From Pseudobutyrivibrio sp. (lineage in GTDB: Bacteria > Bacillota > Clostridia > Lachnospirales > Lachnospiraceae), in NCBI RefSeq assembly GCF_015057185.1, contig NZ_SVEV01000024.1:1-58740 (forward strand): 58,740 bases of DNA. The letters are read 5' to 3'. The notes under the pieces are model-generated. The model was not told the DNA's origin. It did no database searches and worked only from the letters and a program-made list of their open reading frames with translations. Both the position numbers and the translations under genes were made by a program. Below, one piece after another: positions 1-58,740 of this stretch (position 1 is its first letter; each line of letters starts with the position of its first letter).

Positions 1-45
1 AAAAAGGATTCAGTGCCCATCCGTTAGGATGGTGGCTGAATCCTT
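1..45 (-). terminator. Rho-independent terminator after prfA
   Basis: A 10-bp outer stem (4-13 with 36-45) and a 6-bp inner stem (17-22 with 27-32) around a GTTA loop. On the minus strand it is followed by a run of T at the window edge. It lies just past the prfA stop and probably ends the rpmE-DUF1385-prmC-prfA transcript. Confidence 0.8.
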
Positions 46-80
46 ACCTTTTAGGGGAGTTTTTTAACAGCTCCTTTATA

Positions 81-1154
81 TTACTTCTCGTTCATCTTTG
101 CAAGCTTAGCAGCCTGATCAGCAGCTATAAGTGCATCAAGAATTTCCTGAATGTCTCCATTCATGATTTTATCAAGTTTGTAAAGTGTGAGATTGATTCT
201 GTGGTCTGTAACACGTCCCTGTGGGAAGTTGTATGTACGAATCTTCTCGGCACGATCACCAGTACCAATCTGTGAACGACGCTCAGCAGCCTCAGCATCC
301 TGCTGCTTCTGCATCTCTAAATCATAGAGCTTTGCACGAAGGAGTGCAAAAGCCTTTTCCTTATTCTGAAGCTGTGACTTTTCTGTCTGGCTATAAATAA
401 CAATACCAGTTGGGTAGTGAGTAAGACGTACAGCTGAATCAGTTGTGTTGACACACTGACCACCGTTACCAGAAGCACGCATAACGTCGATACGGATATC
501 CTTCTCATCAATTTGAACGTCAACCTCTTCTGCCTCAGGCATAACAGCTACAGAACATGTAGATGTCTGGATACGTCCCTGTGACTCTGTCTCAGGTACA
601 CGCTGAACACGGTGTACACCTGACTCATACTTAAGGATTGAGTAAGCACCAGTTCCCTTAACCATGAACTCGATGTTTTTCATTCCACCAATACCTGTCT
701 CATCTGCTTCAAGAAGCTCAACCTTCCATCCACGTGACTCAACATAGTGTACATACATACGATAAATTTCTGCTGCGAAAAGAGCTGCCTCTTCTCCACC
801 TGCACCTGCACGGATTTCAACGATTACGTTCTTGTCATCATTAGGGTCCTTTGGAAGAAGTAATATTTTAAGCTCCTGCTCAAGTCTCTCAACCTCAGCC
901 TGAGACTCCTTCATTTCTTCCTTAGCAAGCTCCTTCATCTCCTCATCAGACTCTAATTCAAGAAGCTCTAATGAATCCTGGATATTCTGTTTATGAGCTG
1001 AATACTGCTTGTATGCCTCAACAATAGGCGCAAGGTCAGACTGCTCCTTCATAAGAGCTCTAAATCTAGCATTATCATTTGCTACATCTGGCTCAGAAAG
1101 AAGGTTCATAACCTCTTCATATCTTAAAACTAAGTCTTCTAATCTATCAAACAT
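81..1154 (-). CDS. prfA: Peptide chain release factor 1 (RF1)
   Basis: Terminates translation at UAA and UAG in the ribosomal A site. At 357 aa it has the normal RF1 length. The class I release-factor GGQ motif is at residues 231-233 (in [11 protein letters not shown]) and the codon-reading tripeptide is PET at 187-189, the RF1 P-x-T type rather than the RF2 SPF type. The glutamine of GGQ is methylated by PrmC, which is encoded immediately upstream in the same transcript. The start has a GGAGG ribosome-binding site about 8 nt away. Last gene of a conserved Clostridia cluster, followed by a strong terminator. Confidence 0.97.
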
Positions 1155-1205
1155 ATAAAACCTCCATGTTGTATCAAAAATATATCTAAACGGTAATTAA
1201 AGGCG

Positions 1206-2036
1206 CTATAAATGTCCTTTAACAACGCGATCATTTCCTGGCAAGTCTTTTATTACTTCAACATCCTTAAATCCAGCATCTGTAAATAGCTTTGCTACAT
1301 CAGGCCCCTGATCATAGCCAATCTCTACTAACAACCAGCCGCCATCATTAAGGTACTTTTTTGCATGGGCGGTAATTTCCCTATAGAAAAATAATCCATC
1401 CTCTGTACCATCTAACGCCAACATAGGCTCATGGTCTTTTACCTCTGGCTCTAACTCCTCAATGACCTTTGTTGGAATATATGGTGGATTAGAAACTATG
1501 GCGTTAAATTTGCCGTTAACAGCTTGCCATAAATCTCCTTTAACAAAATCTACTTTGCGGCCTACTAATCTAGCGCCGTTTTCTCTAGCTACCGCCAGAG
1601 CTTCTTCTGAAATATCTACACCAATTCCAGATAGTCCCTGTCCCAAAACAACAAGAGAAATAATAACACATCCACTGCCTGTACACAAATCCAAAATATG
1701 GCTTCCAGTAGGGATAACTTTTAACGCCTCTTCTACAAGAGTCTCGGTATCTTGGCGAGGAATAAGTACATTTTCGTTAACCCAAAATGTTATACCCATA
1801 AAATCCTGTTCACCAGTAATGTGCTGCAATGGCTCATGCTTAGCTCTTCTATATAGAACATCTTGATATTTATAAAGTATATTTTCATCTATTGTCTCAT
1901 TTTGCTTGAGAAAATAATCTGATTTTGACATACCGCTGACGTATGATAATAAATACCAAGCATCTAGCTTTGCATCGTCAATATTCTCAGATTCCAATAG
2001 AAATATTCCCTTATTCAAGGCTTGACAAAATGTCAT
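1206..2036 (-). CDS. prmC: Release factor glutamine methyltransferase
   Basis: SAM-dependent methylation of the GGQ glutamine of release factors, whose gene prfA follows. The SAM-binding DLCTGSG motif lies near residue 116 and the catalytic NPPY motif near residue 183, inside a typical N-terminal helical plus Rossmann architecture of about 276 aa. I place the start at 2036 rather than the GTG at 2048, because the AAGGAG site overlaps that GTG and is well spaced from the ATG at 2036. The gene begins 2 nt after the DUF1385 stop codon, and its ribosome-binding site lies in the last codons of that gene, which suggests translational coupling. Confidence 0.95.
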   Translation of the reverse strand: MTFCQALNKGIFLLESENIDDAKLDAWYLLSYVSGMSKSDYFLKQNETIDENILYKYQDVLYRRAKHEPLQHITGEQDFMGITFWVNENVLIPRQDTETLVEEALKVIPTGSHILDLCTGSGCVIISLVVLGQGLSGIGVDISEEALAVARENGARLVGRKVDFVKGDLWQAVNGKFNAIVSNPPYIPTKVIEELEPEVKDHEPMLALDGTEDGLFFYREITAHAKKYLNDGGWLLVEIGYDQGPDVAKLFTDAGFKDVEVIKDLPGNDRVVKGHL

Positions 2037-2038
2037 AT

Positions 2039-2968
2039 CTAGAAACACTCCTTGTTACTTTCAATAAAATCCTTCCAATCAAAAACTGCTTCTACAGATG
2101 CAATTCCAACCTCTATCATTTCGTCATCAGGCTCCTTAACTGTAAGCTTCTGTAACCAAAGACCTGGTTTTGAAAAAACATCTACAACTTTATTTTCTGA
2201 ACGTCCTGCCAATCTAATAAATTCATAAGAAATACCGGCAATAACTGGAATCAGTAATAATCTAGCCACCAGCTTTAACCATACATTTTCAAATGTGATA
2301 AACATGAAAACAAAAACAGAAATAATAAATACTATAAAGATAAAGCTAGTTCCACATCTCTTGTGAAAACGAGTGGATGAACGAACATTTTCTACTGTAA
2401 GTTCCTTTCCTGCTTCCACACAATTGATGCATTTGTGTTCAGCACCGTGGTACATAAAGGTACGCTTAATATCTTCCATATGAGAAATCGCAACAATATA
2501 GCCAATAAAAATTGCTATTCTAAGGATTCCTTCTATTAGGGCAATTAATGTCTGAGATTGAATGTATTTGTTTAGTCCCAAAGAAATAAAATATGGCAAT
2601 GCAAAAAATATACCAAGAGCAAGGACAAAGGAAACCACCAATGTTCCACCCATTTCTGCTTTTTCTTTACGCTCAAGTTTCTTAAGCTCAGCATCAGTCA
2701 ACGTAGATTTATCTACAGACTCCTCTTCATCTTCAAAAAAACTAGCTGAGTACATAAGAGTGCTGAGTCCTATCACAAGGGAATCAAAGAATGAAACAAC
2801 GCCTCTGATAATAGGAATCTTGTGCCATATGTTATTTATATCTTTTGTGTTTTTTACATCAACAGCAATATCATTGTCAGGCTTTCTGACTGCCACGGCA
2901 TATTTATTGCCGTTTCGCATCATAACACCTTCCATTACAGCCTGACCACCTATACCCGAATACTTCAT
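2039..2968 (-). CDS. DUF1385 family membrane protein
   Basis: 309 aa. Begins with the DUF1385 signature (GGQAVMEGVMMRNG) and has several predicted membrane segments (around residues 108-130, 135-165 and 205-245). A central HGAEHKCINC stretch and a RFHKRCGTSF stretch carry His and Cys residues that could bind a metal. Members of this family sit between rpmE and prmC/prfA in many Firmicutes; their biochemical role is not established. The start has an AGGAAG site a few bases upstream. An 85-bp hairpin repeat lies just upstream. Confidence 0.88.
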   Translation of the reverse strand: MKYSGIGGQAVMEGVMMRNGNKYAVAVRKPDNDIAVDVKNTKDINNIWHKIPIIRGVVSFFDSLVIGLSTLMYSASFFEDEEESVDKSTLTDAELKKLERKEKAEMGGTLVVSFVLALGIFFALPYFISLGLNKYIQSQTLIALIEGILRIAIFIGYIVAISHMEDIKRTFMYHGAEHKCINCVEAGKELTVENVRSSTRFHKRCGTSFIFIVFIISVFVFMFITFENVWLKLVARLLLIPVIAGISYEFIRLAGRSENKVVDVFSKPGLWLQKLTVKEPDDEMIEVGIASVEAVFDWKDFIESNKECF

Positions 2969-2987
2969 ATACTTCCTGTCCTAATCC

Positions 2988-3073
2988 GCTGGTTACGCTC
3001 TCAAGCCTAAGATATTCCTTCCGTTCGCTAACATGCTCACTTCAGGAACACTTAGAGCTTGATATCTACCAGC
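2988..3073. repeat. 85-bp hairpin repeat, copy 1
   Basis: Inverted ends GCTGGT (2988-2993) and ACCAGC (3068-3073), with internal arms TCAAGC-CTAAG and CTTAG-AGCTTGA. Same layout and partly the same sequence as copies at 15176, 21668, 24733, 26513 and 54537. It sits between rpmE and DUF1385. Confidence 0.75.
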
Positions 3074-3126
3074 TCATATAAATTCCAAATAATTATTCGC
3101 ATCCGTGTTTACGGTTATACGAAATA

Positions 3127-3155
3127 AAGGGCTGAGACGAAAAATCTCAACCCTT
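3127..3155 (-). terminator. Terminator-like hairpin after rpmE
   Basis: 11-bp stem (3127-3137 with 3145-3155, one G-U pair) followed on the minus strand by TATTT. It may partly separate rpmE, made in large amounts, from DUF1385-prmC-prfA. Confidence 0.65.
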
Positions 3156-3173
3156 AAATGTCCATAAAGTAAA

Positions 3174-3380
3174 CTACTTTGCGTCAATACCATACTTCTT
3201 ATTGAACTTGTCAATACGTCCACGAGCCTGTGTAGCTTTCTGCTGGCCTGTGTAGAATGGATGACACTTTGAACAAATTTCTACGTGGATGCTTTCCTTT
3301 GTAGAACCTGTAACAAATGTGTTACCGCAGTTACATGTAACTGTAGCCTGGTAATAATCTGGATGGATACCCTGTCTCAT
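3174..3380 (-). CDS. rpmE: 50S ribosomal protein L31, zinc form
   Basis: 68 aa. The zinc-binding (C+) form of L31: Cys pairs in TCNCGN near residues 16-18 and in CSKCHPF near 36-39, followed by the family's C-terminal FNKKYG. C+ L31 binds Zn and is often partnered by a Zn-independent paralogue used in zinc starvation; none is in this window. GAGAGGTG lies 7 nt before the start. First gene of the rpmE to prfA cluster. Confidence 0.97.
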
Positions 3381-3439
3381 TTAATTTCACCTCTCATTTA
3401 ATAATGTTTACAATTTCCAACTGTAATTAAATGCTGTTT

Positions 3440-3459
3440 AAATGCGAGGTCTCGCATTT
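3440..3459 (-). terminator. Perfect 9-bp hairpin between DUF4364 gene and rpmE
   Basis: AAATGCGAG and CTCGCATTT with a 2-nt spacer (a smaller loop after opening the top pair). No long T run follows on the minus strand, so it may be a weak terminator or a stability element. Confidence 0.4.
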
Positions 3460-3490
3460 CATCCCGATTAACAGCTCTATAACTATATCA

Positions 3491-4006
3491 TCAGTTCATT
3501 AGTATGTCAAGTATGGAATCAAACACTTCCTCACTACGAACCTTCCAGTTGTTACAAAGAGTCTCTGCCTGTTCCTTAGTTGCAACGTGGAAACTGATAT
3601 CCAGTGTAGGAACATCATTTTCAGTAACTCTAAGTTGAACTACATAACCGCCTCTATCGGCCTTGAAATAAGTAGCTCTATAAGAGTTTTCTTCTTTCAT
3701 TGTGATAGAATTAGCCTTTAAATATTTGTTAATATCCTTTGATAAAGCAACTGTAATTTTGTCTTTGAATAACTCAAGTGTTTTTCTGCCCTCTTCAGTG
3801 ATTGAATAGGTTGTATTATTATGGTCAGATTTGGAAGAAATAAGACCTGCTTCCTCATCATCACTAATAGCCTGTTGGGCTGTAAAATAATCAGTCAAAT
3901 CGCCATCCAAAAAGAAATCTGTAATTTGACTATTACTAAGCGGGAAACCACTTCGATTAAGTAATTCTAGTATTGTGATTTTATATATCATGGTTGGTTC
4001 AGCCAT
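3491..4006 (-). CDS. DUF4364 family winged-helix protein
   Basis: 171 aa. The N-terminal part (residues 1-90) reads as a winged-helix domain (ILELLNRSGFPLSNSQITDF, then a wing near YSITEEGRKTLE); the C-terminal half is a beta-rich DUF4364 tail. Found across Clostridia as a presumed transcriptional regulator with no known target. An AAGGAGGG site lies 5 nt before the start. It sits alone between the malic enzyme gene and rpmE, with a long inverted repeat upstream. Confidence 0.85.
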   Translation of the reverse strand: MAEPTMIYKITILELLNRSGFPLSNSQITDFFLDGDLTDYFTAQQAISDDEEAGLISSKSDHNNTTYSITEEGRKTLELFKDKITVALSKDINKYLKANSITMKEENSYRATYFKADRGGYVVQLRVTENDVPTLDISFHVATKEQAETLCNNWKVRSEEVFDSILDILMN

Positions 4007-4063
4007 GGTATCCCTCCTTTACGTATAGATATTGCTTTTAGGTGTAGATAATTCTCAACCTAA

Positions 4064-4202
4064 AGATACTCAGGTTAACTATGTTATTCAAAAGGTACTA
4101 CGAAGCGGCCAGCACTTAGCGAAGCTCCGCTGAGCTTAGTACTGCTGCCAGCTGAGAGTAGCGAGAGCGTGCCGCTGAATAATATAGTTAACCTGAGTAT
4201 CT
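4064..4202. repeat. 139-bp inverted-repeat element with perfect 19-bp arms
   Basis: Positions 4064-4082 and 4184-4202 are exact reverse complements of 19 bp. Pairing continues inward (GTTATTCA with TGAATAAT, then GCGGC with GCCGC). It fills the gap between the malic enzyme gene and the DUF4364 gene and has no T run, so it is not a simple terminator. Confidence 0.8.
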
Positions 4203-4213
4203 GTAAATTTTAA

Positions 4214-5368
4214 TTAAACTAACGCTCTAATAGCATTAGCGACAGCCACAGCTACACGTGGATCAAAAGCTTCTGGCAAAATGAACTCGTCAGAAAGCTG
4301 CTCATCAGAAACAAGTCCAGCAATAGCTTTTGCTGCAGCAAGCTTCATTTCTTCTGTGATTGCAGTTGCTCTAGCCTCAAGTGCTCCTCTAAAGATGCCT
4401 GGGAATGCAACTACATTGTTTACCTGATTAGGAAAATCAGAACGGCCTGTACCAACAACACGAGCGCCAGCAGCTTTTGCCTCATCTGGCATAATCTCTG
4501 GTGTAGGATTTGCCATAGCGAAAAGAATTGAATCCTTTGCCATTGATGCAACCATTTCCTTTGAAACAATACCTGGTGCAGAAACACCAACAAATATGTC
4601 TGCCCCAACTAAAGCGTCAGCAAGTGTACCCTTTTCATGAGAAAGATTTGTTACCTTTGTCATTTCCTTCTGCATCCAGTTAAGGTTAGGGTACTCTGGA
4701 CCAATTATGCCTTCACGATCACACATTGTAACATTCTTGAATCCGTAAGTAAGAAGTAACTTTGTGATAGCAACGCCTGCAGAACCAGCGCCATTAACAA
4801 CAACTTTACAATTTTCTTTTTCTTTGCCAACAACCTTTAAAGCATTGATAATTCCAGCAAGAACTACAATAGCTGTTCCGTGCTGGTCGTCATGGAATAC
4901 AGGAATATCTAATTCCTTTTTCAATCTCTCCTCAATCTCAAAGCAACGAGGAGCTGAAATATCTTCAAGATTAATTCCTCCAAATGTAGGAGCGATAGCT
5001 TTTACTGCTGCCACTATTTCATCTGGATCCTGAGTATCTAAAACGATAGGGAATGCATTGACACCACCAAACTCTTTAAATAAAACGCATTTACCTTCCA
5101 TAACAGGCATTGCTGCCAAAGGGCCAATATTTCCAAGTCCCAGAACTGCTGAACCATCTGAAACTACTGCTACTGTATTTGATTTAATAGTGTAGTTATA
5201 TGCTTCTTCACTGTTTTCAGCAATTATACGACATGGTGCTGCAACACCTGGTGTATATGCAATGGATAAGTCCTCTCTATTTTTGACTGGTGCCTTTGAA
5301 ACGGTTTCAATTTTACCGTTCCACTGTTTGTGTAAGAATACCGCTGTTTCGTCTACTGATGCCATCAT
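4214..5368 (-). CDS. NAD(P)-dependent malic enzyme
   Basis: Oxidative decarboxylation of malate to pyruvate and CO2. A 384-aa short bacterial form of the MaeB/YtsJ type without a phosphotransacetylase domain. Visible features: malic N-domain with YTPGVAAPC and SDGSAVLGLGNIGP, the metal site FHDDQHGTA, and a C-terminal NAD-binding domain with VVNGAGSAGVAI. I use the ATG at 5368 because AGAAGGGAG lies just before it; the upstream in-frame TTG at 5383 overlaps that site. It starts 19 nt after the rho stop, so it is probably co-transcribed with rho. Confidence 0.93.
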   Translation of the reverse strand: MMASVDETAVFLHKQWNGKIETVSKAPVKNREDLSIAYTPGVAAPCRIIAENSEEAYNYTIKSNTVAVVSDGSAVLGLGNIGPLAAMPVMEGKCVLFKEFGGVNAFPIVLDTQDPDEIVAAVKAIAPTFGGINLEDISAPRCFEIEERLKKELDIPVFHDDQHGTAIVVLAGIINALKVVGKEKENCKVVVNGAGSAGVAITKLLLTYGFKNVTMCDREGIIGPEYPNLNWMQKEMTKVTNLSHEKGTLADALVGADIFVGVSAPGIVSKEMVASMAKDSILFAMANPTPEIMPDEAKAAGARVVGTGRSDFPNQVNNVVAFPGIFRGALEARATAITEEMKLAAAKAIAGLVSDEQLSDEFILPEAFDPRVAVAVANAIRALV

Positions 5369-5387
5369 GCTCTCCCTTCTCAATCCA

Positions 5388-6845
5388 CTAAATTACTCTT
5401 TTTCTGATAATCATATCTATATATTCATCATTACTCTTGGTATGAGCGAACATATTCAAAATAGTCTCAACGGCATCTTCTCTTCGTGCACCGTTGATTG
5501 CTTTTCTCATAATCTCCATAGCATCTAATTCTTTTTGTGAAAGAAGTAGATCCTCTCGACGAGTACCAGAACCTGTAATATCGACAGCTGGGAAAATTCT
5601 CTTTTCAGATAGCTTTCTATCGAGGATAAGTTCCATGTTACCTGTTCCCTTAAATTCCTCGAAAACAACGTCGTCCATCTTTGAACCAGTTTCAACAAGA
5701 GCTGTAGCAAGAATTGTAAGACTGCCACCCTCTCTCATATTTCTCGCTGCACCAAAGAATTTCTTTGGCATGTGCAATGCTGCTGGATCAAGACCACCAG
5801 AAAGTGTACGTCCAGATGGTTGAACTGTAAGGTTGTATGCACGAGCAAGTCTTGTAATGGAATCAAGAAGAATCATAACATCCTGTCCATGCTCAACAAG
5901 TCTCTTTGCTCTTTCAATAACCATCTCAGAAACACGCTTATGATGTTCTGGGCTCTCATCAAATGTAGAATATATAACCTCAACATTCTTGCTGTTTCTC
6001 ATAGTGTCCTTCATATCTGTAACTTCCTCAGGACGTTCATCGATAAGCAGAATGATAAGATGCATATCTGGATGGGAATAATTAACAGATGTGGCAACTT
6101 CCTTAAGAAGTGTTGTTTTACCAGCCTTTGGCTGAGAAACGATCATACCACGCTGTCCCTTTCCAATTGGGCTAACCAAATCAACAATTCTCATAGCAAC
6201 TGAACTACGCTGACGTTCAAGTCTGATTCGTTCATTTGGGAAAATAGGTGTAAGGTCCTCAAAATTAGGACGCTTAGTTGCAGCTTCTGGAGAATAATTG
6301 TTGATAGTGTCAATTATCATAAGTGCTGCAAACTTGTCAGTTGGGTTATTAAAACGCTTTTTACCAACAATTATATCGCCGGTTTTAAGGTTAAATTTCT
6401 TAATTTGTGACTGAGAAACATAAACATCCTCAGTACCTGGCATATAGTTATCGCAACGAATAAAACCAAATCCATCGCCCATTACCTCTAAGATTCCACT
6501 AGCAGGAATTAGGCCATCAGTTGGAATATCTGTTGGAATTTCTCTCTTTTCTTCATGTGCTCTATCAACCTTTTCAGGTCTTTCTTGCTTTTCAGCTGTA
6601 GCATGCGCTGACTCTGAGGTCTTTGTTCTACGAACTGTTCTAGTTCTCTCAGCCTTTTCAGTTTTTTCAGTATTCTCAGCTTTTTCAGCCTTTTCAGTAT
6701 TAGCATTTGCTGCATCAATTTCGTCCTGTGCAAGCATAGCTTCTACTAACTCAGCCTTTTTCATAGAGGATGCGCCTTTTATTCCCCTAGCCTTTGCCAA
6801 GTCTCGTAAAACGGTAACCGCTAAACTCTCATATTTTTCTCTCAT
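5388..6845 (-). CDS. rho: Transcription termination factor Rho
   Basis: Hexameric ATP-dependent RNA helicase ending transcription at Rho-dependent sites. 485 aa, longer than E. coli Rho (419 aa). Residues 1-40 are the N-terminal helix bundle; 42-110 is a low-complexity charged insert with repeated Glu-Lys-Ala units; the cold-shock RNA-binding fold follows (GDGFGFIR near 123-130); Walker A SQPKAGKTT is at 237-245. Charged inserts of this type are common in Rho of Clostridia and Actinobacteria. AAGGAG precedes the start. Confidence 0.97.
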   Translation of the reverse strand: MREKYESLAVTVLRDLAKARGIKGASSMKKAELVEAMLAQDEIDAANANTEKAEKAENTEKTEKAERTRTVRRTKTSESAHATAEKQERPEKVDRAHEEKREIPTDIPTDGLIPASGILEVMGDGFGFIRCDNYMPGTEDVYVSQSQIKKFNLKTGDIIVGKKRFNNPTDKFAALMIIDTINNYSPEAATKRPNFEDLTPIFPNERIRLERQRSSVAMRIVDLVSPIGKGQRGMIVSQPKAGKTTLLKEVATSVNYSHPDMHLIILLIDERPEEVTDMKDTMRNSKNVEVIYSTFDESPEHHKRVSEMVIERAKRLVEHGQDVMILLDSITRLARAYNLTVQPSGRTLSGGLDPAALHMPKKFFGAARNMREGGSLTILATALVETGSKMDDVVFEEFKGTGNMELILDRKLSEKRIFPAVDITGSGTRREDLLLSQKELDAMEIMRKAINGARREDAVETILNMFAHTKSNDEYIDMIIRKRVI

Positions 6846-6865
6846 CTAACTCTCCTTATTACTAA

Positions 6866-6971
6866 TTAAACATTAAGTGTGGAATTAAAAGTCGAATCGA
6901 CTATTGAACTAAACTTCGATGATAAAATATTATATACTCAAATTTTAATTCTGTCTACGCTTAATGTTTAA
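6866..6971. repeat. 106-bp inverted repeat between EAL gene and rho
   Basis: Exact 12-bp ends TTAAACATTAAG (6866-6877) and CTTAATGTTTAA (6960-6971), with a second inner pair GAATTAAAA and TTTTAATTC. The high-coordinate arm contains the stop codon of the EAL gene (6968-6970). It may act as a 3' hairpin for that gene. Confidence 0.7.
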
Positions 6972-8905
6972 GCAAACTTTTTAGACTTCTTTTCAAAGTA
7001 GCTTTCCACATTACCAACTGGAATTGGCTTTGCAAATCTGTAGCCTTGAATATATTCAAACCCAAGTTTAATTGACAATTCTTCCTGTTTTTGATTTTCA
7101 ACTCCCTCAACTAACACAACCATGCCATGATTTTTAAATACTTCTACCATGTTTTTGATAAGCTGCATAAGAATCGGATCATCCTCAGACTTGTAAAGCA
7201 AAGTCTTGTCGAATTTTATTGTTTTGAATGGCAAGCTGACAATTCTTTCAAGATTTGAATATCCTGTGCCAAAATCATCTAGGTAAAAATGAATTCCTGC
7301 AGCATTAAACTCTTGCATATTATGAGCAATAGCCTCAATTTCATCATTGGTCATTGTCTCAGTCATTTCCAATCTGATTTTGTTACATGAAATACCATTC
7401 ATTTGTATTATTTCGATTAATTCGTCATGTAGATCATAATCCATAAACTCTGAAAGAGATACATTAACAGATACTGCTTCAAAATTGTAATAGTCTTGTA
7501 TCTCATATATCTTTTTGCATACCTTATTAAGAATAATCCTTGTAAGAGTGTGAACGCAGCCAACCTTCTCTGCTAGAGGAATAAATACATCCGGTTGAAC
7601 AATCGTGCCATCAACATCTAGCCTCATTAGAGCTTCTGCATTTCTGTAGTCATTATTAGCCACATCGTAAATAGGTTGAACAAAAACTATTACTCTTGGA
7701 TCATTCAAATCATCCTGATTTCTGATGTCGACAATACATTTTTCAATATGTCGTCTATCCTTGTAACGGGCGTAATCCTGCGCTGTCGCCTCATAACAAT
7801 TAGACTTCTTTAAGGTCTCATGTTCAAACAAAAAGCCTATGTATGTATCAAGTGCGTCAACATTTTTTATTGAATCAGCATCATCAATAACTATCATATT
7901 GTACTCAGGTCTGTTGGAGAATTCCCAATTCATCATCGCTTCATCAAGTCTTCGCTTTAAAAAAGTTGTAGTCTGACGATTAAGAGCATCTGATTTATGT
8001 TCCAATATAATAGCAATGGTATAATCATTTATCTGATAAGCATAGGATTTATTATTGCGCTCCTCCATGCTTCTAATTTCCGTGGACAAACGTCTTTTCA
8101 CAATATCCATCAGCTCGATATTGTCTACAATTTCAAGCCTTGGAAATTTAATACAAATCACCTTAAAGCTCTTATTTTTATTTCTAAGAGTCTGGAAGTG
8201 AGATTGAAAAGCCATTTTATTTTGGCAACCAGTAACCTCGTCAAATAGAATACTGTGAAAAATAATATAGCAAAGAATAAATGGCAGTACATATGTGACG
8301 CTCAAAAATACATATCTAGGATTAAATACCTGAACAATCAAAAGAACTATCTCAAGCGGCACAAACAAGCCAATATATTTCATAAAAATTTTAGGTATAC
8401 CTCTTCTATTTATGATAATTGATGAGGTAACCAAAGCAATCTCTATTAACGCCATATAGATATTCACATTAAAAAGAGAAGTGAATCTATATTCAGCATC
8501 TACTATTTCAACATAGCTGTCTGATAAGTAAACAGCTCCAACGACAACCGCATAAACTGAAGCAAATATAATATTAGTGATATTTAAAATATCCATATTT
8601 TCTCTTTGCTTCAAGCTCAAAAGATGTATGTATGAAAACAAATGTGTGAGTATACCAAGATAAGTGACATAGTAGAACATCACTATAATCCTAAAGATAA
8701 CACCCTGAATTGATGTAGAAATATTTATAAAATAAATACAACCTACATGCAAAAGAATATTAACAACAGATATGATCTGACCATAAAAGACGACAGAAAA
8801 CACAGCGGTCTGCCTAGGACGGCTGACCACTGTTAAGTACAAAATTGAAATCGCTATTAAAAACATAACTTCTTCTGCCGCTATGTTAAAGCCATTTAGA
8901 ATCAT
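6968..8905 (-). CDS. Membrane c-di-GMP phosphodiesterase (EAL domain)
   Basis: 645 aa. Residues 1-220 contain about six to eight membrane segments. A degenerate GGDEF-like domain follows (TGCQNKMAF near 225; no GG(D/E)EF active site, ND at 293-294). The C-terminal EAL domain starts near residue 400, with the EAL triad at 424-426, LEMTE, the DDFGTGYS loop, IKFDK and VEGVE. The conserved metal and catalytic acids are present, so c-di-GMP hydrolysis to pGpG is likely. In a flagellated organism this would favour motility. The sensing ligand is unknown. Confidence 0.9.
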   Translation of the reverse strand: MILNGFNIAAEEVMFLIAISILYLTVVSRPRQTAVFSVVFYGQIISVVNILLHVGCIYFINISTSIQGVIFRIIVMFYYVTYLGILTHLFSYIHLLSLKQRENMDILNITNIIFASVYAVVVGAVYLSDSYVEIVDAEYRFTSLFNVNIYMALIEIALVTSSIIINRRGIPKIFMKYIGLFVPLEIVLLIVQVFNPRYVFLSVTYVLPFILCYIIFHSILFDEVTGCQNKMAFQSHFQTLRNKNKSFKVICIKFPRLEIVDNIELMDIVKRRLSTEIRSMEERNNKSYAYQINDYTIAIILEHKSDALNRQTTTFLKRRLDEAMMNWEFSNRPEYNMIVIDDADSIKNVDALDTYIGFLFEHETLKKSNCYEATAQDYARYKDRRHIEKCIVDIRNQDDLNDPRVIVFVQPIYDVANNDYRNAEALMRLDVDGTIVQPDVFIPLAEKVGCVHTLTRIILNKVCKKIYEIQDYYNFEAVSVNVSLSEFMDYDLHDELIEIIQMNGISCNKIRLEMTETMTNDEIEAIAHNMQEFNAAGIHFYLDDFGTGYSNLERIVSLPFKTIKFDKTLLYKSEDDPILMQLIKNMVEVFKNHGMVVLVEGVENQKQEELSIKLGFEYIQGYRFAKPIPVGNVESYFEKKSKKFA

Positions 8906-8937
8906 AACAAATTCTGCCTCGTGTAATTTAATATATG

Positions 8938-10584
8938 CTATTCCTGCAAAGACTCCATAATAGCTGGAATAAGCTGCTTCTTTCGAGATACAACTCCCTT
9001 TAATAGATAGCTCTCTGCAGCAACAGGCATTCTAAATGCATCGGCAATTATTTTATCGGCCTCCCCGCCAACGAATAGAAGCTCTGTTGATTCTTCAAGA
9101 ATATCTGTAAGCATAACAAAGATAGCATTGAGCTCTGAATCATTGTTAAGCACAGTATTCATGTATTCTTGTAAATCTTTTTTGATTGAATTTAGCTGGC
9201 TCTTTGAAATTGAGCTTACCTGAGCCACACCAAATTTGATATCTCCACTTGTAAAAATCTTGTAATCCTGGTGGAAAATCTGATCTGCTGTACGGTCCTT
9301 AAAGTCACTGCCTGCCTCAAACATAGAAGTAGCCAATTCCTTAACATCAACTCCAGCAATATCAGCAAGTTTTCTTGCCTGTCTCTCATCCACTGGTGTA
9401 CATGTAGGAGATCTAAACATTAATGTATCTGAAAGAATAGCTGAACAAAGAATTCCAGCGATATCCTTTGGAATATCAATATTTCTCTCATCATACATAA
9501 GAGACACTATAGTAGCTGTAGAACCTAAAGGCTGATTTCTAAATAAAATAGGTGAAACAGTCTCCAGTGAACCTAATCTATGGTGATCAATAATCTCAAG
9601 AACCTCTGCCTGTTCAATACCATCAACAGCCTGAGATTTCTCATTATGATCAACTAAGATAACTCTCTTCTTTTGCATATTTAAAAGCAAACGACGAGAA
9701 ACCATGCCTACATAATGTCTATTTTCATCGAGGATTGGGAAATCTCGATGTCTAACAGTTTTCATAATATCTCTAACATCATCAACATAATCATCAAGTT
9801 CGAAGCTGATTATGTCGTCAGTCTTCATAAACTGACGAATTGGCATAGACTGATGAATAAGTCTAGCAACTGTAAATGTATCGTATTCTGTAGTAATCAA
9901 TACACACTGATGCTCCTCAGCAGCAGCTACTACACTATCATCTACTGAACTAGCACCACAAACAACAAGGCAACTACATCCAGCTTCGATACAAATAAGC
10001 TGACGCTCTGTAATATTACCAACAATAGCTAAATCATCACGATTGATATCTTCTTTAAGATCCTCTCTGTTGTTGGATGCAATAACTACTGCGCCCTTAA
10101 CAAAATATGCGTGAGAGTTTCCTGTAACTAAATTACCATTTAAGGTAGAAATAATATTGCTATACTGTGTACGTGCTCTAGACAAAATATTATTGTCATA
10201 AACATCCATATATGAATATGCAATATCACCATTTACAATTACGCCTTCGAGCTTTCCAGTCTTGGCAATAACTGGAAGTGTAACAACGTCTCTATTAAGC
10301 ATAATTTCCCATGCTTTTTTAAGAGAAATATGTCCATCTACGCCCTCAAGTCGTCTGTATTCAATATCCATTAGCTGTGCGCCAACATCAGAAACTGTCT
10401 CTGGCTCAGGAATATTGAATCTCTGCAATACATAACGAGTCTCTTCATTAAGTGAACCCGCCTTTTTTGCAATATATGTATCACTTTCTGTGATTGTGTT
10501 TTTTAAATGCGCGTATGCTATAGCTGCGCAAATACTATCGGTATCTGGATTCTTGTGTCCGATAACAAAAACATTATTTGGCAT
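8938..10584 (-). CDS. ppaC: Mn-dependent family II inorganic pyrophosphatase with CBS-DRTGG insert
   Basis: Hydrolyses pyrophosphate to phosphate. 548 aa, longer than the 310-aa simple form because a regulatory insert splits the DHH domain: CBS near 65-125, DRTGG-like domain near 130-240, second CBS near 245-305. DHH motifs: GHKNPDTDS at 9-17, a later DHHRLG, and a C-terminal DHHA2 domain. CBS domains in this family bind adenine nucleotides and tune activity (family knowledge). GGAGGG precedes the start. Directly downstream of the coiled-coil protein and glyS. Confidence 0.93.
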   Translation of the reverse strand: MPNNVFVIGHKNPDTDSICAAIAYAHLKNTITESDTYIAKKAGSLNEETRYVLQRFNIPEPETVSDVGAQLMDIEYRRLEGVDGHISLKKAWEIMLNRDVVTLPVIAKTGKLEGVIVNGDIAYSYMDVYDNNILSRARTQYSNIISTLNGNLVTGNSHAYFVKGAVVIASNNREDLKEDINRDDLAIVGNITERQLICIEAGCSCLVVCGASSVDDSVVAAAEEHQCVLITTEYDTFTVARLIHQSMPIRQFMKTDDIISFELDDYVDDVRDIMKTVRHRDFPILDENRHYVGMVSRRLLLNMQKKRVILVDHNEKSQAVDGIEQAEVLEIIDHHRLGSLETVSPILFRNQPLGSTATIVSLMYDERNIDIPKDIAGILCSAILSDTLMFRSPTCTPVDERQARKLADIAGVDVKELATSMFEAGSDFKDRTADQIFHQDYKIFTSGDIKFGVAQVSSISKSQLNSIKKDLQEYMNTVLNNDSELNAIFVMLTDILEESTELLFVGGEADKIIADAFRMPVAAESYLLKGVVSRKKQLIPAIMESLQE

Positions 10585-10616
10585 AAGCCCTCCATAATCT
10601 AACCTTCACTCAAGGG

Positions 10617-11288
10617 TTAAAAAATGCCAAGTGATATAATAAACGAAGCAATTGAAACACCCATTGTGAGTAAAAGTAATATAATAATAACTACTGAAAA
10701 TTTCTTTAAAGAGCTGTAATGTTCCAATGCTTTTACTGCCTGTTCTTCGCTGTTGTCATGTTCTTTAAGCAAATCTTGAATCAAACGATATAGATGCACT
10801 GACTCAGAGTGAGTCTTTTCTGATAACTCACTTTGAATTGTATCTAAACCATCAGAAACACTACGCAACGTATCCTGAAGATTTCTATTGTGCTCTTCAT
10901 AAGACTCTTGATTATCGCTCACCTGACCCTTTATGTCAATCTCAAGTTGATCCATATTGGTTTTAACAACCTGCATCATTCTATCTACTTGAGTCTCAAC
11001 ATCTGCTACGAGGCTGTCGGCTTCCTCTTGTTTTTTGCTAAGTTCATCCTGAAGCTTAACATTTATTGCTTCTTTTTCTTTAACTAAAGCTTCAAGCTCT
11101 GCAGCCTTTTGCTCTTTTGCTGCAATAAGCTGCTGAAGCTGTGTAGCCTTATCTCTAAACGCATCTATCTGCGCTATTAATAAATCTTCACCATTATCTA
11201 GTGTCTGTGGAGCCGGTTCTTCAGGCTTTTCTGCATTAGAAATTTCTAACTCTTTGTAATCTGCTCCCTCAACATTCACTTTTTCCAT
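10617..11288 (-). CDS. Tail-anchored coiled-coil protein, unknown function
   Basis: 223 aa, not recognised. Acidic N-terminus (1-30), long heptad-rich helix about residues 35-190 (many Glu, Lys, Gln, Leu), and one C-terminal membrane segment of about 25 residues that ends the protein. This layout suggests a cytoplasmic coiled coil anchored in the membrane by its tail. GGAGGAGA lies 5 nt before the start. It lies between glyS (17-nt gap) and the pyrophosphatase gene and is probably co-transcribed with both. Confidence 0.7.
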   Translation of the reverse strand: MEKVNVEGADYKELEISNAEKPEEPAPQTLDNGEDLLIAQIDAFRDKATQLQQLIAAKEQKAAELEALVKEKEAINVKLQDELSKKQEEADSLVADVETQVDRMMQVVKTNMDQLEIDIKGQVSDNQESYEEHNRNLQDTLRSVSDGLDTIQSELSEKTHSESVHLYRLIQDLLKEHDNSEEQAVKALEHYSSLKKFSVVIIILLLLTMGVSIASFIISLGIF

Positions 11289-11305
11289 AGCACATCTCCT
11301 CCCAT

Positions 11306-12703
11306 TTAGAATGTAAACTTGTCAGCGAAATATGCGTCTAAGTCTGCGATAGCAATTCGCTCCTGTTCCATGGAATCACGGTGGCGAACTGTTACCATAT
11401 GGTCTGTTTCAGACTCAAAATCGTATGTGATACAGAATGGTGTACCAATTTCATCCTGTCTACGATATCTCTTTCCGATGTTTCCTCTATCATCGAATTC
11501 ACAGTTGTACTTCTTAGAAAGCTCTTCGAAAATCTTCTCCGCACCCTCGTTAAGCTTCTTAGAAAGTGGAAGGACACCAATCTTAACTGGTGCAAGTGCT
11601 GGATGGAAATGAAGAACTGTACGTACGTCGCTTCTCTCCTCGTCACCGATTTCTTCCTCATCATAAGCTGCACAGAGGAATGCAAGAACAACTCTGTCAG
11701 CACCAAGTGATGGCTCGATTACATATGGAAGATATTTTTCATTGAGCTCATCATCAAAGTATGTAAGATCCTGACCTGAAACATTCTGGTGCTGTGTAAG
11801 GTCATAATCTGTACGACTAGCGATACCCCAAAGCTCGCCCCAACCAAATGGGAATAAGAACTCGATATCAGTTGTACCAGTTGAGTAGAATGAAAGCTCC
11901 TCTGGATCGTGGTCACGAAGACGCATCTCATCCTCCTTAATACCAAGTGAAAGTAACCAATCACGACAGAAGCCTCTCCAGTACTGGAACCACTCATCCT
12001 GTGTACCTGGCTTGCAGAAGAATTCAAGCTCCATCTGCTCAAACTCACGTGTACGGAATGTGAAGTTACCTGGTGTAATCTCATTACGGAATGACTTACC
12101 AATCTGGCCAATACCGAATGGAACCTTCTTACGAGATGTACGCTGAACATTTTTGAAGTTTACAAAAATACCCTGCGCTGTCTCTGGACGAAGGTAAACT
12201 GTATTTTTAGCATCCTCAGTAACACCCTGGAATGTTTTAAACATAAGGTTAAATTCACGAATGTCTGTGAAGTTGTGCTTGCCACATGTAGGACATGGAA
12301 CATTGTTGCTTTCGATGAATTCCTTCATCTCATCCTTGCTCCATCCATCTACTGAAGATTTGAGCTCAATGTTATTCTCAGCTGCAAAATCTTCAATAAT
12401 TTTGTCAGCTCTGAATCTCTCGTGACACTCTTTACAATCCATAAGAGGATCTGAGAATGAACCAAGATGTCCAGATGCAATCCATGTCTGTGGATTCATA
12501 AGGATAGCACAATCAACACCAACGTTGTATTTGTTCTCCTGGACGAATTTCTGCCACCAAGCTTTTTTTACGTTGTTCTTGAGTTCTACACCGAGGTTAC
12601 CATAATCCCAAGTGTTAGCAAGACCGCCGTAAATTTCTGAACCTGCGTAAACAAAGCCTCTCGCTTTAGCAAGAGCAATAATTTTGTCCATTGATTTTTC
12701 CAT
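11306..12703 (-). CDS. glyS: Glycyl-tRNA synthetase, alpha2 class II form
   Basis: Charges tRNA-Gly. The 465-aa single-chain (GlyQS) form, not the alpha2-beta2 form. Begins with [21 protein letters not shown], has class II motif 2 around [10 protein letters not shown] and [13 protein letters not shown], motif 3 [11 protein letters not shown], and a C-terminal anticodon-binding domain. CKECH and CPTCGKH pairs mark a zinc-binding region. No T-box leader can be seen: only 23 bp separate it from the upstream gene. Confidence 0.96.
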
Positions 12704-12726
12704 TTTAATTATTTCCTCTCTTATAT

Positions 12727-13521
12727 TTATTCTACGCTGTAAATGATATATACCAACTCTGTGGAATCTTCATTTCCATCAGCCGGAGAAATCTTAATAG
12801 TATTATCTGCAATAACTTCTGTATCTGAGTCCGAAACATAGTCGATTGTGCCTGGCACTACAACTACTACATTCTCACTAACTACAGCAACTCTTTTGCC
12901 TGCAAATGCTGTATCTGCATCTACATTCTGCCCCTCGCCCTTTGTGGCGTCATTGACTGCGGCAAAAGTATTGTTGAAGGTATAACCAGCTGCTATTGCA
13001 TTTTCATATGTATCATTATATGTCTGATATGATGTAGCTGAGCTATATGCATCTGCATCTACATATGAAGTTCTTACATAGCTTTTATTATCTGAAACAG
13101 ATATTTTCTCAACTGAAACAGCTTCACTGCCATAAGCATCATTGAAGCTAGCAACATTTTCTTCTACAAAATCTTCTAATGAAGATTTGTCATATACATC
13201 TGTGTCAAAATCCACTATTTCCTCAAATACTACTCCACCATTCTCTTTAAAGGTAATGGTAGATGTATCCGCTACGCTGCCAGCTCCAGCAAAGAAGCCA
13301 ACCAGCTTTGTGATCAAAAATATAATTAATGCTAATAATAGAGCACAGCCTGCACCGAATATAATACGATTTCGCATAACCTGTCTCTGTCTTTTTCTTC
13401 TACGAGCCTCCTGCAATTCTCTAGAAGCCCTCCCCTGAGTGGTCCTGTTCTGAGCAGGTCTGCTACCGGCATTTCGGCTCCTCATGCCTGTAGAACGACT
13501 TCCAGATTTAATGTCTGTCAT
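12727..13521 (-). CDS. Single-pass membrane protein, unknown function
   Basis: 264 aa, not recognised. Residues 1-50 are strongly basic and disordered (Arg, Ser, Gln-rich), residues 52-76 form one membrane segment, and residues 80-264 are an acidic, Asp/Glu/Ser/Thr-rich domain probably outside the cell. The start overlaps the recO stop by 4 nt (ATGA), so translation is likely coupled to recO. The layout (basic cytoplasmic tail, one helix, external domain) fits a cell-envelope protein; no enzyme motif is visible. Confidence 0.7.
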
Positions 13522-14243
13522 AAAAATTCCTCACTCTTATACTTATGCGACATATAGTTTAATCTATAACTCGCCAAAATTCTAGTCAATTCTTCTTCAG
13601 TTTCCTCATTCAACACAAAAGTATACAACTTTTCTATCTTCGAGGAAACTATGAATTGCATAGTATATAAAGTAGAATTGCTTATCTCCACCCCAGATTC
13701 TAATTCGCCACAGGAGCTACATATCATCCCATGATGTTTGATAGAAAACAATTTGAGATTTTCAGTAGTTTTGCACTTCATGCATTGAAATACATTAGGA
13801 TATTCACCATCAATAACCCAAGTTTTCAAGTCGTAAATATTTCTCAACAATCTATTAGTAAATTTCCCAGACTCAAGCGCCTTAAGACTTTGGTACAGAA
13901 GCGCTAATCTAGGTGTCTCATCAACACCTTCGACAGCTCTAAAATCTGCAACCTCAAGAAAATAGGAGCCCAAACAAACCTTATCGTAATCCGTTGCAAG
14001 GTCTCTAAAATAATTTGAAATATTAGCCCTACTGAGATGATAGGAATTTTTTCCTTCGAAAGCCTCAAAAGTACCAAAGCAAAATGGCGAGCATGCAGCA
14101 ACAAGTGAATTATTAGGACGTCTGGCGCCTTTTGCAAAGGCTGTAACCCTACCAGCTTCTCTAGTAAGAATAACAAGCCTCTTATCAAACTCACCTACAT
14201 CTGAGCTAGATAAAACAATTCCCGTAATGGTCACAAGTCCCAT
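13518..14243 (-). CDS. recO: DNA repair protein RecO
   Basis: Recombination mediator that loads RecA in the RecFOR pathway. 241 aa, with an N-terminal OB fold (ITGIVLSSSDVGEFDKRLVILT, GRVTAFAKGARRPNN) and a zinc-finger region with CMKCK and CSSCGE. Starts 4 nt after era stops; era-recO adjacency is usual in Firmicutes. Confidence 0.93.
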   Translation of the reverse strand: MGLVTITGIVLSSSDVGEFDKRLVILTREAGRVTAFAKGARRPNNSLVAACSPFCFGTFEAFEGKNSYHLSRANISNYFRDLATDYDKVCLGSYFLEVADFRAVEGVDETPRLALLYQSLKALESGKFTNRLLRNIYDLKTWVIDGEYPNVFQCMKCKTTENLKLFSIKHHGMICSSCGELESGVEISNSTLYTMQFIVSSKIEKLYTFVLNEETEEELTRILASYRLNYMSHKYKSEEFL

Positions 14244-14246
14244 CTA

Positions 14247-15158
14247 TTAAATGTCCTCTTTTTTGTATCCAAAGTTTTTCAACTCATAGTCAGATTCACG
14301 CCAATCCTTTTTAACCTTAACAAAAAGCTTAAGATTAACCTTGGCATCTAAAAGCTTCTCTATTTCATAACGAGCGTTTGTGCCGATTTTCTTAATCATT
14401 GCACCGCCCTTTCCAATGATTATTCCCTTGTGAGAAGTCTTTTCACAAACGATAGTAGCCTCAATGTCCCAAAGGGCCTTTTTGCCTGGACGTTCCTTCA
14501 TGGAATCAATCACTATTGCAATACCATGTGGTACCTCATCATTTAAAGCGTGAAGAGATTTTTCTCTGATTATTTCAGCAGCAATCTCTCTCAAGGTCTG
14601 ATTTGTAACCGTCTCCTCATCATAGAAGGCAGGCCCCTCTGGAAGATGCTTAAATATGGTAGAAAGTAAGTCATCACAGCCCTCACCATGAAGAGCAGAA
14701 ACAGGAACCACCTCTATAAAATCGCACAAGTCTTTGAATGCCTGAATTGTCTCTCCAACTTTTGCGCCATCGGCCATGTCGATTTTGTTGATAACTAAGA
14801 TTACTGGTGCTTCTGCTGTTGATAACAGCTCTGCAATTTTCTTGTCACCTGCACCAACCTTTGTGTCAGGTTCAATAAGCCAAAGAATCAAATCAACATC
14901 ATTGATTGTGCTCTTTGCAGCTGTCATCATATATTCTCCAAGCTTGTTTTTAGCTTGGTGCATACCAGGTGTATCAAGGAATACAATCTGCCCCACATTC
15001 TCGTCAGTGTATACAGTCTGTATTCTGTTTCTAGTTGTCTGTGGCTTATTGCTAGTAATTGCAATTTTCTGCCCAATGATGTGATTCATCAATGTACTTT
15101 TGCCAACGTTTGGTCTTCCAACTATAGTTACAAAACCTGATTTAAAAGCTTCACTCAT
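14247..15158 (-). CDS. era: GTPase Era
   Basis: Ribosome-assembly GTPase that binds 16S rRNA near its 3' end. 303 aa: G1 GRPNVGKST at 14-22, G3 DTPG, G4 NKID, then a C-terminal KH domain with IIGKGGAMIKKIG. AGAGGAAT precedes the start. An 85-bp hairpin repeat lies 18 bp upstream. Confidence 0.97.
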   Translation of the reverse strand: MSEAFKSGFVTIVGRPNVGKSTLMNHIIGQKIAITSNKPQTTRNRIQTVYTDENVGQIVFLDTPGMHQAKNKLGEYMMTAAKSTINDVDLILWLIEPDTKVGAGDKKIAELLSTAEAPVILVINKIDMADGAKVGETIQAFKDLCDFIEVVPVSALHGEGCDDLLSTIFKHLPEGPAFYDEETVTNQTLREIAAEIIREKSLHALNDEVPHGIAIVIDSMKERPGKKALWDIEATIVCEKTSHKGIIIGKGGAMIKKIGTNARYEIEKLLDAKVNLKLFVKVKKDWRESDYELKNFGYKKEDI

Positions 15159-15175
15159 AATAAATTCCTCTACTT

Positions 15176-15263
15176 AGGCTGTCACGGAAACAAACCTTAG
15201 TATTTCTCATCTCGACTAAAAATGTCTCGATTGAGAAATCTAAGAGCTTGTTTCCTACAGCCT
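15176..15263. repeat. 85-bp hairpin repeat, copy 2
   Basis: Ends AGGCTGT and ACAGCCT. The inner arms GGAAACAA-CCTTAG-ATTTCTCA and TGAGAAAT-TAAG-CTTGTTTCC pair over about 25 bp. The tip carries CTCGACTAAAAATGTCTCG. Lies between the M16C protease gene and era. Confidence 0.8.
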
Positions 15264-15317
15264 CATAAAAATTATAACTATTTTACTCCGCTTGTTACAT
15301 TAACAAGCCTCATCTAA

Positions 15318-18230
15318 CTAATATAATGACTCTATATTTGTAAACAACGACTTGTTTGCCTCTATAGTGTCCTCATTTCCTATAACACAAATGTATCTCT
15401 GATCAAGAGCTGCCTCAACTGGCTCTGCCAATGCTTGGATATCTTCAACAGTGGCATCAAGAACCTCATCACGAGTCTTTTGTATATCCTCATATGTGAT
15501 GCCTGACATGTAAAAGCTAAGACCTCTAAGTCCTCTCTGAGAAGGAGTCAATGGTGTATCCATTCCGCTGATTGTTCCGATAATATATTTAGTCATATCG
15601 CGCTCATCAGCCTCGAAGTTTCTAAGATATTCTCCTGTCTTTTCATATACATTAAGTGTCTCCGATAAATTAGGATCACGATATGAAACGAGAACCAAAT
15701 CTCCTTGACGTCCAGAATTCATGCTACATCCATAAGCTCCACCCTGAACTCTAACCTTAATCCATAAGTAATCATAGCCTAAGATTGTATTTAAAAGTCT
15801 GAACGCTCCATTGTATTTAAATCCTGCTTTAACAAAATCTCCAGCCATTGCAACATACTGAATTTGAGATGCATCTTTAAGAGCTTCCTTCACTGGATGA
15901 ATTTCAAACTCGGTGTCATCAGAATCAAAATCCATATGCTGTTGATTTAGTCTAGGTCTAATGTCATCAGCTAATCTCTTAGCTTGAGTAAGTACCTCTA
16001 CCTTTCCAGTAGATGAAATTATAAATCTATCCACCGAGAAAATAATCTGCACCAGTTTATTCAATCTAGATATAATATCTGCTTTCTTAGCTTCAAAATT
16101 CTCCTCTAAATCAACTAAGAATCGATAGAACTCAACGCCATTTGCAAGGTCTGCAAGCTTTGCTTTTTTAGAAAATCCTGCTCGCGCTCTTGTAGCAGCT
16201 ACCACATTGCCTCTAGAATTAAGCGTAACTTCCATGTGGGATTTCTCGGCAGTAATAAGCTCTTTAAGTCTCTTTTCATCTGAGAAATCTGTATTCAGAA
16301 TCATTTCAAGTGCCAAATCTCTGGCAGCATCAGCCTCATCATAGATGAACTTTGAACGAACCTCAAAAGTAATTTTGTACTGGTCATGTGTATTGAATAC
16401 CTCGTGTACCGCTGTGTTTGTAGTGATACCACCAGTATGCAAGTACATCTCATTTGTATAATCAGTGTATGTATAATTCTTAGTGTTAAATAATCCTAAG
16501 AATCTTTCCAATAACGAAACGTATGGAATGTCAGTAAGTGTCACATCACTGATATCAAACACCATGTTGAAATAGTGAATTCCGTTTGTTCTAACCTTGT
16601 GATGAAGAATAGTCACACCATCCACATCATGAACTGCTAAATCTATTGGGCGTGCTTTCCTAGTCAAATCAAAACGACTTAGCATTGGGATTTTAGCCAA
16701 ATCATTTTTAGAGCTAGGTGTCTGTTGATATTCTTTAAGGTATGCTGTATGCTCAACAATTTCCTGAATCTCTTCAGCTGTCATCTGTGCTTTTTTGGCA
16801 GCTAGCTTGTTTTTCAGTTCGTTGTCATCTACACTAGTAAGTCCCTTAACTGGTCTTAGGGTAACAATTGATTTGTGATTGTTTGAAAGCAAATAAACAT
16901 CGGCAATATAATCAAATAACCCATTCTCAACTCTAGATTTAATTTTATTCAATACCTCTACTGCATGAAGGTGAAGGAATGGTCTATTCTTATCATATAA
17001 CCAGCTGTCAAGAAGCTGTAAACCAATAATCAATCCCTTTGGTGCACTACCAAAATCTAACTCTCTGGCTCTAAACTGTTCACCATTAATTGCTGCGAAT
17101 AATGTTTTGTGGTCAATACTATTTTTAATTACATCTCTAAGAGTATTCTCAATAATCTCGACAAATTTATCTCTATCTTCTTCGTTAGCACCGCGTGCCA
17201 CAACAGAGAAATACATTTGTCTCTGCGATGATTCCAAGGAGCACTCTACGTCCTCAGCAATATCTGCATCAATCAAAGCCTTATATAAAGGTGCGCCTGG
17301 AGCTGAAACCAATGCATAATTAAGAATATCAAAAGCCCTATACATATTTGGATCAAGAACATCACCTATACATACGTTATATGACAAATACGCATTGTTC
17401 TTAGTGTCTTGATCTGCCGAGATTGAATAGTCTATAGTTTTGACTACTGGCTTATCAAATGGCTTTTGCATCTGAATCTCAGAATCAACCTCAAGGTAAT
17501 CATAGTGGCGAAGATATTTTTTATCCAAATACTCCAATAATTCATCGATATCCACATCACCATAAACATAGATATATGAATTGCTAGGGTGATAATATTT
17601 GCTGTGGAAAGCAAGGAAATCCTCATAAGTAAGAGTTGGAATAACCTTTGGGTCACCACCTGACTCAATTGAATATGTAGTGTCAGGGAATAACGAATTT
17701 AATATCTGACGGGCAAGCACATCATCTGGTGAAGAATATGCACCCTTCATTTCGTTATAAACCACACCATTAATAGTCAAATCGCTTTCAGGAGTCTCCA
17801 TCTCATAATGCCAGCCCTCCTGCTCGAAAATCTCTCTATATTTGTAAATATTTGGATGGAAAACTGCATCCATATAAACATCTATAAGATTCATGTAGTC
17901 AGCATCATTTGTGCTGGCAATAGGGTAAACTGTTTTGTCAGGATAAGTCATTGCATTTAAGAATGTATTAAGACTACCCTTTACCAATTCTACGAATGGG
18001 TCCTTTACTGGATATTTATCAGAGCCGCAAAGAACTGTATGCTCTACGATATGAGCAACACCTGTAGAATCCTTAGGTGGTGTTCTAAATCCTATATAAA
18101 ATACTTTGTTATCGTCGTCGTTTGAAATGAAACAAATTCTAGCTTTTGTTTTCTTGTGTTCGAAGATAAAGCCTAATGAATCAATCCCCTCTAGCTTTTC
18201 TTCTTTTAATAATTCGTATGCCTTATTCAA
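15318..18230 (-). CDS. M16C insulinase-family zinc metalloprotease (PreP-like)
   Basis: 970 aa, the length of the single-chain M16C/presequence-protease family. The inverted zinc motif H60-I-V-E-H64 is followed by CGSDKYPVKDPFVELVKGSLNTF split here only by residue choice; the third ligand Glu is expected about 77 residues on. Four M16 domains with M16C-associated hinge are expected. It degrades short unfolded peptides. No signal peptide, so it is cytoplasmic. Its start overlaps the mscS end by 8 nt. Confidence 0.92.
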   Translation of the reverse strand: MNKAYELLKEEKLEGIDSLGFIFEHKKTKARICFISNDDDNKVFYIGFRTPPKDSTGVAHIVEHTVLCGSDKYPVKDPFVELVKGSLNTFLNAMTYPDKTVYPIASTNDADYMNLIDVYMDAVFHPNIYKYREIFEQEGWHYEMETPESDLTINGVVYNEMKGAYSSPDDVLARQILNSLFPDTTYSIESGGDPKVIPTLTYEDFLAFHSKYYHPSNSYIYVYGDVDIDELLEYLDKKYLRHYDYLEVDSEIQMQKPFDKPVVKTIDYSISADQDTKNNAYLSYNVCIGDVLDPNMYRAFDILNYALVSAPGAPLYKALIDADIAEDVECSLESSQRQMYFSVVARGANEEDRDKFVEIIENTLRDVIKNSIDHKTLFAAINGEQFRARELDFGSAPKGLIIGLQLLDSWLYDKNRPFLHLHAVEVLNKIKSRVENGLFDYIADVYLLSNNHKSIVTLRPVKGLTSVDDNELKNKLAAKKAQMTAEEIQEIVEHTAYLKEYQQTPSSKNDLAKIPMLSRFDLTRKARPIDLAVHDVDGVTILHHKVRTNGIHYFNMVFDISDVTLTDIPYVSLLERFLGLFNTKNYTYTDYTNEMYLHTGGITTNTAVHEVFNTHDQYKITFEVRSKFIYDEADAARDLALEMILNTDFSDEKRLKELITAEKSHMEVTLNSRGNVVAATRARAGFSKKAKLADLANGVEFYRFLVDLEENFEAKKADIISRLNKLVQIIFSVDRFIISSTGKVEVLTQAKRLADDIRPRLNQQHMDFDSDDTEFEIHPVKEALKDASQIQYVAMAGDFVKAGFKYNGAFRLLNTILGYDYLWIKVRVQGGAYGCSMNSGRQGDLVLVSYRDPNLSETLNVYEKTGEYLRNFEADERDMTKYIIGTISGMDTPLTPSQRGLRGLSFYMSGITYEDIQKTRDEVLDATVEDIQALAEPVEAALDQRYICVIGNEDTIEANKSLFTNIESLY

Positions 18231-19116
18231 AATCTTTCTCCTTTATGTGAACGTCTAACTGGTTGAAGCAGATATTAATACCTGCCTTATCAAATTTATC
18301 TTTTATTTCCTCTAAGACGTCCCATTTTGTATCCCAATAATATTCTGTCTCTATCCAAAATCTAAGCCCGATTTGAACTGCACTATCTCCCAATTCAGAA
18401 ACGAACACTTTTATTGGTTCATCGGTAATACGATGATCCTGTTGCTCTGCAATACTAAGCATAATCTCTTTTGCCTTTTTTATATCAGAATCATAGCTAA
18501 TGCCAACAGTCTCATTAAACATTCTTCTGGTAACAGAAGTACAGTTTGTAATAGAGGTTGCAGATATAGTTCCATTTGGTATCTGAACCAAACGTCCATC
18601 TATCATTTTGAGAGTAGTGTAAATGATGTTAATTCTCTCGACTGTACCCTCTCTGTTAGTAGAATGCTCAATAATATAGTCTCCGACTCTAAATGGATGC
18701 ATCAAAAGAATTAGCACGCCTCCGGCGAAATTTGAAAGAGCGCCTTGCAATGCAAGACCAATTGTAACACCAAGACCTGCAACAGCTGCAGAAATAGATG
18801 TGGTAGTAATACCGAAGAGTCCCAAGATGATACTAAGCAAAATAATATAGCAAATCCATCTAAGAACAGACTCTAAGAAGGTCTCAACTCCAGTGTCAAA
18901 ACTATGCCTTTCCATGGCTTTATGGAAAAGCTTGATAATGCCCTTGATAACCTTAGTTCCTATGAAAAAAACTACGAGTGCTAAAACAACACACCAAGCA
19001 AAACTCCAAAGCTTTGGTATAACTTTCTCAATTTGTTGCTGTAGCATACCTGTTTTAACATCCTCTACAATTGTCTCTGGCGAAGCCAATTCGCCCTCTG
19101 TTGCTAACAAAAGCAT
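18223..19116 (-). CDS. mscS: Small-conductance mechanosensitive channel (MscS family)
   Basis: 297 aa. An N-terminal stretch, three membrane helices (about 40-63, 85-105 and 110-145), with the pore-lining Gly/Ala-rich TM3 (SAAVAGLGVTIGLALQGAL), then the cytoplasmic beta domain (FRVGDYI, NGTISATSI). It opens under membrane tension to release solutes during osmotic downshock. GGGAGGAT lies 5 nt before the start. Confidence 0.93.
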   Translation of the reverse strand: MLLLATEGELASPETIVEDVKTGMLQQQIEKVIPKLWSFAWCVVLALVVFFIGTKVIKGIIKLFHKAMERHSFDTGVETFLESVLRWICYIILLSIILGLFGITTTSISAAVAGLGVTIGLALQGALSNFAGGVLILLMHPFRVGDYIIEHSTNREGTVERINIIYTTLKMIDGRLVQIPNGTISATSITNCTSVTRRMFNETVGISYDSDIKKAKEIMLSIAEQQDHRITDEPIKVFVSELGDSAVQIGLRFWIETEYYWDTKWDVLEEIKDKFDKAGINICFNQLDVHIKEKDFE

Positions 19117-19212
19117 GTCTTATCCTCCCGTCATTACAATCCGTAATATTATAGCACAGTGGTAATAAAAAAACATCTTGTTAGTGGCATATGAAATCTC
19201 CTTTTTACCAAT

Positions 19213-19235
19213 AAAAAAGGACGGCAAGCCGTCCT
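19213..19235 (-). terminator. Rho-independent terminator of the serC-serA-DUF1015 transcript
   Basis: 8-bp GC-rich stem (19218-19225 with 19228-19235), followed on the minus strand by TTTTTT. It starts 12 nt past the DUF1015 stop. Confidence 0.88.
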
Positions 19236-19246
19236 AATAATTATTA

Positions 19247-20482
19247 TCAAATCCTATGAATAAACAAACCACTTCTAAGCTTAGGTTCAAACCATGTAGA
19301 TTTTGGTGGCATGAGAAGCCCTGCATCAGCTACAGCAAAAAGCTCCGAAATGCTTGTAGGATACATTGCAAACGCAATCTTGCAATCCAGCTTACAGCGC
19401 CGTTCAAGCTCCTCTAAGCCCCTGATTCCACCAACGAAATCGATTCTATCACTAGTTTTTGGGTCTTCTATTCCAAGAAGAGGCTCAAGCACAAGATTCT
19501 GAAGCAATGATACATCTAGTCCTTCCACAGGGTCATCAACCATATGCTCCTCTTTAACCTGGCAAAGATACCATGTTCCTTCTAAGAGCATACTCCATTG
19601 ACCTTTGGTTTCAGGTCTAATCGGAGAATCTGAAGTCTTAATAATATCGACAATAGTATCTAATTCCTCTAGCAATTCCTCCGGTGCCATTCCATTCAAA
19701 TCCTTGACCACACGATTATAGTCATAGATTTTTAGCTCGTCATCGGGGAACAAAACAGAAAGAAAATAATTGAACTCTTCCTTTCCTGTGTAGCCAGGAT
19801 TCTCTTCCCTTCTTTTAAGTCCTACCTTTACTGCACTTGCAGCTCTATGGTGTCCATCTGCAATATAAATGCTGTCCATTTTATCAAATGCAGATTTAAT
19901 AATCGCCTTAGACATCATATCATCAATAACCCAGCAGCGATGACCGATCCCATCTTCTGCCACAAAATCATATACAGGTTTTCTAGTCTTCATTTTTGAA
20001 ACCACACTAGAAATAGATTCATCATGTCGATATGCCAAAAAAATTGGTCCTGTTTGTGCACTACATGTATCCACATGATTGATTCTATCCTGCTCTTTAT
20101 CAGCCCTTGTATTCTCATGCTTTTTGATTACTGAATTAACATAGTCATCTATAGACGCACATGCCACAATACCTGTTTGGGAGCGTCCATCCATAGTCAA
20201 CTCATAGAGGTAGTAAAATGCTTCATTATCCTGTATAAATCTTCCTTCTGCTATCCACTGATTTAGCATTTCTGCCGCCTTGTTATAAACAGCAGACGAA
20301 TACATATCTACATCAGGAGCAAATTGAGTTTCTGGTCTATCTATTGCTAAAAACGACCTTGGTTGCTCCTTTACTTTTTCATAAGCCTCTGTTCTGCTAT
20401 AAACATCATAAGGAAGGGCTGCTATTACAGCAGCCTCTTCCTTTGATGGACGTATTCCTTTAAAAGGTATTACATGCGCCAT
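19247..20482 (-). CDS. DUF1015 family protein
   Basis: 411 aa. Begins with the DUF1015 opening (IPFKGIRPSKE, AALPYDVYSR) and has YIADGHHRAASA in the middle, a conserved His-rich motif of the family. Function unproven. In many anaerobes it lies next to serA and serC, as here: its ATG overlaps the serA stop by one base. This suggests a role tied to serine or a related metabolite. Confidence 0.9.
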   Translation of the reverse strand: MAHVIPFKGIRPSKEEAAVIAALPYDVYSRTEAYEKVKEQPRSFLAIDRPETQFAPDVDMYSSAVYNKAAEMLNQWIAEGRFIQDNEAFYYLYELTMDGRSQTGIVACASIDDYVNSVIKKHENTRADKEQDRINHVDTCSAQTGPIFLAYRHDESISSVVSKMKTRKPVYDFVAEDGIGHRCWVIDDMMSKAIIKSAFDKMDSIYIADGHHRAASAVKVGLKRREENPGYTGKEEFNYFLSVLFPDDELKIYDYNRVVKDLNGMAPEELLEELDTIVDIIKTSDSPIRPETKGQWSMLLEGTWYLCQVKEEHMVDDPVEGLDVSLLQNLVLEPLLGIEDPKTSDRIDFVGGIRGLEELERRCKLDCKIAFAMYPTSISELFAVADAGLLMPPKSTWFEPKLRSGLFIHRI

Positions 20483-21645
20483 TATTTAACCACCCTCACT
20501 TTAATAACACCATCAACCTTCTCAATTTCCTCAATTACACTCTGCGCTGGCTTTGTGCCAAGATCAAGAAGTGTATAAGCATAGTCCCCACGGCTCTTGT
20601 TAGTCATATCTTCAACGTTTACATTCTCGTTGCCAAGAATTGTTGTAAATGAAGCAATAAGACCTGTTTTATTCTTGTGAAGAATAGCTACGCGAGATGC
20701 AGCTGTGCAAATTCCCATATCACAATCAGGATAATTTACAGAGTGGCAAATATTACCATTCTCCATGTAATCCATTACCTCTTTAACAGCCATAACTGCG
20801 CAGTTATCCTCAGCTTCTTCTGTAGATGCACCAAGGTGTGGTGTACAGATTACCCCTGGCTTTCCTGCAGTTGTTGGATTAGCAAAATCTGTAACGTATT
20901 TACGTACTTTGCCTGCCTCTATAGCATTAAGTACAGCTTCTTCATCAACAAGAAGGTCACGAGCAAAGTTAAGAATAACAACGCCCTTCTTCATCATCTG
21001 AACTGCTTCTTTATTAATCATGCCCTTAGTTGCATCAACAAGAGGTACATGGACAGTAATGAAATCACATTCTCTATAGATGTCTTCTACGTTTGTTACG
21101 TGCTTTACATTACGAGAAAGATTCCAAGCTGCATTAACAGAAATATATGGATCATATCCAAGTACTTCCATACCAATACGATTTGCATCATTAGCAACCT
21201 TTACACCAATAGCGCCAAGGCCAATAACACCAAGCTTTTTACCAGCTATCTCAGTACCGGCAAAGGCTTTCTTAGCCTTTTCAGCAGTCTTGCCAATGTT
21301 TTCATCCCCCTGGTTGTCAAGTACCCAGTTAATTCCACCTACAATATCACGGCTTGCTAAAAGCATTCCAGCAAAAACAAGCTCCTTTACACCATTAGCA
21401 TTAGCACCTGGTGTATTGAAAACTACAATTCCTTCCTCAGCACACTTATCAAGAGGAATATTATTAACGCCTGCACCTGCACGAGCAATACACTTAAGAT
21501 TATTTCCAAGCTCCATATCATGCATAGCAGCTGAGCGAACTAAGCATGCCTCAGCATCGCTAATATTCTCAACTTTTTTGTAATCTGTGGAGAAGTTAAC
21601 AAGTCCTTTATCAGAAATCGGATTTAAGCAATTATAAGTAAACAT
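20482..21645 (-). CDS. serA: D-3-phosphoglycerate dehydrogenase with ACT domain
   Basis: First step of serine synthesis: 3-phosphoglycerate to 3-phosphohydroxypyruvate with NAD. 387 aa, a short form. NAD-binding GVIGLGAIGVKVAN near residue 140, catalytic Arg in NFARDLLVDE, His in TPHLGAST, and a C-terminal ACT domain (about 320-387) for serine or other amino-acid control. AAGGAGG before the start. Separated from serC by an 85-bp hairpin repeat. Confidence 0.95.
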   Translation of the reverse strand: MFTYNCLNPISDKGLVNFSTDYKKVENISDAEACLVRSAAMHDMELGNNLKCIARAGAGVNNIPLDKCAEEGIVVFNTPGANANGVKELVFAGMLLASRDIVGGINWVLDNQGDENIGKTAEKAKKAFAGTEIAGKKLGVIGLGAIGVKVANDANRIGMEVLGYDPYISVNAAWNLSRNVKHVTNVEDIYRECDFITVHVPLVDATKGMINKEAVQMMKKGVVILNFARDLLVDEEAVLNAIEAGKVRKYVTDFANPTTAGKPGVICTPHLGASTEEAEDNCAVMAVKEVMDYMENGNICHSVNYPDCDMGICTAASRVAILHKNKTGLIASFTTILGNENVNVEDMTNKSRGDYAYTLLDLGTKPAQSVIEEIEKVDGVIKVRVVK

Positions 21646-21667
21646 TCTATATGGCCTCCTTTAATCC

Positions 21668-21751
21668 GGCTGTTACACTCACAATCCTTAGTGTTTTTTC
21701 TCTCGACTAAAATGTCTCGTTCAAAAACCTAAGAGATTGTTAGTTACAGCC
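21668..21751. repeat. 85-bp hairpin repeat, copy 3
   Basis: Ends GGCTGT (21668-21673) and ACAGCC (21746-21751). Inner arms include ACAATCCTTAG and CTAAGAGATTGT. The tip CTCGACTAAAATGTCTCG matches copies 2 and 5. Lies between serC and serA. Confidence 0.8.
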
Positions 21752-21764
21752 TCATCTAAATAGC

Positions 21765-22847
21765 TTATGAATTGGCTTCTTCGAATTTTTTCATGAAATC
21801 TACCAGCGCTTCTACGCCCTTGATTGGCATAGCGTTGTAGATAGATGCACGCATACCGCCTACTGTTCTGTGTCCCTTAAGGTTTACAAAACCTGCTGCA
21901 GTTGCTTCCTTTACAAATTTAGCATCAAGCTCTTCGTTTCCTGTAACAAAAGGCACATTCATAAGTGAACGATCTTCTTTTCTAACAGTACCCTTGAAAA
22001 GCTTTGATGAATCAAGATAATCATATAAAATCTTGGCCTTCTTTTCGTTTGTCTCCTTCATAGCTGAAAGGCCGCCATTCTTAAGGAGCCACTTGAATAC
22101 CTTTCCACAAATGTAAATATCATAGCAAGGTGGTGTGTTGTACAAGCTATCATTATCCGCCTGTGTCTTGTACTTAAGCATTGTAGGAGTTCCTGGAAGA
22201 ACATCATCGCGGATTAAATCCTCACGGATAATTACAATAACCATACCTGCTGGTCCTACGTTCTTTTGAACGCCACCATAGATAAGACCATACTTGCTTA
22301 CGTCAACTGGTTCAGAAAGGAAGCATGAGCTTACATCTGCTACCAAATCCTTGCCCTTAGTGTTTGGTAAAGTCTTGTATTTAGTACCATAAATTGTATT
22401 GTTCTCACAGATGTATACATAATCCATATCATCTGTAATAGGAAGATCAGAGCAATCAGGAATATAAGAAAAAGTCTTATCAGCAGAGGATGCTAGCTCT
22501 ACTGCCTCACCGTACATTTTTGCTTCCTGGAATGCCTTTTTAGCCCACTGACCTGTTACAATGTAACCTGCCTTTTTGTTTTTCATTAGGTTCATTGGAA
22601 TAGCTGCAAACTGCTGGCTAGCTCCACCCTGAAGGAAAAGTACCTTATAGTTGTCAGGGATGTTCATAAGTGTTCTGATATCTGCTTCAGCCTCTTTGAT
22701 AATATCATCGAATACCTTGGAACGATGACTCATCTCCATAACTGACATACCACAGCCCCTATAATCAAGCATCTCCTCAGCTGCTTCCTTAAGAACCTCT
22801 TCAGGTAAAACTGCTGGTCCTGCACTAAAATTGAAAACTCTACTCAT
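21765..22847 (-). CDS. serC: Phosphoserine aminotransferase
   Basis: PLP enzyme, second step of serine synthesis. 360 aa, standard length. Opens with FNFSAGPAVLPEEVL; PLP-lysine region near YGGVQKNVGPAG; C-terminal GHRTVGGMRASIYNAMP. AAGGAG before the start. Order serC then serA in one transcript. Confidence 0.97.
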   Translation of the reverse strand: MSRVFNFSAGPAVLPEEVLKEAAEEMLDYRGCGMSVMEMSHRSKVFDDIIKEAEADIRTLMNIPDNYKVLFLQGGASQQFAAIPMNLMKNKKAGYIVTGQWAKKAFQEAKMYGEAVELASSADKTFSYIPDCSDLPITDDMDYVYICENNTIYGTKYKTLPNTKGKDLVADVSSCFLSEPVDVSKYGLIYGGVQKNVGPAGMVIVIIREDLIRDDVLPGTPTMLKYKTQADNDSLYNTPPCYDIYICGKVFKWLLKNGGLSAMKETNEKKAKILYDYLDSSKLFKGTVRKEDRSLMNVPFVTGNEELDAKFVKEATAAGFVNLKGHRTVGGMRASIYNAMPIKGVEALVDFMKKFEEANS

Positions 22848-22890
22848 TACACTAAATCTCCTTTTCTAAGACTACTTGTATTAAGAAAGT

Positions 22891-24561
22891 TTAATCTTCC
22901 TTAAAAAACTCATTAATAGGTGCTCCTGGTGCTACCATTGGCCATACCTTCGCATCGCAATCGATGATACAGTCAATGAGCACAGGCTTCTCGGAGGACA
23001 GTGCCTCCGACAAAGCTTTCGAGAACTCTTCCTGAGTTGTTACACGCATGCCTTTGCAATTCATTGCCTCAGCAAGCTTTACATAATCAACCCCGTCGTC
23101 TAATACAGTAGCTGAATAGTGCTTGTCATAGAACAATGTCTGCCATTGTCTAACCATACCTAAAACATGGTTATTAACAACTATTTCAATGATTGGCAGC
23201 TTTTCACGAGCAGCTGTTGCCAATTCATTCATATTCATTCTAAAGCATCCATCACCAGCAATATTGATAACCTTTTTATCTGGATTTCCTGTCTTTGCAC
23301 CAATTGCAGCTCCAAGGCCATATCCCATGGTTCCAAGACCGCCAGATGTTAAAAGCTGATGCGGCTTTTTATATTTATAAAACTGCGCAGCCCACATTTG
23401 ATGCTGTCCAACTTCTGTTGTAATAATGGCATCTCCCTTAGTCTGCTTATATGTTTCAGCCACAATAAATGGACCAGATAATCCTTCTGTAGGAATAGTA
23501 AGAGGATATTTATCTGATAACTCCTTTGTATGAGCAACCCATTCGCTATGGTCGTGCTCTGTTAAAAGCTTGTTGATGCGAGAAAGGATTTCTTTGACAT
23601 CTCCAATAATAGCGTGATCAGTCATGATATTTTTATTAATCTCAGCTGGATCTACATCAAACTGCAAAATCTTTGCCTTTGCAGCAAACTTTTCTGGATT
23701 ACCAAGGACCCTATCTGAGAATCTTGTTCCGATGGCAATAAGCAAATCGCATTCTGACACGCTAAGGTTTGCTGCCTTTGATCCATGCATACCAAGCATT
23801 CCAAGATATTTATCTTCTTTGCCTGAATAGGCACCCTTACCCATAAGAGTGTCACAAACAGGTGCATCTACCAATTCAACAAACTTCTTTAATTCCTTCG
23901 AAGCACAAGCAAGAACTGCACCACCACCTACAAAAACAACTGGCTTTTTAGCCTTATCAATAAGCTTAACTGCCTGTTTGAGAGCACTCTCGGTGATGTC
24001 CTTTTTAACCCTACCAACAGGAATAGGCTTCATCGGCATATATTCATATTTATTATTTGGAGCTGTAACATCCTTTGGTACATCTATAAGCACAGGACCT
24101 GGTCTTCCACTTTTGGCAATTGTAAAGGCGCGTCTAATGGTCTCTGCCAAATCCTTAATATCCTTTACGATAAAATTGTGCTTTGTAATAGGCATTGTAA
24201 TACCAGCAATATCAATCTCTTGGAAGGAATCCTTACCTAAAAGAGGCAAAGCAACATTACATGTAATGGCAACAATAGGAACTGAATCCATATGTGCAGT
24301 AGCAATACCTGTTACAAGGTTTGTTGCTCCAGGACCACTTGTTGCAAAGCAAACGCCAACCTTTCCTGTAGAACGAGCATAGCCGTCTGCTGCATGGGCT
24401 GCGCCCTGTTCATGACTTGTAAGCACATGATGAATCTCATCCTTATGCTTATAAAGCTCATCATACAAATTCAGGATTGCACCACCTGGGTACCCAAAAA
24501 CAGTATCCACGCCCTGCTCCTTCAAACACTCTATAATTATCTCTGAACCACTTAATAACAT
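22891..24561 (-). CDS. ilvB: Acetolactate synthase large subunit
   Basis: ThDP and FAD enzyme joining two pyruvates (or pyruvate and 2-oxobutyrate) in branched-chain amino-acid synthesis. 556 aa from the ATG at 24561, which has GAGAAAGG upstream; an open frame continues to 24627 but runs into a hairpin. E of the active site in GYPGGAI then SHEQGAAHAADGYAR, and the ThDP motif GDGCFRMN. No small regulatory subunit (ilvN) is nearby, so feedback control must come from elsewhere or be absent. Confidence 0.95.
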   Translation of the reverse strand: MLLSGSEIIIECLKEQGVDTVFGYPGGAILNLYDELYKHKDEIHHVLTSHEQGAAHAADGYARSTGKVGVCFATSGPGATNLVTGIATAHMDSVPIVAITCNVALPLLGKDSFQEIDIAGITMPITKHNFIVKDIKDLAETIRRAFTIAKSGRPGPVLIDVPKDVTAPNNKYEYMPMKPIPVGRVKKDITESALKQAVKLIDKAKKPVVFVGGGAVLACASKELKKFVELVDAPVCDTLMGKGAYSGKEDKYLGMLGMHGSKAANLSVSECDLLIAIGTRFSDRVLGNPEKFAAKAKILQFDVDPAEINKNIMTDHAIIGDVKEILSRINKLLTEHDHSEWVAHTKELSDKYPLTIPTEGLSGPFIVAETYKQTKGDAIITTEVGQHQMWAAQFYKYKKPHQLLTSGGLGTMGYGLGAAIGAKTGNPDKKVINIAGDGCFRMNMNELATAAREKLPIIEIVVNNHVLGMVRQWQTLFYDKHYSATVLDDGVDYVKLAEAMNCKGMRVTTQEEFSKALSEALSSEKPVLIDCIIDCDAKVWPMVAPGAPINEFFKED

Positions 24562-24585
24562 AACTTTCACCTTTCTCGTATACAC

Positions 24586-24720
24586 GCGGCTTTCGAAATT
24601 TACATGCTCCCGTAAGGCATCCTCCATACCTTCGTGCGGTCCCTCCCCGCCCGGTGTGGGTCCCGCCCCGCACTCGGCATGGCACCTCCTTACTCGCGCC
24701 TACCAAGATTACGTAGCCGC
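24586..24720 (-). repeat. GC-rich 135-nt hairpin in the ilvB leader
   Basis: Ends GCGGCT and AGCCGC pair. Further in, on the minus strand, GTAAGG pairs with CCTTAC, CCATGC with GTATGG, and TGCGG with CCGCA. Much richer in GC than its surroundings. It ends about 25 nt before the ilvB start codon. Confidence 0.7.
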
Positions 24721-24732
24721 TTTTTTCAATGA

Positions 24733-24818
24733 GTCCGTAGCTCACAAGCTATTATATTTCTCAAGCGAAGCATTCCCCGCTGAGCGGAGAAATCATAATG
24801 CTTGTGAGCGTAACGGAC
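24733..24818. repeat. 85-bp hairpin repeat, diverged copy 6
   Basis: Ends GTCCGT and ACGGAC, with inner arms CACAAGC, ATTTCTC, GAGAAAT and GCTTGTG shared with copies 2 and 4. Lies between ilvD and the ilvB leader hairpin. Confidence 0.65.
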
Positions 24819-24821
24819 GGA

Positions 24822-26492
24822 TTATAACTCTGGTGTACGTAGGATGGCACCACGGTTTCCGGAGGTAACCTGTGCTGCATAGCGGCGTAGGTAGCCTGTT
24901 GTAACTTTTGGCTCGCGTGGTTGCCATTTTGCTTTGCGGGCTGCAAGCTCTTCATCAGAAACCTTAAGTGTCATAGTATAATTTGGTATATCGATTGCGA
25001 TGATATCGCCCTCTTCTACAAGTGCGATTGGTCCACCTACGGCTGCTTCTGGAGAAACATGTCCAATTGAAGCTCCACGGCTGGCTCCTGAGAAGCGTCC
25101 ATCTGTAATAAGAGCAACTGATGAACCTAGCCCCATACCTGCAATTGCAGATGTAGGATTAAGCATCTCTCTCATACCAGGACCTCCCTTTGGTCCTTCG
25201 TATCTAATGACTACAACATCGCCCTCAACGATTTTGCCACCCTTGATTGCTGCGATAGCATCCTCTTCTGAATCAAATACTCTAGCTGGTCCCTCATGTA
25301 CAAGCATCTCCGGAACAACTGCACTACGTTTTACAACTGAACCGTCTGGTGCAAGATTTCCTTTTAAAACTGCAAGGCCACCAGTCTTTGTATATGGATT
25401 ATCAACAGGTCTGATAACCTCTGGATTTCTGTTTACCGCATTTGCGATATTCTCACCAACTGTTTTACCTGTGACAGTCATACAATCTGTGTTAAGAAGT
25501 CCTATATCTGCAAGCTCCTTCATAACAGCCCATACACCGCCTGCCTCATTTAGATCTTCCATGTAGGTAGGACCTGCTGGTGCAAGGTGGCAAAGGTTTG
25601 GAGTCTTTTCTGAAATAGGATTAGCAAACTCAATATCAAAATCAAATCCGATTTCATGTGCGATAGCTGGCAAATGAAGCATTGAGTTTGTAGAGCATCC
25701 AAGTGCCATATCAACTGTAAGGGCATTAAGTACTGCTTCCTTTGTCATAATCTGACGTGCTGTAATACCCTTATTGTACATATCCATAACTGCCATACCT
25801 GCATGCTTTGCAAGACGAAGTCTCTCTGAGTAAACTGCTGGAATTGTACCATTTCCTCTAAGTCCCATACCAAGGGCCTCTGTAAGACAGTTCATAGAAT
25901 TTGCTGTGTACATTCCTGAACAGCTTCCACATGTAGGACAAACATTTTCAACGAAATTCTCAACCTCATCCTCTGTCATATTGCCAGCGGCATGAGCGCC
26001 AACTGCCTCAAACATAGATGAAAGCGAACGCTTCTGACCACCTACATGACCAGCAAGCATTGGGCCACCTGATACAAATACTGTAGGCAAATCAAGTCTA
26101 GCTGCTGCCATCAAAAGTCCTGGAACATTCTTGTCACAGTTTGGAACCATTACAAGTGCATCAAACTGATGAGCAAGAGCCATACACTCTGTAGAATCAG
26201 CAATTAAATCACGTGTAACAAGGGAATACTTCATTCCGATATGCCCCATTGCAATACCATCACAAACAGCAATAGCTGGGAACACTACTGGAACACCGCC
26301 TGCCTCGGCTACGCCAAGCTTTACGGCATCCACGATTTTATCAATATTCATATGGCCTGGCACAATCTCATTATACGAAGATACAATACCAACCATAGGC
26401 TTTTTCATTTCCTCGGCTGTAAAACCAAGTGCATTAAACAAACTTCTTGCTGGAGCCTGCTGCATACCAGCTCTTGCATTATCACTTCTCAT
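24822..26492 (-). CDS. ilvD: Dihydroxy-acid dehydratase
   Basis: Fe-S dehydratase, third step of valine and isoleucine synthesis. 556 aa, standard. Cysteine ligands in [10 protein letters not shown] and [12 protein letters not shown]-terminal [26 protein letters not shown] before the start. Downstream of leuB, upstream of ilvB. Confidence 0.97.
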
Positions 26493-26512
26493 TTCCTGAC
26501 TCCTCCTAGTCC

Positions 26513-26597
26513 GCTAGTTACGGCCACAAGCCTTAGTATTTCTCCGCTCATCTAACACGATTCGCTTGAGAAATCTAAGAGCTTGTTTCCTACTAGC
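26513..26597. repeat. 85-bp hairpin repeat, copy 4
   Basis: Ends GCTAGT (26513-26518) and ACTAGC (26592-26597). Inner arms ACAAGCCTTAG-ATTTCTC and GAGAAAT-CTAAGAGCTTGT. Lies between leuB and ilvD. Confidence 0.8.
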
Positions 26598-26608
26598 TCA
26601 TCTATTTA

Positions 26609-27700
26609 CTACAGTCTTTCAACAATTAATGTTCCCATTTCAACGGTTCCGACCTTTTTTACGTCACTGCCATCTCTAGGCATAATATCAATTGTTCTGT
26701 ATCCATCAGCCAAAACCTTCTTTACGGCATTTTCAATGGCATCAGCCTCAGCATCTAAATCAAAACTGTAGCGAAGCATCATCGCTGCTGATAGGATTGT
26801 GGCTATAGGATTTGCGATACCCTGGCCTGCAATGTCTGGTGCGCTACCGCCAGATGGCTCGTATAATCCAAATTTTGTATCATTAAGTGAAGCTGATGAA
26901 AGCATTCCAATTGAACCGGTAACCATGGAAGCTTCATCAGATAAGATATCTCCAAACATATTCTCAGTGAGAATAACATCAAACTGTCTAGGATTTTTAA
27001 CAAGCTGCATTGCGCAATTATCAACTAGCATATGCTCATACTCAACCTCAGGATAATCTGCTGCAACTTCCTCAACTATTTTTCTCCATAGTCGGGAGCT
27101 ATCTAACACATTAGCCTTGTCTACTGATGTCACCTTTTTGCGACGCTTCATAGCAATATCAAAGCCTCTTTTTGCTATTCGACGAATCTCTGACTCTGAA
27201 TATGTAAGGCTATCGCGAGCAACTAACTGTCCATCCTCTTCCACTGTAGAACGTGCTCCAAAATAGAGACCACCAGTTAGCTCTCTCATAATCATCATGT
27301 CAAAGCCATCCCCAATAATATCATCACGTAGAGGACATGCTTCTTTTAGTTCTTCATATAAATATGCTGGACGTAAATTTGCGAAAAGATTAAGACTCTT
27401 TCTTAATTTAAGAAGTCCTGCTTCCGGACGTTTGTCAGCTGGAAGCTTGTACCAAGGACTTGTAGATGTATTGCCGCCAATAGAACCCATAAGTACCGCA
27501 TCAGAAGCCTGCGCTGTTGCTATAGCCTCATCTGTAAGTGGAACTCCTGTGGCATCGATTGAGCAACCACCCATAAGAATTTCTGTATAATTGAATTCAT
27601 GTCCGAACTTTGCACCAATAGCATCTAAAACCTTCACTGCCTCAGTAACAACCTCTGGACCGATTCCGTCTCCCCTTATAACTCCAATTTTATAAGCCAT
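26609..27700 (-). CDS. leuB: 3-isopropylmalate dehydrogenase
   Basis: NAD-dependent oxidative decarboxylation in leucine synthesis. 363 aa from the ATG at 27700 (MAYKIGVIRGDGIGPEVV), with AGGGAAGGGA upstream; the open frame starts earlier at 27730 without a good ribosome site. Active-site LVDNCAMQLV and EPSGGSAPDIAGQ. First gene of the leuB-ilvD-ilvB-ser block. leuA, leuC and leuD are not in the window. Confidence 0.95.
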   Translation of the reverse strand: MAYKIGVIRGDGIGPEVVTEAVKVLDAIGAKFGHEFNYTEILMGGCSIDATGVPLTDEAIATAQASDAVLMGSIGGNTSTSPWYKLPADKRPEAGLLKLRKSLNLFANLRPAYLYEELKEACPLRDDIIGDGFDMMIMRELTGGLYFGARSTVEEDGQLVARDSLTYSESEIRRIAKRGFDIAMKRRKKVTSVDKANVLDSSRLWRKIVEEVAADYPEVEYEHMLVDNCAMQLVKNPRQFDVILTENMFGDILSDEASMVTGSIGMLSSASLNDTKFGLYEPSGGSAPDIAGQGIANPIATILSAAMMLRYSFDLDAEADAIENAVKKVLADGYRTIDIMPRDGSDVKKVGTVEMGTLIVERL

Positions 27701-27768
27701 AACGATAGTCCCTTCCCTAATTAAAACCATTTTAAACAGTTTAATACACTAAAGCACGAAATTCAAGA

Positions 27769-27798
27769 ATTGTATTCTCTTTTTATTAACTTTGACAA
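27769..27798 (-). promoter_or_regulatory. Sigma-70-type promoter for leuB
   Basis: On the minus strand TTGTCA (27793-27798), 18-bp spacer, TACAAT (27769-27774), about 70 bp upstream of the leuB start. Its -35 box overlaps that of the divergent birA promoter. Confidence 0.6.
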
Positions 27799-27821
27799 AA
27801 TATCCTAAATACCACTAAAAT
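27792..27821 (+). promoter_or_regulatory. Sigma-70-type promoter for birA
   Basis: TTGACA (27792-27797), 18-bp spacer, TAAAAT (27816-27821). The start codon lies 65 bp beyond. Just downstream is the palindrome GTTTAGTAAAC, a possible operator. Confidence 0.65.
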
Positions 27822-27886
27822 ATGTAGGAAGTGTTTAGTAAACTTTCACACTTTAAAGTAACAAATATAATACTAAGAGGGTTCTG

Positions 27887-28684
27887 ATGACATCAAAAGA
27901 AAAGGTTTTAGCTTACTTAGAATCAAATAAAGAAACATTTCTATCTGGTGAAGCAATTGCGAAGGAATTAGGTCTTTCCCGCAATTCTATTTGGAAAGCA
28001 GTAAATGAGCTTAGAAAAGCTGGTTACAATATTGAGGCCATAAACAACAAAGGTTATAGACTTGGCACCAGCAATGATATTATTTCCGCAGCTGGAATCA
28101 CTTCCTATTTATCAGAAAGCCTTCTTAATCTATATAGCGGTAATGATTTAATTCGTATTTACGATACTGTCAATTCTACAAACCGCCTTGCAAAGGAGGC
28201 TGCCATCGCCGGTGCTAATCACGGCACAATTATAATTGCTAATGAGCAAACTGAAGGTCGAGGTCGAAAAGATCATAGCTTCTACTCCCCAAAGGGAGGA
28301 CTTTACATGAGTCTTATTTTAAAACCAGATAAGCTCTCAACAATGGTTCCAGATACAATCACCATCAAAACTGGTAATTCTGTTTGTGATGCCATCTATT
28401 CGTTATTAGGCATCCGTCCAACTTTAAAACCAATAAATGATTTATTTATTGATGACAAAAAAATCTGTGGCATTCTCACTGAAGCAGGCACAGAATTTGA
28501 AACTGGCGATGTTCAATGGATAGTCATCGGAATAGGCATCAATTTTGATTCAGATATTAATGCCTTTCCTGCAGATATAAAAAAATCTGCCACAAGCCTT
28601 TTTGCTCCTGGTAAAGCAACTTTCACCAAGAACCAGCTTGTAGCAGAAATACTTACTAATGTTATTAAAAATATTTGCATTTAA
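27887..28684 (+). CDS. birA: Biotin-protein ligase with HTH domain (BirA), short form
   Basis: Makes biotinyl-AMP and biotinylates carrier proteins such as those of acetyl-CoA or pyruvate carboxylases; the HTH suggests it also represses biotin genes. Residues 1-65 form the winged helix (LSGEAIAKELGLSRNSIWKAVNEL). The catalytic domain has GRGRKDHSFYSP near 123 and KPINDL near 179, where most homologues have KWPND(L/I): Lys, Asn and Asp are kept but Trp-Pro is replaced by Pro-Ile. At 265 aa it is about 50 residues shorter than E. coli BirA and seems to lack the C-terminal SH3-like domain. Only plus-strand gene; the next gene converges with a 10-bp gap. Confidence 0.9.
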   Translation: MTSKEKVLAYLESNKETFLSGEAIAKELGLSRNSIWKAVNELRKAGYNIEAINNKGYRLGTSNDIISAAGITSYLSESLLNLYSGNDLIRIYDTVNSTNRLAKEAAIAGANHGTIIIANEQTEGRGRKDHSFYSPKGGLYMSLILKPDKLSTMVPDTITIKTGNSVCDAIYSLLGIRPTLKPINDLFIDDKKICGILTEAGTEFETGDVQWIVIGIGINFDSDINAFPADIKKSATSLFAPGKATFTKNQLVAEILTNVIKNICI

Positions 28685-28694
28685 TACAGGAGAC

Positions 28695-29441
28695 CTACTT
28701 AATCACATCAAAATTGATAACCTCAGCATCGCCCATTTGGTCAAACATAGAATTTACCATGGATTCTGCTTCTACGACCTCAGAGCCATCTGAGTAATCA
28801 TCAATTCTATCATACTCATAATTACCCGTTCCTTCTGAATCGTACTCTACTGCTCCTCTTTCCACCATTAGCAACTGATTATCAACTATGAGATATTTGG
28901 CAACCCAGTGGTTTGAAGCTGACATGAGTTTTCCATCACTTGTAATTGCAAGAGGATAAGCTGTGCCACCCGAGCAAACCTTTCCTATCTCAGTTGGCAC
29001 TCCATCCACATAAACAAAAATCGTACCATCGATGGCTGCCATATTTCCATCCATGTTGTCATAAGCCCCTGAGCAAACAATTAATGCATCTGCATCTCCA
29101 ATTGTCACATTGGCATAACCCATACCAGGCTCAAGCTTTTGATCAACAATCTGGGTAAACGTATCACAACCACTTATATCAATATCAGGTGCAGCATCCT
29201 CCGCATACGAAAAAATTGCTGTCTCAGAATCCTCTTCTTGAAGCACCTGATCCAAGTTTACATCTGAATTCTCATTATCATCCACCTGCACCTCTTCCTG
29301 AGAATCCTCTACATCCTCTGTTGCGACATTATCCTCAGCTTCATCACTTTCAGACTCAGTTTGTCCACATCCTACTGCACCAAAAGCTAATAATCCTGCA
29401 ATAGCAAGTGAACCAAAGCTCTTAACCACTTTGTTATTCAT
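28695..29441 (-). CDS. Lipoprotein, unknown function
   Basis: 248 aa from the ATG at 29441, which has GGAGGAAG upstream. Signal peptide of lipoprotein type: basic MNNKVVK, hydrophobic core, and AVGC with the lipid-bearing Cys at 25. Residues 26-85 are a very acidic, disordered linker (Glu, Asp, Ser-rich), then a folded domain of about 160 residues. Not recognised; no enzyme motif seen. Anchored on the outer face of the membrane. Expressed from its own region, convergent with birA. Confidence 0.75.
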   Translation of the reverse strand: MNNKVVKSFGSLAIAGLLAFGAVGCGQTESESDEAEDNVATEDVEDSQEEVQVDDNENSDVNLDQVLQEEDSETAIFSYAEDAAPDIDISGCDTFTQIVDQKLEPGMGYANVTIGDADALIVCSGAYDNMDGNMAAIDGTIFVYVDGVPTEIGKVCSGGTAYPLAITSDGKLMSASNHWVAKYLIVDNQLLMVERGAVEYDSEGTGNYEYDRIDDYSDGSEVVEAESMVNSMFDQMGDAEVINFDVIK

Positions 29442-29540
29442 TTTCTTCTTCCTCCCCAAGATAATATAATTATACACATAGACATTATAATTATTTTGCT
29501 ATTTAATATACAACTGTGGTCACAGTTTTTTCAGAATCAA

Positions 29541-29566
29541 AAATAGCCTGAGCTTTGCCAGGCTAT
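29541..29566 (-). terminator. Rho-independent terminator after the PD-(D/E)XK gene
   Basis: 8-bp stem ATAGCCTG (29543-29550) with CAGGCTAT (29559-29566), followed on the minus strand by TTTTTGA. Confidence 0.8.
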
Positions 29567-29608
29567 AAGTTGTATTTAAATAAAAAAGTTAGAAAACTCA
29601 TCCCTACT

Positions 29609-30406
29609 TCATAGCAAATATTCTTCAATTATGCGCTTAATATCTCTAGGATTCAAAGGATTCTTCGAGGACTCAAATGACATTATCATATTTTTACCAG
29701 TAATATATCCATTTTCCTGATAGAGATTAATTTTACTTATATTCTTATTAGCATACATTTCATTGTCCATCATTCCAAAGTGTTCCCAAATCATTTCTTT
29801 ACGAACCCTCACATTCAAACAATGTAGATCAGGTCTAATCTTTCCAACGCCCTTAAGTGTAATTGGTTTTTCATACTTATACGGAACCTCATATTGCTCT
29901 AACATATTAACAATAATCAATTCTGATTTTGATCTAACCCTTGTTCCATTATTTGAATAGAATTTGATTTCATCAGAAATAGGCATAGACTCATAATCAT
30001 CATCCAACCAATTTTCAATAAACATTTCGTCTGTTTCTATGATTGGTGTAACCAAGCGCTTTCTTCCTTCGGACATTTTATCGTAAATATCTTTAATGTC
30101 ATTTACATGATACCTTTTAATAAATGATTCTAGCTTACGCTGTAGCATATATAATTCTTTATTAATTTTTAATTCATACTCTTTTTGTGCTAAGGCTTTT
30201 AATGATTTAATCTCGCTTGTTTTCACATATTTTCCGTTTGGAAAGTTCTCATCTACTAAATAATATTGGTAATATCCATTACGCTTACCCAGCCTTATTC
30301 TTTTTTCTGGAACATCCTTTAATTTCATCAAATTCTTGTTTGAAATCAAAATCAATTTATTCAGTTCATTTAACTGTTTTTCTAATAATTTATTGTAATT
30401 CTCCAT
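29609..30406 (-). CDS. Solo PD-(D/E)XK nuclease-like protein
   Basis: 265 aa. Residues 1-110 are Lys/Glu-rich and largely helical. Residues 155-265 look like a restriction-endonuclease-like fold: SKSE with Glu162, IRPDLH with Asp193, then MIWEHFG with Glu208 and His209, and a later Lys-rich helix. This pattern is found as a C-terminal domain of some UvrD-like helicases and as stand-alone proteins in Firmicutes. No methylase or helicase partner is next to it. AGGAG precedes the start. The 64-bp-period repeat array lies directly upstream of its start. Confidence 0.7.
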   Translation of the reverse strand: MENYNKLLEKQLNELNKLILISNKNLMKLKDVPEKRIRLGKRNGYYQYYLVDENFPNGKYVKTSEIKSLKALAQKEYELKINKELYMLQRKLESFIKRYHVNDIKDIYDKMSEGRKRLVTPIIETDEMFIENWLDDDYESMPISDEIKFYSNNGTRVRSKSELIIVNMLEQYEVPYKYEKPITLKGVGKIRPDLHCLNVRVRKEMIWEHFGMMDNEMYANKNISKINLYQENGYITGKNMIMSFESSKNPLNPRDIKRIIEEYLL

Positions 30407-30485
30407 AACTGTACTCCTAACTGCAAGTCCATAAATACATATAATTGTAATATATGTACTAATCTTTTGATTCTACCTCAGTCAC

Positions 30486-30714
30486 TGCACTTATTTTTAC
30501 AAGTCTGTCCCCAGTAAGTGTATTTTTCACCATTGTCATAGCCTATTTATGCACTCACTTTATATTAAGTAAACAATATGAGTGCACATTATCAATTAAA
30601 TAAGCCCAAAGAATACACTTATTTTCCAACAAACAGTAAAACTAAGTGCACTGACCCATATATTCAAACATAATCCATACACTTATTTTCCCCCACACAA
30701 CTAGAATAAGTGCA
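30486..30714. repeat. Four-unit array of inverted repeats with an exact 64-bp period
   Basis: Left half-sites TRCACTT (TGCACTC in unit 2) begin at 30486, 30550, 30614 and 30678; right half-sites AAGTGYA (GAGTGCA in unit 2) end at 30522, 30586, 30650 and 30714. Each unit is a 37-bp inverted repeat followed by a 27-bp linker; interiors differ. Unit 2 changes both arms together (CTCA with TGAG instead of CTTA with TAAG). A decayed fifth unit may lie at 30422-30458. The rest of the 428-bp gene-free stretch 30407-30834 shows no gene. Confidence 0.9.
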
Positions 30715-30835
30715 GTTCCACCATAAAAAGGGATTCTTGCAACAGAAATAAGAATTGTCGCTTAGAATAATAAATTTTTAGAATTGAAAAACGCCTACGA
30801 AAGATAAGATAACAACAAAACATCCTCATGTCAAC

Positions 30836-30861
30836 AAAAAAGAAGAGCCTATGCTCTTCTT
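30836..30861 (-). terminator. Rho-independent terminator of the microcompartment operon
   Basis: 9-bp stem (30840-30848 with 30853-30861), CTAT loop, followed on the minus strand by TTTTTT. It lies 10 nt after the stop of the small basic protein gene. No other T-tailed terminator was found between it and the operon promoter. Confidence 0.9.
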
Positions 30862-30871
30862 TTACAAAAAA

Positions 30872-31120
30872 CTACATTAAAAATATTGGTAATTCACTGC
30901 CTACACCATAGTGAATATCAGAAGTGCTATTGCTGACAGGCCTTGCCTCCTCTGTCTTCTTAATAGAAGACTTCTTAGTATCAGGCTTCACCGTAGCCTT
31001 AGCTGGAGCCTTCTTAGTGTCCGGATTCACCGTAGCCTTAGCTGGAGCCTTCTTAGTGGTTGGAGCCTTCTTGGCAGTTGCATCTGCCGCTCTTTTTATA
31101 CTACCTTTTCCTACTGACAT
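30872..31120 (-). CDS. Small basic repeat protein paired with ParA
   Basis: 82 aa, not a recognised family. N-terminus MSVGKGSIKRAADAT, then a Lys/Ala/Pro-rich, disordered, histone H1-like region with two 13-residue repeats (KKAPAKATVxPDT, encoded by 39-bp DNA repeats at 30971-31009 and 31010-31048), and a non-basic C-terminal tail ending in GVGSELPIFLM. Its start lies inside the end of parA (10-nt overlap, own GGGAGG site), so the two are probably made together. It could bind DNA through the basic part and a partner through the tail; it is in the position of a ParB or McdB partner. Function is inferred only. Confidence 0.75.
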   Translation of the reverse strand: MSVGKGSIKRAADATAKKAPTTKKAPAKATVNPDTKKAPAKATVKPDTKKSSIKKTEEARPVSNSTSDIHYGVGSELPIFLM

Positions 31121-31896
31121 AATTCTAATACCTCCCGTGACATTTCTAAATACTCAAGGGCGGATCTGGCATTTTTCTTATATGCCAAAATAGGCTTGGA
31201 ATCATCCTGGGCCCACTCAACCTCCCTATCAATTCGTATAACCGTTTTAAAAACAGGAACATCTGCCTCCGCTAAAGTTTCTGACGTTTGCTTAAAATAA
31301 TTTTTACGCATGTCAACTTTGGTAATGGCAATTCCTAAAAGCTTAAGTTTGTGATTAGTTCTCCCTGCGTTATCCACAAACTCCAACATATTTGCCAGTC
31401 CAAACAACCCCCAAGGAGAGGCTTCAACTGGGACAATAACATTATCCGCTGCTGCAAGAATATTATTAACCCATCCACCAAGTGTAGGTGGTGCATCAAT
31501 TAGAATAAAATCATATTTACCTGATTTTTTCACCTTCGCCAAACAATCCTTTAAAATAGTCTGACTGCCATCCATTGAATAGAGCTTGTATTCTATCTCG
31601 CTCATCAAGGTTGATGATGGTATTAAATCTAGCCCCGGATAATCGGTATTTTGAATGTAATCCTTTAAATCATCCTGTTTTAGTATAGCAGTGTATAAAT
31701 TATGACCACCGGTAGCAAAGCTCAAAACCTGGTCCTCATCAAAATATGAAAGGGATAAATTCATTTGCATATCCCCATCAATCAAAAGTACCTTTTTACC
31801 CATAGACCACAAGCTATAACCTACATTTGCACAGCTTGTAGTTTTCCCAGAGCCGCCTTTGTTGTTTGCAAAAGCAATTGTAATTGTCTTCCCCAT
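31111..31896 (-). CDS. ParA/MinD-type ATPase (McdA-like candidate)
   Basis: 261 aa. Deviant Walker A KGGSGKTT with signature Lys13, switch DGDMQMNLS, Walker B-like FILIDAPP, typical of ParA-type cargo-positioning ATPases that use nucleoid DNA as a track. There is no N-terminal HTH. It starts 21 nt after the DeoR stop with AGGGGAAG as ribosome site and no terminator between, so it belongs to the microcompartment operon. A canonical parB is not adjacent; a small basic protein follows. Possible roles are microcompartment distribution or a chromosomal partition function. Confidence 0.85.
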   Translation of the reverse strand: MGKTITIAFANNKGGSGKTTSCANVGYSLWSMGKKVLLIDGDMQMNLSLSYFDEDQVLSFATGGHNLYTAILKQDDLKDYIQNTDYPGLDLIPSSTLMSEIEYKLYSMDGSQTILKDCLAKVKKSGKYDFILIDAPPTLGGWVNNILAAADNVIVPVEASPWGLFGLANMLEFVDNAGRTNHKLKLLGIAITKVDMRKNYFKQTSETLAEADVPVFKTVIRIDREVEWAQDDSKPILAYKKNARSALEYLEMSREVLELCQ

Positions 31897-31917
31897 TATT
31901 CTTCCCCTAGAACAAAT

Positions 31918-32688
31918 CTATTCTGCATATAGACAAGGGATTCCCTTTGCCTCAAAAAATGATAACCAATCCTCTGATGGCTTTATATCTGTGACAATCA
32001 TATCCACATCAGTGATTCCACTAATCTGAGAAAAAGCAACCTTATTAAACTTTGTATGGTCAACTGCCAATATCACCTGGGTTGCTGACTTGATCATTTC
32101 CTGCTTAACCTGAGAAAACAGCTCATTAGCATCGGTTATGCCTCTTTCAATATCAAGTCCCTTGCAGCTTAAAATCACCTTGTCTGCATGGTAGGAATTG
32201 ATAGAGCCAATACATTTTGGTCCAACCAAAGCTAAATAATTTGAAACAAGGGCACCTCCAGTGGAAAGCACCTGCCATTCATCATTATCAGAAAGCTCAA
32301 GCAATACTTCTACAGAATTAGTTATTACTGTTAAATGCTTTTTGCCTTCACATGCCTTGATTACAGATACACCCGTAGAGCTAGGATCAATGAAAATGTG
32401 ATCTCCATCATTTATGTATTCACTGACAATCTTTGCAATTTTCCTTTTGCCCTCCATATTGCTACGCTGTCTAAGCAAAAAAGGCATATCATTTTCATTG
32501 CTCTCATTTAAAATAGCTCCTCCATAACTCTTTATGGCGAAGCCTTCCTTTTCAAGCTTTTCAAGGTCACGACGAATGGTTTCCTCTGACACAGAAAACT
32601 CTGCTGCCAGTTCGGAAACCACCACCTTTTTATCCTTGTTAAGTTTTTCAAGTATTAAATTCTTTCGTTCTATTGCAAGCGCTGCCAT
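31918..32688 (-). CDS. DeoR-family transcriptional regulator
   Basis: 256 aa. N-terminal HTH (VVSELAAEFSVSEETIRRDLEKLEKEGFAI split here as the usual DeoR helix pair, residues about 22-50) and a C-terminal sugar-phosphate-sensing DeoR domain (about 75-240). Its AGGAG site overlaps the stop of the BMC-T gene. Being near the end of the operon, it likely senses a fucose or rhamnose intermediate and controls the operon, including itself. Direct repeats near the operon promoter are candidate binding sites. Confidence 0.9.
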   Translation of the reverse strand: MAALAIERKNLILEKLNKDKKVVVSELAAEFSVSEETIRRDLEKLEKEGFAIKSYGGAILNESNENDMPFLLRQRSNMEGKRKIAKIVSEYINDGDHIFIDPSSTGVSVIKACEGKKHLTVITNSVEVLLELSDNDEWQVLSTGGALVSNYLALVGPKCIGSINSYHADKVILSCKGLDIERGITDANELFSQVKQEMIKSATQVILAVDHTKFNKVAFSQISGITDVDMIVTDIKPSEDWLSFFEAKGIPCLYAE

Positions 32689-32697
32689 GAAAATCTC

Positions 32698-33246
32698 CTA
32701 TATAAAAGTTCTAACTATTTGAGGATCTGGTCTAGCAATTACTGAAGAATCTAGGAACATACCACCATCTCCTGCGCTCATTTTAGCCTTTTCTATAGCT
32801 GCTTCGCAAGCAGCAACTTCACCGGTTATAAGCATATATGATTTACCGCACATTCCCTTTGCGATTCTAAGTTCCATTAATGTAACCTCTGCAGTTTTTG
32901 CTGCCACATCGGCAGCCACTATTATAGCAGATGCATCATAGGTCTCAAGAACTCCAAGAGCGTTTACCCCATCAATTTCAGCACTACCATATATTGCTGC
33001 AAATATGGACTCATCAGGGTTTCCAAGCACAAAGCTATCAATGTATTCGTCTGACCTTGTTGCAATACCTGCCTCAACTGCAGCCTTTACAGCAGAAAGC
33101 TCGCCAGTAATCAAAGCAATATATTTACCTGGGCAAACCACCTGCGCCTCAAGTATTTCTACATCCGCTGCCTTTGCCATCTGATCTGCCGCTGTAAGTC
33201 CAGCTGAAACAGTTTTAAATTCTATCATTCCTATAGCTTTTGCCAT
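32698..33246 (-). CDS. pduT: Tandem-domain shell protein, PduT type
   Basis: 182 aa with two BMC domains (about 3-85 and 96-180). It forms a trimeric pseudohexamer in the shell. Cys38 in VVCPGKYI is at the position of the PduT cysteine that binds a [4Fe-4S] cluster at the trimer pore. With PduS directly upstream, it could carry electrons through the shell. 4-nt gap to pduS. Confidence 0.92.
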   Translation of the reverse strand: MAKAIGMIEFKTVSAGLTAADQMAKAADVEILEAQVVCPGKYIALITGELSAVKAAVEAGIATRSDEYIDSFVLGNPDESIFAAIYGSAEIDGVNALGVLETYDASAIIVAADVAAKTAEVTLMELRIAKGMCGKSYMLITGEVAACEAAIEKAKMSAGDGGMFLDSSVIARPDPQIVRTFI

Positions 33247-33250
33247 TTTA

Positions 33251-34588
33251 TTACCTCTTGTTTATAGTAATATAATTTTCTGTCACTTCTGTAATCTCAC
33301 CCTCAATTGAAGAATGAATATTAACTGATAATCCATCGGCTGCCTTAGCAATAACGGTGTCAGCCTTTACATAGTCTCCGACTGCTACAATAGGAATTGC
33401 TGGTGCTCCAATGTGCTGTGACAGCTTTATTCTGACCTTATCTGCATACTGCAAAGTATTGTCTATCGGTGCTGGCTTGTTGTATTTATGAACTCCAAGT
33501 CGCATTTCCAGTCTATTTTCAGGAACCTTGCGATATTCTCTTGATGGTAAGACTTCTTTTGCAATAACCTCTGGAGCCTTCACACCAGCTTTTCTAAGTC
33601 CCGCCTTGTATGCAGCCATCATACTTCTAGGCTGCAAACCCTGTGGGCAAGAATATAACTCGCACACTCCGCAGGATGAGCAAAACATTGTATTAAGAAA
33701 TGGCTCAACACTTTGAAAATCCTTGTTGGCTGCAAATCTCATAAACAAATGTGGCTCAATCGGATGACCTAAATTATGTCTTGGACAAAGGTCTGTACAT
33801 GTCTGACACTGACAACATGCCGATGCTGCCCTTGCCAGGCTAACCTTAAAATTCTGATTCTTTTTTTGAACCAGTGAATGATTTTTATCGAGTACTATGA
33901 TTGCATTTGTTGTTTTTGTAACTGGAGCCAATTCTGATGAAAATGAACCCATCATAGGTCCACCAATAAGATAAACCGGATTCTTGCAAGTAACTGAACC
34001 TGCAAGTGCTACCACATCCTTAATTGACATTCCTATTGGTACCTTTACGGTAACTGGATTTTCTACCTCACCTACAACAGATACATATTTGCTACTGGTA
34101 GGCTCACCAAGAAAAATAGCTTTATAGGCATTATATAAGGTTTCTACGTTAAAAACCGCAACACCCTGCTCAATAGGAAGTCCTCCTGGACGAACCTGCC
34201 TTCCAGTAGCTTCATAAATTGTAACAACCTCATCTCCCATTGGGTATGAGCTAATTAATTTATGTACCCTCATTTTACAAGGCAAATCAGTTGCCTCACT
34301 GAGATGATATTCTACTGCCTCTACCGTACTTTCGTATTCACCCTTAATTGCAAATACAACCTCATCAGCCCCTACCGTATTTGCGATAGTAGCTACAGCC
34401 TTAATGATTACCTCAGCATAGTCTCTCAGCAGTTGTCTGTGAAGCTTTAATAATGGTTCGCACTCAGCGCAGTTAACAACGATGACCTGTATCTTATCTG
34501 TGAGCTTACCATAGGTGGGAAAACCAGCTCCACCGGCTCCAACTATTCCATTTTCTCTAAATAATTTTTTTAGCTCTTCAACATCCAT
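33251..34588 (-). CDS. pduS: PduS-like flavin/Fe-S electron-transfer protein
   Basis: 445 aa, RnfC-related. N-terminal glycine-rich VGAGGAGFPTYGKL and the NCAECEP motif (flavin/NADH region), a SLBB-like domain, and two Fe-S motifs: CxxCxxCxxxCP near 265 (CCQCQTCTDLCP) and CxxCxxCxxxxCP near 312 (CSSCGVCELYSCP). In B12-dependent Pdu organelles PduS reduces cobalamin. Here the dehydratase is a glycyl radical enzyme, so another electron role is likely. It begins 1 nt overlapping the shell pentamer gene. Confidence 0.92.
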   Translation of the reverse strand: MDVEELKKLFRENGIVGAGGAGFPTYGKLTDKIQVIVVNCAECEPLLKLHRQLLRDYAEVIIKAVATIANTVGADEVVFAIKGEYESTVEAVEYHLSEATDLPCKMRVHKLISSYPMGDEVVTIYEATGRQVRPGGLPIEQGVAVFNVETLYNAYKAIFLGEPTSSKYVSVVGEVENPVTVKVPIGMSIKDVVALAGSVTCKNPVYLIGGPMMGSFSSELAPVTKTTNAIIVLDKNHSLVQKKNQNFKVSLARAASACCQCQTCTDLCPRHNLGHPIEPHLFMRFAANKDFQSVEPFLNTMFCSSCGVCELYSCPQGLQPRSMMAAYKAGLRKAGVKAPEVIAKEVLPSREYRKVPENRLEMRLGVHKYNKPAPIDNTLQYADKVRIKLSQHIGAPAIPIVAVGDYVKADTVIAKAADGLSVNIHSSIEGEITEVTENYITINKR

Positions 34589-34854
34589 TATTTAAGCTTC
34601 CCTACGTCATCAATTATTCCAACGATTGCTGCATCTACTGGTGAATCTGGTCCTTGTGCTCCTACTCTAGCACTTGATCCAGTTGTAACAAGAACATATT
34701 CACCAACTCCAGCACCAATATTGTCAACGGCTACTATTTTTTCGCCACCATTTCTCATTCCTGAAAGAGGCTCAACAACCATAAATTTATTTCCTACAAG
34801 GGATTCCATTTTTCTGGTAGATACTACACTACCTGTAACCTGTGCAATTATCAT
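34588..34854 (-). CDS. pduN: Pentameric shell vertex protein (EutN/CcmL, PduN type)
   Basis: 88 aa, single BMC-P domain that caps vertices of the polyhedral shell. Begins MIIAQVTGSVVSTRKMESLVG, then VAVDNIGAGVGEYVLVTTGSSAR, the usual family pattern. It is the only BMC-P gene in the operon. Confidence 0.94.
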   Translation of the reverse strand: MIIAQVTGSVVSTRKMESLVGNKFMVVEPLSGMRNGGEKIVAVDNIGAGVGEYVLVTTGSSARVGAQGPDSPVDAAIVGIIDDVGKLK

Positions 34855-34864
34855 GGCCTACCTC

Positions 34865-35506
34865 CTATTTTATAATCATTACTTTATTGTTTGGACCAAT
34901 GCCAGAAGCATTAGCCTCATCTGTATCTATATGCATCTCCAATGTAAAGCTCTTGTCGACGCGGATTTTAACCTTGTTAAAAATGGTTCCTCGTTCGTTA
35001 TCAACCTTTACACTGACGTAATCTCCGTCTTTAACCTGTGCTTTTGCTGCATCCTCAGGAGACATATGAATATGTCTTGCTGCAACGATGCAACCCTCCT
35101 TTAAATAAATCGCTCCTTTAGGTCCAACAATAGCTATTGGCGCAGAACCAGCAGTATCTCCAGATTCCCTAACTGGAACAGTTATTCCTAGTTTTCTAGC
35201 GTCAGTTACGCTTATCTCTACCTGATTTGCTTTTCTTGTTGGTCCAAGAACTCTAACGTTCTCTATAGCTCTAAGTTTCAAGCCAACAATTGTAACACAT
35301 TCTTCACAGGCATACTGACCGCCCATCAATTCCTTTTTCTTAGTAAGCTGATGACCAGCCCCAAAAAGAGTCTCAACAGCTTCCTGTGTCAAATGAATAT
35401 GACGATTTGAAATGCCCACAGGTACCATAAAACCTGTATCCTGATATGTATTTCCCAATACTTTTATTACTGACCTAGTAATTAATTCGATATCTTTTGT
35501 TTCCAT
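34865..35506 (-). CDS. pduL: PduL phosphate propanoyltransferase
   Basis: Converts propionyl-CoA and phosphate to propionyl-phosphate and CoA inside the organelle, recycling CoA for PduP. 213 aa. Zinc ligands in two HxH pairs: His36/His38 (SNRHIHL) and His145/His147 (ARHIHM). Residues 1-18 form a short amphipathic helix (DIELITRSVIKVL), a likely encapsulation peptide. Its leader carries a strong GC hairpin at 35524-35547. Confidence 0.94.
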   Translation of the reverse strand: METKDIELITRSVIKVLGNTYQDTGFMVPVGISNRHIHLTQEAVETLFGAGHQLTKKKELMGGQYACEECVTIVGLKLRAIENVRVLGPTRKANQVEISVTDARKLGITVPVRESGDTAGSAPIAIVGPKGAIYLKEGCIVAARHIHMSPEDAAKAQVKDGDYVSVKVDNERGTIFNKVKIRVDKSFTLEMHIDTDEANASGIGPNNKVMIIK

Positions 35507-35523
35507 CTTCTTCTCCAGTAATC

Positions 35524-35547
35524 TCTGGGCCCAAGGGAGGGCCCAGA
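35524..35547 (-). other. Strong GC hairpin between BMC-H and pduL
   Basis: Perfect 9-bp stem TCTGGGCCC with GGGCCCAGA and a 6-nt loop. No T run, so it is more likely an mRNA processing or stability element downstream of the shell gene than a terminator. Confidence 0.7.
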
Positions 35548-35588
35548 TTAATGATTAAAAGTTTACGTAAAGTTTTAATACCCAGATG

Positions 35589-35867
35589 TTATTTGATTAC
35601 TGGTAAAATTGCTTCTACATCTGTGTGTGGTCTTGGGATTACGTGTGAAGCAACAAGCTCACCAAGTCTCTCTGCATTTGCTGCACCAGCCTCTACTGAA
35701 GACTTAACAGCTCCTACATCACCACGTACCATAACTGTTACGAGACCAGAACCGATCTTCTCTGTTCCAACAAGTGTTACGTTGGCTGCCTTACACATTG
35801 TATCAGCTGCCTCGATTGCTGCTGTAAGACCTCTTGTCTCAACCATTCCTAATGCTTCCTGTGCCAT
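35589..35867 (-). CDS. BMC-H hexameric shell protein (PduA/PduJ type)
   Basis: 92 aa, one BMC domain. [18 protein letters not shown] start and a KIGSGLVTV pore motif, as in PduA, which suits small polar substrates such as 1,2-propanediol. Nearly identical to the BMC-H at 36361; the two probably form the bulk of the shell. AAGGAGG before the start. Confidence 0.95.
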
Positions 35868-35895
35868 TTTGTTTACCTCCTTGAATATTTAAATA

Positions 35896-35962
35896 AAGCG
35901 GATTTCCGCTTATTCACTACGGGAAAGCTAGGCCCATGCAAATTGCCTTCGGCAATGGGCCT
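35896..35962 (-). other. Paired hairpins between two BMC-H genes
   Basis: AAGCGGA (35896-35902) with TCCGCTT (35905-35911), and AGGCCCAT (35930-35937) with ATGGGCCT (35955-35962) around a smaller TTGCC/GGCAA stem. They lie in the leader of the BMC-H at 35589 and may adjust its dose. Confidence 0.55.
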
Positions 35963-36007
35963 GCTGTGGCAAACAGGTTCTCCCCACAAGTGGGTCCCCC
36001 CTATTTG

Positions 36008-36352
36008 CTATACATCTAGTGGAATCCAATCTGCAATTGTCATACCATTTTGCTGCTTGCGACTAGCTGACAGCTCAACCATCTTTCTGGTTTCATCAGC
36101 AGGACTTGCAATGACTCCATTATTTGCCATAATTAGTCCCTCTCGCTTGCAGGCATCGCAGGCTGCTTCTACTGCAGCTTTACAATTGCTGACCGTTCCC
36201 TCAACAATAACTGTAACAAGTCTACCACCCAGTTTTCTCTCCCATGTAACAAGGCTAACATCAGCAGCCTTACACATAGCGTCAAGAGAATCAATAGCTG
36301 CGGTAACACCTGATACTTCAATTAATCCGTAAGAAGTTCCTTTGTTACTCAT
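36008..36352 (-). CDS. BMC-H shell protein with C-terminal extension
   Basis: 114 aa, one BMC domain followed by about 20 extra residues (SRKQQNGMTIADWIPLDV). The pore region reads KLGGRLVT in place of KIGSGLVT, so Gly-Ser-Gly becomes Gly-Gly-Arg, giving a charged pore. Probably a minor shell tile with its own transport or docking role. Follows the PduA-like gene at 36361 by 8 nt. Confidence 0.9.
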   Translation of the reverse strand: MSNKGTSYGLIEVSGVTAAIDSLDAMCKAADVSLVTWERKLGGRLVTVIVEGTVSNCKAAVEAACDACKREGLIMANNGVIASPADETRKMVELSASRKQQNGMTIADWIPLDV

Positions 36353-36360
36353 AAGCCATT

Positions 36361-36642
36361 CTACTTAGAAAATTTTGGAAGAATTTTCTCTACGTCTGTG
36401 TGTGGTCTTGGGATTACATGCTGAGCAACAAGCTCGCCAAGTCTTGAAGCAGATGTTGCACCAGCCTCAACTGAAGCCTTTACAGCTCCTACATCGCCAC
36501 GTACCATAACTGTTACAAGACCAGAACCGATTTTCTCTGTGCCTATGAGTGTAACCTCTGCAGACTTTGTCATTGCATCTGCAGCCTCGATTGCTGCTGT
36601 AAGTCCTCTTGTTTCTACCATTCCTAATGCTTCCTGTGCCAT
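36361..36642 (-). CDS. BMC-H hexameric shell protein (PduA/PduJ type)
   Basis: 93 aa from the ATG at 36642 (GGAGGAAA upstream); the frame is open from 36657. Same [10 protein letters not shown] opening and KIGSGLVTV pore as the paralogue at 35589, from which it differs at few residues, mainly at the C-terminus. A recent duplication. Confidence 0.95.
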
Positions 36643-36678
36643 AAATTTTTCCTCCATTTAAATGTTTAATTATTACTT

Positions 36679-36930
36679 GTTACTATTCACAGCTTCATTA
36701 TTTTTCTTACATGATTCTTATTGCTATCAAGTATAAGATGTAATCAGCCATAAGTTCTTAGTAAATAAGTATTCTGAAATGAACTTTTCGAGGACTGTTT
36801 GAGCGAAGCGAGTTCCGCAGAAAAGTTCAGAGCTTTGAAGAATACTTATGAACTTAGAACTTATGAGCACATCTATACTGATAGTAATAAGAATCATGTT
36901 CTTCAAAGCTTGATTATTGTGAATAGTAAC
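36679..36930. repeat. 252-bp imperfect palindrome inside the microcompartment operon
   Basis: Ends GTTACTATTCAC (36679-36690) and GTGAATAGTAAC (36919-36930) are exact inverted repeats. Arms of about 110 bp stay largely complementary (ATGATTCTTATT, CATAAGTTCT, AATAAGTATTCT, GAACTTTTC with their partners). The tip is GAGCGAAGCGAG. It begins 3 bp after the stop of the BMC-H at 36934 and ends 36 bp before the next BMC-H start. It accounts for nearly all of this 291-bp gap. Confidence 0.85.
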
Positions 36931-36933
36931 TAC

Positions 36934-37251
36934 TTAGTTTTTATCGAATGCGCAGATGCCAAGCATCTTAAGGGTATCCTGGGTTGGGCGGGCGATGATG
37001 TGGCTTGTTACTACTCCTGTGGTAGCCTCGGCCACGGCGCGTCCTGCCTCAACTGCTGCTGTGACATCCTCTACAGTTCCTCTGAATTTGATTGTTACTA
37101 AAAGTGGAACTGGAAGTGAATCCGCATTCGCTGGTTTGTTTTTGTCAAATGGTTCTAGGGTAACGTTTGCTGCCTTTACTCCAGCATCTGCTGCCATGAA
37201 TGCACATACAAGTCCGAATACCTCTAGAATACCTACTGCTCTTTCATCCAT
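36934..37251 (-). CDS. BMC-H shell protein with long pore loop
   Basis: 105 aa, one BMC domain (AVGILEVFGLVCAFMAADAG, then VTSHIIARPTQD). The region that forms the central pore is extended by roughly ten residues (FDKNKPANADSLPVPLLV) where PduA has KIGSGLV. No cysteine is in this loop, so it is not a GrpU-like Fe-S pore. Follows the alcohol dehydrogenase gene by 10 nt. Confidence 0.88.
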   Translation of the reverse strand: MDERAVGILEVFGLVCAFMAADAGVKAANVTLEPFDKNKPANADSLPVPLLVTIKFRGTVEDVTAAVEAGRAVAEATTGVVTSHIIARPTQDTLKMLGICAFDKN

Positions 37252-37261
37252 AGTTTTGTAC

Positions 37262-38476
37262 CTATGCTAATTCTTCTGCCATGACTGCAATCTTAAGTCC
37301 AGTCATGCTTGCTGCTTTCTGGAAGGCTTCATCAATTCTGCTAAGTGGATACTTGTCAGTGATTAACTCATTCATTGGAAGTCCAATTGCTTTTGCTCCC
37401 TTAAGGAAATCAAAAGTAGTAACGTAATCACGAAGTGTGTATACCCAAGAACCAACCTCTGTAAGCTCCTTTGAGCAGATATCAAAGTGTGGATTGATTG
37501 TTGCATCTCCTCCATTGATGAAGAATCCCAACTCACAAAGACCACCACCGTTTCTGATGAATTTGTAGATGTTTGAATGTCCTGCTGGTGAACCAGTACA
37601 CTGGAATCCAAAGTCTGCCAAATGTCCACCGAAGGCATCATAAACTCCCTTTGTAAGTCCTTCAATTCCGTCGAAATCCTTGAAGTTTGCTGTGCCAGTT
37701 GCACCAAGTCTCTTAGAGAATTCAAGTCTCTGTGGATTTCCATCTACTGTAACGATGTTTTGAATTCCAAGTGTTTTAAGTACTGCTACGCAGATAAGAC
37801 CAATAGGTCCACAGCCCTGAACAACAACTCTTGAGTTAAATCTAAGAATTCCTGTAGACTTTGCACGCTCTACTGCATGAATTAATACTGCGCAAGGCTC
37901 AATTAAAATTCTTGAATCAAGGTCAAGCTCTGATACATTGAAGAATGTCGATCCAAGTCCACCTCTTACTAAAATGTAGTTTGCAAACCAGCCATTTGCA
38001 TGGACATCATCATCTGGAAGAAGTCCATATACATCGGCTCCACCAACGTTTTTCTTATTCAGGTCAAACATTGTGATTTCTGGATCATCCTTGAAAATCA
38101 TACATGTAACAATCTTGTCACCAACGTGAACTGGCTTTCCTGCTGAGTCCACTTTTACATTTTTACCCATTTTCACGATTTCACCTGTTCCCTCATGACC
38201 GAGAGCAACTGGAATGAGTGAGAATGGATCACGTTTATACTCGTGCACATCTGTTCCACAGATTCCGCATCCTTCAACCTTTACCAAAAGGTCGTCATCT
38301 CCAACCTCTGGCATTGGATATTCTTTAACTTCCATTTTGCCAAGCTGTGTTAAAAATCCAACCTTTACAGTGCTTGGAATTGGTCCAGAAGCAGTACCTG
38401 TGCTAGGTCCGTCGCCATTTAAATTATTAAGTACTGATTTAACAATAGCTTCGACCTGTGCTGCATTCATTTCCAT
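37262..38476 (-). CDS. Zinc-type alcohol dehydrogenase with encapsulation peptide
   Basis: 404 aa medium-chain dehydrogenase. An N-terminal tag of about 18 residues (AAQVEAIVKSVLNNL) and a flexible linker precede the enzyme, matching an encapsulation peptide. Zinc site: Cys70/Cys73 (GCGICGTD) and GHE with His94, Glu95. NAD-binding VVVQGCGPIGLIC. The structural four-Cys zinc loop seems absent. Likely reduces propionaldehyde to propanol, or lactaldehyde to 1,2-propanediol, recycling NADH inside the shell. GGAGG lies 7 nt before the start. Confidence 0.9.
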   Translation of the reverse strand: MEMNAAQVEAIVKSVLNNLNGDGPSTGTASGPIPSTVKVGFLTQLGKMEVKEYPMPEVGDDDLLVKVEGCGICGTDVHEYKRDPFSLIPVALGHEGTGEIVKMGKNVKVDSAGKPVHVGDKIVTCMIFKDDPEITMFDLNKKNVGGADVYGLLPDDDVHANGWFANYILVRGGLGSTFFNVSELDLDSRILIEPCAVLIHAVERAKSTGILRFNSRVVVQGCGPIGLICVAVLKTLGIQNIVTVDGNPQRLEFSKRLGATGTANFKDFDGIEGLTKGVYDAFGGHLADFGFQCTGSPAGHSNIYKFIRNGGGLCELGFFINGGDATINPHFDICSKELTEVGSWVYTLRDYVTTFDFLKGAKAIGLPMNELITDKYPLSRIDEAFQKAASMTGLKIAVMAEELA

Positions 38477-38494
38477 TTCATTTCCTCCTTGTTT

Positions 38495-39886
38495 TTATCG
38501 AATACAAAGACTATCGCTCATTGTGCAACGACGTCTCTTTGTAAATGTTGCTGCTGAAGTAAGTCCCTCTCCTGTTCTTGATGCAATAGTAAATGTTGGG
38601 AAGCCTTCGCCACCAAATCCTAGTGCTGCATAGCTTGGACCATTCTTTACTAGGATTGCTGTGTCTAACGCTCTAGCATATTCTGTAATTCTGTCCACAT
38701 TCTTTGAATGAATATGAGCTGAATGTCTATTGCCATGCTCTAGCCATACTGATGTAGCAACACCTTCTTCGAAATCCTTTACTCTGACAACTCCAAGAAT
38801 TGGCATCATAAGCTCTGTTGAAATAAGCTTGTGCTCCTTTGGTCCTTCAAAAATGATGCATCTAGTTCCCTCTGGTGCCTCAACACCCACCATTTTGAGA
38901 AGTGTTTTGGCGTCTCGACCTACGCATTTACGATTTAAAACGCCCTTCTCATTCATTACTGTTGCAACAAGCTTGTCCTGAACGTCCTTTGAAGCAACAT
39001 AGCAACCATTTTCCTCAACCATGTATTTCATAAGCTCATCGCATATTGAACTAACAGCAACTACTTCCTTTTCTGCTATACATGGTAAATTGTTATCAAA
39101 TGTGCATCCATTAACAATATCCTGTGCTGCCTTACGTATGTCTGCTGTCTCATCAACGAATGCTGGTGGATTTCCTGCGCCTGCGCCTATTCCTCTCTTT
39201 CCACTTGAAAGAACTGCTGTAACTACTCCAGGACCACCTGTTGCTACAAGAAGTGGAATATCCTTGTGCTTCATCATTATTGCTGAAGTATCAAGTGTTG
39301 GCTTTGCTACTGTAACTGCAATGTTGTCTGGACCGCCACACTCTAGTGATGCTTCATTGCAAATATTGATTGCAAATTGACTTGTTTTTACTGCCTGTGG
39401 ATGAGGATTGAAAACTACTGTGTTTCCTCCTGCAACCATTCCCATTGTATTGCAGAGAACTGTTTCAGATGGATTAGTGCAAGGAGTGATTGCTCCGATT
39501 ACACCAAATGGTCCCATCTCTACAAGTGTAAGACCTCTGTCACCTGACCATGCAAGTGTCTTAATATCCTCTGTACCTGGTGTCTTTTCAGCTACAAGTA
39601 CATGCTTTAAAATCTTGTCTCCCACATTTCCCATGCCAGTTTCCTCAACACCCATGCGGGCAAGTGTCTCGGCATTTTCCTTAATCTTCTCACGAATCTT
39701 AGAGATGATTTTTTCTCTTTGATCCATAGACATTCGAGAGATGATTTTCTGTGACTTCTTAGCTTCTTCAATGGCTACATTCATGTCATCAAAAACTCCA
39801 TGACAGCCATCCTTTTCAGACTGAACCTGAAGTGTAGTCATTACTGAAGTCACAATGGATTGAATTTGGCTTTCACTTAAATTCAT
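38495..39886 (-). CDS. pduP: CoA-acylating propionaldehyde dehydrogenase (PduP)
   Basis: Oxidises propionaldehyde to propionyl-CoA with NAD. 463 aa. N-terminal encapsulation helix SESQIQSIVTSVMTTL, an ALDH fold with ITPCTNPSETV near 133, GAGNPP near 236 and the catalytic Cys269 in DNNLPCIAEKE. Feeds PduL. 18 nt upstream of the alcohol dehydrogenase gene, 15 nt after the aldolase. Confidence 0.95.
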   Translation of the reverse strand: MNLSESQIQSIVTSVMTTLQVQSEKDGCHGVFDDMNVAIEEAKKSQKIISRMSMDQREKIISKIREKIKENAETLARMGVEETGMGNVGDKILKHVLVAEKTPGTEDIKTLAWSGDRGLTLVEMGPFGVIGAITPCTNPSETVLCNTMGMVAGGNTVVFNPHPQAVKTSQFAINICNEASLECGGPDNIAVTVAKPTLDTSAIMMKHKDIPLLVATGGPGVVTAVLSSGKRGIGAGAGNPPAFVDETADIRKAAQDIVNGCTFDNNLPCIAEKEVVAVSSICDELMKYMVEENGCYVASKDVQDKLVATVMNEKGVLNRKCVGRDAKTLLKMVGVEAPEGTRCIIFEGPKEHKLISTELMMPILGVVRVKDFEEGVATSVWLEHGNRHSAHIHSKNVDRITEYARALDTAILVKNGPSYAALGFGGEGFPTFTIASRTGEGLTSAATFTKRRRCTMSDSLCIR

Positions 39887-39901
39887 TTAATTCTCCTTGG
39901 C

Positions 39902-40747
39902 TTACATGTTTGCCAAAATGCTCTTAACAATTGCTGCTACCTGGTCCTCTGAAACTCCCTTTGAACCAGCACAAGTACTATCTCCTGAGAAATCATACTG
40001 ATAACCAGGCATTGTTCTGTCGATGTCTCCACAAGAGCCACCGCAGTTATGACAATTAGTACCACCCTTGTTTAAGCAAACATTTGCTGGATGCTTTCCT
40101 GGCATACCAAACTTCTGACGAATCTGATAAAGCTTCTTGATGTTTGCCTCATCAAATTCCTTAGGTCCGCCAAGCATCTTTGACTTGTAAAGAAGCTCTG
40201 CGTAGAACTCTAATGATTCCATCTTCATGTAAGCTGCATTAAGGTCTGTTGACCATGTAAGAGCACCATGATTCTCAAGAAGAACTGCATCGAAATATGG
40301 TAAATATTTCTCAAGGTTGTCAGGAATCTCCATTGTTGATGGTGTGCCGTACTCAGCGATTGGAACACATCCAAGAGCGATAACTGCCTCTGGCATAATT
40401 GGCTGAGTAAGTGGAATACCAGCAATTGCAAATGCTGTACCATACATTGGATGAGCATGAACTACTGAACCAACATCTGGTCTCTTTTCATAAACTCTCA
40501 TGTGCATCTTGATTTCTGAAGATGGCTTGAAGCCTTTATTCGCCTGAATTACATTTCCCTTCTCGTCTACCTTGCAGATGAACTCAGGTGTCATAAAACC
40601 TTTTGAAACACCAGTTGGTGTACAAAGGAACTCATGATCATTGAGCTTTACAGAAATGTTTCCATCGTTTGCTGCAACCATGTTACGGTTGTAGATTCTT
40701 TTGCCGATTTCACAAATCTGCTTTTTGATTTCCATTTCGTTTACCAT
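39902..40747 (-). CDS. fucA: Class II aldolase (L-fuculose-phosphate type) with Cys-rich linker and C-terminal encapsulation peptide
   Basis: Splits fuculose-1-phosphate to DHAP and L-lactaldehyde (possibly also related ketose phosphates). Zinc ligands by position: Glu78, His98 and His100 (VVHAHP), His160 (ENHG). After the catalytic domain (about 1-215) comes a linker with Cys at 224, 232, 235, 239 and 259, then VSEDQVAAIVKSILANM at 265-281, an encapsulation peptide at the C-terminus. This tag places the aldolase inside the organelle, a hallmark of GRM5-type loci. AGGAGG upstream. Confidence 0.93.
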   Translation of the reverse strand: MVNEMEIKKQICEIGKRIYNRNMVAANDGNISVKLNDHEFLCTPTGVSKGFMTPEFICKVDEKGNVIQANKGFKPSSEIKMHMRVYEKRPDVGSVVHAHPMYGTAFAIAGIPLTQPIMPEAVIALGCVPIAEYGTPSTMEIPDNLEKYLPYFDAVLLENHGALTWSTDLNAAYMKMESLEFYAELLYKSKMLGGPKEFDEANIKKLYQIRQKFGMPGKHPANVCLNKGGTNCHNCGGSCGDIDRTMPGYQYDFSGDSTCAGSKGVSEDQVAAIVKSILANM

Positions 40748-40773
40748 TTTTATAAATCCTCCTTCATTTATTA

Positions 40774-41199
40774 CTAATTATTTAGGTAATCTAATATTTC
40801 ACCTACGCCCTCTCCCTTGAGTGAGTTAACGTGAAAAATCTTTTTAACCCCCGCTAGTTCTAACCATCTGTCTGCCAGCGGAACATTGGCATCGTCTTTA
40901 TCTATCTTTGTAACAATGCCGATGCATTCTCTGTTTGCCTGTGCACTAACTCCCGGTGGGAAAAGACTGTATGGCTCGTTTGCCGCCACAAGAATTCCTA
41001 CCACATCTGCTTCATAGGTATATAAAGCAAGAGCTTTTCCAAGTCGATGACTCTGGGCATATTCACCTGGAGTATCAATTACCGACTCGTAATTGTGCAC
41101 GTCTTGAGTTTTGTAATAGTGAATCTCCTCACCTCGCAGTGCCTGTGTTAATGTTGTTTTGCCTGCGTGGCTTCGACCCATGAGAATCAATTTTCTCAT
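40774..41199 (-). CDS. pduV: EutP/PduV-type small GTPase
   Basis: 141 aa P-loop protein: G1 GRSHAGKTT, G3 DTPGEY, G4 TKIDKDD. PduV and EutP associate with microcompartments; suggested roles include organelle movement or acetate kinase activity (EutP). Overlaps the PduU-like shell gene by 4 nt. In the same operon as a ParA-type ATPase, so two candidate positioning factors coexist. Confidence 0.9.
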   Translation of the reverse strand: MRKLILMGRSHAGKTTLTQALRGEEIHYYKTQDVHNYESVIDTPGEYAQSHRLGKALALYTYEADVVGILVAANEPYSLFPPGVSAQANRECIGIVTKIDKDDANVPLADRWLELAGVKKIFHVNSLKGEGVGEILDYLNN

Positions 41200-41570
41200 G
41201 TTTTTGTTACCTCACATACTGTATAGCCAAGCTTGTTTTTTACATATTCAAGCTGTGCCACCATTGCCGCTTCAACCTCACTGACTGTCCCCGTAAAAAT
41301 CAGTGAACCTGAAAATCTATCTACGAAACCAATTTGAATTCCACTGGCTTTCATAGCAATGTCTGCCATAATGATTGCTGTCTCTGACGGTGTAACTGTG
41401 GTCACTCCAATAGCAGCCTTGGCATAATCAAGCTTAGGATCAAGTCCTAGCTTTTTGTATAGTACCTCGTCTGGACTGGCGATAATGTGCGCCAAGGTCA
41501 CCTGACGTCCCGGTACATATTCCTGGATGATTCGTTGATACTTCTCATCCTCAATATTTAAGTACTCCAC
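41196..41570 (-). CDS. pduU: Circularly permuted BMC-H shell protein (PduU/EutS type)
   Basis: 124 aa. RIIQEYVPGRQVTLAHIIASP at the N-terminus forms the beta-barrel cap of the PduU/EutS class; later VTPSETAIIMADIA and GFVDRFSGSLIFTG are typical. The pore is expected to be capped by a barrel. Ends with the family's CEVTK tail. 1 nt after the activase gene. Confidence 0.94.
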   Translation of the reverse strand: MEYLNIEDEKYQRIIQEYVPGRQVTLAHIIASPDEVLYKKLGLDPKLDYAKAAIGVTTVTPSETAIIMADIAMKASGIQIGFVDRFSGSLIFTGTVSEVEAAMVAQLEYVKNKLGYTVCEVTKT

Positions 41571-41571
41571 T

Positions 41572-42366
41572 TTAGCCTCCTATCTGACAGTTTAGACTAG
41601 TAGAGTTTTCAACTGCCTTTTTTAGCATTTCCATATGGTCATTTTCTGGTGGAAGAATATCTCCCATTGGATAACTACGATTTAATCCATCGTATTTGTC
41701 CTGACCTAATCTGTGGTAAGGAAGCAAATGTATTTTTTCTACTCCCTTTAGCTTGTCAGCAAATTCTGCAATGCTAACAATTTCTTCAACTGAATCATTG
41801 AATGTTGGTATAACAGGAACTCTAATTACAAGCTTTGTCATACCGCTTTCAGCAATCTTCCTTGCATTCTCAAGCATCAGTATGTTGTCTCTACCGCAGA
41901 ATTCTTTGTGTTTGTTTGGATCCGTATGCTTGATATCCATCAAATATGTATCTAATACAGGAAGAATTTTTTCTATTACTTCGAATTTAGCGCATCCCAT
42001 GGATTCCATTGCTGTATTAATTCCAGCTGCCTTTGCTGTTGCAAGTAACGCATATGCGAATTCTGGTTGACAAAGGCTCTCACCTCCCGAAAGAGTAAGT
42101 CCTCCGCCAGAGCGCCAGTAATAATGGGAATCCCTCCTAACAGTTTTCATAACCTCTTCAACCGTTACATCTCGACCAATGGTTTTAGGCTTCCCATCAA
42201 CCATCATTGTTTCGATTTCATAGCTTTGAGATTCTGGATTACAGCACCATCTACATCTCATGACGCATCCCTTGAGAAAAACTATTGTGCGAATTCCGGG
42301 ACCATCATGTATGGAGTAACGCTGAATATCAAATATTCTGCCTTTAATCTTTAATAAATCATCCAT
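41572..42366 (-). CDS. Glycyl radical enzyme activase (radical SAM)
   Basis: 264 aa. Radical SAM motif CxxxCxxC at Cys34, Cys38, Cys41 (GCVMRCRWCC), SAM-binding GGGLTLSGGE. It abstracts hydrogen from the glycine of the dehydratase encoded 3 nt upstream. It has no ferredoxin-like Cys insert after the radical SAM motif, so it resembles pyruvate formate-lyase activase in size rather than the longer glycerol-dehydratase or choline-lyase activases. Confidence 0.95.
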   Translation of the reverse strand: MDDLLKIKGRIFDIQRYSIHDGPGIRTIVFLKGCVMRCRWCCNPESQSYEIETMMVDGKPKTIGRDVTVEEVMKTVRRDSHYYWRSGGGLTLSGGESLCQPEFAYALLATAKAAGINTAMESMGCAKFEVIEKILPVLDTYLMDIKHTDPNKHKEFCGRDNILMLENARKIAESGMTKLVIRVPVIPTFNDSVEEIVSIAEFADKLKGVEKIHLLPYHRLGQDKYDGLNRSYPMGDILPPENDHMEMLKKAVENSTSLNCQIGG

Positions 42367-42369
42367 CTT

Positions 42370-44889
42370 CTAGAACCCCATTTCAGTTCTCTTAATGATG
42401 TCATCCTGCAAGCTCTTTGATAGGGTTGTAAATAATGCGGAATATCCTGCTACTCTAACTACCAAGCCCTTATATTTCTCTGGGTGAGCTTGAGCATCAA
42501 GCAATGTTTCTTTTGACACAACATTGAACTGCATATGCATTCCCTTTTGGTCAAAGTAGCTACGAATTAAACTAACAAAATTGTTAAGTCCCTCATCTCC
42601 TGAAAGAGCTGTTGGATGGAATTTCATGTTATAAAGTGTTCCATTACTTGCTATTCCATGGTCAAGCTTTGCAACTGAATTGGCAGCAGCTGTAGGTCCA
42701 TGTGTATCTCGGCCTGCCGATGGTGATACTCCATCTGCCACCGGTGTTCCTGCTAGACGACCATCTGGTGTAGCTCCTGTCTGGGCTCCAAGTGGAACAT
42801 TAGCAGATACAGGATAAAGTCCTGCTTGGAACTGACCTCCTCTTGGATTGTGATATTTTAAAAGCGGTTTGGTGTAGGTATAAGCTACATCTCTTGCAAA
42901 AGCATCAACCTCTTCATCATCATTTCCAAACTTAGGAGCTTCCAAAATCATCTGTCTGATTTCTTTGTATCTAGCCTTTTCCTCTGGTGTAACGGATGCT
43001 ATGACAGCCTGTACTGTTGCCTCAACCGATTTAGCATCTGGAACAACACCCTTGTTTGCCATGCTTATTGTTGCCTTGCCTGCCAATTGAGCAATTGAAT
43101 TTTTCTCTAGGTCTTCTCCAAAATTAAACGTCAAAGCTCTCTTTAGCTCTGATAATGTGAATTTCTTTTCTTTGAAAACTAATTCCTTGATGGCATATAA
43201 GCCATCTGCCATATTTGCTATTCCAAAGCCCTGTGGACCTGTAAAGTTGTAAATTGCTCCACCTTGCTCTGGCGTCTTTCCTCGCTTCACACAATCATCA
43301 ATCATAGTCGAAAGGAAAGGTAGTGGAACTCGCTCTGCATGAGCTTGGTCTATGGCGTTATCGGAATTAACTAGCAGTTCTATAAAGTAATTCATCTGAG
43401 TCTTATAGGCGTCATAGAATTCATCAAAGGATGTCATTTCCTCAACTGCCTTTGTCTTAGGACCAATCTGTTCTCCAGCATCAACTCCCTGTGAAAATAC
43501 AAGCTCGACAGGTCTGCACATATTAAAGAATGCTGCATCATGCCAGCCCCATGTTTTTCCCTGGACCTGAGGCTCTACGCAACCAATAATTCCGTAGTTT
43601 CTTGCCTCCTCCATTTTCACTCCCCTGTTCATTAGGGATGGAATAATAACTTCATCATTGTAGTAAGCTGGAAGTCCCACACCTGTACGTGTAACCTCTG
43701 CTGCTCTAATCAAAAGCTCGTGAGGACTACCGTTCCAAACTCGAATTGAAAGAGAAGGCATTGGCAGATGTACATGAATTGATGCGTCTAAGCACATAAA
43801 TGAAATATCATTTGTAGCATCTAAGCCTTCTGTATTCTGACCGCCAACGATAAGATTCTGAAAAAGTGAATAGCCTGCAAATCCCTTTGCACTTTCTCCA
43901 TCTCTGCATTTATTTAAGTCATTAAGCTTTATCCAAATACAATCAATTAGTTCCTGAGCAAATTCTCTTTTTATTGCACCCTTTTCAATATCAGCCTTGA
44001 AATATGGATACATATACTGATCAAATCGACCTGGTGAAATTGAATGTCCACTTGATTCTAGCTGTAATAGCTGCTGTATAAACCAAAATGACTGACAAGC
44101 CTCATAAAATGATGTAGCAGGCTTTGCTGGAACTCTTCTACAATTTCTTGCAATCTGTTTTAGCTCTGCAGCCCTTATAGGATTTGTTTCCTTTGCTGCC
44201 ATCTCTTCTGCTCTAACAGCATATCGATTAGCGTAATCAATAACTGCCTGACAGCTGATTAACATTGCCTGCAGTAATCGGCTTTTTGTGGAATAATTTG
44301 CATCGCCAGGCTTTACAGTTTCAAGCTCTGCTGCAATATCCTTCATTATTCCTTCGTAACCCTTTTCTAGTACCTCCCAGTACTTTACAGTCACATGTCC
44401 AACGCCATTGTAGAAATAATTACCTGTTGTAAACATGTTGTGTTCCATTGCCTTGATGGTTTCCGGAGCCATATAGCTAAGGGCTAATTCTGAAGTAGTG
44501 CGGCCTTTCCAATATTTGTCAGCCTCTTTAATTTCCTCAGCTGTTTTTCTTTCTATATGAAATTTATCAGCTTCTCTAGTTTCAACAGTATCAAACTCTT
44601 TTTCTAACCACTCATAAGAAAACTCAGGATATGTCTGGCATCCCCTAGGAGCGATTGTTGTACTGCCAACTATAAGCTCATCATCTCTGATAATAATTGG
44701 GATATTCTCCAAGATATGTTTGAAGGCCAAGGCTCTTCTAATGACCATAGGCTGACCTTCTGTTTGTTTATAAGATTCCGTAATAAGAATTGCACGAGCA
44801 GACTCTATCTCAGGCATCTTCGCAAAAAGTGCCTCTTTTAAACGATTGATTCTGTCTGTTTTGTCACATCTAGTGCTATCGTAAGTCAT
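42370..44889 (-). CDS. Glycyl radical 1,2-propanediol dehydratase (B12-independent)
   Basis: Dehydrates 1,2-propanediol to propionaldehyde. 839 aa from the ATG at 44889, which has GGAGGGAG upstream. Numbered from that start: thiyl Cys437 and Glu439 in GIIGCVEPQ, Asp451 in WGWHDAAFF, His165 in NGVGHV, radical Gly815 in RVAGYSALF. The Cys-x-Glu pair, the Asp 14 residues on and the His match the glycerol/propanediol dehydratase group, not pyruvate formate-lyase (Cys-Cys). No encapsulation tag is seen on it. First gene of the operon; substrate assigned mainly from context. Confidence 0.94.
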   Translation of the reverse strand: MTYDSTRCDKTDRINRLKEALFAKMPEIESARAILITESYKQTEGQPMVIRRALAFKHILENIPIIIRDDELIVGSTTIAPRGCQTYPEFSYEWLEKEFDTVETREADKFHIERKTAEEIKEADKYWKGRTTSELALSYMAPETIKAMEHNMFTTGNYFYNGVGHVTVKYWEVLEKGYEGIMKDIAAELETVKPGDANYSTKSRLLQAMLISCQAVIDYANRYAVRAEEMAAKETNPIRAAELKQIARNCRRVPAKPATSFYEACQSFWFIQQLLQLESSGHSISPGRFDQYMYPYFKADIEKGAIKREFAQELIDCIWIKLNDLNKCRDGESAKGFAGYSLFQNLIVGGQNTEGLDATNDISFMCLDASIHVHLPMPSLSIRVWNGSPHELLIRAAEVTRTGVGLPAYYNDEVIIPSLMNRGVKMEEARNYGIIGCVEPQVQGKTWGWHDAAFFNMCRPVELVFSQGVDAGEQIGPKTKAVEEMTSFDEFYDAYKTQMNYFIELLVNSDNAIDQAHAERVPLPFLSTMIDDCVKRGKTPEQGGAIYNFTGPQGFGIANMADGLYAIKELVFKEKKFTLSELKRALTFNFGEDLEKNSIAQLAGKATISMANKGVVPDAKSVEATVQAVIASVTPEEKARYKEIRQMILEAPKFGNDDEEVDAFARDVAYTYTKPLLKYHNPRGGQFQAGLYPVSANVPLGAQTGATPDGRLAGTPVADGVSPSAGRDTHGPTAAANSVAKLDHGIASNGTLYNMKFHPTALSGDEGLNNFVSLIRSYFDQKGMHMQFNVVSKETLLDAQAHPEKYKGLVVRVAGYSALFTTLSKSLQDDIIKRTEMGF

Positions 44890-44909
44890 ATCTCCCTCCA
44901 ATCGGAATT

Positions 44910-44939
44910 AAACCCACATTTAATCCCACACAATCCCAC
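44910..44939 (-). promoter_or_regulatory. Direct-repeat operator candidate in the microcompartment operon leader
   Basis: On the minus strand, GTGGGATT at 44932-44939 and 44922-44929, then GTGGGTTT at 44910-44917: spacings of 10 and 12 bp, about one helical turn. They lie between the -10 box and the ribosome site, where a DeoR repressor could block transcription. Confidence 0.5.
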
Positions 44940-44952
44940 ATTTCTTAATTGG

Positions 44953-44981
44953 AGTATATGACTGTTTTTGACTACTGTCAA
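44953..44981 (-). promoter_or_regulatory. Promoter of the microcompartment operon
   Basis: Minus strand TTGACA (44976-44981), 17-bp spacer, TATACT (44953-44958): near consensus. The -35 box is part of the perfect inverted repeat TTGAC-AGTA-GTCAA (44967-44981 region), a possible operator. Confidence 0.8.
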
Positions 44982-45011
44982 CAAAGTTCACAATTTCCGG
45001 CACAATGCAAC

Positions 45012-45047
45012 AAAAAACAACGTGAATTTTGTACAAATCCACGTTGT
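45012..45047 (-). terminator. Rho-independent terminator after rhaD
   Basis: 8-bp stem ACAACGTG (45017-45024) with CACGTTGT (45040-45047), followed on the minus strand by TTTTTG. It separates rhaD from the microcompartment operon. Confidence 0.85.
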
Positions 45048-45083
45048 TTTACTTTTGTTTATTTTGTTTTTTGTTTTAACTAA

Positions 45084-45944
45084 TTACATGTATAACTCGT
45101 CATCACACTGATAATTAAGGATGTCCTCGTTTAATGTAACACCGAATTCCTTGCCGATTGCACGAAGATTATCATCAGTAATTGCCTGAATTGGTCTTCT
45201 TCCACCATTTGCTGCAAGAGCATATGTTGCAATCTGAGCAGCTTTTTCGATTGTATGCATAAGTCCAAATGCTGTATCAAAGTCTGGGCCAGAAACAAAA
45301 AGTCCATGGAACGCCCAAATTGCAGCATCATATTTTTCCATCTCTGCACATGTTGCCTTTGCAATGTCCGCTCCGCCTGGAACCATCCAAGGTACCACGC
45401 CAACACCTCCTGGGAATACAACGCAGCACTCTGTAGCTGACTTCCAAAGCATACGAGTAAATACCTCTGCTCTAAGTGGAAGCACCTGAGTAAGTGCAAT
45501 GATAAATGGTGTATGAGCATGATAGATAACTCTATTTGCACCATTTGTAACTCTCTTTCTGATAGAGTGGTTCATAAAGTGTGTAGGGAACTCAGATGTT
45601 GGCTTGCCGCCATCCTCAAGACCCCAAACTATTCTATAGCTGTCTCCAGCATCATTAATCTCAACAATAGCAATATTGTTCTGTGGTTCTAACTCAACAT
45701 TCTCAAGGAACTTGCCTGATCCTGTTGTGATGAAATACTCACCCTTAAGGTTGTCAGCCTGTACTGGCATCTTAACCCACTCACCAGGTGTATCCTTGAA
45801 AAATCTAGCACAATACTGCACCTCTTCCTCACGCATACGATATGTTAAATTTCCACCGTTTCTCTCATGCCATCCCTGACGAACGCCATCGTGGCACATA
45901 TGCATAAAATCTTCGATTACTTTCTCATTGAAAATTGTTCCCAT
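45084..45944 (-). CDS. rhaD: Rhamnulose-1-phosphate aldolase
   Basis: Splits L-rhamnulose-1-phosphate to DHAP and L-lactaldehyde. 286 aa, RhaD type rather than FucA type: WHERNGGNLTYR, FITTGSGKFLENVELEP, zinc ligands in YHAHTP and FHGLFVSGP, and VVFPGGVGVVPWMVPG. It has no encapsulation tag. Provides the rhamnose branch feeding lactaldehyde to the organelle. GAGGAGG before the start; own terminator downstream. Confidence 0.94.
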   Translation of the reverse strand: MGTIFNEKVIEDFMHMCHDGVRQGWHERNGGNLTYRMREEEVQYCARFFKDTPGEWVKMPVQADNLKGEYFITTGSGKFLENVELEPQNNIAIVEINDAGDSYRIVWGLEDGGKPTSEFPTHFMNHSIRKRVTNGANRVIYHAHTPFIIALTQVLPLRAEVFTRMLWKSATECCVVFPGGVGVVPWMVPGGADIAKATCAEMEKYDAAIWAFHGLFVSGPDFDTAFGLMHTIEKAAQIATYALAANGGRRPIQAITDDNLRAIGKEFGVTLNEDILNYQCDDELYM

Positions 45945-46015
45945 TTTAATTCCTCCTCGTTTTAGCTTTCACTAAAAACCACTTTCTTTTCTAATACCAT
46001 TGTATTCAACCACCA

Positions 46016-46690
46016 TTACAATTCAATAACGTCAGTTACAATAAGTTTATCCTCATTTGCACTAAACACAATATCATAATTATGGTATGCAAGCCTGAAT
46101 TCTCGCTGTTTTCCTCTATCATAGCCAGCTCTTGGATCCTGCAAAAGGACTTGATTTGCAGAAGTTCTTATCTCCTCAGGTAATCTGTTTAGAAGTTCAG
46201 CAGGAAAATCTACCTGAATCTGTGCCCCCTTGGAAAGCTCATCTGTGAATCCGCCTCTAGCATCTGGATGAGCATCTGCATAGGGGATATAGGGTTTGAT
46301 GTCATAAATCGGAGTGCCATCTAGCATATCTACGCCACTGACAATAAGAACAGTTCCTTCTATTTCACTATGTTCAACTGATACTAGTTTTACAGATGAA
46401 AGCCCAATATTGTTAGGTCTAAATGGCGATCTGGTTGCAAAAACCCCCATATGCTTTTGACCACCAAGTCTAGGCGGTCTCACAGTAGCTCCATCCAGTG
46501 GTTTGTTTTTAGAAAACCCCCACAGCAACCACAAGTAGTCGTAATCGGTTATTCCCTCAATATAATTAGGATCCTTAAATTCTGGTTCAAATATAATACG
46601 TCCAACTTCATCCACAAGTCCGCTTTGTCTTGGAATTCCAAATTTTTGAGAAAAACCGGTCTTTATATGTGCTATTTTCTTTAGTTCCAT
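46016..46690 (-). CDS. trmO: tRNA t6A37 N6-methyltransferase TrmO
   Basis: SAM-dependent methylation of t6A37 to m6t6A37 in threonine tRNAs. 224 aa with the family signature VRPPRLGGQKHMGVFATRSPFRPNNIGLS (split: RPPRLGG, then GVFATRSPFRPN) and VDMLDGTPIYDIKPYIPY. The start codon immediately follows the stop of the glycosyltransferase-like gene, whose last codons (GAGAGG) form its ribosome site. Confidence 0.93.
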   Translation of the reverse strand: MELKKIAHIKTGFSQKFGIPRQSGLVDEVGRIIFEPEFKDPNYIEGITDYDYLWLLWGFSKNKPLDGATVRPPRLGGQKHMGVFATRSPFRPNNIGLSSVKLVSVEHSEIEGTVLIVSGVDMLDGTPIYDIKPYIPYADAHPDARGGFTDELSKGAQIQVDFPAELLNRLPEEIRTSANQVLLQDPRAGYDRGKQREFRLAYHNYDIVFSANEDKLIVTDVIEL

Positions 46691-48244
46691 TTATTTCCTC
46701 TCATTTATGCCTAACTTAAACACATAAATAAATCTATATTTACCGCCATTTTCACGAATAGCCTCTTCAACTCCTCCACATGCCCCCGAAGCAATAAGCG
46801 ACTCGCACTGAGATAAAAGCCTAAGCGTACATAAATACTCTGCTCCTAATCGAAATCCTTTACCCATTTCCTTTGTATCTGCACCATGTAATGATGCCAA
46901 AAGTTTCCCAGGCTCGATTGTAAATCGTTCCTGATCTGTATATATCAGCCTATCGCCATAAGCTCTTTTCATTTCTTCAAGGATTTCTGCATCCTCTGTT
47001 GCAAGATAAATATACTTGTATGGATGTTCTTTTTCTACCTCAGTTATCTTTTCTATTACCTGTTCTACCGTTGCATGAACAGGATGTCCTGGGAATTTGG
47101 TCTTTTGATAATCAGTACCTCTGACCAGTACACCAAGAGTATTTTGGGAATCGGTCATTATCTTTCCATGATTAGCAATATATTTTTCCACCTTTTCATT
47201 GTATAGGCCCTGACTCCAATCAAGCTCAGTATCAGCCGGTGTATTCTCTCTAAAAATATGACGCATTATTGTAAGGCAGTTTGCATTTGGTGATATATAG
47301 ACATTTTTGGCTTCTTTCACCATATCCATAGATGCCCCACCAGGCTGATTCATAAATTTGCCCCAAATATCATCACCCTCAAAATCACTATACATATTAT
47401 CTGTGGAATTTATAATATAAAACACTGGCTCATATCCACGACTCTTTGCAAATCGAGCCATATTAAAAACCTTATCCTGAATACCAAAAATTCCTTCTAT
47501 GGAAAAATGACCATCTATAACAAAAAACTTTTTATCCGGGTATTTTTCTCCAAAGTGACGAAGATTGTTAAAACAGAAAGTGTACGTCATTACCTCTTCT
47601 AAAAGAACAATTCTTTCACTGGTTAATCGGGAAATATCTTCGTTTTTAGGCATTCTATCTCCAACATGTAGTACATTATCACTGACACCATCCAGTAAAA
47701 CTCCCTGGTCGCTTGGTGACCAATTAGATTGAAGTATTATCTCCTTTCCTCGAAGACCCGGGAGAACATTTCCCATAATCTCCCATTCACCACATAGTAC
47801 CACTCTCTTCCCAGTCCATAGCGGAAGAGCCTTACGATATAATTCTACTGCAAATTCATTTAATCCATAGAAAACAATAGCATCATACTTGTTCAAAAAA
47901 GATAAGTCTGGTTCTCCCTGTCCGTACATGTGCAAATAATATGATGGCACTGCCTTTAAAACAGTCAAGTAATTGCCATCCTCATCGCATACTATCCAAG
48001 TCATCTCCTTATCAGTTCTGAAAAAAGCATCCTTGAACATATCAGCTGATACAGGAATCCTAATATCTGTAACCTCGGCATCTCCCACCATAGATTCATA
48101 GGTCAAATGCTTTAACCCATTTTCAGAAACCAACTCAATAATGGCATTCCTTCCGTGTTCCTCAAAAAACTGTCTTTGTTTTTCTACTGGCCAAACCTCA
48201 TCTCCATCAAACGTAAATATTTCTGCATTTACAGTAGTAACCAT
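46691..48244 (-). CDS. GT23-like (fucosyltransferase-like) protein with N-terminal extension
   Basis: 517 aa. Residues 1-370 are not assigned. The C-terminal 150 residues resemble the GDP-fucose binding half of alpha-1,6-fucosyltransferases (NodZ/FUT8): VLVRGTDYQ, YIYLATEDAEI, FRLGAEYLCTLRLLSQCESLIAS split as LGAEYL and CESLIASGACGG. VRGTDY corresponds to the HxRRTD motif, with one Arg changed. No membrane segment seen. Could modify a glycan or protein such as flagellin; unproven. GGGGAGG before the start. Confidence 0.6.
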   Translation of the reverse strand: MVTTVNAEIFTFDGDEVWPVEKQRQFFEEHGRNAIIELVSENGLKHLTYESMVGDAEVTDIRIPVSADMFKDAFFRTDKEMTWIVCDEDGNYLTVLKAVPSYYLHMYGQGEPDLSFLNKYDAIVFYGLNEFAVELYRKALPLWTGKRVVLCGEWEIMGNVLPGLRGKEIILQSNWSPSDQGVLLDGVSDNVLHVGDRMPKNEDISRLTSERIVLLEEVMTYTFCFNNLRHFGEKYPDKKFFVIDGHFSIEGIFGIQDKVFNMARFAKSRGYEPVFYIINSTDNMYSDFEGDDIWGKFMNQPGGASMDMVKEAKNVYISPNANCLTIMRHIFRENTPADTELDWSQGLYNEKVEKYIANHGKIMTDSQNTLGVLVRGTDYQKTKFPGHPVHATVEQVIEKITEVEKEHPYKYIYLATEDAEILEEMKRAYGDRLIYTDQERFTIEPGKLLASLHGADTKEMGKGFRLGAEYLCTLRLLSQCESLIASGACGGVEEAIRENGGKYRFIYVFKLGINERK

Positions 48245-48261
48245 TTTACCTCCCCATAAAC

Positions 48262-48299
48262 AAAAATTCAGCGGTCATCAAAAGATAATCGCTGAATTT
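48262..48299 (-). terminator. Rho-independent terminator after apt
   Basis: 10-bp stem AAATTCAGCG (48264-48273) with CGCTGAATTT (48290-48299), followed by TTTTTG on the minus strand. The next gene starts only 18 nt later. Confidence 0.8.
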
Positions 48300-48313
48300 T
48301 AAAGATTCAATGT

Positions 48314-48838
48314 TTATTTTCCCTCATAAGTAACCACTGAAGCCACATCATATTTTGCAAGCTTCTCACGTCCGTTAAGTCCTGCAAGCTCCATAAGGAA
48401 TACGATTTTGGCAACCTCGCCGCCAAGCTCCTCGATAAGTTCACAAGCTGCCTCAATAGTACCGCCTGTTGCAATAAGGTCATCAACTACAACAACCTTC
48501 TGTCCTGGCTTGATAGCATCCTTGTGCATCTCAATTGTAGCTGTGCCATACTCTAAATCGTATGTCTTCTCAATTGTCTCGCAAGGAAGCTTGCCTTTTT
48601 TACGAATGAGAACAAATGGCTTGCCAAGTGCGTAAGCAAGAGGTGCACCAAAGATAAATCCGCGGCTCTCTGCTCCTGCAATAACATCAAAATCAACTCC
48701 ATCAAGAAGGTTGATCATCTCGTCAATAGCGAGCTTGAATCCTTCTGCATCCTGAAGAATGCTTGTGACATCTCTAAACATAATACCTGGCTCTGGAAAA
48801 TCCGGAATAGTTCTTATGTAATCTTCAACTTTTTTCAT
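48314..48838 (-). CDS. apt: Adenine phosphoribosyltransferase
   Basis: Adenine salvage: adenine plus PRPP to AMP. 174 aa from the ATG at 48838 (AAGGAG 8 nt upstream); an earlier in-frame start at 48865 lacks a good site. PRPP motif VVVVDDLIATGGT and IPDFPEPGIMFRDVT. Own promoter and terminator, so a single-gene unit. Confidence 0.96.
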   Translation of the reverse strand: MKKVEDYIRTIPDFPEPGIMFRDVTSILQDAEGFKLAIDEMINLLDGVDFDVIAGAESRGFIFGAPLAYALGKPFVLIRKKGKLPCETIEKTYDLEYGTATIEMHKDAIKPGQKVVVVDDLIATGGTIEAACELIEELGGEVAKIVFLMELAGLNGREKLAKYDVASVVTYEGK

Positions 48839-48924
48839 TACGACTCCTTCTATGCATAGCCCCAAATTTTTCCCCTCTGGAAAGGCTCATGCTTAAGTCG
48901 GATAAAAAGATATTATCCTAAATT

Positions 48925-48953
48925 ATTATACAGTTTTCTTTAATATATATCAA
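48925..48953 (-). promoter_or_regulatory. Promoter of apt
   Basis: Minus strand TTGATA (48948-48953), 17-bp spacer, TATAAT (48925-48930), about 87 bp upstream of the start codon. Confidence 0.75.
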
Positions 48954-48973
48954 TACCACGGTTGGTTACAATG

Positions 48974-49004
48974 AAAATGGCGCCCCCGTAGGGACGCCAT
49001 TTTT
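48974..49004 (-). terminator. Rho-independent terminator after the first flagellin gene
   Basis: AAAATGGCG (48974-48982) pairs with CGCCATTTT (48995-49003), with inner CCC/GGG pairs; T-rich on the minus strand. Confidence 0.85.
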
Positions 49005-49046
49005 TGGATAGCACTCGAAGTACTAATGCGTTTGGCCACGCTAATA

Positions 49047-50528
49047 TTACTGAAGTATTGAGAGAACACCCTGTGTTGACTGATTAGCCTGAGCGAGCAT
49101 TGACTGGCCTGCCTGAGTAAGAATATTATTCTTACTGTATGTAACCATCTCGTCAGCCATATCTGTATCACGGATACGAGATTCAGCCGCTGTAGAGTTC
49201 TCAACTACGTTATCAAGGTTTGCTATAGAGTGCTCCAGTCTATTCTGGATTGCACCAAGGGCAGATCTTTGTGCTGATACCTTGGCCACAGCATCTGCAA
49301 TTGCATCGATTGCGTATGTTGCTGCTTTGCCTGTATCATCAGATACATTGAGTCCGTTAATACCCAAATTCTTTGCGCTCATTGTCTCAATCTCTACACC
49401 AATCTTGTTGGTCATGTCAGCATCAGCACCAACATGGAGATTAAATACAAGAGAATTCTGAGTTGTTACAGAACCACGTGTGATAGTGAAGTTGACAAAT
49501 GTAGCTTCTGTTGATGTACCATCAGCTTTCTTTGTAATCACCTTTTCTGATTGCCAATCTGCTACAGTTGCGCGTTTATCGGTAGCGCCAATTGATGAAG
49601 CGGCTGCAAGTTCGGTCTTAACCTTTGCATATGCCACTGAGGCTGTTATGAGTGTCTTGTTGTTCTGGTCAATACCTGAAATTACATTGTCAGAGAAAAC
49701 AGATACGCTTAATCCGTTGTATTCAAGTGTTGATCCAAGAGAAGCAAGACTCATAATCTTGGCTGCTGTAATATGTGCCTGAGAAATGTCAGTTGTATCA
49801 TCAATTGTATATGACTTACCATCGATCGTGATAACGCTACCTGTAGCAAGTTGAGGTACTGTACCTGCTGAAGAAACAGTTCCTCCTGCCTCTGGCATTG
49901 ATGTTGGTTGTGAATTTCCCATACCAATCTTTAGAGCTACCAAAGCCGCTGTAACAGATTTTGCTCCAATTCCATATGTTGTGCCTCCAATTGTATAGGT
50001 GTCACCTATCTGGAGCTGTTTCATCTGGAATGTTGCCTTTGTGGTGTTTGAAGTCAAAGTACCAGCTAAGCCCGCATCGTGAGCTTTTACCCTGTATTCT
50101 TTTTCTCCGTTTCCGCCCTTCAGCAAGTACGTTTCGTTAAACTTTGTTGTCTCAGCAACACGATCGATTTCTGTAGTAAGCTGATTAATCTCATCCTGGA
50201 TAGATGATCTATCAGACTCACTATTTGTTCCGTTCGCTGCCTGAACTGCTAACTCATTCATACGCTGAAGCATAGAATGTACTTCTGTAAGGGCACCCTC
50301 GGCGGTTTGTACTGCCGAAATACCATCTGATGCATTGGTTGAAGCCTGATCTAGACCTCTAATCTGCTTTCTCATTTTTTCTGAAATTGAAAGACCAGCT
50401 GCATCATCTGCTGCACGGTTAATTCTGAATCCTGAAGATAATTTCTCAATCGATTTAGACTGAGCACCTGCTGTGATATTAAGCATTCTTGAAGCATTAG
50501 CTGCCTGCATATTGTGTTGTACTACCAT
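49047..50528 (-). CDS. Flagellin, copy 1
   Basis: 493 aa. Conserved N-terminal D0/D1 domain (VVQHNMQAANASRMLNITAG, INRAADDAAGLSISEKMR) and C-terminal D1/D0 (ESRIRDTDMADEMVTYSKNN, QAGQSMLAQANQST), with a variable centre of about 230 residues. No signal peptide, as expected for type III export. Highly similar to the downstream-coordinate copy at 50934. Own sigma-28 promoter, structured leader and terminator. Confidence 0.96.
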   Translation of the reverse strand: MVVQHNMQAANASRMLNITAGAQSKSIEKLSSGFRINRAADDAAGLSISEKMRKQIRGLDQASTNASDGISAVQTAEGALTEVHSMLQRMNELAVQAANGTNSESDRSSIQDEINQLTTEIDRVAETTKFNETYLLKGGNGEKEYRVKAHDAGLAGTLTSNTTKATFQMKQLQIGDTYTIGGTTYGIGAKSVTAALVALKIGMGNSQPTSMPEAGGTVSSAGTVPQLATGSVITIDGKSYTIDDTTDISQAHITAAKIMSLASLGSTLEYNGLSVSVFSDNVISGIDQNNKTLITASVAYAKVKTELAAASSIGATDKRATVADWQSEKVITKKADGTSTEATFVNFTITRGSVTTQNSLVFNLHVGADADMTNKIGVEIETMSAKNLGINGLNVSDDTGKAATYAIDAIADAVAKVSAQRSALGAIQNRLEHSIANLDNVVENSTAAESRIRDTDMADEMVTYSKNNILTQAGQSMLAQANQSTQGVLSILQ

Positions 50529-50532
50529 AATT

Positions 50533-50595
50533 TCTACCTCCTTGTAGATACTCTCACGATTCCATTCATGAGAGATGCAAAATTGTTAATTGCAT
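50533..50595 (-). promoter_or_regulatory. Flagellin 1 leader: three stem-loops, CsrA-type sites
   Basis: On the minus strand: stem-loop with CTAC and GTAG arms that shows AAGGAG, the ribosome site, in its loop (50533-50548); 8-bp stem CTCTCATG/CGTGAGAG with loop AATGGAAT (50551-50574); stem ATGCAA/TTGCAT (50575-50595). The GGA in both loops fits the ANGGA motif of CsrA. The rest of the 250-nt leader up to the promoter holds a weak GTGGT/ACCAC hairpin. Confidence 0.65.
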
Positions 50596-50777
50596 AACAT
50601 TACTAAAAATTCTAAAAGTTTCATGATTGGAAACGCTACATACTTTAGGCTGCATTCCCGTATCTATATAACAAGTGGTGTGACCAACCACCACGTTGCT
50701 ACCAGAGAAGAAATTAAAGTAGTATAGCTTTATTTAGTTTTAAAGCTTCTATAGATGATTTTTATCATCTATTCCTT

Positions 50778-50804
50778 TTATCGGAGAACATTTTAAAAAC
50801 TTTA
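50778..50804 (-). promoter_or_regulatory. Sigma-28 promoter of flagellin 1
   Basis: Minus strand TAAA (50801-50804), 15-bp spacer, TCCGATAA (50778-50785); consensus TAAA-N15-GCCGATAA. The start codon is 250 bp downstream. Confidence 0.85.
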
Positions 50805-50820
50805 GCTTTTTTACACACGA

Positions 50821-50849
50821 AAAGGGGACCTCCTTTCGGAAGTCCCCTA
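50821..50849 (-). terminator. Rho-independent terminator after the second flagellin gene
   Basis: AGGGGAC (50824-50830) pairs with GTCCCCT (50843-50849), with more pairs inside; followed by TTTT on the minus strand. Just past the sigma-28 promoter of flagellin 1, so the two genes are separate units. Confidence 0.85.
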
Positions 50850-50933
50850 ATGTACTAGTATTTAACTAGTCTGCGCGAAACAATTATTTGGATAAAGAAT
50901 CTTTAAGCTGCGCTTAAAGCTACTGTTTTGTTA

Positions 50934-52397
50934 TTATCCAAGGATTGAAAGTACGCCCTGTGTAGACTGGTTAGCCTGTGCAAGCATAGCCTGGCCTGCC
51001 TGCTGAAGAATGTTATTCTTGCTGTAGGTAACCATCTCATCAGCCATATCTGTATCACGGATACGAGACTCAGCTGCGTTAGTATTCTCAACTACGTTAT
51101 CTACGTTAGCGATTGTATGCTCTAATCTGTTCTGAATAGCACCAAGTGCAGATCTCTGCTCTGATACCTTAGCTACTGCATCAGCGATTGCATCGATTGC
51201 ATATGTAGCAGCCTTACCTGTATCATCAGATACGTTAAGTCCATCGATACCGAGGTTCTTAGAGCTCATTGTTTCGATTGTAACACCAATCTTGTTTGTC
51301 ATGTCAGCATCAGAACCAACATGAAGATTGAAGTTAAGTGCATTCTGAGTTGTAACAGAACCACGTGTAATTGTGAAGCTCTGGAATGTAGCCTTGCTTG
51401 TGCCTTCTCCAGTTTCAACCTTAACAGCATCTTCTACAGATGCACGTGTTCCAGTAGCACCAATTGAAGAAGCTGCTGCAAGCTCTGTCTTAACCTTTGC
51501 GTATGCAACTGTTGCTGCAATAAGTGTCTTATTATTCTGATCAACGCCCTTTGAAACATCATCAGAGAATACTGTTACGCTCTTGCCATTGTACTGGATT
51601 GTAGATCCTGCACTTGCAATAGACATAATCTTTGCTGCTGTAATCTGTGACTGAGTCATATCTGTTGAATCAGCAATTGTATATGACTTGCCATCGATTG
51701 TGATTACACTACCTGAAGCAAGCTGAGGAACTGTACCAGTACCAGATGCATCGTATGTTGCAGGCTGTGAAGCTGGCTGTGAGCCTCCCATACCAATCTT
51801 CAAAGCTGCAAGAGCTGCTGTAACCTTCTCTGCACCAATGCTGTATGTTGTTCCACCAATTGTGTAAGAATCACCAACATTGAGGGCCTTCATCTGGAAT
51901 GTAGCCTTTGTTGTGTTAGAGATAAGTGTTCCGTCAAGACCTGCATCATGAGCTGCAACTCTAAGAGTCTTCTCACCATTGCCACCCTTAAGTAGGTATG
52001 TCTCGTTGAACTTTGTTGTCTCAGCAACACGATCGATTTCTGTTGTAAGCTGATCAATTTCGTCCTGGATAGAAGAACGATCAGACTCACTGTTTGTGCC
52101 GTTGGCAGCCTGTACTGCTAACTCATTCATACGCTGAAGCATTGAGTGTACTTCTGTTAAAGCACCTTCAGCTGTCTGTACTGCAGAAACACCGTCCTGT
52201 GCGTTTGTAGATGCCTGATCAAGACCTCTGATCTGCTTACGCATCTTTTCAGAAATTGAAAGACCAGCTGCATCATCTGCTGCACGGTTAATTCTGTAAC
52301 CTGAAGAAAGTTTCTCAGTTGACTTAGCCTGATTTCCAGCTGTAATGCTGAGCATTCTAGAAGCATTAGCTGCCTGCATGTTATGTTGTACTACCAT
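50934..52397 (-). CDS. Flagellin, copy 2
   Basis: 487 aa. Same D0/D1 ends as copy 1 and a similar, not identical, centre (differences near SMPEAGG/SQPATYD and the 310-350 region). Nearly identical first 170 residues suggest recent duplication or gene conversion. Own sigma-28 promoter 390 bp upstream, own leader and terminator. Confidence 0.96.
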   Translation of the reverse strand: MVVQHNMQAANASRMLSITAGNQAKSTEKLSSGYRINRAADDAAGLSISEKMRKQIRGLDQASTNAQDGVSAVQTAEGALTEVHSMLQRMNELAVQAANGTNSESDRSSIQDEIDQLTTEIDRVAETTKFNETYLLKGGNGEKTLRVAAHDAGLDGTLISNTTKATFQMKALNVGDSYTIGGTTYSIGAEKVTAALAALKIGMGGSQPASQPATYDASGTGTVPQLASGSVITIDGKSYTIADSTDMTQSQITAAKIMSIASAGSTIQYNGKSVTVFSDDVSKGVDQNNKTLIAATVAYAKVKTELAAASSIGATGTRASVEDAVKVETGEGTSKATFQSFTITRGSVTTQNALNFNLHVGSDADMTNKIGVTIETMSSKNLGIDGLNVSDDTGKAATYAIDAIADAVAKVSEQRSALGAIQNRLEHTIANVDNVVENTNAAESRIRDTDMADEMVTYSKNNILQQAGQAMLAQANQSTQGVLSILG

Positions 52398-52402
52398 AAA
52401 AT

Positions 52403-52460
52403 TCTACCTCCTTGTAGATACTCCCTGGATTCCTTTCCTGGGAGAAGTGCCTTTGCACTT
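52403..52460 (-). promoter_or_regulatory. Flagellin 2 leader: three stem-loops, CsrA-type sites
   Basis: Same three-stem order as flagellin 1: ribosome-site hairpin (52403-52418, identical), stem CTCCC/GGGAG plus two GC pairs with loop AAAGGAAT (52421-52444), stem AAGTGC/GCACTT (52445-52460). Stems 2 and 3 have different sequence from copy 1 but still pair, while the GGAAT loop is kept. The remaining 330 nt up to the promoter are AT-rich with nothing recognised. Confidence 0.65.
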
Positions 52461-52789
52461 GATTGTTAATAAATTACATCTATAATCAACACAGTACTCG
52501 CGCGACATACTGTATATGATTACCTCAATTAACAAAAAGTTTTTGCCTAAGAATACAATTCAAAAATAGAATAAATCCATGCACAAAAAATTTTCAATTG
52601 TAAAGTTGCAATTGATAAATGGAAATAAAACTTGATATTAATCTTCGATTCTTAACATCCTTGTCCTGATATCGAAATATGAATAATGATATGATGTTGA
52701 AAATTCTCAGATAATGAAGTCCTTTTCATTTATCTAACGTATGTGTGTGATAACAATAACTTTACTGTTATCTCCACCTTACATTTACT

Positions 52790-52816
52790 TTATCGGAAGA
52801 AGTTTTTAAAACTTAA
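52790..52816 (-). promoter_or_regulatory. Sigma-28 promoter of flagellin 2
   Basis: Minus strand TTAA (52813-52816), 15-bp spacer, TCCGATAA (52790-52797); about 390 bp upstream of the start codon. Confidence 0.8.
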
Positions 52817-52869
52817 CCCCTTTTTTGAAAAAATTTTAAAAAATTTTTTATTACACATTTGGTTATAAA

Positions 52870-52909
52870 AAAAGGTGCTACAGATTCAAATAACCCTTCT
52901 GTAACACCT
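52870..52909 (-). terminator. Rho-independent terminator after znuB
   Basis: 12-bp stem (52873-52884 with 52898-52909, one G-U pair), followed by a T run on the minus strand. Confidence 0.88.
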
Positions 52910-52966
52910 AGTATATCACCTGTTATTTACTTGTAAATCCTTTTCACTGAAAAGACATAAAAATAA

Positions 52967-53770
52967 TTATCTGTCCTTTCCATACACATAAGTAGCGAAA
53001 TAAATTACGCTTGCAATAATAACAATCATTGGACCTGTAGCCATATCTGTAAAGTAAGATACAAACAACCCAAGCACACCAGAGAACACACTAAAAAGAA
53101 TAGCCAAGTAAGTATACTCTCTAAAATTCTCAGAAATATTTCTACTGCTAGCTGCTGGCAAAATTAATAGCGCATTAATCAAAAGAATACCAACCCACTT
53201 TATTGAAAGCATTACTAGAAGCGCTATAAGTATTGCAAAAGCATCCTCCATGACCCTAACAGAAATACTGCGGCTCTTTGCCAAAGTAGCATGAATGCTA
53301 ATTGCTGTAAGTCTGTTGATACTGTAGCACCAAAAAATAAGGATTACACCAAAAAGTACCACCAGCTGGATTATTTCTGATACCGTAATAGACAAAATGT
53401 CGCCCACAAGTATAGCCGAATAATTGCTAAAGCTTCCACCTCTAGATAATATTGCAAGGCCAAGTGCTGTAGCACAGCTAGCAAAAACAGAAATCAAAGT
53501 ATCTGATGAACTGAGGCCTTTCCTACTAATATAATTAAGTAATAAGGCAAAGCATATTCCGAAAAGAACCATAGATATAGTAGTATTTCCTATACCCATT
53601 ATTACACCAGCCGCAATGCCAGTAAGTGCAGAATGTCCAAGGGCATCGCTAAAATACGCCATTCTCTTTTGAACAATCATTGTACCTACCATTCCAAATA
53701 ATGGTGATATCAAAACAATCGCAATAGTCGCTCTAATCATGAAGGCATAGCTAAACATTTCACTAAACAT
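52967..53770 (-). CDS. znuB: Zinc/metal ABC transporter permease
   Basis: 267 aa, seven to eight membrane helices, ABC-3 family. I place the start at 53770 because GGAGG is 8 nt upstream of it; the ATG at 53776 is only 3 nt away from the same site. Overlaps the end of znuC. PSSTD-like family motif region GLSSSDTLISV, then LLINALLILPAA near 190. Confidence 0.9.
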   Translation of the reverse strand: MFSEMFSYAFMIRATIAIVLISPLFGMVGTMIVQKRMAYFSDALGHSALTGIAAGVIMGIGNTTISMVLFGICFALLLNYISRKGLSSSDTLISVFASCATALGLAILSRGGSFSNYSAILVGDILSITVSEIIQLVVLFGVILIFWCYSINRLTAISIHATLAKSRSISVRVMEDAFAILIALLVMLSIKWVGILLINALLILPAASSRNISENFREYTYLAILFSVFSGVLGLFVSYFTDMATGPMIVIIASVIYFATYVYGKDR

Positions 53771-54524
53771 TTGCATTCACCTCCATATTTCCAACTGCAC
53801 CCTTTCCAAATACCTTTTTGAAAGCGTCAGTCTCATATACTATCTTTGGACGTCCAGCTGCAGTAACTGTTTGGTCAATCAAAATCACATTGTCAGCATA
53901 TTTATATACATAGTCCAAATCATGACTAACGAGTATAATTGCTAAATCATGTGTTTCTTTCAGATATTGCATTTTTTCATAAAATGCATCCATACCATTT
54001 TTATCAATTCCAGAAACCGGTTCGTCCAATAGTAATAAATTAGGTGTATCATGTACTGCCATGGCAAGAAGTACTCTTTGCAACTGTCCACCAGACAGTG
54101 TGCCTACTGGTTGATCAATAAGCTCAGCCACATCAAACTCCGCAAGGGCTTCTCTCACGTGATCATGCTCTTTCTTGCTAGAAAAAAGAATCGGTAGTTT
54201 ACCTGTAAAGGACTGAAATAAATCATACACAGACAAAGGTGTAGTTCTGTCAATATTTACAGTCTGAGGGACATAACCAATTTTTAATCCCGGCATATTA
54301 TTATTCATTTTATTCTTGAACTGGATTTCTCCTGTATAAGGAACTTCACCTAGAATCGCTCTCACAAGTGTGGATTTACCTGCACCATTTCTACCAATGA
54401 TAGCAGTCATTTGTCCACAGTGAACATGCAAATTGATATTATCAAGCACCACTTGATCGCCAAATGCTACACCCAGGTTTATGAATTTAATACAGTGAAA
54501 TCCACATGGAATAATCTTTTTCAT
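53763..54524 (-). CDS. znuC: Zinc/metal ABC transporter ATPase
   Basis: 253 aa. Walker A GRNGAGKST, Q-loop VPQTVN, signature LSGGQLQR, Walker B LLLLDEP and switch His in LVSHD. Pairs with the ZnuB-like permease and ZnuA-like binding protein. Preceded by an 85-bp hairpin repeat. Confidence 0.93.
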   Translation of the reverse strand: MKKIIPCGFHCIKFINLGVAFGDQVVLDNINLHVHCGQMTAIIGRNGAGKSTLVRAILGEVPYTGEIQFKNKMNNNMPGLKIGYVPQTVNIDRTTPLSVYDLFQSFTGKLPILFSSKKEHDHVREALAEFDVAELIDQPVGTLSGGQLQRVLLAMAVHDTPNLLLLDEPVSGIDKNGMDAFYEKMQYLKETHDLAIILVSHDLDYVYKYADNVILIDQTVTAAGRPKIVYETDAFKKVFGKGAVGNMEVNANV

Positions 54525-54536
54525 AGTTTCTCTCTC

Positions 54537-54621
54537 GCCTGTTACGCTCTCAAGCCTGAGTATCTCTCACCTCGACTAAAATGTCTCGGTTGAGAGATCT
54601 CAGAGCTTGATAGCTACAGGC
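54537..54621. repeat. 85-bp hairpin repeat, copy 5
   Basis: Ends GCCTGT (54537-54542) and ACAGGC (54616-54621). Arms CTCAAGCCTGAGTATCTCTCA and the matching TGAGAGATCTCAGAGCTTGA pair for about 20 bp; tip CTCGACTAAAATGTCTCG. The stop codon of znuA (54614-54616) lies in the end of the repeat. Confidence 0.8.
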
Positions 54622-55621
54622 TATTGCTAATCTTTAAATAATTATCATTCATAGTGGTTACGTAATCCGAAGCTCCATAGGAACCATGAACTAGCGTCTC
54701 CAAATATACCACCTTGGCATCAGTTTGCTCCTCGATAAGGTCGCCTACTGATTTACCATAATCGTACTCGGCAAAAACAATCCTTACATTATTATCTCTG
54801 ATAGAATCAATCAGCTGGCTGACCTCACCAGCACTTACCTGACGTTCCTCATCTAAATCCAATGTTGCAACCACATTAGCCCCTAGAGATAATGCTGTGT
54901 ACTCAAATGCCTCATGTAAAACAGCTACATTGTCACCGGATAATTTTTGATCCAGTTCCTGCTTATCTATTTTAGTATTCAATGCATCGATATAGTCAGA
55001 TGCATTTTTCTCATATGAAGATGCATTAGAAGCATCTAGCTCTGACAATCCATCAGCTATGGCCTGTACCTGAACAGCGAACATCTCGCTATCCATCCAA
55101 ATATGACTATTCTGCTCATGGTCGTGATGATGACCATCTTCTGAATGTTCTTCCTCTGTATGTTCTTCTTCTAAATGCTCATCCTCAAGAATTTCCTCGT
55201 CATTTTCCTCTACAAAATGCAAATCATAATAACTAGAATCATGCTCTAAGCATTCATAGGTATCAATAATAGTAAGCTCAGGATATGCTTCCATAACATC
55301 TTCAAGATACCCTTCCATGCCTCCACCATTAACAACTAACACATCTGCCTTAGATAGATTTTTCATATCTTCCGTAGTAAGTGTGTAATCGTGAAGACAA
55401 CCAGTAGTAGGCTGACTCAAATTTTGCACAGTGACACCATCTGTATCCCCTACAACATTCGTAGTTGCAATATATATCGGATTACAGCTAGTCATCACCA
55501 AGAACTCATCTGTCCTATAATCAACATTATTAAGTTTTACATAAAAAAATGTGCTACAAGTGCTCACCACGGTGATGGAGAGGAGCAGGAGCAGCACAAA
55601 TAAAAATTTTCGTTTTCTCAT
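54614..55621 (-). CDS. znuA: Zinc-binding ABC transporter substrate-binding protein
   Basis: 335 aa. N-terminal basic residues and a hydrophobic segment (about 5-28); Cys22 follows VVST, a poor lipobox, so it is either a lipoprotein or held by an uncleaved helix. Metal ligands in GCLHDY, NSHIWMD and LHEAF. A long acidic His-rich loop (about 145-175; EEHSEDGHHHDHE) is typical of zinc-specific ZnuA. Its ATG overlaps the engB stop (TAATG). The end of the gene runs into a hairpin repeat. Confidence 0.92.
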   Translation of the reverse strand: MRKRKFLFVLLLLLSITVVSTCSTFFYVKLNNVDYRTDEFLVMTSCNPIYIATTNVVGDTDGVTVQNLSQPTTGCLHDYTLTTEDMKNLSKADVLVVNGGGMEGYLEDVMEAYPELTIIDTYECLEHDSSYYDLHFVEENDEEILEDEHLEEEHTEEEHSEDGHHHDHEQNSHIWMDSEMFAVQVQAIADGLSELDASNASSYEKNASDYIDALNTKIDKQELDQKLSGDNVAVLHEAFEYTALSLGANVVATLDLDEERQVSAGEVSQLIDSIRDNNVRIVFAEYDYGKSVGDLIEEQTDAKVVYLETLVHGSYGASDYVTTMNDNYLKISNSL

Positions 55622-56238
55622 TAATCTAAATCTACATCTGAAAGACTTGCTTCGTTTTCAATTACCTGATCAAGAAAATCTTGTATCGTATCGAGGCCTT
55701 GTTTTGTTTGTGATGAGAAAGGAACAATAATTGTCTCTTTTCCAGCTCCCAGGCCCTCTCTTACTATTTTGATTTGCTTGTCCAACTGACTACGTTTAAT
55801 CTTGTCAGCCTTTGTGGCAATTACAATTGGGTCATATCCAACATAATCCATCCACTCGAACATCTGCTTGTCGTTGGCAGATGGAGTATGTCTAATATCA
55901 ACTAATAAGAATACTGCACGAATCTGTTCTGATGTATTAAGGTAAGTTTCAATCATTTTGCCCCATGCTTCCTTTTCTTTTTCGGAAGCTTTGGCAAATC
56001 CATATCCTGGCAAATCTACTACATAAATCTCATCGTTAATGTTGTAGAAGTTGATTGTCTGTGTCTTACCTGGCTGGGCTGAAACTCTAGCCAAGGATTT
56101 GCGATTCATGACAGCGTTAATAAGTGAGGATTTGCCTACATTAGACTTTCCTGCAAAGGCAACCTCTGGAAGGTCATTTTTAGGAAGTTTGGATGTAGGC
56201 CCACACACTGTTTCTAGATTGCACGAACGTATTACCAT
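55621..56238 (-). CDS. engB: Ribosome biogenesis GTPase EngB (YsxC)
   Basis: 205 aa. G1 GKSNVGKSS, G3 DLPGYGFA, G4 TKADK. Needed for 50S assembly. Starts with TAATG overlap on the clpX stop and ends with TAATG overlap on znuA. clpX-engB adjacency is common in Firmicutes. Confidence 0.96.
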   Translation of the reverse strand: MVIRSCNLETVCGPTSKLPKNDLPEVAFAGKSNVGKSSLINAVMNRKSLARVSAQPGKTQTINFYNINDEIYVVDLPGYGFAKASEKEKEAWGKMIETYLNTSEQIRAVFLLVDIRHTPSANDKQMFEWMDYVGYDPIVIATKADKIKRSQLDKQIKIVREGLGAGKETIIVPFSSQTKQGLDTIQDFLDQVIENEASLSDVDLD

Positions 56239-57527
56239 TATGCACTCTTTTCCTTTTTATCTTCGATTGAAACAACGCTTGTCTCCTCATTATCCTTTTT
56301 GTCAATGAGAAGAAGGTTGCTATCAACCATTTCTTTTGTAACTGTAATCTCTGTAATAGACTCGTCAGATGGAACATGATACATGTGATCCATCATAACG
56401 CTTTCAACTATAGCACGAAGTCCACGTGCGCCAGTCTTTCTCTCGATTGATTTCTTTGCAATCTCCCTAAGAGCATCATCCTCAAACTCAAGCTTAACAC
56501 CATCCATTTTGAATAATGCCTGGTATTGCTTTGTAAGAGAATTCTTTGGCTCTCTGAGAATACGAATCATGTCATCCTCTGTAAGCTCATTAAGTGATAC
56601 ATTAATAGGCACACGACCTATAAACTCTGGAATCAATCCATACTTAATGAAATCCTGAGGAAGAGCCTGCTGAAGAAGCTCATCAATCTTTTGATTATTC
56701 TTATCCTTTACATCAGCGCCAAAGCCAATAGCTGTATGGTCTGTACGCTGAGAAATAATTTTCTCTAATCCTTCGAAAGCACCACCACAAATGAACAAAA
56801 TGTTCTTTGTATCAATTGCTATAGTCTCCTGCTGAGGATGTTTACGTCCACCCTGTGGTGGTACGTTAGCTACTGTACCCTCAATAATTTTGAGGAGTGC
56901 CTGCTGAACACCTTCACCAGAAACATCACGAGTGATTGACACATTTTCAGACTTCTTTGTGATTTTATCAATCTCATCGATATAAATAATACCGATTTCA
57001 GCTTTTTTAATATCAAAGTCAGCAGCCTGAATAAGCTTAAGAAGAATGTTCTCAACATCCTCACCAACATATCCAGCCTCAGTAAGAGTTGTGGCATCTG
57101 CAATTGCAAATGGGACACCCAATACTCTAGCTAATGTCTGTGCTAAAAGGGTCTTTCCTGAACCAGTAGGACCAAGCATAAGTACATTACTCTTTTGAAG
57201 TTCAACATCGATGTCATCTGGGTCTGCCATAATACGCTTGTAATGATTATATACAGCTACAGAAAGAACCTTTTTAGCCTCATCCTGACCAATAACATAT
57301 TGATCAAGAAATGCCTTCATATCTTCAGGCTTCTGAAGATTAATCTCAATGGAATCGCCCTCTGCTACTGGAGCAAAATCATCAAGCTCTTCAACTATTA
57401 TTTCTTGGCAAATATCAACGCACTCGTCACAGATAAATGCACCATTTGGTCCAGCAATAAGCTTGCGAACCTGATTTTGTGTTTTGCCGCAGAATGAGCA
57501 GCGAACTCTATCATCGTTTCTCGCCAT
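56238..57527 (-). CDS. clpX: ClpX, ATPase subunit of the ClpXP protease
   Basis: 429 aa. N-terminal C4 zinc finger (CSFCGK and CDECV), Walker [12 protein letters not shown], Walker [11 protein letters not shown], pore loop GYVGED, sensor and C-terminal domains. Unfolds substrates for ClpP. Follows clpP by 53 bp. Confidence 0.97.
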
Positions 57528-57580
57528 AACTACCTCTTAAATAAAATACATACTATAAGCCACTATAATTTATATCGGCT

Positions 57581-58168
57581 TTATTTCTCTTTTTTTGTAA
57601 TGATTTCATCAATAAGACCATAATCAAGAGCTTCCTTAGCATCAAGCCAGTGATCTCTCTCAGTATCAGCACATACCTGCTCATATGGCTTTCCTGTATT
57701 TTCAGCTAACATACGATTGAGCTTTTCTCTAGTCTTTAAGATGTTCTTTGCAGCAATCTCAATCTCTGTAGCCTGTCCTTTTGCACCACCTAATGGCTGG
57801 TGAATCATAACTTCTGCGTTAGGAAGAGCAAAACGCTTACCCTTCTGTCCGCCTGCTAAAAGGAATGCGCCCATTGAAGCTGCCATACCAATACAAATAG
57901 TAGATACATCACATTTGATGTACTGCATTGTATCGTAAATTGCCATACCAGCTGTAACACTTCCACCTGGGCTATTAATATAAAGATGAATATCCTTGCT
58001 TGGATCCTCAGACTCAAGGAAAAGCAACTGAGCAACAATAAGTGATGCTGTAACCTCGTTTACTTCCTCTCCAAGAAATACAATTCTATCCTTTAACAAT
58101 CTAGAATAAATATCGTAAGAACGCTCTCCTCGAGAATTCTGTTCAATGACATAAGGGATTGTAGCCAT
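57581..58168 (-). CDS. clpP: ClpP protease subunit
   Basis: 195 aa. Ser in [15 protein letters not shown], His in MIHQPLGG, Asp in [10 protein letters not shown]: the usual triad. N-terminal [21 protein letters not shown]. Partner of ClpX. GGAGG before the start. Leader with inverted blocks upstream. Confidence 0.97.
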
Positions 58169-58189
58169 TTTTTCTGTCCTCCTAAACTA

Positions 58190-58286
58190 AGATATAATTA
58201 TGTCAAATAGACACCTAGCCCGAGCATACGCCCAGGCCAGTGATTAAATTCTTTTTAATTATATCTATTTTGACAATCTATGTCTT
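58190..58286 (-). promoter_or_regulatory. clpP promoter and leader with interlocking inverted repeats
   Basis: Minus strand AAGACA (58281-58286), 17-bp spacer, TATAAT (58258-58263). AGATATAATTA (58190-58200) is inverted at 58256-58266, and TGTCAAATAGA (58201-58211) is nearly inverted at 58264-58275. A hairpin CTAGCCCG/CAGGCCAG (58215-58240) lies between. The order is A-B-A'-B', not nested. Confidence 0.5.
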
Positions 58287-58326
58287 TAATTTTACAAAAA
58301 GTTAATAAAAACTTTACAGTTTATTC

Positions 58327-58740
58327 TTACTCTTCGTCAGCTTTCTTTGTAGCCTTCTTTGTTGTCTTCTTAGCTGGCTTCTCCTCAACAGACTCCTCAT
58401 CGTCAGCCTTCTTTGTAGCCTTCTTCTTTGCAGTCTCCTTAACATTGTCCATGATAAGAGCGATAGCCTTCTCAATAGCAATGTCCTTCTTCATAGACTC
58501 TTTCTCATTGTCTCCAACAAGAGTCTTGAGCTGATCAAGCTCCATACCGTACTGCTTTGACATTTCCTCAAGCTTAGCATCAACATCAGCATCTGTAGCT
58601 TCGATGTTCTCAGCCTTTGCAATTGCCTCAAGTACAAGTGAAGACTGTGTACGCTGTAATGCATCTGGACGAACCTGCTCACGGAATGAATCCATTGTCA
58701 TACCTGTGAACTGCATGTACTGCTGAAGTGAAAGACCCTG
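58327..58740 (-). CDS. tig: Trigger factor, C-terminal part (cut by window edge)
   Basis: Ribosome-associated chaperone and prolyl isomerase. The frame stays open to the window end, so only the last 138 codons are present. QGLSLQQYMQFTGMTMDSF and the following helices match the trigger factor C-terminal domain. The last 35 residues form a Lys/Ala/Glu/Thr-rich tail with repeated KKATKKAD units, longer than usual. The tig-clpP-clpX order is standard. Confidence 0.92.
   Translation of the reverse strand, partial: QGLSLQQYMQFTGMTMDSFREQVRPDALQRTQSSLVLEAIAKAENIEATDADVDAKLEEMSKQYGMELDQLKTLVGDNEKESMKKDIAIEKAIALIMDNVKETAKKKATKKADDEESVEEKPAKKTTKKATKKADEE

Follow-up and report, generated by a model that had tools for sequence, protein, structure and literature searches.

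Two overlapping genes at the end of a microcompartment operon, parA and the gene for a small basic partner protein, are read here as a ParA-driven, McdAB-like positioning system for a fucose/rhamnose-degrading GRM5-type microcompartment, a reading to which we assign a probability of about 0.78. The first-pass annotation had put the pair forward as a candidate for organelle positioning, and this proposal is supported by the presence of shell genes in 42/42 genomes that carry the ATPase, by the position of the pair at the operon end in many loci and by a partner with two conserved ends, whose C-terminal aromatic agrees with that published for McdB-like proteins of other microcompartments. The window, i.e. 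the whole stretch of 58,740 nucleotides that was analysed, contains the following features at this locus:

30838..30863, minus strand: intrinsic terminator 3' of the pair, with arms at 30838-30848 and 30853-30863
30872..30895, minus strand: C-terminal tail of the partner, codons ELPIFLM plus stop; proposed to bind the shell, a role suggested by passages of PMC11321042
30872..31120, minus strand: McdB-like partner gene (82 aa, basic, predicted disordered; MSVGKGSIKRA...GSELPIFLM)
31088..31120, minus strand: N-terminal end of the partner, codons M-S-V-G-K-G-S-I-K-R-A; proposed to bind the ATPase, a role suggested by passages of PMC12204374 and PMC10241942
31111..31896, minus strand: ParA/MinD-type ATPase gene parA (261 aa; Walker A with signature lysine, NNKGGSGKT)
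31918..32688, minus strand: DeoR-family regulator, directly upstream of parA (Pfam/NCBIfam)
32698..33246, minus strand: PduT-like tandem BMC shell protein (Pfam/NCBIfam)
32698..44901, minus strand: GRM5-type operon, from family matches (activase label from sequence only)
35589..35867, minus strand: PduA-type BMC-H shell protein, without an arm here; its homologue is the arm-bearer in partnerless loci

The operon specifies a glycyl-radical enzyme, its activase, EutS, an EutP/PduV GTPase, a class II aldolase, AldDH, AlcDH, four BMC-H proteins, PduL, BMC-P, PduS and PduT. Diol dehydratase with activase, fuculose-P aldolase, lactaldehyde reductase, PduS, PduT and DeoR are all present, as in the GRM5 gene set defined in sections of PMC6325248 and PMC4207490. 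From the start of the glycyl-radical enzyme gene (44901) to the end of the partner gene (30872) the genes occupy 14.0 kb of a single strand. As originally annotated, parA follows 21 nt behind deoR (deoR end 31918, gap 31897-31917) and overlaps the basic-protein gene by 10 nt (31111-31120), the 82-aa translation of which ends in GVGSELPIFLM. The hairpin terminator claimed directly behind the pair was likewise recovered; its fold, surroundings included, has -15.7 kcal/mol (z -4.2), equalled in 1 of 200 shuffles. A consensus terminator scan missed this hairpin, which we think is due to A-T pairs eating into the T run. The scan listed no site in the deoR-parA gap and gave minus-strand sites within deoR (32272) and parA (31420); its total of 11 sites is no excess over shuffles (10.2). 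That the pair belongs to the 14-kb transcript should not be taken for granted, the regulator at the same place in Clostridium phytofermentans being up only twofold and read as a separate unit (PMC3557285, in the portion of a table which ends with that regulator). Promoter-like sites in the window are no commoner than in shuffles (38 against 44), and for this reason the scan speaks neither for nor against an internal promoter.

Other features of the window include a second class II aldolase gene (45084-45944) immediately 5' of the gene for the glycyl-radical enzyme, a promoter-like TTGACA-17-TATACT (44981-44953) between these two genes, and a tandem of two similar long genes (49047-50528 and 50934-52397), which we take to be flagellins. 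Positions 30480-30720 hold direct and inverted copies of CACTTATTTT / AATAAGTGCA, a 38-nt repeat pair that is 79% alike; this cluster lies upstream of a 265-aa ORF (29609-30406, minus strand) without a Pfam match.

The ATPase matches AAA_31 (1.1e-49) / CbiA in Pfam and possesses the deviant Walker A, signature lysine and catalytic aspartate of the ParA/MinD family. Four residues are invariant across 28 aligned rows: K13, K18, D40 and R197. We take K13 to be the signature lysine, K18 the Walker A lysine and D40 the catalytic aspartate; R197, aligned with a ParA chain of known structure, would be the conserved DNA-contacting (nucleoid-binding) arginine. Compared as a profile with solved chains, the family is closest to ParA/Soj (1e-37 to 1e-31), with McdA at 2e-16, which as far as profiles go speaks against grouping it with McdA. 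The window's own genome encodes a separate Soj-Spo0J pair at another place and, on contig C7 (L003, 878-2274), a further ParA followed by a 202-aa protein, which looks like a plasmid-type pair unrelated to that of the window. Since the genome has both this Soj-Spo0J pair and another ParA with a different neighbour, the window ATPase is an extra copy, and its identification as the chromosomal Soj was ruled out.

An ATPase orthologue (cut-off E 1e-40) was found in 42 of 397 genomes of the window's family (Lachnospiraceae), the 41 besides our own being 53-66% identical. The group is sharply set off, since its weakest member has E 9.7e-82 against a cut-off of 1e-40. The shell domain PF00936 is present in 119 of the 397 genomes and in every one of the 42 (chance P 2.6e-25), although G042 shows a single shell match only. 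A glycyl-radical enzyme of the operon's type (E 1e-250 or better, two candidates scored per genome) occurs in 73 genomes overall and in 40 of the 42, G080 and G204 being the exceptions. The association of ATPase with enzyme has a Fisher p of 3e-32, or 3e-9 inside the 119 shell-bearing genomes, and of 1e-33 and 1e-10 when the four least similar enzymes (53-56%) are dropped; like the chance value above, these overstate independence because the genomes are related. By genus the ATPase is present in 37 of 334, a count which does not remove the inflation. ParA is not essential to the organelle, since 33 of the 73 enzyme-bearing genomes are without it. In the one genome of the same genus (G153) ATPase, shell domain and enzyme are all absent at these thresholds. 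Among 381 genomes of the wider class four pass: our own, two of another family (G472 and G646), both shell-bearing, and G449 at 34%. The last was rejected as an orthologue, its neighbour being a 331-aa protein without the motifs; genome G449 is shell-bearing too.

By hand count, 20 of the 42 ATPase genes have shell or operon genes no further than 30 kb away. The expectation that such pairs would not be mostly unlinked to microcompartments was borne out in part: 22 of the 42 are not within 30 kb or sit on contigs too short to judge, yet all of those genomes are shell-bearing. In the ATPase tree (103 rows besides the Soj outgroup) the window and 38 others follow operon genes and 6 precede them; the neighbours are rhamnose-type genes in 19 rows and an iron alcohol dehydrogenase in 11, and 28 rows have none of the neighbours searched. 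An ATPase gene with a small partner gene near BMC genes, the arrangement by which McdAB is recognised, is present in the window, and operon genes adjoin parA in 38 + 6 of these 103 rows. Rhamnulokinase and rhamnose mutarotase neighbours of parA were confirmed by NCBIfam. Directly upstream of parA is DeoR, or DeoR with iron alcohol dehydrogenase, in 35 of the 38 operon-linked loci; EutP takes this place in two exceptions (L138, L152), and the third (L040) has only weak PduL-like (41%) and PduS-like (31%) neighbours. The recurrence of DeoR, together with the EutP/PduV GTPase encoded in the operon, lends something to the account that this GTPase does the positioning while the ParA pair and the adjacent DeoR regulate operon expression. 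To the same side belongs a clade of loci without a partner gene, in which parA lies mostly beside what is presumably an AraC-like gene, often with rhamnulokinase. We regard this account as very improbable, given the 28 of 103 rows without any searched neighbour and a tail motif in the partner that makes no clear sense in a regulator.

Among 18 unlinked ATPase-bearing genomes in which the enzyme was located, enzyme and activase lie apart from the shell genes in 12 (L205, L206, L208-L211, L213, L215, L216, L218, L219, L221). Eight shell loci from such unlinked genomes comprise four that hold aldolase, AldDH, AlcDH, PduS and PduT without the enzyme, two contig fragments of similar content and two loci of other types. 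Some genomes have a split GRM5 layout, with enzyme and activase alone and the aldolase-shell operon elsewhere, and among the genomes whose organelle was typed the usual companion of the ATPase is one of fucose/rhamnose type, sometimes in a split operon. Isolates with an unlinked ParA and partner include Blautia wexlerae (L120) and Diplocloster (L109/L115).

The partner was surveyed in 100 distinct loci, namely 40 of the 41 family matches (genome G215 was left out) and 60 non-duplicates from the named loci, for which the 80 best were taken out of at least 403 that were confirmed; 20 duplicates among 120 loci were removed before partners and motifs were counted. The survey yielded a partner in 75 of the 100 (74 by script, L105 by eye). 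The ends of these proteins, VGxGSIxR and LPxY/FLL/M, are conserved, and the middle is variable and Lys/Ala-rich. When the gene was chosen by position alone, 72 loci had both end motifs, none had one, 24 had neither and 4 were without an ORF, the misses including L052, L089 and L105, which do have a partner. The two motifs are not chance, since 6,941 other ORFs from these loci contain the N-terminal one 5 times, the C-terminal one 4 times and both together once. All 75 aligned partners share G4, S7, R10 and the proline at -5.

Alignment of the C-terminal tail, suggested in the first-pass annotation, bore out its conservation: P is found at -5 in 74/74, and position -3 is Y in 56, H in 13, F in 4 and W in 1, the search pattern having permitted Y, F, H or W only. 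The window partner has F at -3 (F80 of 82). A Y or F among the five C-terminal residues, the McdB-like mark of other BMCs, is present in the window and, at -3, in 60 of 74 relatives; the 13 of 74 tails with H count against the positioning reading. The invariant C-terminal tryptophan of McdB is replaced by F in the window partner, and W stands at -3 in 1/74 relatives.

The 82-aa window partner has no Pfam match and a pI of 10.1. Its structural model consists of a helix at residues 5-16 with the rest coil (mean pLDDT 67, pTM 0.19; low confidence), and with that low confidence its N-terminus (MSVGKGSIKRA) is basic and disordered like that of McdB. The 66 short partners measure 61-232 aa (median 106.5), and 57 of them have a pI >9. 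In 73 of 74 cases the partner ORF starts before parA has ended, the commonest overlaps being 10, 14 or 20 nt, whereas those of at least 71 nt are probably due to wrong starts; the remaining ORF begins 24 nt behind parA.

Pfam ParB_N matches 8 of the 75 partners (E 0.001 or better), with L050 (1.1e-13) and L059 (5.8e-10) above the curated cut-off. A ParB profile seeded with our own Spo0J, L050, L059 and L177 found L117, L155, L090, L108, L095 and L140 (2.6e-25 to 1.2e-12) in its first pass, the only one used as later passes drifted onto the C-terminal ends. Including L177, which is from another family, 9 of 76 partners carry the domain. They retain both ends and, by alignment, are without the DNA-binding half of ParB, and four of them (L090, L095, L108, L140) are located at the end of a GRM5 operon. 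The structure modelled for the L155 partner (mean pLDDT 65, core ~80) matched Noc and ParB N-domains at 7e-6 and, more weakly, sulfiredoxin, which has the same fold; PadC was also among its structural matches. The domain is about equally similar to our own Spo0J and to two plasmid-record ParB proteins, and its gain or loss takes 4 changes on the tree of ParA, with the placing of the root left open. The ParB_N partners suggest descent from a partition system, in a direction that may run either way.

A histone H1-like profile matches 6 of the 75 partners (best 3.9e-6), and in the plasmid collection the best ATPase match, 40% identical and from Acetoanaerobium, has behind it an ORF of 322 aa that we take to be a complete ParB, while one at 36% (Peptoclostridium) is followed by an annotated ParB. 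These matches and the eight with ParB_N are what would be expected if the pair were a DNA partition or nucleoid-associated system, a plasmid relic or histone-like protein, merely beside organelle genes. That we consider highly unlikely: the ATPase co-occurs with shell genes in 42/42 genomes, the partners with ParB_N are without the DNA-binding half, Soj-Spo0J is encoded elsewhere in the own genome, and the ParB domain plus DNA-binding region by which ParABS is recognised was not found in the window partner, itself without a Pfam match. A recent plasmid or phage origin was ruled out, there being no record above 60% identity in either collection (for plasmids, among the best 5000 records).

The 25 loci without a partner consist of L092, where the contig ends 256 nt behind parA, and 24 loci in one ATPase clade (support 90, not starred). 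A partner profile found no match anywhere in 10 partnerless genomes (0/10; positive controls 4/4), and in four ParA-less genomes gave one match, at 0.66. In 8 of the 10 partnerless genomes parA shares its contig with the operon's enzyme gene, at a distance of 1-28 kb. All 11 partnerless ParA-bearing GRM5 operons examined (10 genomes and L122) have a Lys/Ala-rich N-terminal arm on one PduA-type BMC-H. Of the partner-bearing loci, none of 33 linked and none of 4 unlinked ones has it (Fisher p 3e-12 against the partnerless), with L078 (which contains a stretch of N) and L094 (28 codons, taken to be a misassigned start) scored as armless; counted as armed they give 2/37. In tree-independent pairs for arm and partner, four of which are supported, a mean of 2.8 are opposite, 0 alike and 1.2 show no difference, a test that cannot reach 0.05 because there are only four.

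Forty further regions comprised 22 ParA-less ones (17 with a BMC-H of at least 60% identity) and 18 ParA-bearing unlinked ones (4 with such a BMC-H). The arm is present in 11 of the 17 ParA-less GRM5 loci and so need not serve ParA; its restriction to ParA-bearing genomes was ruled out on the same count. It may have another role, e.g. in core or condensate binding. A ribosome site precedes the arm in 11/11 clade loci and in 5/11 ParA-less ones, differences between the arms of L158 and L159 fall mostly at third codon positions (12, 5, 32), and from such sequence features the arm looks translated. In 22/22 arm-bearing genes (L122 and L158-L167 with ParA; L189, L191-L197, L199, L201 and L203 without) a second AAGGAGG site stands just before the normal BMC-H start, and on account of the two ribosome sites we predict long and short forms of the shell protein from one gene. 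The arms are without a shell-binding tail, and a shell protein that bears an arm would need none. The motif [S/T]-hydrophobic-x-R-[V/A], found in 10/11 arms of ParA-bearing and 0/11 of ParA-less loci, may be linked to ParA, a lead only, as it was picked post hoc and comes from one ParA clade.

Arms in 11 of 17 ParA-less loci point to a ParA-independent role for such segments, and in PduB of other organelles, which likewise has two starts, the arm binds the enzyme core. Both observations would suit a pair that serves assembly or size control of the organelle in place of spacing, the partner being a condensing or scaffold protein whose state is set by the ATPase. This is an unlikely alternative on balance, as the ParA retains what we take to be its nucleoid-binding arginine and hydrolysis residues, and two conserved ends resemble two docking sites and not a scaffold. 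The partner's composition speaks for assembly in so far as it is low-complexity and basic (pI >9 in 57/66 short partners), and McdB proteins form condensates according to passages of PMC11321042.

Positioning remains the reading preferred here. Gene order, conserved ends and co-occurrence are observed, as is the fact that no examined locus has both a partner and a shell arm; every binding and movement step is one that we infer. ATP-bound ParA dimers would coat the nucleoid, and the partner would dock on the organelle surface by the LPx(Y/F)LL-type tail at its C-terminus. The basic helix at its N-terminus (VGxGSIxR) would touch ParA, leading to ATP hydrolysis and release, and the moving ParA gradient would spread organelles across the nucleoid and to both daughter cells. 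In the one clade from which the separate partner is gone, the two-start shell protein with its Lys/Ala-rich arm may bear the ParA-touching end.

It is possible, though we put it forward only tentatively, that the positioning system is seen here at several stages of origin from DNA partition, with three partner states. The partner would at one stage keep the N-terminal, CTPase-fold domain of ParB, flanked by an end that binds the ATPase and a tail that binds the shell, at another be reduced to these two ends joined by a disordered stretch, and at a third, as a free protein, have been lost, with the dual-start shell protein itself bearing the ATPase-touching arm. If the ParB-domain partners are intermediates, they would show a DNA-partition machine turning into an organelle-partition machine. 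For gut and rumen anaerobes the gene pair comes with predictions for each end of the partner, a natural comparison is offered by the 40 enzyme-bearing genomes with ParA and the 33 without it, out of 73, and the shell protein that may replace the partner is a natural variant.

The first-pass annotation did not know such a pair to have been described from GRM loci; this has to be withdrawn, since McdB-like proteins were already reported in general terms in portions of PMC11321042 and PMC8262871. ParA and actin-like genes were noted in microcompartment loci in 2014 (PMC4207490, in part), where the section on GRM5 names no ParA among the ancillary genes. Putative McdAB systems in several operons, with C-terminal aromatics, followed in 2021 (extracts of PMC8262871), and McdB-like proteins near PDU and GRM operons, with a C-terminal Y/F, in 2024 (extracts of PMC11321042). 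These proteins, compared by description, probably overlap the family of the window partner, and none of the names Lachnospiraceae, Clostridia, Roseburia and Ruminococcus turned up when the main text of PMC11321042 was searched for them. Term searches of the text available for the 2021 catalogue PMC8217296 (ParA, McdA, McdB, positioning) and the GRM review PMC6325248 (ParA, McdA, positioning) gave no occurrence. The searched portions of the open-licence literature do not describe the N-terminal motif, the shell arm or partners with ParB_N, nor do they contain the co-occurrence test made here. A basic N-terminus is a feature of ParA/MinD ATPase partners in passages of PMC12204374 and PMC10241942. 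Active positioning by ParA/MinD ATPases is not general, since neither ParA nor MinD affects Pdu organelles in Salmonella (PMC12866334, in the part consulted). Excerpts of PMC8262871 propose EutP/PduV for positioning and leave it as an open question whether McdAB-type spacing is restricted to carboxysomes.

Among known systems, Soj-Spo0J/ParABS shares the ATPase family and, in 9/76 partners, a ParB_N-type domain, but the partners here are without the DNA-binding half and have a shell-gene association and a C-terminal tail. PadC, a ParB-like protein of Myxococcus, has a ParB_N-type domain as well and differs in being an adaptor for bactofilin, not for a shell. The PduV/EutP GTPase is an NTPase of the same operon with a proposed part in positioning PDU organelles; it is Ras-like, of another family, and without a partner of this kind. 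The McdB-like proteins near PDU/GRM operons (Fig. 4 of PMC11321042 and passages of PMC8262871) have Y/F in the last five residues too, whereas their descriptions in those passages are without the N-terminal motif, co-occurrence test, shell arm and ParB_N. With McdAB (alpha and beta) the pair has in common a ParA-type ATPase and a small, disordered, basic partner encoded with shell genes, an aromatic near the partner's C-terminus and a basic N-terminal stretch. It differs in that the cargo would be a catabolic GRM5-type organelle, the tail is LPx(Y/F)LL-like where McdB has a tryptophan motif, the ATPase is nearer by profile to ParA/Soj than to McdA, and the partner is absent in one clade and has a ParB_N domain in some loci. 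Judged from sequence, the pair is tied to its organelle by co-occurrence and, while not a member of McdAB by the defining residue, is of McdAB-like design.
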